Assembly: GCA_021399345.1 (NCBI GenBank)
Contig: JAAFKI010000009.1
Span: 1 to 34,695, forward strand
From: Candidatus Heimdallarchaeota archaeon
GTDB lineage: Archaea > Asgardarchaeota > Heimdallarchaeia > Heimdallarchaeales > Heimdallarchaeaceae
Length of the DNA: 34,695 nucleotides
Reading direction: 5' to 3'
Part shown: positions 1 to 34,695 of the stretch, one piece after another
Layout: each line of letters opens with the position of its first letter
How positions within the stretch are numbered: position 1 is the first letter of the stretch
Translations under genes and position numbers: made by a program
Notes under the pieces: model-generated
What the model saw: only the letters and a program-made list of their open reading frames with translations
Database searches by the model: none
What the model was told of the DNA's origin: nothing

Positions 1-1545
1 AAGAGGGTATAAATCAACAGAAATAGCGGAACCATCAATTAAGTAAAATACTGCTCCAGACAGGTCGCTCCAGGTATTTCCTTCTAGGGAAACATCATCA
101 AACCATGTGTTCCTAGTTCCATCATCATATGCCTGGGAAGTTCCTCCAAGATTGTTATCTACAAAGGTATTATGGTGAATAAGAGTATTATCAGAATTGG
201 TATTCAAGAAAACTCCATAACCTTCGTTTTCCTGTAAAAGATTGTAAGTAATAATACAAAAATCAGAAGAGCCAATGTTGATACCCAAGTCGCTGTTGCT
301 GCATGTGTTGTTGGTAATTATAGTATTATCAGAAGCATAAAATTCGATAGCAGTCTCATCGTTGTTGCTAAAAGTGTTGTTGACAATAGTAGAACTACCC
401 GAGTGTGAAAGATAGATACCATCCCGGTAGTTGTTATTACAAGTATTGTTAGTTACAGTAGAATTAGCAGATAAGTCAATATAGAGGCCATAACCACCAT
501 TGTTGCATATGTTGTTGTTGATAATAGAATTACCAGAAGAGTGAAGTTCAACACCTGAATTCCAGTTACTGCACGTGTTGTTAGCAATAGTAGAATAAGT
601 AGAATAATGAAGGATGATACCATCGCTATTGTTGCTGAACGTGTTGTTAATAATAACTGAATATACACAGGAGTGGAGAAATAGACCAATTGAAGCACTA
701 TTTATTGCTTGGTCACGTACTGTCACATTAGTACAATTGACTAATATTAATTGCCCATAATTAGGTTCCGCAATGATTGTAAAGTCAAGGTTTGTGTAAA
801 AACCTAGTTTTTTCCCATTCACCCAATTATTCTCAATAGTATATGATAGGAAAGCATCAACGGTATCTATGTATATACGTAAACCACAATTAGTAAAAGT
901 GTTGTTGACAACAGTAGAACTACCCGAGAATATAAGATAGAGGCCATAACCGTCGTTGCTGAACGTGTTGTTGGTAATGATAGAACCACCAGAATACATA
1001 AGTTCGACACCTGCAATATTGTTGTTGCACGTGTTGTTGGTAATAATAGAATTACTAGAAGAGTAAAGATTGATACCCCCCCAGAGGTCGTCATTACAAG
1101 TGTTGTCTATAATAGTAGAACCACCAGAATAGTAAAGATCGATGCCACCTCTGTAGTTGTTGTTGCACGTGTTGTTAACAATGGTTGCCGTACCATAATC
1201 TACATAATAGAGAGAAATTCCGTAATCTACTGCATCAATATAGCAATTTCGAATAACGAAATATTTCGTTGTATCAGAGATATGGATGCCAATTGCATCA
1301 GTCGTTGTAATATTATATCCATCAATAACATAAGGATCAGTTACTATACCTGTTCCAGGAAAACTATAAGTTATGAAATCAGCATCAGAATCTATCACAA
1401 AAGATGCATGAGGTGTTAAGGATAGAATTGTAAAATCTCTGATTTGATCTTGCTTTATACTAGTGTTTCCTCCTTCTATCTGTAAGTTAAATGAAGTAAG
1501 AACTAAACATATAATTGATATTACTAGAAGCGCATTTCTTTTCAT
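1..1545 (-). CDS. Secreted right-handed beta-helix (NosD-like) repeat protein, C-terminus cut by window edge
   Basis: An open frame starts at ATG 1545 and runs off the left edge without a stop (515 codons). It begins with a signal peptide (MKRNALLVISIICLVLTSF). About a dozen tandem coils of 22-23 residues follow, each with a core like TIITNNTCNNN and then G-[IV]-x-L-Y-x-S-G, which is typical of parallel beta-helix (NosD/pectate-lyase-like) surface proteins. A non-repeat insert of about 60 residues around 690-860 interrupts the array. The last visible part (GNTWSDL...DLYPL) resembles the closing segment of archaeal NosD-type proteins, so little is probably missing except a possible anchor. NNT sequons recur in most coils, consistent with N-glycosylation outside the cell. 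Role (inference): adhesin, surface-layer component or polysaccharide-binding protein. Substrate unknown. A TATA-like TTTATAAA lies near 1580 on the minus strand. Confidence 0.8.
   Translation of the reverse strand, partial: MKRNALLVISIICLVLTSFNLQIEGGNTSIKQDQIRDFTILSLTPHASFVIDSDADFITYSFPGTGIVTDPYVIDGYNITTTDAIGIHISDTTKYFVIRNCYIDAVDYGISLYYVDYGTATIVNNTCNNNYRGGIDLYYSGGSTIIDNTCNDDLWGGINLYSSSNSIITNNTCNNNIAGVELMYSGGSIITNNTFSNDGYGLYLIFSGSSTVVNNTFTNCGLRIYIDTVDAFLSYTIENNWVNGKKLGFYTNLDFTIIAEPNYGQLILVNCTNVTVRDQAINSASIGLFLHSCVYSVIINNTFSNNSDGIILHYSTYSTIANNTCSNWNSGVELHSSGNSIINNNICNNGGYGLYIDLSANSTVTNNTCNNNYRDGIYLSHSGSSTIVNNTFSNNDETAIEFYASDNTIITNNTCSNSDLGINIGSSDFCIITYNLLQENEGYGVFLNTNSDNTLIHHNTFVDNNLGGTSQAYDDGTRNTWFDDVSLEGNTWSDLSGAVFYLIDGSAISVDLYPL
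240..1190 (-). repeat. Degenerate ~66-72 bp coding repeats of the beta-helix protein
   Basis: The short string GTGTTGTT (plus strand), often preceded by GTTGCAC or GTTGAAC, recurs roughly every 66-72 bases. It encodes the N-N-T-[CF] turn of each coil. Copies are divergent between the conserved turns and the reading frame stays open through them, so this is protein-level duplication rather than a satellite or CRISPR. The array is interrupted near 690-860. Confidence 0.75.
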
Positions 1546-1739
1546 TTCTTTTCCCTAAATCCAACCTTATTCATCGAAATTTATAAATGTAGTGGGAAGG
1601 GAATTTTTGGTTTATATTTGTTCTTTCTTTTGATTTTTTGACTTCAACAAACAAAAAAATGCATTACAGTTCTAGATTTGAACATGTAAATTCTAATGAT
1701 AGATACGAAAAGATAGAATCCTAGAGATTTGAGAATTGG

Positions 1740-2009
1740 TTACTCCCTCAATCTTTTAACTTCGTAAACAAGAGGATTCCAAGCATCTGGGCATGCATGG
1801 GTTGAAACATCATCATCTTCTAACCAAGGAAATTTAGCATCATATGCCATAGCATAGACTTTTGGTAAAACTGAATATAACGCATGGAGACATAGTTTCC
1901 CCTTAATCTCATTTTTATCAAAACTGATTAGAATTTCATCTCCTACTTTATGTCCAGCCGCACAAGTTCCTTCCTGCTTGATTACTTTTAATTTAATATC
2001 GTGTGCCAT
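1740..2009 (-). CDS. TIGR04076-family small conserved protein
   Basis: An 89-residue protein matching the TIGR04076 pattern: an N-terminal strand, then GTCAAGHKVGDEI (C16, H20), a middle GKLCLHAL (C40, H42), FPW at 60-62 and a late ACPD (C73) before a terminal strand VYEVKRL. The spaced Cys and His residues are the family's conserved positions. The family's biochemical function is not established; metal binding is a reasonable guess only. It is complete at usual family length. ATG 2009 lies about 25 bases from a TATA element shared with the divergent gene at 2060, which suggests a leaderless mRNA. No operon partner is visible. Confidence 0.8.
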   Translation of the reverse strand: MAHDIKLKVIKQEGTCAAGHKVGDEILISFDKNEIKGKLCLHALYSVLPKVYAMAYDAKFPWLEDDDVSTHACPDAWNPLVYEVKRLRE

Positions 2010-2030
2010 AATATTTTCAAATATTTAAGG

Positions 2031-2038
2031 TTTAAATA
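2031..2038. promoter_or_regulatory. Shared bidirectional TATA element
   Basis: TTTAAATA here reads TATTTAAA on the other strand. Its centre (2034.5) is 25.5 bases from ATG 2060 on the plus strand and 25.5 bases from ATG 2009 on the minus strand, the normal archaeal TATA-to-start distance for leaderless mRNAs. A second AT-rich box at 2021-2028 is too close to 2009 but could assist the plus gene. Confidence 0.5.
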
Positions 2039-2059
2039 TCTATTCCTCAATAGTAGTAT

Positions 2060-3124
2060 ATGGATGAAATGATTCAAAGTGATATACTAATAGAGGGAGA
2101 AGGGTTAACTGCAGCTGTTTTATCCTATTATATTTCAACAATGAAACAAGATAAATCCATAAATCTAGTTTTGCATAAAAGGGAAAATATTAGTTCTCCT
2201 ATCTACACTTCTGGAAGTATTTCTCCCATATTTAAGCTTCCAAGTCTATTAATGGAAAAAGTATTCAATAGAACCAAGGAAATAATTGTAGATCTTCACT
2301 CAACAGCATCCTACTTTGAACTCTATCAAAATCCATATCTTGTCCTATACAGGGATAAAAACTCTTTTGCACAGATGATCGAACATAGAGAAAAGCTGTC
2401 AAACACAAATATAAGACATGCTAATTTATCGCTTGAAGAAATAGAAAATTATTATCCTTTCATTAATACAGCTAAAGAAATCTACCTCACAGAAATCTAT
2501 AATTCTTACACTTGTTCAAATCCATATGAGTTGTTTACTACTTATCTGAAGTTAGCAGTTGAAAATGATGTTAAAGTAATTAATGATAACTCTGAAATCA
2601 TAATTAACGATAAAGGAGAAATGGTTACTGAAAACACACAATATATTGCTAGAGATAATACGGTTACAACTTCCATAAATCAATGTCCTGAATCCTTTTT
2701 AAAAAGTAGAAGAATTCTAAAAGTTGTTACTCCAATTTTCGAAAAATTCCCAAGGATTAGTATATATGACATGTCAACCTCATCTGCAATGTGGTTGGAA
2801 GAAGCAGGCTACTTTCACATTTTACAGTCTTTAGGAAGAGAAGATGAGAGAAAGAGCATTAGTAAGGTAAAAAGTGATTTTAGTAAAATATTTTCTTTAT
2901 CAGATTCTCTGGAGATTATTGATTCATATCACACTCAAATCAGTATATGTGATTCAATAAATGATTGGATACAAGTTTCTGCATCAAAAAAGATGTTTCA
3001 CTTCAATATACCTTTACAGTTTGAACTATCAGTAGCTCCAATTCTTGCAAAGAGTTTTTCGCAAAAACTAGACAAAAAAGAGGATTTCAGAGAAGGGCCT
3101 ATATCCATTGAAGAAATCCTTTGA
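2060..3124 (+). CDS. Degenerate FAD-dependent oxidoreductase-like protein (DAO / GlpB-like)
   Basis: A 354-residue soluble protein. The N-terminus, a beta strand (DILIEGEG) followed by LTAAVLSYYIS, looks like the Rossmann beta-alpha-beta unit of FAD oxidoreductases. The usual GxGxxG is reduced to GEGLTA (residues 13-18). A central stretch (YYPFI at about 134, then an acidic strand and a helix ending ENDVKVI near 174) resembles the DAO/glycerol-3-phosphate dehydrogenase layout, where a helix leads to a 'GV.I' strand. The C-terminal FAD-contacting glycine motif is not evident, so flavin binding is uncertain. It could be a divergent anaerobic GlpB-type subunit or a non-catalytic paralogue. It is convergent with the HEAT-repeat gene, with a gap of 9 bases. 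ATG 2060 is preferred over ATG 2069 on TATA spacing. Confidence 0.45.
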   Translation: MDEMIQSDILIEGEGLTAAVLSYYISTMKQDKSINLVLHKRENISSPIYTSGSISPIFKLPSLLMEKVFNRTKEIIVDLHSTASYFELYQNPYLVLYRDKNSFAQMIEHREKLSNTNIRHANLSLEEIENYYPFINTAKEIYLTEIYNSYTCSNPYELFTTYLKLAVENDVKVINDNSEIIINDKGEMVTENTQYIARDNTVTTSINQCPESFLKSRRILKVVTPIFEKFPRISIYDMSTSSAMWLEEAGYFHILQSLGREDERKSISKVKSDFSKIFSLSDSLEIIDSYHTQISICDSINDWIQVSASKKMFHFNIPLQFELSVAPILAKSFSQKLDKKEDFREGPISIEEIL

Positions 3125-3133
3125 ATTCTTAAT

Positions 3134-5485
3134 TTATTGATAATCCTTGATGAAATTATTAAAATCTATATTTTCATCTTGGCAATACTTTCTAATTGCT
3201 CTTATATGTGATTTGAGAATCAAAGGTGTTAACTTTTCTAATTTATCAGCTTTTTTTGTAGCTTGAAGTAGATTAATTATGATTTCTGAATCAATGCCTT
3301 TGCTCTTTTCTATAAAAGTATTTTTTCGTTTTAGAGATGCTTTTTTCAATTCATTTACCAATTGTATTGAACCATCAAATCCAATATTATTGAGCGCTGT
3401 AACACCAGTTTTTGTATCACCTTCATTTATCATTTTAATGATATCTAACATAATTGAAGTATCCTTTGCTTTTGATAGTAAGATGATAAGTCTAGTCCTT
3501 GTTTTTTCATTCTTCTCCCTATTATATTGGGCTTTAAGGACTGGAATTGCTGATGCACCCATTTTTTCTACAATACGTTGAAGATTTCTAAACCACCTCT
3601 CGTCCTTTGATTGCAGGTTAGAAAATGTCAGTTCAAGAACTTTCGAATCCATTTGACCAATAGCATCTACTGTAGCGTTAACTAAATTATTGTTAGGGGA
3701 ATTAAGATTAGAAAATAACTTCTTTGCAATTGGAGCTCCAATATTTACAGCTGCATAAACAGCTGCATCTCGAACCAATTGTTTTGGTCTTCTCATATTA
3801 TGGATTATAACATCGATAACTCCAGGATCTTTTAACTCTCCTAAAGCACGAGTAGATATTTCAGCAATTACATCATCACTCTTCTTTGCTGCGGTTATTA
3901 GAGTTATTAGAGCTCTTTTATTTTTAATTCTTCTAAGAGATTCAACTGCTTTTCTTCTAACTTGAATATTAGGATCTGCGAGGAGATCCGATAGAGCTGG
4001 AACAGCTTTTGCTCCAAATTGGGGAATTATACTACAACCTTTTTCCCTTATTTCGTGATCGATTTCCCCCAATGATTTTAAAACTATATTGAATATTTCG
4101 TCTTCTTTACTTAGTAATTTTCCTGATCGAATAGCGAAGGAGTACCCAAGATTCTGCAGATCTTCGGTAGGATAGTACAGATATAAGATGATACCCAATT
4201 TTACAACTAGAGAAAGATCGACATCTAGCAAACCATCTAAGCATAAGTCAATATTATCAGAGCCAAAATAGTGTAACACCTCTATAGCGTTCTTTCTTAA
4301 CCTTAAATCATCTTCAATCAGCTCTTCAATTAATACCCTTATTGATGGTGTTCCTAAGGTTAACAAAGCTTCAGTCACAGCTTCTATAATAGAAGGATTC
4401 TTACCTGCTAATTGACCTGTGAGCAATCTTATTGCTCCTACATAGCCATATTTTTCACTCATAACAAGAGTTAAACATTGAGCAGCATTTCTTCTAACGT
4501 TTCTCTTACCTTTATGGAGAGCGGTCATTAAATGATCATAACTTGAATCGCCAATTCTTTTCATAGTCTCTATTATGAAAGGAATATTCTTATCGTCTTC
4601 AAGAGCTGAGATAAGAAAAGGTAGAACATTGTCACCAAGTAAGGCAAGAGATCTAGCTGCATAGTGTGCTAAGGGCTCTCCTTTTTCGAATTGTTCGATT
4701 AGAACTTCACAAGCATTATCATTACCTAAATTCCCTAAAGCCTCGATTATTGCGAGTTTAGTATCAGTTGAATCATTCTTATTTGCAAGTCTTTCTATTA
4801 AGACATCGCTGTTTTTTGGTTCATCAACCAGCATTAGTGCCAAAGAGCCATATTGAATATTTACTTCACTCTTGTCTTTTAAAATAATATCTCTGATATT
4901 TTTGATAATCAGAACGGCTAACTCAGGAAATTTCGTAACTGTAAGAAGAGTTAACTCAGGAAATATAGTAGTAGATTGTTTTATTCTATAGGATAGAATT
5001 TTCTTAATTTCTTTTGCTTGCATAGATATGAAGTTGTAAGTTATAAATGAATCCTCTAGATTAGAAAAATCTGAATCACAAGTTCTCAAGGTAAGTTCTG
5101 TCAGAGTTGACAAGATTGGAACAGTCTTATAAGATTCCTGAATTGATTTAAACAACTGATCTGGTTTAGAAGGAGAAATAATATCATAAATCAAATTAAA
5201 ACTAGAATCATTGGTTAAATATTCATAGAGAATTGGTATGAAATACTTCAGGTTTTTAGTAATTACTTGTTTAATATGCGGATGAGGGTTTTTAAGATAA
5301 AATTCAACTATTTCTTTTGTTGGAATGAATTCCGTACTAAAAATCAAGTCTGAGCTCTTACTTCTTACTCTTTCATCACTATCAGCCATCAACTCAACCA
5401 GTATATTAAGTACTTTGAGATTTCCTAAAGGAATTTCATCGTATTGATTACTTTGAAGATAAGATCGTAAAGTATCTATATTCAA
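3134..5485 (-). CDS. HEAT-repeat protein translationally coupled to a small GTPase
   Basis: A 783-residue, all-helical, soluble protein. From about residue 225 onward it consists of HEAT / PBS-lyase-type repeats of roughly 30-37 residues, for example EALGNLGNDNACEVLIEQF and SCSIIPQFGAKAVPALSDLL, with the conserved 'V+..A...L..I' second helix (VRRKAVESLRRI, VRDAAVYAAVNI). No catalytic motif is visible. Such alpha-solenoids serve as protein-binding scaffolds. The start is TTG 5485, overlapping the TGA of the GTPase gene (TTGA), with an AGGAGG ribosome site at 5494-5499, 8 bases upstream. This supports the non-ATG start and translational coupling. The overlap suggests the protein is an effector, regulator or scaffold for the GTPase (inference). 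Confidence 0.85.
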   Translation of the reverse strand: MNIDTLRSYLQSNQYDEIPLGNLKVLNILVELMADSDERVRSKSSDLIFSTEFIPTKEIVEFYLKNPHPHIKQVITKNLKYFIPILYEYLTNDSSFNLIYDIISPSKPDQLFKSIQESYKTVPILSTLTELTLRTCDSDFSNLEDSFITYNFISMQAKEIKKILSYRIKQSTTIFPELTLLTVTKFPELAVLIIKNIRDIILKDKSEVNIQYGSLALMLVDEPKNSDVLIERLANKNDSTDTKLAIIEALGNLGNDNACEVLIEQFEKGEPLAHYAARSLALLGDNVLPFLISALEDDKNIPFIIETMKRIGDSSYDHLMTALHKGKRNVRRNAAQCLTLVMSEKYGYVGAIRLLTGQLAGKNPSIIEAVTEALLTLGTPSIRVLIEELIEDDLRLRKNAIEVLHYFGSDNIDLCLDGLLDVDLSLVVKLGIILYLYYPTEDLQNLGYSFAIRSGKLLSKEDEIFNIVLKSLGEIDHEIREKGCSIIPQFGAKAVPALSDLLADPNIQVRRKAVESLRRIKNKRALITLITAAKKSDDVIAEISTRALGELKDPGVIDVIIHNMRRPKQLVRDAAVYAAVNIGAPIAKKLFSNLNSPNNNLVNATVDAIGQMDSKVLELTFSNLQSKDERWFRNLQRIVEKMGASAIPVLKAQYNREKNEKTRTRLIILLSKAKDTSIMLDIIKMINEGDTKTGVTALNNIGFDGSIQLVNELKKASLKRKNTFIEKSKGIDSEIIINLLQATKKADKLEKLTPLILKSHIRAIRKYCQDENIDFNNFIKDYQ

Positions 5486-6081
5486 GTACTCTTCCTCCTC
5501 ATATCTTTCCTAAACTGAATGAAGTCAATAATTTTGGATCCTAGGTTTTCAAAAGCACTGCTGACGTTCTCATCAGTTTTAGCAGATGTTTCAAAGTATT
5601 CCACTTTAAAACCTCTTTCTTTGTATTTCTTGTTCAAAGTTTGAACATAAGTTGAAACTCTAGCTCTAATTTTCTCACGAGTGGCTGGTGATATTAAATC
5701 CATTTTGTTTCCTAAAATAGAGAATGGAACAATTCCTCTCTCGGTTCCTGTTTCTAATTCTGCAATCCATTGATCTAACTTCTTTAAAGTGGTCAATTTC
5801 TTCGCATCAAACACCATCAAAGCCCCCAAAGCACCTTTATAATACATCATGCGAAGGTTCTCAAAGATTTTTTGTCCCGCAATATCCCATATTTGGAAAA
5901 GTACGGAATAATCTTGAACTTTTTTGGGTAGAGAGGCAAAATCAGCACCAATAGTTTGGAGATGTTCTGTGATGAAACCATCACCTAGATATGAACGACG
6001 TAAACTTGTCTTTCCAACCCCAGCTTCACCGGCAAGTATAATCTTCAGGTATAATTTTTGTCCATAACTCAAAATATTCAC
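5482..6081 (-). CDS. Rab/Ras-like small GTPase
   Basis: A 199-residue G-domain protein with every signature motif: P-loop GEAGVGKTS (18-26), switch-I Thr43 in QTIGADF, WDIAGQ (65-70) with the catalytic Gln70, NKMD (125-128) and ETSAK (164-168). The order and spacing match the Ras/Rab/Arf-like superfamily common in Asgard archaea. The C-terminus ends in basic residues (RKDMRRKST) without a Cys prenylation motif, and no N-terminal Gly for myristoylation is seen, so membrane attachment would need a partner. The called start is GTG 6081; TTG 6072 is an alternative because GTGA could act as its ribosome site. It sits 30 bases after the CPBP-like gene and overlaps the HEAT gene, so the three probably share an mRNA. 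WDIAGQ in place of WDTAGQ is a minor variant. Confidence 0.93.
   Translation of the reverse strand: MNILSYGQKLYLKIILAGEAGVGKTSLRRSYLGDGFITEHLQTIGADFASLPKKVQDYSVLFQIWDIAGQKIFENLRMMYYKGALGALMVFDAKKLTTLKKLDQWIAELETGTERGIVPFSILGNKMDLISPATREKIRARVSTYVQTLNKKYKERGFKVEYFETSAKTDENVSSAFENLGSKIIDFIQFRKDMRRKST
5494..5499 (-). promoter_or_regulatory. Ribosome binding site for the TTG-started HEAT gene
   Basis: AGGAGG on the minus strand, inside the last GTPase codons, 8 bases before TTG 5485. It decides this start, because no nearby in-frame ATG has a comparable site. Confidence 0.7.
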
Positions 6082-6111
6082 TTCTTCTAGTCTGAAAACT
6101 GTTTGTAAATT

Positions 6112-7833
6112 TCAGTGTGCTATATTAGATAATAAATTACCTAATTTAAAGATTTTAGGAAGTACTAGTGAGAGAGTATTAAGAACTAAAATTGAACCAA
6201 AAAACATACTAGAAAGCATTAGAAAAGGATTATTGAGGATAACACCGTTACTAGAAACGAAAATCAAACCTAGTATTAGTTCTGTAGCTATATTGATGAA
6301 AATAGCAGTATGAATTCCAAATTTACAAAAAGCATATCCACAGATTAATCCAACAATAAAGGTGTAGATCATCTTTCCTATATTCCAACCATATATAGGT
6401 TGGACATAGGCATAAGCGATAGAAGAGAAAATCATTAGTATACCAGTTAGTCTATCTACTTTTCCCCACCCTCCTGTCAAATAGAAAAGAAGATTTCCTG
6501 GTTGCCTGCTTTTGATATATCTTACAAGGATAGAAGTTTCATCAACATTCTTAGATTTCGTTCTTGAGCGATATTCAACCAATTTCTGTATAAGATAGAT
6601 AAGACCTCTTATCAGAAAAAGTGGTAATCCAAAAAGAAGTAATCTGAACATGATTTCTTCTCCAAAACCCTCCCAAAATGACTGAGTTAGATGAACAAAA
6701 CTAGTATAGTTCCTTCCATCTGACAAAATAGATCCAAGAACACCTGTATTTTGAAAAATGCTAATGAAGAACAAAGTAGAAAAAAAACTTAGTAATATAA
6801 GCTTCATAACTGATACAGAATTGCTGTTACTTACTCTAGAAAACACCATTTCATATCTTTTTGGTGTTTTAGATTCAATAAGATGTGATGGTACGAAATC
6901 AGATGTTTTAATTTCAGGATTAAGTATTTGAAAAGCTATATCTTCTTGGGTTTTTTCTGCCTTCTTTTCTTTAAACTTCTCAAGATTAGTTTTAATATTC
7001 TCTTCAGTATTTCTCTTTTTCAGAAGAAGAATGGAGAAAGTTAAGCAAATTAAAAGAATTGACAAAATAGCTTGAGTAAGTTTCCAATCAAAAACGATAT
7101 TTGAAGGCAATGATGTCTTCTTGAAAAACTCTTGAGCTAAACCATTTATCGGATCAAAATGATACCAAAAGTTTGGGTAAAAGAAATCTAAACTTGCATC
7201 AGCAACTGAAGCTTTAATTGAAGGATAAAGAATGATAATAATTAGATTACCAACCACAATTACACCAGCTAATCCAATCGCTAGAAAAACGTTGAATTTT
7301 CCTAAATTCTGTTTTAGTTGCTTTGGAAACAAGCCTAAACCATACCTGTCACTTTTACTTTCTATGGGGGTTCTCTTCAGCAATTTACAAATCTTATTCT
7401 CAATTCTAGGAAATAGAAAAACTCCTAGTATTGTACTGATTACAACCAGCTGTAGATTCTCTAGAAATATAGATGAAATTCGAACGAAGATATGCAATTC
7501 TGGAAGATTCAGAAAGGAAACAATAATAGAATAGATTAAAAGAATAAGAAATATTGGCAAAAAAACTATTATAATGTGATTAAGAGAATTGTCTTCAGAT
7601 TCTAGATTCTTTTTGATGAACCATTTTCTTAAGGACCAACCATACAAGAAAAAAAGTATTATTATACCTATAGAGAGAAAAATTGAATTTTTAGAATTAA
7701 CTCCATAAAGTGTAGAATCTGAATTTGCTTCATTCACAGGTAAATACAAATCGAAAACTAAACGGATAATGGAAAAAGAAAATACACTAACAGAAAAAAG
7801 CAAAGAATCTAGAAGAAAACGTCTTTTTTGCAT
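6112..7833 (-). CDS. CPBP (CAAX protease-like) multi-pass membrane protein with altered active site
   Basis: A 573-residue protein with about ten or more hydrophobic helices. The C-terminal half carries the CPBP / type II CAAX protease hallmark GEEIMFR (E392, E393, R397). It then has the family's helix pair, SSIAYAYVQP near 470-479 and GLICGYAFCKFG... near 495-515. In active members these helices supply His residues (FxxxH, and HxxxN/D). By my alignment those positions here are Gln478 and Asn514, so the glutamic-protease site looks incomplete. The N-terminal ~190 residues hold further membrane helices with no recognised family, and a charged cytosolic loop lies at about 275-330. It heads the probable operon with the small GTPase and HEAT protein, so it may be a membrane receptor or anchor for them (inference). 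ATG 7833 is about 50 bases after a TATATAAAC-like box near 7885. Confidence 0.7.
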   Translation of the reverse strand: MQKRRFLLDSLLFSVSVFSFSIIRLVFDLYLPVNEANSDSTLYGVNSKNSIFLSIGIIILFFLYGWSLRKWFIKKNLESEDNSLNHIIIVFLPIFLILLIYSIIVSFLNLPELHIFVRISSIFLENLQLVVISTILGVFLFPRIENKICKLLKRTPIESKSDRYGLGLFPKQLKQNLGKFNVFLAIGLAGVIVVGNLIIIILYPSIKASVADASLDFFYPNFWYHFDPINGLAQEFFKKTSLPSNIVFDWKLTQAILSILLICLTFSILLLKKRNTEENIKTNLEKFKEKKAEKTQEDIAFQILNPEIKTSDFVPSHLIESKTPKRYEMVFSRVSNSNSVSVMKLILLSFFSTLFFISIFQNTGVLGSILSDGRNYTSFVHLTQSFWEGFGEEIMFRLLLFGLPLFLIRGLIYLIQKLVEYRSRTKSKNVDETSILVRYIKSRQPGNLLFYLTGGWGKVDRLTGILMIFSSIAYAYVQPIYGWNIGKMIYTFIVGLICGYAFCKFGIHTAIFINIATELILGLIFVSSNGVILNNPFLMLSSMFFGSILVLNTLSLVLPKIFKLGNLLSNIAH

Positions 7834-7982
7834 TTTAATCTACTCGTATAGAAACCTTTCTTGTGAAACAGAAGTCTAGATGTTTATATACATTTATGCT
7901 TCAAAAAATAGGAAAAATTTTTAAGCGTGTTTAATGCCATTTCTATCAATTACTCATAAGCGTAATAATGAAAACTAGTTAC

Positions 7983-7988
7983 AGGTGA
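7983..7988 (+). promoter_or_regulatory. Alba ribosome binding site (AGGTGA)
   Basis: AGGTGA lies 5 bases before ATG 7994. It contains the GTG that a longest-frame caller would take as start. It excludes that longer start. Confidence 0.7.
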
Positions 7989-7993
7989 ATAAA

Positions 7994-8392
7994 ATGAGTG
8001 AAGAAGAAACAATTGAAAAAGAAGAACCTAAGAAAAAAGCTCCTGCTAAGAAGAAAGCTCCTGCTAAGAAGAAAGCTCCTGCCAAAGAAGATACAACAAA
8101 GAAACCTGAGAAACAACAAAGCCAAATAATTTACATCGGCAAGAAAGACACCATAAGTTATGTCTTAGTTGCAGTTACAATACTCAACAAGAGTGACATG
8201 TGTTCAATTCAAGCTCGGGGAAGACAGATTTCAAAGGCCGTAGATATTGCAGAAATTACCAGAAGAAAGTTCTTACAAGACATGATAGAAGTAGATGATG
8301 TTATAATCGGTTCTGAAGAGATAATTTCTGATGAAGAAGGAATACCACCTAAGACAGTCTCAACAATAGATATAATATTGAAGAGGAAATAA
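7994..8392 (+). CDS. albA: Alba chromatin protein with lysine-rich N-terminal tail
   Basis: The 132-residue product has two parts. Residues 44-132 are a complete Alba domain: IIYIGKKDTISYVLVAV, then IQARGRQISKAVDIAEITRRKF, and the closing strand STIDIILKRK. Lys50 and Lys51 align with the Lys16/Lys17 DNA-contact pair of Sulfolobus Alba. Residues 1-43 form an added tail: an acidic start, then three KKAPAK units, resembling histone H1 tails. Alba normally has about 90-97 residues. Alba dimers coat and bridge DNA and also bind RNA. The start is ATG 7994, because the in-frame GTG at 7985 lies within the AGGTGA ribosome site (7983-7988). The gene is convergent with the topoisomerase VI operon, whose B subunit has a similar tail. 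Confidence 0.93.
   Translation: MSEEETIEKEEPKKKAPAKKKAPAKKKAPAKEDTTKKPEKQQSQIIYIGKKDTISYVLVAVTILNKSDMCSIQARGRQISKAVDIAEITRRKFLQDMIEVDDVIIGSEEIISDEEGIPPKTVSTIDIILKRK
8036..8089 (+). repeat. Three 18-bp tandem units encoding KAPAKK
   Basis: The unit AAAGCTCCTGCTAAGAAG occurs at 8036-8053 and 8054-8071. A third copy at 8072-8089 has a few substitutions. In frame, it builds the lysine-rich tail of Alba. The near-identity suggests recent slippage expansion. Confidence 0.85.
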
Positions 8393-8411
8393 ACTTCGTC
8401 TACACAACTTG

Positions 8412-8439
8412 AGTAAAAACCTTTCTCACATTTTTTACT
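8412..8439. terminator. Hairpin with T-run between convergent Alba and topVIA genes
   Basis: AGTAAAAA (8412-8419) pairs with TTTTTACT (8432-8439) across a 12-base loop. The right arm sits in a run of six T on the plus strand, and the minus strand reads five T through the other arm. The position, 20 bases after Alba and 37 bases after the topVIA stop, suits a bidirectional terminator. Confidence 0.45.
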
Positions 8440-8475
8440 TATATTGAATATTAGGGCTTTTATCCTCTTATTGGT

Positions 8476-9885
8476 TCAGATAAAATCTCCCGTTTCTATT
8501 TTTTGAGGTAAATAGAAATTTGTAATATATTGAGGATCTCTTGCATTTAAGGCTTGTATTTCTGCTTTGTAGCCACTAGCAAGTAATATTTGCAGTTGTT
8601 CTTCCCATCTTGGTTTTCGTTTCACAAACTCTTCTTCCAGCATTAATTTAGATCTGTGGATGTCTTTAGAAGTTAGCTTAAGTAAAGCACTTCTGGGAAT
8701 GTCAAAACCACTTTCTTGAGATAAATCACTTGGAAGTAATCCCAACCATTTGATATTAGGAACAGCTAAATGGCTGGATTCAAAACTTAACGCTTTACTA
8801 CCAACACTGTAAACTCTCATAATCTCAAAACCGTAAGGATCGGCATCCATTATTGCGAATATAGGGATGCTCAAATCATCATTTATTTTCTTAAGGAACT
8901 GTCTTGTAGCTATATCCGGTTGGCCTTTAGCAGTTATTAAAATACTTGGAACATAATCGTAGAAATGATCTTCAGCTAAACGATTGAAAACAGCATCTTT
9001 CTCTATAACCAAACACATTTCTGCATCAGTATCGAAATCGTCTATATCATCAATATTAGGAGAGATAGCTTTCCCAGCACCAATTGCTCTGCAGTCAATT
9101 AAATCTCCTTTTTCCTTGAAGCTAATTCTTCCAACAACTATTCCTTTGGAGGATGCACTCACATTAAGAGAAGACCGAGTTACTTGAAGCATTGCACCGA
9201 GATCTTCAACTAAGGAATCTGAAACAGACTGTTTTTCAAAGGAGTTAACATCCATATAGAAAATATCTCTTTTTGTACTGTGAATGTCTCTAGAAAGAAT
9301 ATTATGTATTATTTTCATAATTATGGTCATTTGTTCAACAGAACTGACAGAAGAAAGGCTTCTAAATTGTCGTTCAATCATCTGTCTACCAATTAACACA
9401 AGTTCTTGTTCTTCATCAAAACCTACATTTGATCCACTTCTAGAAGGAATGTGAAAAGATGCATCATAGGGATTAGCCAAAGCTTGTTTTAGAAAATCTA
9501 AAGCATACTCAACAAGCAAATTATTTGTATCTTGAGATGACTTTGTTTCTACATGAGTTACACCATAAGGCATAAAATATTCCTTTTTCTTTAGAAGATC
9601 TTTCTTTAAAGCTTTAACATTATCCAAAGTAACAGTTTTTTTAACACTTACACTCATTGTAGTTTTTTCTAAAGGATATCTAGATAATTTCCTGGTTGGT
9701 TCAAGTAGATACCATTTTCTGCGACTTCTCAGAAATAGAACGAAAGACCCTCTCTTTAAATCAAAAGTATCTCTCGCCCATCCATACATTTCTCTTGTAA
9801 CAATTTCTTTACTAAAACCTACTGCACGCTCTGTTGCAGGTAAAACTGTTGAATTTGAAAAAATAAAATTACTCATTTCTGTCAT
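8476..9885 (-). CDS. top6A: DNA topoisomerase VI subunit A (Spo11-like) with N-terminal extension
   Basis: A 469-residue catalytic subunit of type IIB topoisomerase VI, which makes the transient double-strand break. The winged-helix 5Y-CAP domain contains STKRDIFYMD with the catalytic Tyr210. The Toprim domain shows VIEKD (Glu295) and DADPYG (Asp347, Asp349), the Mg-binding acidic residues, so the enzyme looks intact. Relatives are usually about 370-390 residues with the Tyr near 100-106. Here about 100 extra residues (1 to ~110) precede it, basic and of unknown fold. ATG 9885 overlaps the subunit B stop as ATGA, with a GGTGGAG ribosome site at 9890-9896. That arrangement couples translation and would favour equal output of the two subunits. 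Confidence 0.95.
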   Translation of the reverse strand: MTEMSNFIFSNSTVLPATERAVGFSKEIVTREMYGWARDTFDLKRGSFVLFLRSRRKWYLLEPTRKLSRYPLEKTTMSVSVKKTVTLDNVKALKKDLLKKKEYFMPYGVTHVETKSSQDTNNLLVEYALDFLKQALANPYDASFHIPSRSGSNVGFDEEQELVLIGRQMIERQFRSLSSVSSVEQMTIIMKIIHNILSRDIHSTKRDIFYMDVNSFEKQSVSDSLVEDLGAMLQVTRSSLNVSASSKGIVVGRISFKEKGDLIDCRAIGAGKAISPNIDDIDDFDTDAEMCLVIEKDAVFNRLAEDHFYDYVPSILITAKGQPDIATRQFLKKINDDLSIPIFAIMDADPYGFEIMRVYSVGSKALSFESSHLAVPNIKWLGLLPSDLSQESGFDIPRSALLKLTSKDIHRSKLMLEEEFVKRKPRWEEQLQILLASGYKAEIQALNARDPQYITNFYLPQKIETGDFI

Positions 9886-12800
9886 TTATCTCCACCCTTT
9901 GAATTAGTTGATGATGTTTTACTCGTCTTTGAAGACGTTTTCTTCTCCCCAGACCTAGTAGCTAAATCTAATAAGGTAGTTTGTTTTGTGGAAGCCTTAG
10001 TTGGTGCTTTCTTCGGTGTCATTTTTGTAACTGGCGGTTTCATAGTAGTAGTTTTGGGGATTGCTTTTGCAACAGGTTTAGCTGTAGCAGGTTTCTTAGC
10101 AGGAGCTTTCTTAGCAGGCTTCTTAGTAGGCTTCTTAGTAGGCTTCTTAGTAGGCTTCTTAGTAGGTGGTTTGGTAGCAGGCTTAGCTTTTATTGTCTTT
10201 ATTTTCTTCAGGGGTAGTTTACTTTTGATTCTCTTAATAGCGATATAACTAAGGTTGGTTTTTCCATCAAGAGTTGATGATGGGTATACTGCAAATTCTC
10301 TAAAGGTTGTTATGCCTAATTGTCTAATCTGTTTAACAACTTCAGCATCAACATCGATTTCGTTAATTGTCTTATTCAGATGCTTCTTTAAATCAGATAC
10401 TTGCTGTAATTTCAAAACAGGTGATTTCTTTTTATCTTCGGAAGGAAACATTATTTCTTGGAGTGATTCAAAGCCCGAATTCTGTAATGAAACTACAGCT
10501 GATGCTTCTAAATAAGGCAATGTATCTTTTACAAGAATTTGATCTTTTTGGGCCAATTTAATTGATTGGTCAGTTAATGTTGATAGATAACTCTTAACCT
10601 GTCTATCAGTAATTTTGATGATTTTTGCCAAATCTTTTGTGTTGTATGCATAAACCCCCCACAAGTTGAAAATACCCTTTTCATACATTGCAAAAACGCT
10701 ACCAGGATTATCTCTAATCATATCTGTCAAATAGTAGACTGGAGAATCAAGTATTCGGTTTATTTTTACCAAGATTGAACTTCTTATTTTAGATGAACTG
10801 GCAAGAATTTCATCGGATATGTTTAGATGAGAAATTGTAGAATACCCAGTTCTAATTAATTGTTTCCTTGAATTTTCGTCAATAAAGCTAACTTTCGAAA
10901 TAGGATATAAACTAGATAAGAGTTGATTAATACTGATGAAATTAAGCTGCTTAATTATGGTTTGCATTGATGTTTGTTGTTTTTCAGTTAAACTTGACTT
11001 GATTTGTTTATTAATATCTGTAGGTAAAACTAGATCTAATACTTGATGGATATTCAAATCTCTTAGCTTCTTAAGGAGAGTTTGATCAAACGTGAATATT
11101 GATAAAGGTGCCCTCAAAGTCGATAGAATCTGTTCGAATTCTTGCTCCAAATTTTGAGCAGATGTTATTTTAACATAATTAATAAGGGATCCAAAAGTTC
11201 TAATTTTCTTCCTTTTTAGAAACTGCAAGTATTCAGTCGTTTTAAAGAAACTACTTAATCTGCTTTGTTCATTGCTTACCGATTGAGTTATCTTATCAAA
11301 TTTCAACACAGATAAAATATCTGAACATAATGCTTTAGATTCTACTTTCTGAGTAGTTTTGCAGAAGGTTAGAAGATCATACACATTGCTCAGTTTCAAC
11401 CTAGTTACTTCTTCTGATTTTCTTTTGTCCTGTATTATACTTGGAAGTACTGTCAAATCAGTTTCCATAACTTTACTTATCTTATTGCAAATAGTCAGAA
11501 CCTTAGAATCACCCTTCTTACTCTGCTCAAGAAAGACTAAAGCCTCTTCTATTGATTTGATATTGCTATTATTGAGAGTATTCACCTCAGTTGTCGTAAG
11601 AAGGGAAGATGGGAATGATGTCATGTTCTGCGATAATTCTTGTAATAAACTTAAAGAGAGGTTTCGAACATTACGCTGCACATTTTTATCAGAAATCTGG
11701 TCGTATAGTTGTTTTCGGGATAACAATAGAAGCTCACTTATCTTCTTATATTTAGTAGAGGATACTTGATGAATAGAATCAGCGGTTAGTTTAGTTAAGA
11801 TTACAGGAGAGCGATTTAGAGAGGAGAAAAGTAATTCAATTGTTGGTTTTATTTTGTCATGTAATTTACGCCAAATTTCATCAAACATTTGTGCATTATA
11901 TTCTTTAAGAAGAAGTAAATATTCAATTGACATTTCTGGACAATGGGATTTCTTTGCACTTGGGTCAATTTTCAAAATGGTACATAATTGTGTCCCTCTG
12001 GAGAAAAAGAAATCTGCTGTTGATACGATTAATTCTTTCTGTTTTTTAGTTATAGCTAGGTTTTCTGTACTATTAATGAGGAAGAGTAACTCAAGTATTG
12101 TTAATGATTCATCGAGTTTAGGTTCATAATTCTTGATATCGAATGTTTGAATGAAATCCATTTTTGGTTTAATTGTCTTAGGTATAGCTTTGTCGGAGTA
12201 GAGGTTTTCTACTAGTTGATCATATGTTTTGTAACCTATATTGTTTAATTTTTCTATATCCTGTTGGGAAAAAATAATATTGGATTTCAAGGAAGGTTCC
12301 CTAATCATATTCTCTACGTTGAATGAACTCCTTATTTTAGGGATATCACTCTGGGGAATTGAAAGAAAAGATGAAAGATCCTTGTCTGAGAGTTTTAAAA
12401 GATCTGTTACAGTATCATTCGATGAGTGAAGTTTCTTCCAAACTTTAAGAGAGATTTTAGGGACCATAATTAGTTTTACAGGTGTTGTAAGTGTCCTCTG
12501 AACCTTATTGATTAAAGTTCTAGAAACGCCATAATCTTCTGATTCAATGGCATAAAGAATTTCATCTATAGTTTGATAATATTCACTAATTTCTTTGATT
12601 GTTTCAGCATCAAATACGCCTAGGGATGAAATATCAGGTCGTTTTCTAATCTGGCTTTTGATTTTACTTAATGTCAATGTTGAAAGTAATGCGAGAACCT
12701 TAGAACCTGTTGGTTTTGCCGAAAACTCGTTCCAATAAGTTTGAGATTTGATAAGAATATCTATAATTAGGAAATTGTTATTCTTGTTAAGGTTCTTAAC

Positions 12801-15800
12801 ATCGCTTGTAGTCAATTTCGACAAAGCTGATAGAGGATGTTTAAGAGTTCTGAGAATTTTCTTGTTAGGTTCTGAGATCTTTTCATAATTCTTATACAAT
12901 TCTGAAAGAAACTCATTTAGCTGCTTAATTTTCTTCTTAGGAATAGATTTAGAAAGTGTAATTAATTCTGTCTCGGAAAAGAGCTGAGCAGCTGTAATAT
13001 ATTCTTTGTCCAATTGTTCATCTACTGAGGCAAACTCTTGTAGAAAAGTAATAATTGTCTTAGTTTCAACCTCATCAACCGAACTAAGAAGGTCTTGGAT
13101 ACTGAAGATTCCTTTGTCATAATATTGCTTCTCGATTTCTGAAATAGTCAATTTGGTTATGTTTGGATAATAGAGTATAGATGTTTCCAGAATTGTTTCA
13201 ATTTTATCTTTGATCTTCTTGAGCTTATTCTCTGAAATTAACCAAGAATAAGCTGAATATTCGTTCAAATCAGATATACTATAAATTCCAATTGACTTTA
13301 GGAAGTCTTTGTCAGTATTAGATAATAAGAAGAACTCACGATCAACTGATTCTATATTTGCATCTATTTTTTGTTTTAATTCTTCATAAATGATTGAATC
13401 TATTGTGGTTGTTATTTTTGATATACTCATTTTTGTTTGAGTTGCAATAGTTTTTGGTGAAACTACTAATAAATCAGATATTGTAAAAATACCTGAACGC
13501 TTCAATCTATTATACTCAGTAGATTCTAAATCTAGAAATCGTAAATTAGCCAATAGATAAGGTGCAAATTTTGAAAACAACTCTTTATCTGTCTTAAAAT
13601 TCGCAGAAGTTAGCAAAGAGGTATAAGAATAATATCCTCTTTTCTGAAGATCTTGTTCAGTTTCAGATAGTGATTTAACAAATCCTACTTCTGAAATTGT
13701 CTTAATTGCTTTTAGGGAAGGAGTAATTTCATCTCGTATTTTCTTCGGATGATCCTTGAAATAAATCAATAAGTCTTCAATGATTTGAAAATTATTACTC
13801 AAACAGTATTCAATTGTTTCATTTGTTAAATTGGGTAAAATACTAACGCTTCTACCTAATCTGTCTCTTAATTCAAGAAGATCAGTGAGTTTAATTTGGC
13901 CTTTAGAAGTCAAATACGTATCAGGAACATAAAGAAGATGATCCACCGTAGATAATCCTGTCTGTAACATCGAAGCTGTAACTGATTTGGCCAACCCTAG
14001 TTCTTCAACCGACATACCAAACTTTTGGATGCCGTATAACTGTTTAATCAGAAAAGTAGGATCAGTTTGCTGATTGGATATCAACTTCTTAAGACTAGAT
14101 GGCCATTTTTCTTGAGGTATTTCTAACAAATCAGTATATGTTAATATTTTTTCGTCAACTAGTTGTTCAATATTCTTTCTGCTCATTTTCAGAACTTTAC
14201 CAATTAATGTAATAGGAGTTTGAAGTATAGAGACTAGTTCTCTGACACTTTGCATCTCTTCTTCAGTTAGAGGAAGCTCGTTTATCTGAAGGTGTGCAGC
14301 CTGTGTAAGTGAAACACACCCGTGTTCCATCAAAACCCTCTTTATTTTATCATTTAGTTTTCCAATAAGTTGTATATCTAATCCAACTAGTTTTGCGTTT
14401 GATTCAAGAACTTCTAAATCAATGTTTAGCTTTATTTCCTCTATTTTTTCTTTACTTACATTCATGAATTGGGATAAATAAGAAACAGGCATAAATAAGA
14501 ACTGAAATACATTTCTTACACCTTTTTGTTTCAATTTCTTAACATTAGATACAGATAAGCCATCTATGGATGCAACACTGAAATTCTTCAGAGAGAGTAG
14601 TATTGACCTTAACTCCTCATACACAGAATGATTTTCAATAATGAGACTATCCAAAGAAAGCAGTTCATCCAAATATAGTACTTTGGCTGTTTTTAGCTTC
14701 CTCAAAAGTTTTTGATCTTTGATGAGATTTAAGTCAGTAAGTTTAAGCGACCATTCTGGAGGTTTAATTTTGAAGATATTCTCATTGACCACTTCTTTAA
14801 ATTTAGAATGAAACTGCTCAGAGAAATATCTAGTATCAGTTGATTGTTTATCATCATCCAGCATTAAGAGAGCAGAAATGATGTTGTTTACCTTCTTATC
14901 TCTAAAAACAGTTAAGTCTTCTAGTTGGAGATCTGATTGATCTACTAACCAGGTAACAGGTTTGAATAAGTTTGATGTAGCAGTACTTAGAAGATTTTTC
15001 TCCTTATTTGTTAATTCAAACAATGGATGGTGCATAAAATCAAAAAGGAATAGAGCGGTAGTTAGTCCATAGGTCTTGAATTTTCCGCGCATTTCTTTAG
15101 GTAAACTAAGTTTTTGTTCGATATATGGGGAAAATGTTTCTGACATTCTAACACTTAGATTGAAGCTGCGTTGAAACTCTCTGATAGCTCTAACTGCTTC
15201 TCTTGGAATATCTTTGAGATCTTGTATATTTGTTGAGATAAGTTCAATCACATGTTTAATCCCCATATTCCAAAGAACTGCTTTGGTTTCAATATCAAAA
15301 TATGAAAGAGAAAGAGTACTCAAGCTCAAGAAACTCACTAACTGCTCAACAAATGATATATTGGTGATTTTTTCTATTCTTTCAGTTTCAGTAAATTGCA
15401 ATAAATGTTCAGGAACAAACCCAAACAAATCCTCAACAGTTTTCTTTGATGGTTCAAAATAAAGATCCCTTAAAATGTTGAGAATTGGTTCATTGAGTAG
15501 CAGTTCAGTTCCCTTTATCAGAGTGAAATTACCCCTTCTAACCTCATTGGTTTCTTTGCTAAATTTCCCACCTAAGGCATTCTTTAATTCTGAGTCATTA
15601 GTGCATAAGAAATCGATAACTCTAAGAATACCCATTTGCGATAATTTTATTTTTGTTTCTGGTGATAACTCCTTAATGCGGTAAATTGATACGTTACAGC
15701 TGTTAAGGAAGTCTCTCAGAACATTATCAGAAACATTAGCAATTGTAAATGCCTGGTAATATTGACTATAGACATCTTGAACCAGATCCCTATCAGATTT

Positions 15801-18800
15801 TAGTAGATAGTTCACAGTTGATTTGGAAAGAACAGGAAAGTCTGTCAGTTTTACTCCCTTCTTTTCTATTTCTTCAAGAAGATTTTCAGAGTTTATCTTA
15901 TCTAGGTACTTTCGTACTTCTGTTTCTTCCATGTCCAGAATTATTGCAATGGTTGAAACATCTTCAGTAATAAATGAAAGTATATCTCCAACTCCAGAAT
16001 AAACTAATTTCTGTACTTGTTGATTATTCAATCCAAGGAAGGCAACTGATGAAAGATATAACTGAACATCACGAAATACATCAAGCTTAACTAAGTGAGG
16101 ATGAGAATCTCTTAATTCAGACATTCTAGAATTGAAATCTTGAATTGAGTTTATACCCAATTGCTTAATTTTCTCAAGATAATCCTCCTCTATCGAAGGT
16201 AACAAATCTAAAGATAAAGCGGTTTCTGCTCTCTTCTCTGCGACTTCATCTAAGGAGAGAATATCTAGTGCATGAAATTCCTTGTAAATTGGATTCTGTG
16301 TTATATGAAATAATTCTTTTTTGTTTAATAAAGCTAAATCTATAACAGAATTAATGTCATAAAATTCTAGCCTTTTAATCTCATCAGAGGCCAAGAAACC
16401 AACAAATCTTATTGAGCCTGAGAGAATTTCCTTCACTTTTGAATAGTTTTCAGCAGGTAAAACTGAAGACACGTTCTGTGTTTCAGCTGAGTAGTAAAGT
16501 GATTCAATATCAAGAATACCTATCTTCTTTAAGGATTCAATATGTTTATCCGTTATGAGTACAGAAGCAACAATGTCATGGGTTTGAGCTTTTTTAAATG
16601 ATTGAATTAATGAATAATCAAGATTATCTTGAATTTCTCTAATATATCTTTGAGGTATTCCTGTTATTTCTGAAATTGTTTTAACTGGTGTTGAGAAGAA
16701 GTCTATTAATGTGTTAATTGAGGATTTACTTAGTTTTAAAGCCAATTCTCTTGGTAATCCCATTGAGGAAATTGGAACAGCCAAATCAGCAACCATGTTA
16801 TTTAAAGAATCAACTTCCTGCAATTTATTATAAAATGGTGCTAAAGCTGAATGTTCAACTAAGTCAATGTCAAATACATCACCAATTTTAGTATTTTTGT
16901 ACTCCTCTCTTCTAATCTTCTTGATTCTATTGAAAAATGGAGTTATTCTGATAGGAAGTTCGAGAAGAGCTCGAATTAGTGTTAAATTATAATTATCAGT
17001 AAGAGAGTGTTTATCTTTTGAGAGTAGAAGTGAAATAACTTTTTTGTCAGTTACAACATCTGAAAGTGTTTTTTCTTCAAAATCTTGAACTATATTCCTG
17101 AAGAATGAAGAATTGTAAACGGATGATGGCAATTTTGCAAAATAATGGAATGCGCGCATTTCTAGCATTTTAGAGGAATAAGTAGAAATTGACCTATAAA
17201 GAACAGGATCTTTTATTTCTTCATCAGGAAGGAAGAGGAGTTGGTGCACATATTTAATATTATTATGTTCCCATACCTCTAGCGAATATTCTGATATTTC
17301 AGTGAAGATTCTTAATGGCAAATCTAGCACCTTTTTAACAGCTGATACTTTTGACCACAAATCTGGGTTTGATGGATAGAATTCTTCCTCTACGACATAG
17401 TATATTTCTTGAATTGTCTGAAATCTTTCAAATTGGATAATTGAATCACGGCTTAACTGTCTTTGTTCTAATTTGTCAAATAACTTTGTTTCTGCAGCAA
17501 ATATTCCCCTATCTTCATATGAAGCTTGTATGGTCTGAGCAGTTAATGAATTTTTTAATGCATTTAGATCTTTAGATGGGATTTCCAGCAATTTAGTTAA
17601 TTTCTGATTCGATGTTAAAATGAAATCAGCTATGGTTGGAATTTTAATTTCTCTTAAAATCTCTGTCTGTTCAAATGTTAGAGAGGGAATGTAGTAACTT
17701 GGCAGTGTAAAAGTACCTAAAATATCAGATAATGCTAATCCTCGCTTAATATTTTCAAAACGTTCATCTGGGATTCCAGTTTTTTCCATTAAATTCTCTG
17801 GTGAGATAAGCATGAATCCTAGTAGTGTTGTAATTTCAACTTTCTTCAGGATTTCAATAAGTTCCTTATCTAGCATATCGGAGATATATTTCAGTGGTAA
17901 GTTCAATACTTGTTTGAATGATTTAATTATCTTCCATGGAAGTTCAGAAACGGTCCATTCACGTTCAGAAGTGGAGAAATAAATGTCTTCAATTGTAACT
18001 AAATTATATTCTTCTAGGATATCAACAATATGTGGCTTAAAGATATCTAGCTCTGAAAGATCTGTTCCAGTGTCACTTATTCTTAAGTTTCTTTGCATTA
18101 ATGCTGCTTCTTTTGGACTAATACCCAAGACAGACTCAAGAATATCCTTCTTAACGATCAGTAAATCAACAATTCTAGAAATTCCGCTATTTCTAAGTGT
18201 ATTCAATTGATCGGTAGAAAGAGTAGAGATTTGAATTTCATCAATTTCCTTTATCGTTTCAGTTTCTTCATCCTGCACTTCTTTCTTAACAACTTTCTCC
18301 CAAGCTACTAATGTGAGTGGTGATCGTAATAGTTTTCTAAACTTATCAATTACATTCCAATGGACTAAAGAAGCAGAAAAAGTTAAGGGGTGGGATAAAT
18401 AGAAAATCTTGTCAACTGAATCATAACCAGCTAGAATCAGTGATTCAATTTCATGAGTGGAAAACCGTTCGGATTCCTCATATTCAAAGGAAATTAAGGA
18501 TTTTAACCGACTTCTTTCTCCCTTGATAAAGAAACTAGTTCCTTTCTGCTCAATTTTGAAATCTTTGAATATATTATTAATTCCATCTTCAGTTTTGTTA
18601 AGAATAGATCCCAATTCTTTTGTTGAGTATTCAAATAATTGATGCATAGCTATAATATTTTCTGTTCGTAAATCTTCATATTCTTGTAAAGTAAGATTAC
18701 CAATTCTCGATATTGGTAAACTTAAAGCTCTTTCAAACTCATCATATTCACTAATCAATAGAACTTGTTTGTTTAAGTCACTTGTTTCCTCAATATCTCG

Positions 18801-21800
18801 ATTCTTTATCATATGATAGAGTTCTAAAATAATTTTTCTATGGGAAGCTGTTGATAGCTCAGATTCAATGATTTCAGGGATAAGGTCTAGAAATTGTCTG
18901 ATGGTAATAATGTTTCTTACATTTAATCTTAGAAGAGCTTCTTTCACTTCCCCTAGTTTCTTGGAGTTCTTAGAGAATAATTGTGCAAGTTCTATAATTT
19001 CAAGCTGGGAAAGCTTGCTCAAGTGATCAATCTTCTTCCATAATCCTTGTGATAAACTAACTTTTTCTGAGGGGTAGAGATAAAATAAATCTTGAAGGGT
19101 TTCATTAGTTTCTCCAAAATAAGAGATTAACCGTGGAAATAGACTGTTCAACTGAGATAGAGGTTTACCGAATGTTTTTCTATTAATCTCAATTTCAGCA
19201 AGAGAAACAACATCTTTCATTGCTTCTATTTCTTCTATTTTGTAACCCAATATACTTGCTAATTCTTCATCAGGCCAGATCAGAAAGCGACCCAAGCAGT
19301 TAATCCCCACTTCTTTCAACAAGTAGGATGATTTTCTAAGTTGTGGGAACGAGAATATGATAGGTGTTCTGAGAATATTTGCTATTTCAAAATATTTCTT
19401 TTTATTCTCTGCTGATAATAAATAAGATTCAGCTGAATTGAAGAACAACTCCTCTAGAACAATAATCCCACATTCTTTTAGTATTTCTTCGTGTCCCAAC
19501 CACTTTGGTAATGGTGTTCCTAGGGTTTTCTTGATCTGGTCAACTTCTCTCTTCTTTAGACCCATTTTTCTTAGTTGCGGTGAAGAATAAGAGAGAAATA
19601 TTGAAGAATTAAAAATCTGGTTTCGGTGCAGTTCTGTTTCGACATTACTAGGTATAATCTTAATATGGCTTGAATTGTGACCTTTTTCAGATATTTGCAG
19701 AGAAAACAAAATTGTGAATTTTGTTTCTTTCATAAGTAGTTCTGCGAGATCGATTAATTTCTTGTCTTGAATTTCTTCAGCTGCAAAATATAACAGCTGA
19801 GCTAAAGATTTGACGCCCTTGGCTGCCAATGATTTAATCATTAAAGCTTCATCATTTTTGAGCTCCTTACTCTCAATAAACTCAAAAGCTGAAAGATTGA
19901 TTGATGGAGATTGTTTAACAAGGAGTTTTAGATAGGTTGAATACAAAATCCTTTCCATTTCTTTAACTTGGACAAGATCATCTGTAGAAGTGTTAATGAA
20001 GCTCTCAATTGTTCTAATTTTTCTCCTATGAAAAGCATTTTTTGTATATCCATCTGTCCAATCGGGAGTCATTTTAGTTATGTTTGTGGCTTTGAAAGTA
20101 GGAAACTTATTTGACATTTTAATGAATACTTCTTTTAAGTAATCAATGAATATCGCAGTTATTTCCTGTTGATAGTTAATCCCATCGGGAAGTTGTGTTT
20201 GATAAATAAATTCTTCAACAGTTAAATCAGCTGCTAGAATTTCATTTGATAGTTTTTTGAAGACTTTGAAAGGTGGGAAGAGATGTTCAATTTTCAATTG
20301 ACCTTTAGCAGTTAAAGAATCAGCAACAAATTTGCTTTTAGGTGAAGTCTTTGAACCATCATTCTTTCTGTTCTGGAGTAAAAGTTGATTAATTAACTCA
20401 TCTTTCTTGTTCTCAAACAATTTCTCTAAAAGACCAGAGACTGTTTTTAATTTTGCAGATTCAGTAGCTAAATAATGGTAACTATTTTGAATCCATCTTC
20501 GATTTAGAGCATCTTTTAATGAAATAGAATTTTTGTCAAATCGTTTTTCTACAGCTCTTGAAACAAAGATTTTAGAGTCAAATTGAGGACTTAGTCCTTC
20601 CTTATCTAACTCAAAAATTGTTCTTAGTTTAATATTGTAAATAGATTTTTCATCAAGTGTTAAAATAGTCATTAAAACCTTATTTGGTGTTAGTAAGAAA
20701 TCAGAAACTGACAAGATATTCTTGTTCTTTAATATATTTTGAGTTGATGTAGAACACCAAATATTTAGACCGAAAAGTCTTTGTCCTAGAGGCATGAATA
20801 ACTTTGCTTTTTTAGAAGATCCATGAGCTAAAGAAGACGCAATTCTATTTTTCTCAAATCGAAAATCAGCCATCCCAATACCTTCATCCTCAATAATCTG
20901 AGAAAGATTTTCTACAATTATAGGTGCAGATTTGACGAATCGTGATAGTCTAGCATGTTCTCTTCGCCTTCTTTTAGCCCTACCCAAGAAGGTCTTTAAT
21001 CTTCTTCCAAGTTGTTGCAGAGCTAATCGTATTTCTTCTTCAATCTCTGGAACAATGGAGATATATTCTTTACTTGTCTCTGGAAAAGGTATTTTTGTAC
21101 TAACTACTGAAACTGTAACAGCTAAAGGATCTGATTGTCTAGTAAGCCCATATTCATTCCATCTTATGGAAGAAACAACATGACTAATAACATCATTACC
21201 TGCACCAAAAATCAAAGGGATTCTGTTTGCATACCGGTAAATTATTTTATTATCTTGAACATTGGTACCTCGTTGTTGAGAAGCTTCTGTAACACCCCCC
21301 CCATAACCTATGGCTGCTTCTACAACAAACGGATGTCCAGAATAAGCTTTTGGTGGTCTAGAAATAGCTTCAGCAAATTTAGGATTTAATTCTTTTTCAA
21401 GACCTCTCTTCAATCTCCCTGCACCGAGAGGAGAAAGTGCAGTCCCTTTTGGTGGATCAAACTGAAAAACTCTATCACGTTTTCGTTTTACTTCTTTTGC
21501 TTCTTGATAGGCTTTCACAAATCCCTCATGTACAATTCTACGTATTTCTTTTGAAGTTAACTCGTTAGGATGTTTATTGGGATCTATTTCTAATAATTGA
21601 AAGAAATCTTCAGCAATTTCTTTGGTTACTCCCATAAATTGATTTGCAAGAAAATCTTTGAGTTTTTTATCATTATTCGCGCTCAATTCTGCTTTGAACT
21701 GTGTGATATCACACCCATATGGATGAATCTTGACAACTTGAGGAGGTGGAGGCATGTCATCTACTACACTCTCAAAAATGAATTCATCAAATTCACCCTC

Positions 21801-22496
21801 TTTATCACCTGGTACTTTTACTTGGAAAGAGGAATAAGGCGTGATTATCGCTAGTTGTCTAAAGTATTCTCTAACGCTGTTCTTGGCGAGATTCCATGCA
21901 CCAGTAAATGTAATTGAAATTTCAGTTCCTGCTTCTTCAAGATAACCCTCATCCCCTGGCAGAAATTCTCGCTGCTCCATAATTATGGGTTCATTTTTCT
22001 CAAGATTGATCATTAAATGCATTTCATGTGTTATATCATCCATGAAATATCTTGATCTAATTTTAGCTGGGAGGTCAACAGAAGACATGGAATACAATAA
22101 ACACATCTTGGCTCCTAAACCAAAACGTCCTCGTGTCTGAATAACACCATACTTAGTTCCTGTGAGAACTCTACCGAAAAGGTCAGCAATAAGATGTCCA
22201 GGAACACCTGTACCATTATCTGTACAGGTAAGTTGTAAGAAGTCTAGGTGTTTCTCTAATTTCTTATATTGTTTAACATCAAGAAGTTCATTTATTTCTC
22301 TACTAGATAATTTTCTTAAATCAATTGAGATGTTAGGATTTATCCCTCTGTTTTCTGCAGCATCTAAACCATTTTCAACTAATTCGCGTATGCTAGTAAA
22401 CACAGCTCGCATAGAATTTCCAAAGCCAGCAATTGCTCTATTTTCGTTGAAAAAAGAAGCGGCAGACATCTTCTTAGTAACTGAATTTTCAGACAC
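9882..22496 (-). CDS. top6B: Giant DNA topoisomerase VI subunit B fused to a ~3,500-residue helix-hairpin-helix-like array and basic tail
   Basis: One open frame of 4204 codons; usual TopVI-B is about 530-620 residues. Residues 1-540 are a canonical B subunit. The Bergerat/GHKL ATPase has RELVENGLDA (37-46), DNGTGVPG (93-100) and GRFGLGAK (123-130). An H2TH region lies at ~260-345. The transducer has STKIPF (466-471) with the switch Lys468, then a long basic helix up to ~535. From ~560 to ~4090 run repeats of the form L-x3-G-[IV]-x-[ST]-[IV]-x-[DE]-[FL]-L, then a helix, a 'gi' turn and a second helix. This resembles the RpoA-CTD/DUF4332 class of helix-hairpin-helix. Residues ~4095-4204 are Lys/Pro/Ala/Thr-rich. 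The start is GTG 22496, with AAGAGGTAAC at 22501-22510 as ribosome site; ATG at codon 10 is an alternative. No frameshift or stop interrupts it. Confidence 0.95.
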   Translation of the reverse strand: MSENSVTKKMSAASFFNENRAIAGFGNSMRAVFTSIRELVENGLDAAENRGINPNISIDLRKLSSREINELLDVKQYKKLEKHLDFLQLTCTDNGTGVPGHLIADLFGRVLTGTKYGVIQTRGRFGLGAKMCLLYSMSSVDLPAKIRSRYFMDDITHEMHLMINLEKNEPIIMEQREFLPGDEGYLEEAGTEISITFTGAWNLAKNSVREYFRQLAIITPYSSFQVKVPGDKEGEFDEFIFESVVDDMPPPPQVVKIHPYGCDITQFKAELSANNDKKLKDFLANQFMGVTKEIAEDFFQLLEIDPNKHPNELTSKEIRRIVHEGFVKAYQEAKEVKRKRDRVFQFDPPKGTALSPLGAGRLKRGLEKELNPKFAEAISRPPKAYSGHPFVVEAAIGYGGGVTEASQQRGTNVQDNKIIYRYANRIPLIFGAGNDVISHVVSSIRWNEYGLTRQSDPLAVTVSVVSTKIPFPETSKEYISIVPEIEEEIRLALQQLGRRLKTFLGRAKRRRREHARLSRFVKSAPIIVENLSQIIEDEGIGMADFRFEKNRIASSLAHGSSKKAKLFMPLGQRLFGLNIWCSTSTQNILKNKNILSVSDFLLTPNKVLMTILTLDEKSIYNIKLRTIFELDKEGLSPQFDSKIFVSRAVEKRFDKNSISLKDALNRRWIQNSYHYLATESAKLKTVSGLLEKLFENKKDELINQLLLQNRKNDGSKTSPKSKFVADSLTAKGQLKIEHLFPPFKVFKKLSNEILAADLTVEEFIYQTQLPDGINYQQEITAIFIDYLKEVFIKMSNKFPTFKATNITKMTPDWTDGYTKNAFHRRKIRTIESFINTSTDDLVQVKEMERILYSTYLKLLVKQSPSINLSAFEFIESKELKNDEALMIKSLAAKGVKSLAQLLYFAAEEIQDKKLIDLAELLMKETKFTILFSLQISEKGHNSSHIKIIPSNVETELHRNQIFNSSIFLSYSSPQLRKMGLKKREVDQIKKTLGTPLPKWLGHEEILKECGIIVLEELFFNSAESYLLSAENKKKYFEIANILRTPIIFSFPQLRKSSYLLKEVGINCLGRFLIWPDEELASILGYKIEEIEAMKDVVSLAEIEINRKTFGKPLSQLNSLFPRLISYFGETNETLQDLFYLYPSEKVSLSQGLWKKIDHLSKLSQLEIIELAQLFSKNSKKLGEVKEALLRLNVRNIITIRQFLDLIPEIIESELSTASHRKIILELYHMIKNRDIEETSDLNKQVLLISEYDEFERALSLPISRIGNLTLQEYEDLRTENIIAMHQLFEYSTKELGSILNKTEDGINNIFKDFKIEQKGTSFFIKGERSRLKSLISFEYEESERFSTHEIESLILAGYDSVDKIFYLSHPLTFSASLVHWNVIDKFRKLLRSPLTLVAWEKVVKKEVQDEETETIKEIDEIQISTLSTDQLNTLRNSGISRIVDLLIVKKDILESVLGISPKEAALMQRNLRISDTGTDLSELDIFKPHIVDILEEYNLVTIEDIYFSTSEREWTVSELPWKIIKSFKQVLNLPLKYISDMLDKELIEILKKVEITTLLGFMLISPENLMEKTGIPDERFENIKRGLALSDILGTFTLPSYYIPSLTFEQTEILREIKIPTIADFILTSNQKLTKLLEIPSKDLNALKNSLTAQTIQASYEDRGIFAAETKLFDKLEQRQLSRDSIIQFERFQTIQEIYYVVEEEFYPSNPDLWSKVSAVKKVLDLPLRIFTEISEYSLEVWEHNNIKYVHQLLFLPDEEIKDPVLYRSISTYSSKMLEMRAFHYFAKLPSSVYNSSFFRNIVQDFEEKTLSDVVTDKKVISLLLSKDKHSLTDNYNLTLIRALLELPIRITPFFNRIKKIRREEYKNTKIGDVFDIDLVEHSALAPFYNKLQEVDSLNNMVADLAVPISSMGLPRELALKLSKSSINTLIDFFSTPVKTISEITGIPQRYIREIQDNLDYSLIQSFKKAQTHDIVASVLITDKHIESLKKIGILDIESLYYSAETQNVSSVLPAENYSKVKEILSGSIRFVGFLASDEIKRLEFYDINSVIDLALLNKKELFHITQNPIYKEFHALDILSLDEVAEKRAETALSLDLLPSIEEDYLEKIKQLGINSIQDFNSRMSELRDSHPHLVKLDVFRDVQLYLSSVAFLGLNNQQVQKLVYSGVGDILSFITEDVSTIAIILDMEETEVRKYLDKINSENLLEEIEKKGVKLTDFPVLSKSTVNYLLKSDRDLVQDVYSQYYQAFTIANVSDNVLRDFLNSCNVSIYRIKELSPETKIKLSQMGILRVIDFLCTNDSELKNALGGKFSKETNEVRRGNFTLIKGTELLLNEPILNILRDLYFEPSKKTVEDLFGFVPEHLLQFTETERIEKITNISFVEQLVSFLSLSTLSLSYFDIETKAVLWNMGIKHVIELISTNIQDLKDIPREAVRAIREFQRSFNLSVRMSETFSPYIEQKLSLPKEMRGKFKTYGLTTALFLFDFMHHPLFELTNKEKNLLSTATSNLFKPVTWLVDQSDLQLEDLTVFRDKKVNNIISALLMLDDDKQSTDTRYFSEQFHSKFKEVVNENIFKIKPPEWSLKLTDLNLIKDQKLLRKLKTAKVLYLDELLSLDSLIIENHSVYEELRSILLSLKNFSVASIDGLSVSNVKKLKQKGVRNVFQFLFMPVSYLSQFMNVSKEKIEEIKLNIDLEVLESNAKLVGLDIQLIGKLNDKIKRVLMEHGCVSLTQAAHLQINELPLTEEEMQSVRELVSILQTPITLIGKVLKMSRKNIEQLVDEKILTYTDLLEIPQEKWPSSLKKLISNQQTDPTFLIKQLYGIQKFGMSVEELGLAKSVTASMLQTGLSTVDHLLYVPDTYLTSKGQIKLTDLLELRDRLGRSVSILPNLTNETIEYCLSNNFQIIEDLLIYFKDHPKKIRDEITPSLKAIKTISEVGFVKSLSETEQDLQKRGYYSYTSLLTSANFKTDKELFSKFAPYLLANLRFLDLESTEYNRLKRSGIFTISDLLVVSPKTIATQTKMSISKITTTIDSIIYEELKQKIDANIESVDREFFLLSNTDKDFLKSIGIYSISDLNEYSAYSWLISENKLKKIKDKIETILETSILYYPNITKLTISEIEKQYYDKGIFSIQDLLSSVDEVETKTIITFLQEFASVDEQLDKEYITAAQLFSETELITLSKSIPKKKIKQLNEFLSELYKNYEKISEPNKKILRTLKHPLSALSKLTTSDVKNLNKNNNFLIIDILIKSQTYWNEFSAKPTGSKVLALLSTLTLSKIKSQIRKRPDISSLGVFDAETIKEISEYYQTIDEILYAIESEDYGVSRTLINKVQRTLTTPVKLIMVPKISLKVWKKLHSSNDTVTDLLKLSDKDLSSFLSIPQSDIPKIRSSFNVENMIREPSLKSNIIFSQQDIEKLNNIGYKTYDQLVENLYSDKAIPKTIKPKMDFIQTFDIKNYEPKLDESLTILELLFLINSTENLAITKKQKELIVSTADFFFSRGTQLCTILKIDPSAKKSHCPEMSIEYLLLLKEYNAQMFDEIWRKLHDKIKPTIELLFSSLNRSPVILTKLTADSIHQVSSTKYKKISELLLLSRKQLYDQISDKNVQRNVRNLSLSLLQELSQNMTSFPSSLLTTTEVNTLNNSNIKSIEEALVFLEQSKKGDSKVLTICNKISKVMETDLTVLPSIIQDKRKSEEVTRLKLSNVYDLLTFCKTTQKVESKALCSDILSVLKFDKITQSVSNEQSRLSSFFKTTEYLQFLKRKKIRTFGSLINYVKITSAQNLEQEFEQILSTLRAPLSIFTFDQTLLKKLRDLNIHQVLDLVLPTDINKQIKSSLTEKQQTSMQTIIKQLNFISINQLLSSLYPISKVSFIDENSRKQLIRTGYSTISHLNISDEILASSSKIRSSILVKINRILDSPVYYLTDMIRDNPGSVFAMYEKGIFNLWGVYAYNTKDLAKIIKITDRQVKSYLSTLTDQSIKLAQKDQILVKDTLPYLEASAVVSLQNSGFESLQEIMFPSEDKKKSPVLKLQQVSDLKKHLNKTINEIDVDAEVVKQIRQLGITTFREFAVYPSSTLDGKTNLSYIAIKRIKSKLPLKKIKTIKAKPATKPPTKKPTKKPTKKPTKKPAKKAPAKKPATAKPVAKAIPKTTTMKPPVTKMTPKKAPTKASTKQTTLLDLATRSGEKKTSSKTSKTSSTNSKGGDK
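10117..10164 (-). repeat. Four perfect 12-bp tandem repeats encoding PTKK units
   Basis: GGCTTCTTAGTA (plus strand) is repeated four times without mismatch, flanked by degenerate copies with GCA in place of GTA. It encodes the (KPTK)n core of the B-subunit C-terminal tail. Perfect copies next to imperfect ones suggest recent replication slippage, and length is likely to vary between strains. Confidence 0.9.
10229..20819 (-). repeat. Protein-level array of helix-hairpin-helix-like modules inside top6B
   Basis: Recognisable short modules include GINCLGRFL (~1062), GISRIVDLL (~1437), VEITTLLGFM (~1551), IKIPTIADFI (~1614), GINSIQDF (~2111), GILRVIDFL (~2288), GIKHVIELI (~2411), GVRNVFQFL (~2659), GIFTISDLL (~3001), GIYSISDL (~3069), GIFSIQDLL (~3128), GIFNLWGVY (~3940), GFESLQEIM (~4008) and GITTFREFA (~4061). 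Longer modules with [ILV]-x-[SDE]-[IL]-[FY]-Y and a following W/L-x-[KR]-[IV]...LP-[LVI] segment alternate with them, for example near 1357, 1499, 1691, 1990 and 3306. DNA-level identity between copies is low, so the array is old. Confidence 0.7.
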
Positions 22497-22500
22497 GTTT

Positions 22501-22510
22501 GTTACCTCTT
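22501..22510 (-). promoter_or_regulatory. Ribosome binding site for the GTG-started top6B
   Basis: AAGAGGTAAC on the minus strand; GAGGT lies about 7 bases before GTG 22496. This favours the GTG start over the ATG nine codons later. Confidence 0.6.
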
Positions 22511-22554
22511 ACACTTGAAATGGTATTCCCCTTAATATTATGATAATATTGTCG

Positions 22555-22600
22555 GAATATATAACATTATGAGTATATTATAAGTTATATCTATATAAGT
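22555..22600 (-). promoter_or_regulatory. Probable top6B promoter region
   Basis: The 160-base gap to the next gene holds two TATA-like boxes on the minus strand: ACTTATATAG at 22591-22600 and GTTATATATTCC at 22555-22566. Either would give a leader of roughly 35-75 bases, consistent with the ribosome site before the GTG start. The strong AT bias makes the exact choice uncertain. Confidence 0.35.
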
Positions 22601-22657
22601 GTAAATTTTAAAGGCAATTGAAGGAAAAAGGAAGGAAAAAAAGAGGTAAAATGTTTT

Positions 22658-25600
22658 CTAATTGTCTGGAATCTCTTCTTTTGGTTTAAATTTGTTAAGA
22701 ACTACTGAAGTAATGACAAAACCTGTAGCAACTAAAAACATAGAACCAAAAGCACCAATTGTACGGGAAGCATCTGCTCCTTTTATTCTATCCAAGAATT
22801 GTTCTTTAATAGCGTCATAAAATATTTCTGTTGCAAAATGAACATCTTCTTGCCAAAGGATTGTTGCCATACCTCCTGGTAATGCAGGAAATGTTGTATG
22901 CCAAGTTGGATATCGATGAATTATAGGAAGGCTTTGAACAGGATCATCATATTTGGAACTATTAAGGAGACTAAAAGCTTCAATAAAATTGGTTGCAAAC
23001 GTATTATATTGTATTCTGTCTGTTCTTCCAACAACACTACCTGTTACTGGCTCGACCATCATTGTTTGCATGTGAAAAGGATCTCGTCCTACTTGTCCTG
23101 GTAACGAGAATGTTAAGAACAAATCTTTTGGTTCCAAATCAATATCATACAAACTATTCCATTTTCCAGCTTGAATAAAGCTTGCATTTATGAAGTTTGC
23201 ATCATGCATCCAGTACAAATCATAAGTATCCAGTTGACGATAGGGTGATCCTGATCGTGCAGAATAAACGTGTACAGTTTCATCAAAGAATAATGCTGAA
23301 TCTGTTAGAGAAGTATAAGCAAATGGCCTTAGGAAGAACTGATTCCATTGTAGTCTCAATCCTTTTTCTATATCAGGTTGGACAGCAAATGAGTCATAAG
23401 TATAGTTAAATAACTCTATATTGGCATCTACAGCATCTGGACCCAAATCCCATAAACCAAATTGAACTTTACTATCTCTTTGCCAGCATTCAACAAATGT
23501 ATGAAGTTCATCCTTTTCAACAAAATCAAAATTGCTAGTAAGATAGTTAAACTCCAGATGAACAAGACCCTGTTCAAAATCTGCTAAATAGATATCATTG
23601 CCATGAGCGTAGATACCAAAAGCTGTTCCGAGATGGTCAGTTCCATTGAATCTGTAATCTTCTGAAGGATTGGCTTTAGTTGAGATGTCAACAACCATGA
23701 AACCATCGCTACCTTGAGTTAAATAGGCTGTGAATCCATCTTCAGTTACGTACATGTCTTTGAAAGGTTCATCTCCAGGATAAGCAGCAAATTGACTGAT
23801 TTCTGTTAAGGTTTCGTTTGATTCTATATGGAAAATCAGTAATCCTTCTATTGCGTCTAAGACATAAAGATAATTTCCTACAACTGATACGTCTCTTACA
23901 TCTTTTAGATTTGTGAAGTTTGCTGAATCATAATGCCACAATAGTTCTATATCATTGACATATTCTATGTCTATCACATCAATTCCATCAGTTCCTAAAG
24001 CAACAAAAGCTTCAGCATTTGAAAAGTCAAGTCTTGCATCAACAGCAATAGCTATACCAGAAGTATTTAGGAAGGTATAAGCAGAACTAACAGATTTGGT
24101 ATCACCACTAAGAGAGGCAATTTTTAATCCATAATTACCATTAGCTATTACTAAAGCATCGAAAGGGGTAACACCAAGAGGATAAAATACGCTAGCAACA
24201 CCTCTCATATCATTATTTCCAGAATTCCATTGAGTAATTTGATCAATTGAGTATGGATTTGTTGCATTGAGAATTTCTAAACCTGCAGTTCCCTCTAATG
24301 CATAAATATACCCATCAATTACAGTATAATCATAGATTTGACCATCATAATCTCCATACTGACCGATTGCTCTGAAGAGTGAATCAGTAGTATTTACTAT
24401 TTTGATATCTGTTCCATCTTCTAGAACATAAGCAAGATTATCTTCCATAACTACATCCATTGATTTAGAGTAGTGAAAATAGGGTAAATTGGCTATTCCA
24501 ATTATAGAACCCATCTCTTCAATGTTATTCAGACCTAATTTTTCTGCATAATAAATGTCTTTGTCCAAATCTATACTCGATGAAGATAATGTTTCATTTA
24601 TAAGTAATGGAAATTTCATACCGTTTAACAATGGGTCCTCAATACCAACAACCCATTCCATTGCAGTTCTATCGCAGACATATGATATTTTGTTATCGTA
24701 TAACCAATCAAGTGATGGCCTTCCTAGAAGATAATTCATATATGCTGCAAAAGATTTTGCTGATTCAATTTCTGTTGGTGTATCAATATCGTAAATGTCA
24801 GCTAATAGCTGTACAACATCTACAGTTAGGTCATCAGGTTCAGTATAATCTAATCCTCTTACTAAATCCAAGAAGAATTTAGCGGAACCTGTGTCTCCAG
24901 TTAATACTGAATAATCTTTACCTCCATAGGTTGCGTTATAGAGTATTTTATAGCTTGTTGCTTGATTGATATCTAAATCTTGAAAAGCTGGACGAACACT
25001 TATCCAATTGTGAGGTAGATATGTTCCTGTATCCACTAAACCTTCACTTTCAGCATAAGCTCTATTCAGAACTGCATAAGCAATTTCACTGTAAGTGTAT
25101 GTTGAGTTGAGAAGATCAATTTCAGAACCTAGGAGATAAGAGGCTATATAAGCTTGAAAACCATATTCTGTTCCATTTCCAAAATTTTCAATATAATAAG
25201 GCCACATGTAATTGAAATTCAAAACTGTCTCATTTCCAAATAATGTGGAAGCTGTAGAATTATAGATATAATGTCTTCTACTAGCAAATACAACATAATC
25301 TTCTTCCTCATTGTATTCAAACACCGTTTTATTAATAACTATATCAAATACAAGTTCTCCTTGCACATAATAATAAGAAATTGGTGTATTATAATCCAAG
25401 TAACCCTCACGATCACTCACATTATAGAATTCGATAAATGCTTGATCATAAAATCTTGACTCATTGTCACTTCTATCAGTAAACATCCAGTCAGAATATG
25501 AACCAGTTCCATCATTAGGTTTTAGATCATCTTCATTTAACTGTCCAAATTCGTTTAATTCAGCATTAATCTCGTTAATTATATTTATAGAATTAATTGG

Positions 25601-25684
25601 CAGAACTACTCCAATCACAACAGCAGAACTAAAGGTAACTGTCAAAATCAAAGCGCCTATTAATGTTCGAAGTCTTTTTTCCAT
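22658..25684 (-). CDS. Large membrane-anchored surface protein with seven LVIVD-type beta-propeller repeats
   Basis: A 1008-residue product. The N-terminal hydrophobic segment (after MEKRLRTLIG, ending GVVLP) is a signal anchor or signal peptide. A second membrane helix near the end (GSMFLVATGFVITSVVL) is followed by a short charged tail. In between is a large extracellular part with many N-x-[ST] sequons. Roughly residues 400-715 contain seven LVIVD-like repeats, e.g. YIYALEGTAGLEILN, NYLYVLDAIEGLLIF, AYLTQGSDGFMVVDIS and DIYLADFEQGLVHLE; seven would close a beta-propeller. The flanking regions are unrecognised. The start at ATG 25684 is chosen over ATG 25711 because GAGGA (25691-25695) lies 6 bases before it and the TATA at 25731-25738 would put transcription start near 25709. 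Role (inference): cell-surface binding or adhesion. Confidence 0.75.
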   Translation of the reverse strand: MEKRLRTLIGALILTVTFSSAVVIGVVLPINSINIINEINAELNEFGQLNEDDLKPNDGTGSYSDWMFTDRSDNESRFYDQAFIEFYNVSDREGYLDYNTPISYYYVQGELVFDIVINKTVFEYNEEEDYVVFASRRHYIYNSTASTLFGNETVLNFNYMWPYYIENFGNGTEYGFQAYIASYLLGSEIDLLNSTYTYSEIAYAVLNRAYAESEGLVDTGTYLPHNWISVRPAFQDLDINQATSYKILYNATYGGKDYSVLTGDTGSAKFFLDLVRGLDYTEPDDLTVDVVQLLADIYDIDTPTEIESAKSFAAYMNYLLGRPSLDWLYDNKISYVCDRTAMEWVVGIEDPLLNGMKFPLLINETLSSSSIDLDKDIYYAEKLGLNNIEEMGSIIGIANLPYFHYSKSMDVVMEDNLAYVLEDGTDIKIVNTTDSLFRAIGQYGDYDGQIYDYTVIDGYIYALEGTAGLEILNATNPYSIDQITQWNSGNNDMRGVASVFYPLGVTPFDALVIANGNYGLKIASLSGDTKSVSSAYTFLNTSGIAIAVDARLDFSNAEAFVALGTDGIDVIDIEYVNDIELLWHYDSANFTNLKDVRDVSVVGNYLYVLDAIEGLLIFHIESNETLTEISQFAAYPGDEPFKDMYVTEDGFTAYLTQGSDGFMVVDISTKANPSEDYRFNGTDHLGTAFGIYAHGNDIYLADFEQGLVHLEFNYLTSNFDFVEKDELHTFVECWQRDSKVQFGLWDLGPDAVDANIELFNYTYDSFAVQPDIEKGLRLQWNQFFLRPFAYTSLTDSALFFDETVHVYSARSGSPYRQLDTYDLYWMHDANFINASFIQAGKWNSLYDIDLEPKDLFLTFSLPGQVGRDPFHMQTMMVEPVTGSVVGRTDRIQYNTFATNFIEAFSLLNSSKYDDPVQSLPIIHRYPTWHTTFPALPGGMATILWQEDVHFATEIFYDAIKEQFLDRIKGADASRTIGAFGSMFLVATGFVITSVVLNKFKPKEEIPDN

Positions 25685-25730
25685 TGTGAATCCTCTTTTC
25701 TCACTATACATTGTTTCGTCTCACGAGAGA

Positions 25731-25738
25731 TATTTAAA
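25731..25738 (-). promoter_or_regulatory. TATA box of the LVIVD surface-protein gene
   Basis: Minus strand TTTAAATA, about 26 bases before an expected transcription start near 25709. It supports translation from ATG 25684 behind its GAGGA site. Confidence 0.45.
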
Positions 25739-25920
25739 GTTAATGACGACAGCATGAACTTTAAGAGACTAATTTAAGTTGTTTTAAGATAGAGCTATTA
25801 TATATTTTACGCATTGGAAGAAATTGGTAAAGTTTGGTAAGAAGAGGTTCCTATAAATCGCTCTAAATTGCATAAATTTAATCCTGGAACTGAAAAGAAT
25901 CCAAAAAAGAACTGAAAAAA

Positions 25921-27171
25921 TCACTTCAGTTTCTCAACAACAGGTAATGAAATCACCCATTTAGATGCATCGAAAACCGCACCTAAAAATGTGGAATCTT
26001 CAGACATAATTCTATTACTTAGTTCATCATACAAGCTAATCGATAATTTTCCTAGATTCTCAAGACGTTTTAGTATTTCTCTTGGTAAAATATTGTAAGC
26101 TAAAATGCCTCTTATAATTGCTCCATTTTCTCGTTTTTGCGGAAATGAGAAGATTACATCTGAGTTACTGAAACTCTCTCTAATCCTTCTATAACTTGCG
26201 GTTGTTAATCCAGTAGGACCAGGTTGAATAAGGAAAAATCCTCTTGTAGCTCTAGATTTTAATGGAAAACTATCACCTTCATGAATTTTTGTTAGGATAT
26301 TGGATAATTCAGGATTATTGTCATAGACATCAAAACTAATGAGTCTGCAAATGCCTCTGGCATCTTGGAAAATTCTCAGGAAATTACTTTGATCAACTCG
26401 GTAAAATTCTGAAGTCTGTTGTAGACCTATAATAAAATCTGCGATTAGATTTGCTTCTCGTCGGGCAAAAGTAGCTAGTATTTCTTCTGAATCTTTGTTT
26501 TGATTATTCTTGATGAGTTTTTCATCATCAACTAGAACATAGGGAAGAGGATTCTTCTGAGATTTTCTTGAGAGACCATAGAGAAATGTCATAATTGAAA
26601 ATTCGTCTGTGATATTTTTTTCAGCAATAGGCAAGTGTACAAACATAACGGGCTGTTTACCTGAAGAAAGGATATACAAAGCTATTTCTTCAAAAAGACT
26701 CAAAACAAACGCATTATTTTCTGGAAAAAGAAAGACTAATGATTTATTACTAATTAATTTATCAATATAAGAATTAATTCTTTCTTCATTTGCTGTATAC
26801 CACTTCTTACCTTGAAAAAAAGTCATTTCTTCTTCGGGGAGAGAAGGAAGTTCAATTGAAGGAAGCTTACTATAGATATCTGAATTTCCAGAAGGAGTTG
26901 TAATAACAAGTGAAGAAGGAAATTGATTATTGAATCTTTCCTTCATATTCTCAAGAATGTTTAACCCATAATTTTCACCAAAAACTAATCCAATTGTTGA
27001 TTCTTTTATATCTCCTTCAATAAATAGAGTATCAGAAATTTCACATCCATTCAGATCTTTATCAGCTATAATATTAGAATGGTTAAATCTGTATAAGCCA
27101 TTGAATAAGACAGGATGTTCATCAGCTGATTTTTTCTTACCTTTACTAAAAATAGAACGAATCCATGACAT
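25921..27171 (-). CDS. Degenerate tubulin/FtsZ-superfamily protein lacking the GTP-binding signature
   Basis: A 416-residue product. From residue 58 it follows the tubulin/FtsZ fold and aligns by eye with the gene at 30152. STIGLVFGENYGLNILENM replaces the GxGNxG first loop. LVFLFPENNAFVLSLFEEIA (145-164) stands where GGGTGSG should be. Then come VMFVHLPI, a clear PYVLVDDEKLI (210-220) at the ribose-contact loop, and RVDQSNFLRIF (258-268) at the T7 catalytic loop. The glycine-rich loop is gone and the second T7 acid is Asn, so GTP hydrolysis is unlikely. Residues ~15-57 are an insertion. The N-terminus MSWIRSIFSKGKKK matches the paralogue's MSWLKRKIFRKK and may be an amphipathic membrane-binding helix. 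The start is ATG 27171, because the TATA near 27205 excludes the upstream TTG at 27198. Possible role (inference): inactive partner or regulator of the intact paralogue. Confidence 0.65.
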   Translation of the reverse strand: MSWIRSIFSKGKKKSADEHPVLFNGLYRFNHSNIIADKDLNGCEISDTLFIEGDIKESTIGLVFGENYGLNILENMKERFNNQFPSSLVITTPSGNSDIYSKLPSIELPSLPEEEMTFFQGKKWYTANEERINSYIDKLISNKSLVFLFPENNAFVLSLFEEIALYILSSGKQPVMFVHLPIAEKNITDEFSIMTFLYGLSRKSQKNPLPYVLVDDEKLIKNNQNKDSEEILATFARREANLIADFIIGLQQTSEFYRVDQSNFLRIFQDARGICRLISFDVYDNNPELSNILTKIHEGDSFPLKSRATRGFFLIQPGPTGLTTASYRRIRESFSNSDVIFSFPQKRENGAIIRGILAYNILPREILKRLENLGKLSISLYDELSNRIMSEDSTFLGAVFDASKWVISLPVVEKLK

Positions 27172-27238
27172 TTTTGTTTCAATTATATTTAGTTGCAAGG
27201 ATTTTTAAGACTTTTCAGCTAGCTACATGAAAAAGAGA

Positions 27239-28663
27239 TTATTTCTCAGTTGATAATGTTTCTTCAACATTTAACAACTGAATTGTATGGGTTTTTCCTG
27301 AGATTCCTACCATTGATCCAGCTACCAATACAACATTGTCTTTTGCATCAATGTACTTATCTTCATGAAGTTCCTTAATAACATTGAATACTAGCTCATC
27401 GTAATTATCTTCATACTTATGAAAAATAGGTTTAACGCCCCAAAATAACCTTGTTACACGTTTAGTAAATTGATTATGAGAAACGGCATAAATAGGTAGA
27501 TTTTCCCTATTTCTAGAAACCATACTTGCTGTATACCCAGTTTGAGTAAGAGCAATAATTGCCTTTACTGACATTCTCTTAGCCAACCTAACTGCAGAAA
27601 TACCAATTTCATTACCAATATTAACCTCAGTATCAACTACTAAAGGACGATCTAAAGCTAGGTTTTTCTCAGCTTCTAGAATAATATCATTCATTATTTT
27701 CATAACTAGGAGAGGATGTCTTCCTGTTGCTGTTTCAGCTGATAACATTAGAGCATCGGCTCCATCAAAAACTGCATGAGCAACATCACTTGCTTCAGCT
27801 CTTGTAGGAATGGATTCTTTGGTCATGGATTCTAACATCTGTGTTGCAACAATAACTGGTTTAGCTAAACTCATACCTAGTTGGATCAATTGTTTTTGCA
27901 AGATAGGAACCCTAGCAGGACCTACTTCAATAGCTAAATCTCCTCGTGCAACCATCAAACCATTACTAAAGGAAGCGATTTCATTTATTGAATCTAGAGA
28001 ATCCTGATGTTCGATTTTTGCAATGAGCTGAATGTCTTCGTTAGTTTTTGATTCAACAATTTCTTTTACTCTTTTAAGATCATCAACGCTTCGTACAAAT
28101 GAGATAAATAGAAAATCAGTTTCCCAATCACAAGCTTTTTCGATATCTACTATATCTTTCTTAGTTGGTACTCTTATAGATAAATCTGCATCTGGAATAT
28201 TTACTCCTTTTCTAGATGAAATTTCACCCCCATCTATCACCTTACAAACTATTTCATCATCTGTAATTGATTCAGCGTTCAATCTAACTAGACCATCGTT
28301 TATGAAAAGAGAAGTATTAACTTTTAATTCATTAGTTAATTTGGGATAGTTGATTGGAATAAGATTATCTTTTCCAATTATGTCCCTAGTAGTAAGCTTA
28401 ACAATTTCATCTCTTTTGAGAATTTTTACCTCCTCTAACATCCCTAATCTAATTTTAGGACCACTAATGTCAATACCTATTGCAAGATCATTGCATAGAT
28501 TTCTGAGATTATTGAAGGTTTCTTCATGACTTTGATGATTTCCATGGGAAAAATTCAATCGAGCTAAATCCATTCCATTGTCAATCATTTTTTTCAGAAT
28601 ATTCTCAGAACTAGATGAAGGACCTATTGTACAAACTATCTTTGTTAATCTCAATATTATCAA
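27239..28663 (-). CDS. pyk: Pyruvate kinase
   Basis: A 474-residue glycolytic enzyme converting phosphoenolpyruvate and ADP to pyruvate and ATP, in the cytosol. Motifs in order: TKIVCTIGPSS (7-17), ARLNFSHG (34-41, with R35, N37, H40), DISGPKIRLG (65-74), AKIEHQ with catalytic Lys216, MVARGDLAIEVG, VIVATQMLESM, then PTRAEASDVAHAVFDGADALMLSAETATGRHP, split by no gap. The C-terminal regulatory-type domain is present and length is normal. No ATG is available: the start is TTG 28663 or TTG 28654, with no ribosome site and a TATA-like TTTTAAT near 28687, so a leaderless TTG-started mRNA is likely. It is divergent from the membrane-protein gene at 28754. Nothing suggests it is functionally tied to its tubulin-like neighbours. 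Confidence 0.96.
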   Translation of the reverse strand: MIILRLTKIVCTIGPSSSSENILKKMIDNGMDLARLNFSHGNHQSHEETFNNLRNLCNDLAIGIDISGPKIRLGMLEEVKILKRDEIVKLTTRDIIGKDNLIPINYPKLTNELKVNTSLFINDGLVRLNAESITDDEIVCKVIDGGEISSRKGVNIPDADLSIRVPTKKDIVDIEKACDWETDFLFISFVRSVDDLKRVKEIVESKTNEDIQLIAKIEHQDSLDSINEIASFSNGLMVARGDLAIEVGPARVPILQKQLIQLGMSLAKPVIVATQMLESMTKESIPTRAEASDVAHAVFDGADALMLSAETATGRHPLLVMKIMNDIILEAEKNLALDRPLVVDTEVNIGNEIGISAVRLAKRMSVKAIIALTQTGYTASMVSRNRENLPIYAVSHNQFTKRVTRLFWGVKPIFHKYEDNYDELVFNVIKELHEDKYIDAKDNVVLVAGSMVGISGKTHTIQLLNVEETLSTEK

Positions 28664-28720
28664 GAAAACATGGAAGTACTAGATTAAAATTCTTACTAAC
28701 CCCCTAACTCTTTCGAAACG

Positions 28721-28728
28721 ATTAAAAG
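28721..28728 (+). promoter_or_regulatory. TATA box for the membrane protein / FtsZ-like operon
   Basis: ATTAAAAG, centred 29-30 bases before ATG 28754. No ribosome site precedes that ATG, which fits a leaderless first gene followed by an SD-led second gene. Confidence 0.4.
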
Positions 28729-28753
28729 CAAGCACAGACTCTATGAAATTGTT

Positions 28754-30151
28754 ATGGAATCTAATCCTCAAAAACCTACTTCATTTAAAGCAAAAACTAT
28801 TGTTCCTGATGATATTGAAGTTCCCTCGTTTGATTTTGAGAATTTATTATATGAACACTACAAAAAATATCCACAAACAGCTGCATTGGTTGAAAAACCC
28901 ATTTACCTAGAGGCTCTAATGAATCCTTTCAAAAGATTCTATCTTGTGCCTATTGCTCTTCTCAAGCTAAAATTAAATACAATTTTATCTTTAAAATGGA
29001 AGGATTTTCTAAAACTGTGGATTTTTATTGTGTTGATGTATATTCCATCATTGTTATTTGTAATGCTACCATTTCAAACGAATGGAAGGTTATTGTTTGA
29101 CATTATTTTCAATGTTGGAACTCCAATACTTATAGCAATTCTGTTATCACTATTCTACATGAAATATACTCATAATGGTTTTCTTGGGTTAACTCTTGCT
29201 AAGAGAGTAGAATGGTTAGAGAAACCGGTTAGAGAATATTATACTAAATATTATGATAGACATATTCCTAAGAATCCAATTATAATATTAGCTTCTTTAG
29301 CAACTGGAATTGGTATTCAAATTCCTATGTTAAAAGTCGCTTTTGGTAATAATCCTGTAACTTCAGTATTTGGTAATGTGGGGGCATCTATTCTTAATCC
29401 AGCATATTTTAGCAGCAATGCAGCAGAATTTTTTGGTATTCTTACATGTATATTCAGTCCTTTTCTATACTATATTTTCTTTGTAGCAGTCTATTTCATG
29501 TTCTTTAATACACGAATTTATTCCAAAATTCTTAAACCAATCAAACAAAAAATGGATGTTTACAGAAAGGAATATGGCACTCTTTTAATGAGAGAAAACT
29601 ACGATATAATTTGGTCTTTGGGAGATAAATGGTCAAGAGGAAGAACGATTAGTCAACTAGAAAATATACCTACAGCAGGTATACTATCTGCTCTGATCAT
29701 TATCATAGCTATGTTTATGGGTAATATAAATCAGCTAATGTACTCATCTCCTCCTCCTGGAATGCCTACACATAACGTAAATTTCATGTTTCTAAAAGCT
29801 GGACAACCCGCAACAATTCTAGTTGTAACTATTTCTGCTTTAATTGCTGTACTGATGGTTTTCTACGTAATCCTTCCATTATGGGCTTTCAGTATCAAAG
29901 CTAGAAAATTCAAAATTAAAGCACTCATGGAATTAGACAATTATATTTTCGCAAATGTGGTAGAATTCGGAGAAAAATATTCAGAAGAAGCAAAGAGAGA
30001 AAATGTTACAATGCTGCAACTAAGAGAATATGTAGCTTCAATGAGAATATTTCCAATATCAACGCAAAAAATATTCAAAACAATCATGATTATTGCTATA
30101 TGGGTGATAAACATACTCAAAATTATTAGGTCAGTAGGAGGAGGAATCTAA
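28754..30151 (+). CDS. Seven-helix membrane protein preceding an FtsZ/tubulin-like gene
   Basis: A 465-residue protein I cannot assign to a named family. A soluble N-terminal ~60 residues has several Pro and acidic residues. Predicted membrane helices lie at about 88-107, 113-136, 174-193 (weak), 226-251, 307-328, 352-378 and 439-458. Two charged loops, ~255-305 and ~380-435, probably face the cytosol. The C-terminus ends in a short basic and Gly-rich stretch. The stop codon directly abuts the start of the FtsZ/tubulin-like gene (TAAATG), and that gene's ribosome site lies inside this one's last codons. This tight linkage makes it a candidate membrane anchor or receptor for the filament protein (inference). 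It is complete, with composition like its neighbours. Confidence 0.75.
   Translation: MESNPQKPTSFKAKTIVPDDIEVPSFDFENLLYEHYKKYPQTAALVEKPIYLEALMNPFKRFYLVPIALLKLKLNTILSLKWKDFLKLWIFIVLMYIPSLLFVMLPFQTNGRLLFDIIFNVGTPILIAILLSLFYMKYTHNGFLGLTLAKRVEWLEKPVREYYTKYYDRHIPKNPIIILASLATGIGIQIPMLKVAFGNNPVTSVFGNVGASILNPAYFSSNAAEFFGILTCIFSPFLYYIFFVAVYFMFFNTRIYSKILKPIKQKMDVYRKEYGTLLMRENYDIIWSLGDKWSRGRTISQLENIPTAGILSALIIIIAMFMGNINQLMYSSPPPGMPTHNVNFMFLKAGQPATILVVTISALIAVLMVFYVILPLWAFSIKARKFKIKALMELDNYIFANVVEFGEKYSEEAKRENVTMLQLREYVASMRIFPISTQKIFKTIMIIAIWVINILKIIRSVGGGI
30136..30144 (+). promoter_or_regulatory. Strong ribosome binding site of the FtsZ-like gene
   Basis: AGGAGGAGG, 7 bases before ATG 30152, within the end of the membrane-protein gene. 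It is the strongest Shine-Dalgarno sequence I found in the window. Confidence 0.75.
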
Positions 30152-31291
30152 ATGTCTTGGCTTAAAAGAAAAATCTTCCGAAAGAAGATATCTATTTCAG
30201 TTATAGGTGTTGGTAACGCAGGATGCAAAATAGGTGAAAAACTTATTCAAGAGTTACGTGAAAGTAAAATCACCATAAAATCATTAGCGGTGAATCTAGC
30301 TGATAACTTTGAACCAAAAATCAGCAATTTTTCAGACAACTTCTGGTTTGGAGCAAAAGACTATGTTTCCTCAGATTATGATTTTGAGAAAGCATACAAA
30401 CAATTGAAAGCTAAAGAGATGGAGATGAAATCTAAACTAGAGAAAGTTGTCTTTTACAAACGTGATGAAAGAAAAGATGAAGACGATTTAGCTCTTCACC
30501 TAATAATAGGTAGTGGTGGCGGAACTGGTAGTGCTGGAACCATTATTGTTAGCAAGTTACTAGCTGATATAACAGGGGAACCACCAACAGTTATCTTCGT
30601 ATTACCGGAAAAAGATGAACCTTCACTTGTTCAATATAATTCTGCAAGAGCTCTACATTACCTCGGATTTGACACACTTGGTCCTCATTGTCCAATCATA
30701 TTATTTGACAATGAAAAACTCTTGAAACTCTACGAAGATGAGAGTATAGAAATAGTTCTAGAAAAAAGCAATGAGTTGCTAGCTGAAACCTTCACTACAA
30801 CTGTTCTTTCGGCTCTTCAAGAAAGCACTCATGAGGAATTCTACGCAGATCTAAATGATTTCTTCAAATCATTCTCTAGAGATGCTAGAGGTTTAGGGAT
30901 AATTATTTCTCTCGATAAGGAATTTGAAACTTTAGAAAAGGCTCAAAATACAAGATTTTCTGATCTCTTCTTTAATGAATTAGATGAAAGTTCAAGTTTA
31001 ACAGCTGATGTGACTAGGGCTAAATTAGGTTATTTAGCAATAACTATGCCAACAACTTATCAGTCTACATTTGAAACAAGAAAAATAGTCAAAAAATTCG
31101 AAAAAGGAGACATAAAAGTTTCTTTAAATCCCATAGATGAACCAATTTTAACGATTAGAGGAGTGCTCACTGGAATCCACCCCGATTACGTGGAAAGGTT
31201 CTGGGAAGTGCTTGAGAAGGGAAGAGATACTAGAAAGGAAATCATTGAGGCTGAAACAAAGATAAAAGAAACTTATATCGAAACCGAGTAG
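30152..31291 (+). CDS. Tubulin/FtsZ-superfamily GTPase (divergent FtsZ-like)
   Basis: A 379-residue protein with the FtsZ/tubulin layout. The first nucleotide loop is VIGVGNAGCKIG (17-28). The tubulin signature is GSGGGTGSAG (120-129), where the last Gly of the usual GGGTGSG is Ala. Then follow VIFVLPEKDEP, FDNEKLL (185-191, ribose contact) and a T7-like loop FYADLNDFF with Asp233 and Asp236 kept but the usual Asn changed to Tyr. The C-terminal domain is recognisable up to ~345 and ends in a charged helix. It is not a standard FtsZ1/FtsZ2 or a eukaryote-like tubulin, and looks closest to the divergent FtsZ-like groups proposed for membrane remodelling. The N-terminal MSWLKRKIFRKK is shared with the degenerate paralogue at 25921. 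It sits directly behind a polytopic membrane protein, which suggests membrane-attached polymers. Confidence 0.85.
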   Translation: MSWLKRKIFRKKISISVIGVGNAGCKIGEKLIQELRESKITIKSLAVNLADNFEPKISNFSDNFWFGAKDYVSSDYDFEKAYKQLKAKEMEMKSKLEKVVFYKRDERKDEDDLALHLIIGSGGGTGSAGTIIVSKLLADITGEPPTVIFVLPEKDEPSLVQYNSARALHYLGFDTLGPHCPIILFDNEKLLKLYEDESIEIVLEKSNELLAETFTTTVLSALQESTHEEFYADLNDFFKSFSRDARGLGIIISLDKEFETLEKAQNTRFSDLFFNELDESSSLTADVTRAKLGYLAITMPTTYQSTFETRKIVKKFEKGDIKVSLNPIDEPILTIRGVLTGIHPDYVERFWEVLEKGRDTRKEIIEAETKIKETYIETE

Positions 31292-31319
31292 TTTTTCCTT
31301 CTACTCATTCAGTTTTTTT
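31286..31319 (+). terminator. Hairpin plus T7 terminator after the FtsZ-like gene
   Basis: GAGTAG (31286-31291, overlapping the stop codon) pairs with CTACTC (31301-31306) over a 9-base loop. Seven T follow at 31313-31319. Confidence 0.5.
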
Positions 31320-31336
31320 CTCCAAATAGATATGAA

Positions 31337-31346
31337 TATAAATATA
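31337..31346 (+). promoter_or_regulatory. TATA box that sets the zinc-ribbon gene start
   Basis: TATAAATATA is centred about 29 bases before ATG 31371. It lies inside the longer frame that would begin at ATG 31332, so the shorter start is preferred. Confidence 0.5.
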
Positions 31347-31370
31347 CATAGCCAGAGTTTCATGAACATA

Positions 31371-32330
31371 ATGAGTGTGAATAGTGAATGCCCCATTTGT
31401 TTTAGAAAAATACGTTCAACCTCAAAATTTTGCAAGTATTGTGGGGGTTCTCTTAAGAAATGTCCTGAATGTCAAAATTTGAATAAAGCAGAAGATCTTT
31501 TTTGTGCTGAATGCGGTTATGACATCAAAGACGTTGAAGTACCAGTCTCAACTCCTTCGCAAGTTGCTGGAAGAACTGGTGTTTTTCAACCGATCATTCA
31601 AAGAAGTGCTGGACAAGAGGATGACGATTCCCAACCTAAACTTATACTTTGGCCTCCTTTGCCAGCTCAGCAACCAAGCACAGCTGCTTATCCTAGACCA
31701 TTCCCTCCTGCTCAAAGAGCAATCCAGTTCACTGAAGTTGAACCAACTTATGAACCTGAAAAATTAGAGTATAAATATAAAAAAGTCAAGTTTATAGGTT
31801 TTCTTGAAGGATCTATTCCCAGTTCAAGTGCTTTAGCAGCTACTCTTGAAGCTTTTGGAATCGCTTTAATTCTAATTGCATTTGGTGTAGGTGTTGTTGC
31901 AATAGGATTAACCACTTTTAAGTCAGAGATTTTTGCAGTAATTATGGGTATAATTGGAAGTATTTTCGTCTTTTCGGCTCCTATGTTTGGTTTATATTTT
32001 ATTAGCTCAAGATGGCTTTACAGAGCATTTGAAATAAAAAGACCAGTTCGATTGAGCACAATAATCATGAATTATTCTCTAGGAGTACTAGTATTTGCTC
32101 TACTGGGTTTGATGTTAGCCCCAGTTTTCCTGTTAGGGGGAGCTATTGGTTGGACTCTTTCAGTAATAGGAGGAGTTGTAACAGTTATGGGGTTAATTGT
32201 TGTTCCTTTAAAAGCTTATTTGGCAGATTTGGTTTATGTTAAAGCAGCTGTAAATCTGAAGAACAAAGAAAAAGATAATGATTCAGAAGAAGAATCTGAT
32301 GAAGAAAAATCTGATGAAGAAAAAGATTAA
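31371..32330 (+). CDS. Double zinc-ribbon membrane protein with acidic tail
   Basis: Two zinc ribbons open the protein: CPIC...CKYC (C7, C10, C21, C24) and CPEC...CAEC (C31, C34, C45, C48), numbered from ATG 31371. A Pro/Gln-rich linker of about 70 residues follows. Four hydrophobic segments come next (from ALAATLEAFGIALILIAFGV to VVTVMGLIVVPLKAYLA). The last 20 residues are almost all Asp, Glu, Ser and Lys. This double zinc ribbon plus membrane helix arrangement is common in archaea, often of unknown function; the ribbons usually mediate protein contacts. It lies 79 bases after the FtsZ-like gene but with its own TATA box and after a terminator-like hairpin. It is therefore a neighbour rather than a certain operon member. 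Longer starts at 31332 and 31362 exist but are less likely. Confidence 0.75.
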   Translation: MSVNSECPICFRKIRSTSKFCKYCGGSLKKCPECQNLNKAEDLFCAECGYDIKDVEVPVSTPSQVAGRTGVFQPIIQRSAGQEDDDSQPKLILWPPLPAQQPSTAAYPRPFPPAQRAIQFTEVEPTYEPEKLEYKYKKVKFIGFLEGSIPSSSALAATLEAFGIALILIAFGVGVVAIGLTTFKSEIFAVIMGIIGSIFVFSAPMFGLYFISSRWLYRAFEIKRPVRLSTIIMNYSLGVLVFALLGLMLAPVFLLGGAIGWTLSVIGGVVTVMGLIVVPLKAYLADLVYVKAAVNLKNKEKDNDSEEESDEEKSDEEKD

Positions 32331-32366
32331 GGAGTACTATATTACTTCTTTAGGATTAGAACTCCA

Positions 32367-32948
32367 TTAAGTCAGTTTTTTAATTAATTTTACCTTAGTA
32401 GCTGAATCATCTGTCTCGACAATATCACTGTTTCGCAAATCATGAATTGATCTAATAATAGCTGCAGGAGAGAATCCAGTGGTTTTAACTAGCTCATCCC
32501 TTGTCCATTCTTCCTTGTTGACGCCTTGGAGTAACAAGAGAATTTTAGTGTGGGGATTAGCAGCAAAGACCTTTTCAAAAAGAACGGTATAGATAGCTAG
32601 AAGATCTTGTATATCAATATCTTCAGCTCTTTCTTGGGCCATTTCTTCATATATCTCACGCAACCCTTTCATTTGTTCTTCAACGCTCTCAAACTTGATT
32701 TTATATTGATTGGCTTCTTTCAAAGCATCTTCAATAGAATTATCCTTTGTCTCATATTCTTTTTTGAGTTTAGAGAATTTTTCTTCTATATCCTTAAGCT
32801 TAGACTTCAAATCAGAGTTTTCTTTAATTATGTCATCAGAATAACTTGAAAGCTTTGTTAATACTGTTGGAAGTTCTGCGAATTTATCTTTAATTTGTGA
32901 GTAGAGTTCAATGAATTCTTCTAAGGGTGTTTTAGTTGTTCCTTCCAT
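32367..32948 (-). CDS. Coiled-coil protein with C-terminal winged helix
   Basis: A 193-residue soluble protein. Residues ~38-112 form a coiled coil rich in Glu and Lys with heptad-spaced Leu, Ile and Phe. Residues ~118-190 look like a winged-helix domain: a helix (LLAIYTVLFEKVF), KILLLLQG, then EEWTRDELVKTTGFSPAAIIRSIHDLRNSDIVE as the helix-turn-helix, and a short beta wing (TDDSATKVKLIKKL). It could bind DNA as a regulator, or the winged helix could mediate protein contacts; the sequence does not decide. No operon partner is visible, since the flanking genes are convergent (left) and divergent (right). ATG 32948 lies ~30 bases from an AAAATTAATATT TATA-like box, and no ribosome site is seen. 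Confidence 0.7.
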   Translation of the reverse strand: MEGTTKTPLEEFIELYSQIKDKFAELPTVLTKLSSYSDDIIKENSDLKSKLKDIEEKFSKLKKEYETKDNSIEDALKEANQYKIKFESVEEQMKGLREIYEEMAQERAEDIDIQDLLAIYTVLFEKVFAANPHTKILLLLQGVNKEEWTRDELVKTTGFSPAAIIRSIHDLRNSDIVETDDSATKVKLIKKLT

Positions 32949-33015
32949 GATGTTTAGACGAGAATTTCCTTCAATATTAATTTTGTGTAATTACTAGGGG
33001 GAAATTGGCAAAAAC

Positions 33016-33023
33016 TTATTTAA
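33016..33023 (+). promoter_or_regulatory. TATA box of the nucleotidyltransferase gene
   Basis: TTATTTAA, centred 26-27 bases before ATG 33046. No ribosome site lies between, so the mRNA is probably leaderless. Confidence 0.5.
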
Positions 33024-33045
33024 CCTTCTTCAAACCGATTAAAGC

Positions 33046-33753
33046 ATGGACTCGATTATACTCTGTGGAGGACTAGGAACTAGAATCCGAACTGTTACTC
33101 AAGACAGTTATCCAAAAGCTATGGTTGAAATCATGGGAAAAACCATTTTAGCTTGGGAATTGTCGTGGTTAAGAAAATATAACATAATACATGCTATTTT
33201 AGCTGTAAGATATTTAGCGGGATATATTGAAGAGCAGTTTGGAAGAGTATATGAAACACCCTATGGCCCAATAGAAGTTAGCTATAGTAGAGAAAAAGAG
33301 AAACTCGGCTCAGGAGGAGCAATAAAACTAGCACAGAGCTTTGTATCGAGTAATAATGTTGTTATTATGAATGGGGACATACTGACTAACTTCAACCTAG
33401 ATGAACTTGTTAAGCATCATATTGGAAGCAAAGAACTTGGAACCATAGCCGTTGTTAAAATGAGAAGTCCATTTGGAATCGTTGAAATAAAAAATGATGA
33501 TTGTATATCTGAATTCAGAGAAAAGCCTACACTAGATCATTGGATTCATGCAGGTATTGACTTATTCAAAACAGATATTTTGGATAGGTTTCCCAAAATA
33601 GGGCAAATGGAAGAAACAATTTTCGTAGAGTTAGCAAAGGAAAAACAACTGAAAGCTTTCAGAGTTGATCCTAAATTCTATTGGAGAAGCATTGATAGTC
33701 CTAAAGATCTCCAAGAAGCAGACAAAGAATGGAAGGGAATAGATTTAAAGTAA
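33046..33753 (+). CDS. Sugar-1-phosphate nucleotidyltransferase (GDP-mannose / heptose-GDP type)
   Basis: A 235-residue Rossmann-like NTP transferase that joins a sugar 1-phosphate and an NTP to give a nucleotide sugar and pyrophosphate. Visible motifs are GGLGTR (8-13, triphosphate loop), YPKAMVE with Lys24, GSGGAI near residue 88 (base contact), MNGD with the metal ligand Asp111, EFREKP, and a late WRSIDSPKDL. No hexapeptide-repeat or acetyltransferase domain follows, so it is the short single-domain form seen in mannose-1-phosphate guanylyltransferases and heptose-phosphate guanylyltransferases (HddC-like). The sugar cannot be read from the sequence. It would supply glycan or lipid-head-group synthesis, in keeping with the sequon-rich surface proteins in this window. 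Its 3' end overlaps the convergent GNAT gene by 9 bases. Confidence 0.9.
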   Translation: MDSIILCGGLGTRIRTVTQDSYPKAMVEIMGKTILAWELSWLRKYNIIHAILAVRYLAGYIEEQFGRVYETPYGPIEVSYSREKEKLGSGGAIKLAQSFVSSNNVVIMNGDILTNFNLDELVKHHIGSKELGTIAVVKMRSPFGIVEIKNDDCISEFREKPTLDHWIHAGIDLFKTDILDRFPKIGQMEETIFVELAKEKQLKAFRVDPKFYWRSIDSPKDLQEADKEWKGIDLK

Positions 33754-34554
33754 AATATTTGAGGTAGAGGGATCCCAATCAAATCTTTTCTGGAGATAAG
33801 GTGATTCGAAACCAATCCCTTTGTAAAGCAATTCAGCTCCAGAATTTTTCTGAGCTTGAAGACAAAAACGGAGATGAGGATTCAGTTGAATCTTTTCTGT
33901 AAGATAATTGGACATCATAGTTTTTGCATACCCACTTCGTCGATATTTTTTCTTAGTACCTACTCCATATATTCCAATATAGTTTTTATCCTTAAACGAG
34001 CAGAAGCAACTCACATCCTTATTAGAAACCTTACCCACATAAAACTCAATCCCATTCTCATGTTGCTTCTTTACCATAGAAGTAATGTATTTTTTCAGAT
34101 GAGAAGGATAGATAAAAGAATCAAAAAAGACTGATATCCAACGATTGACTTTCTTCAGGGAGAGTAAGTCTATTTCAAGAGAGGGAAGAGGAGTAATCTT
34201 ATCTTTGTAATCTCCTTTCCATGACATTACAACTGTATCTAGATGATATTGGATTAGTTTCTTATTTCTCAAAAGCTTTGAATTCTTCTGAAAGGTATCG
34301 TTGTTATACACTTTGATAATATAGTATTCCTTACCATCTGAGAAGTAAGAATGTGTGAAATCTAGAAAGTCTTGGAAATTTTCATCTCCATATTTTGTTG
34401 GAACAACGTAGCTATAAGTTTCAATGGATTTATTTTTTATGAAATAACCTAACTCATTTAATACAACTTCAGAATCTGGCATATAATAATAAAAGCCATA
34501 TTCATTTAAGTCTAATAATTCCCTTTCACTTGGAATTGTATTTTCGTTAGTCAT
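33745..34554 (-). CDS. GNAT-family N-acetyltransferase with unrecognised N-terminal half
   Basis: A 269-residue protein. The C-terminal half is a GNAT domain: a strand FYVGKVSNKDVSCFCSF, then GIYGVGTKKKYRRSGYAKTMM, with the acetyl-CoA pyrophosphate loop R205-R-S-G208-Y-A210, and LRFCLQAQKNSGAELLYKGIGF as motif B (AQ...N..A..LY...GF). The N-terminal ~130 residues look like a second, degenerate GNAT-like half, with no clear CoA loop. Acceptor unknown. It is convergent with the nucleotidyltransferase gene, overlapping by 9 bases. ATG 34554 is ~31 bases from a GATTTATC TATA-like box, so the mRNA probably has little or no leader. Confidence 0.82.
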   Translation of the reverse strand: MTNENTIPSERELLDLNEYGFYYYMPDSEVVLNELGYFIKNKSIETYSYVVPTKYGDENFQDFLDFTHSYFSDGKEYYIIKVYNNDTFQKNSKLLRNKKLIQYHLDTVVMSWKGDYKDKITPLPSLEIDLLSLKKVNRWISVFFDSFIYPSHLKKYITSMVKKQHENGIEFYVGKVSNKDVSCFCSFKDKNYIGIYGVGTKKKYRRSGYAKTMMSNYLTEKIQLNPHLRFCLQAQKNSGAELLYKGIGFESPYLQKRFDWDPSTSNILL

Positions 34555-34659
34555 TTCTGATAGTCTTTTTACCTAACAAAAGATAAATCTTGCTTTTAGG
34601 TAATTTTTACTCGAGCAAAAAAGATTTAAAGTGTCTTTTTTTCTGCAATTTGAAGTTCA

Positions 34660-34695
34660 ATGAGTGTCAGATACGATAAAGATACAAGAAAAGCT
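34660..34695 (+). CDS. Start of an unidentified gene, cut by the right window edge
   Basis: ATG 34660 opens a frame of 12 codons (MSVRYDKDTRKA) that leaves the window. An AGATTTAAAG TATA-like box at 34622-34631 lies about 33 bases upstream. It is divergent from the GNAT gene, with an intergenic space of 105 bases. Too short to identify. Confidence 0.4.
   Translation, partial: MSVRYDKDTRKA

Follow-up and report, generated by a model that had tools for sequence, protein, structure and literature searches.

Nearly all archaea have topoisomerase VI (TopVI), an enzyme to which the decatenation of chromosomes is ascribed (PMC9348778). The Methanosarcina mazei enzyme acts preferentially as a decatenase, with a bias towards crossings close to 90 degrees (PMC8837201), and C-terminal extensions of the B subunit have been proposed to go with gyrase in archaea (PMC9348778). 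For the (HhH)2 units of topoisomerase V, a role as a processivity factor that embraces DNA has been proposed (PMC9489208). Giant genes of Asgard archaea have also been described, in a paper whose available main text does not contain the word "topoisomerase" (PMC8813620).

Here we describe a TopVI B subunit whose core is followed, in a single reading frame, by a long array of predicted (HhH)2 units. The gene lies in a stretch of 34,695 nucleotides from a member of the Heimdallarchaeaceae (assembly GCA_021399345.1, contig JAAFKI010000009.1, positions 1 to 34,695), the whole of which we refer to as the window. The features of the locus, in window positions, are the following.

9882..22496, minus strand: top6B fusion gene, 4204 codons, GTG start at 22496, stop at 9882
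20877..22496, minus strand: TopVI-B core (GHKL ATPase, H2TH, transducer), residues 1-540, from TIGR01052, PF09239, a PDB match and invariant motifs
10200..20756, minus strand: predicted (HhH)2 array, residues ~581-4099, with 51 profile matches and ~6 units placed in gaps, roughly 57 in all
19287..20813, minus strand: proximal array, residues 562-1070, with 17 of 27 conserved basic (K/R) array positions
15831..18950, minus strand: acidic middle block, residues 1183-2222, net charge ~-43 as a hand sum of unit charges
16197..18296, minus strand: AlphaFold2-modelled tile, residues 1401-2100, pLDDT 87.2, pTM 0.78
9885..10187, minus strand: lysine/proline/alanine-rich tail, last 90 residues net +23
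9960..9986, minus strand: tail motif KQTTLLDLA, PIP-like without the aromatic pair
8476..9885, minus strand: top6A, 469 aa, with TP6A_N and Toprim domains (PF04406, PF21180)

Judging from its sequence, the window protein is a topoisomerase VI B subunit with a complete core. Residues 7-538 matched the NCBIfam TopVI-B equivalog NF003218 (2e-136, 455.7 bits against a cut-off of 274), and the core scored above the cut-off of a second equivalog, TIGR01052 (389.3 against 380.7 bits), matched the Pfam transducer PF09239 at 5.9e-53 and aligned by sequence with PDB entry 2zbk_B at 4.4e-85. Residues E38, N42, D93, G95, G97, G126 and K468, which we take to be the GHKL ATP-binding motifs and the transducer lysine, were invariant in a nine-row alignment that included the window protein; the H2TH domain presumably lies within the core as indicated above. 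Translation of the frame gave 4204 residues with zero internal stops, corresponding to an estimated mass of ~470 kDa. Both the intact core motifs in the first ~540 residues and the frame open for ~3,650 residues beyond them had been pointed out in a first-pass annotation of this DNA, and the present matches agree with it.

The start of top6A overlaps the stop of top6B by 4 nt, and its product scored below the cut-offs of all six NCBIfam A-type models listed. Most NCBIfam TopVI-A models begin to match it only after ~110 residues. We surveyed 58 genomes of the class, grouped into families f1 to f7, of which a scan of named genomes identified f1 as Heimdallarchaeaceae and f5 as Hodarchaeales. In 25 of the 26 complete array-bearing frames, top6A directly follows top6B, the exception being G044, beside an assembly gap. 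One top6A, whole or fragmented, was present in 45 of the 49 f1-f6 genomes and none was found in the other four, while f7 genomes gave 1-3 top6A matches and mostly carry two TopVI sets. Elsewhere in the window, overlapping genes encode a HEAT-repeat protein and a Ras-family GTPase (3134-6081, minus strand), and a divergent tubulin/FtsZ-family protein lies at 30152-31291 on the plus strand (PF00091 1.9e-10; TIGR00065 far below cut-off).

The degenerate repeats noted in the first pass proved real, with the difference that the unit is a two-hairpin (HhH)2 module of which the earlier motif covers the first hairpin. The strict motif with glycine occurred 10 times in residues 561-4095 (shuffle mean 0.165, maximum 2). 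An iterated repeat profile identified 27 units at i-E <0.1 in the window protein and yielded the consensus LSPEEIEKLKKNGITTIIDFLLTPSEELSKILGLSEEEIEEIKKS, in which two helix-hairpin-helix motifs occupy 45 residues. Profile-profile comparison gave 51 matches of at least 15 columns between residues 582 and 4094, with a probability of at least 90 in 15, at least 50 in 26 and at least 10 in 36 of them. Reversed columns gave five weak matches, all with a probability below 10, and no match was obtained with three shuffles of the columns. The figure of 57 units combines the 51 matches with unit boundaries that we set in the gaps. Spacing was 50-70 residues in 37 of 50 cases; in places values close to 67 and 54 take turns, pointing to a possible super-repeat of two units and ~121 residues.

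Searched against Pfam, the whole window protein matched RAD51D_N at 1.8e-19 and RNA_pol_A_CTD at 1.2e-5, with HHH_5 below cut-off, and the repeat consensus alone gave RAD51D_N at 2.9e-5 and the RpoA C-terminal domain at 3.7e-4, both below cut-offs. The f7 relative L060 matched HHH_5 at 4.6e-27 in five stretches and DUF4332 at 2.8e-8. The AlphaFold2 model covers 700 of the ~3,500 array residues of the window protein and contains RAD51-N-terminal-like units, in line with the HhH-like structure expected earlier. The nearest solved folds are RAD51-type N-terminal domains, that of RAD51C superposing over 64 residues at 2.3 A, and in a Foldseek search topoisomerase V appeared in the second row with a non-significant E of 0.56. 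A whole-protein model of an f7 relative had low confidence in its array (mean pLDDT 67, pTM 0.48). The (HhH)2 fold and the solenoid packing of the array are predictions from the 700-residue tile.

The array closes near residue 4099 and is followed by a lysine-rich tail of ~100 residues, with short tandem repeats within 10085-10177. Such a tail was found in f1, in f3, in two of three complete f4 proteins, in Borrarchaeum yapensis and in Sifarchaeum marinoarchaea, and was lacking in the two f5 (Hodarchaeales) proteins checked. The net charge of the last 90 residues is +27 in G003, +28 in G025 and +14 in G034, against +4 and +5 in two f5 proteins and +10 in two f7 proteins. The motif [KR]Q.TL[LMD][DE]h is kept in all 12 complete f1 tails, amid variable low-complexity sequence, and a KQTTLLDL-type motif was absent from the f3, f4 and f5 tails seen. 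The PIP-box consensus is Q..[ILM]..[FWY][FWY]; KQTTLLDLA lacks its aromatic pair, as does every f1 tail seen, and a clamp-binding role is therefore only a lead. The FEN1 of the window's genome ends in KQKSLDAFFG, and Q..L..FF was found at the FEN1 end in 7/7 genomes looked at. The 2,980-aa homologue P0074, labelled Hodarchaeales, ends in RQKSLNAFQKRS, with RQKSLNAFQ near the end. An Alba-family protein encoded convergently with top6A (7985-8392, plus strand, PF01918 3.8e-13) has a lysine/alanine/proline-rich N-terminal tail akin in style to that of TopVI-B.

A frame of this length could result from an assembly or gene-calling artefact that fused two genes. The closed chromosome of Ca. Heimdallarchaeum endolithica PR6, which belongs to f1 (G003, CP084167.1), carries the frame unbroken over 4305 codons, and its assembly is based on Nanopore data (PMC8813620). 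Altogether, 26 array-bearing frames are complete, one of them (G044) ending beside an assembly gap. Using an array-only protein as query against the 58 class genomes, we retrieved TopVI-B frames or nine core-less array pieces, of which eight begin at a contig edge and one at an N gap. Among the protein homologues listed (at least 13 with f1, at least 29 with f7 and at least 32 with f5 arrays as queries), P0072 (1,585 aa) and P0075 (1,528 aa) were the sole ones without PF09239. These two array-only records are related to the Hodarchaeales array and could be either split genes or contig-edge pieces, or true stand-alone arrays. In an f4 MAG (G027, contig C4, locus L099), the 629-codon core frame (4957-6843) and the 3,018-codon array frame (6753-15806) differ and overlap at 6753-6843, close to residue 540, which may reflect a sequencing error or a real split. 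The frames of G043 and G044 are broken at N gaps, and a contig-edge array piece (L168, G011 contig C114) has an in-frame stop. Most of the outcomes named at the outset as speaking against a fusion were not borne out: the frame runs through without a break in the closed chromosome, though it changes close to residue 540 in G027; array-only sequences exist as pieces at contig edges or an N gap and as two protein records; and the modelled tile does contain HhH-like units. Set against the complete frames, the colinearity of divergent arrays and their low dN/dS (see below), the cases in G027, G011, G043 and G044 do not sustain the artefact reading, which we treat as refuted for the family.

The TopVI-B core was present in 53 of the 58 class genomes. 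Complete frames, measured from stop to stop, span 4174-4305 codons in f1, 3573 in f3, 3473-3496 in f4 (2194 in G030), 2312-2324 in f5 and 1118-1123 in f7; those of f2 and f6 reach contig ends. The part distal to the core measures ~560 residues in f7, ~1,750 in Hodarchaeales and Borrarchaeum, and 2,900-3,760 in Heimdallarchaeaceae and kin, with 1,630 in one small genome. G030 (L098), a 1.4-Mb genome that is 80% complete, has a shortened array, its protein measuring 2,175 residues counted from the start of the core, and no lysine-rich tail; gyrA was not found in this genome. Two Borrarchaeum proteins and that of Sifarchaeum marinoarchaea extend 2272-2279 residues from the core start, with arrays of ~1,730 residues. 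The short loci of Sifarchaeum subterraneum, Njord-, Hermod- and Thorarchaeota and Thermoproteota comprise 439-578 residues, in which the repeat profile found no match except one in L126. In three f7 genomes (G050, G055 and G053; loci L064, L065 and L066), the array form of ~1,110 aa coexists with a second, array-free TopVI-B (frames of 498-512 aa) that has its own A subunit.

Across the phylum, 216 of 227 genomes had a TopVI-B match. Among the matches listed, which extend to ~1e-58 and leave out weaker ones, including those of f18 and f19 (perhaps Lokiarchaeia), frames longer than ~700 codons were confined to f1-f7 and f26, the latter inferred from its lengths to be the Borrarchaeum group, and other Asgard frames measured 431-671 codons. 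Array length varies little inside a family but differs from one family to another.

A PMSF tree was built from 51 cores, those of 48 among the 76 named loci plus three f7 short forms; in it the 31 array carriers formed one clade with support of 100/99. This agrees with the first-pass suggestion that an HhH-type solenoid was fused to TopVI-B in this lineage. The f7 sequences lie on one side of the array clade, and the array-free, short TopVI-B of Sifarchaeum subterraneum (L118) adjoins it on a long branch. Arrays were compared by BLASTP without composition correction. All three Hodarchaeales arrays tested were colinear with the window array at E 1e-62 to 1e-66 (for example, L122 3-1730 aligns with window residues 20-1774 at E 1e-63), and those of Borrarchaeum and Sifarchaeum matched it at 1e-36 to 1e-42. 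Among the latter, the L114 array is colinear with that of the window, two Borrarchaeum-window alignments are in another register, and all three are colinear with L086. The f7 array bears only a weak resemblance to the others (best E 1e-12), and its shared origin therefore rests on the core tree and on position. From these data we infer growth of the array from f7-like through Hodarchaeales-like to Heimdallarchaeaceae-like lengths; because the tree is rooted at its midpoint, the same series could be read as reduction.

The array is under purifying selection. Its dN/dS was 0.049-0.134 in 10 of 11 genome pairs and that of the core 0.033-0.104 in 9 of 11, with several dS values above 1 and close to saturation, and dS not computable for the array in G045/G037 and for the core in G007/G006 and G045/G037. 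In the nearest pair, array dN/dS ranged from 0.04 to 0.21 per 350 codons, and 79 array positions were invariant between the window protein and 11 f1-f4 representatives. A neutral ratchet, in which units duplicate and are retained without a dedicated function, would fit the degenerate units and the great differences in length between families. However, the low dN/dS, the invariant positions and the steady length within f1, f5 and f7, even with the short G030 in f4, make it very improbable.

We then considered whether the array could be linked to gyrase. gyrA was found in 47 of the 58 class genomes, all of them among the 49 genomes of f1-f6 (f1 22/23, f2 1/1, f3 3/3, f4 7/8, f5 12/12, f6 2/2), and in 0/9 of f7. 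It lies just ahead of top6B in 10 of the 11 f5 genomes in which the core was matched, and in one of two f6 genomes (L101, L102, L105, L107-L110, L115, L122, L129 and L127), which suggests a gyrA-top6B-top6A operon. Split gyrA matches were seen near position 115/116 in G010, G012, G013, G017, G033 and G041, near 50-66 in G003 and at both sites in G023; each lies within one long open frame (939-1726 aa), a pattern that inteins close to the active site of GyrA would produce.

Such a distribution would agree with the array being an answer to gyrase, a C-terminal extension that keeps TopVI off gyrase's work, which is a role proposed for TopVI-B C-terminal domains in archaea with gyrase. The near-complete presence of gyrA in f1-f6 against its absence from the short-array f7, its position ahead of top6B, the shortened array of G030, itself without a gyrA match, and the extensions reported from gyrase-encoding clades (PMC9348778) all point this way. 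Within the class, however, they amount to one phylogenetic contrast, and array-bearing TopVI-B also occurs where gyrA was not seen: in all nine f7 genomes, and in three carriers of ~1,730-residue arrays (two Borrarchaeum and Sifarchaeum marinoarchaea) among 13 genomes outside the class, where gyrA was found in 0/13, their completeness not being given. An extension occurring only together with gyrase was thus not what we observed, and we consider this reading quite improbable.

The GhG hairpin marks DNA-binding HhH motifs. We counted one in the window array against 0.89 in the null, which is not above chance, and 0-1 in the nine f1-f5 arrays tested against nulls of 0.17-1.66. By contrast, four f7 arrays had five each against nulls of 0.45-0.73, and counts exceeded the null in L114 (3 vs 0.24) and G047 (2 vs 0.42); L103 had 1 (null 0.38) and G048 0 (null 0.12). 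A net basic charge, another sign of DNA-binding HhH arrays, was not seen in the window array, whose net charge is 0. The other arrays had +35 (G003, 3,671 residues), -45 (G025), -87 (G034), -49 (G045), -21 (G042), -13 (G050) and +3 (G051), so that five of the six long arrays tested were neutral or negative. The charge is unevenly distributed, with hand-summed unit charges of ~+11 for residues 581-1117 and +32 for 3175-4099 on either side of the acidic block. That conserved K/R are more numerous close to the core is due in part to the higher overall conservation of this region. From the layout of charge and of conserved K/R we therefore picture the window protein as basic in a collar next to the core and again at its far end, with an acidic or neutral stretch in between. 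The near-chance GhG counts in f1-f5 and the charge of the long arrays do not support the earlier proposal that the whole solenoid holds DNA; for DNA binding along its entire length, the support is only partial.

Considering the processivity role proposed for (HhH)2 units in topoisomerase V, decatenation by TopVI and this charge layout together, we favour a reading in which TopVI sits on a long tethering or scaffold arm that keeps the enzyme at chromosomal crossings, although we would put it at somewhat less than an even chance. The basic core-proximal units, together with the basic tail, would keep hold of chromosomal DNA, and the mostly neutral or acidic middle would serve as a stiff spacer and docking surface. 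With two arms per A2B2 heterotetramer, the local concentration of DNA crossings might be increased, or the enzyme might be anchored at catenane junctions, and the sole TopVI found in the cells would thereby act as a tethered decatenase. The array may have started as a small, f7-like DNA-binding (HhH)2 block, most of whose duplicated units would have lost contact with DNA. The frame change at the core-array junction of G027 speaks against such an arm, and since Hodarchaeales lack the lysine-rich tail, anchoring by the tail could at most be part of the explanation in that group.

A neutral array would fit protein docking alone just as well. The array could mainly be a scaffold docking to replication or chromatin proteins, with KQTTLLDL contacting the sliding clamp or something similar, and we regard this as a real but less probable alternative to the tether. 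RAD51-type N-terminal domains, the nearest solved folds, bind proteins; the tail motif is conserved throughout the complete f1 tails, and RQKSLNAFQ in P0074 resembles the FEN1 terminus. On the other hand, the f1 motif lacks the aromatic pair, and the f3, f4 and f5 tails seen are without the motif. In a variant of the tether reading that is speculative and rather unlikely, the two ~57-unit arms would bridge sister or looped DNA in an SMC-like manner, the proximal collar and the tail gripping different DNA segments and the captured crossing being resolved; stepwise growth of the arm from ~9 through ~28 to ~57 units (estimated from length), within the same bridging reading, is speculative to the same degree. 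Finally, the whole array could be a DNA clamp, with successive (HhH)2 units gripping DNA for processivity and long-range holding. The unit fold shared with topoisomerase V, even though the Foldseek match is not significant, the GhG hairpins retained in f7 and above their nulls in L114 and G047, and the processivity factor proposed for topoisomerase V (PMC9489208) are consistent with a clamp. It is nevertheless distinctly unlikely in view of the near-chance hairpin counts in f1-f5, the acidic middle block and the net charges of 0 to -87 in all long arrays tested other than G003.

TopVI is kin to the Spo11 machinery, and Heimdallarchaeia are often placed nearest to eukaryotes. A B subunit of this mass would alter the reach and binding of the Heimdallarchaeia enzyme, and the natural series of arm lengths (0, ~9, ~28 and ~57 units, estimated from length) offers a means to study the effect of tethering on decatenation, with a bearing on chromosome handling in archaea near the origin of eukaryotes. 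We found no description of an HhH array on TopVI-B in the open-licence papers searched, and the available parts of PMC8185306, PMC11302465, PMC9348778, PMC8813620, PMC12395588, PMC9489208 and PMC8837201 do not mention one.

To our knowledge, RAD51-type N-terminal domains and the RpoA C-terminal domain occur once per protein and never as a solenoid. Canonical TopVI, as in Saccharolobus shibatae and M. mazei, resembles the present enzyme in the sequence and fold of the core and in the adjoining A subunit. It has no array, and in group II Euryarchaeota such as M. mazei it carries a ~100-residue Ig-like C-terminal extension instead (PMC9348778). The TopVI-B extensions of gyrase-encoding archaea, from a study that included Asgard archaea, likewise place a lineage-specific domain after the transducer, but that domain is globular (PMC9348778), whereas the extension described here runs to thousands of residues and is not tied to gyrase. 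Topoisomerase V of Methanopyrus kandleri (type IC) likewise carries (HhH)2 units in tandem, 12 in that case, behind its topoisomerase part (PMC9489208). Identity with that enzyme is ruled out by the TopVI nature of the catalytic part: topoisomerase V has an unrelated catalytic domain, 12 rather than ~57 units, and AP-lyase domains amid its units.
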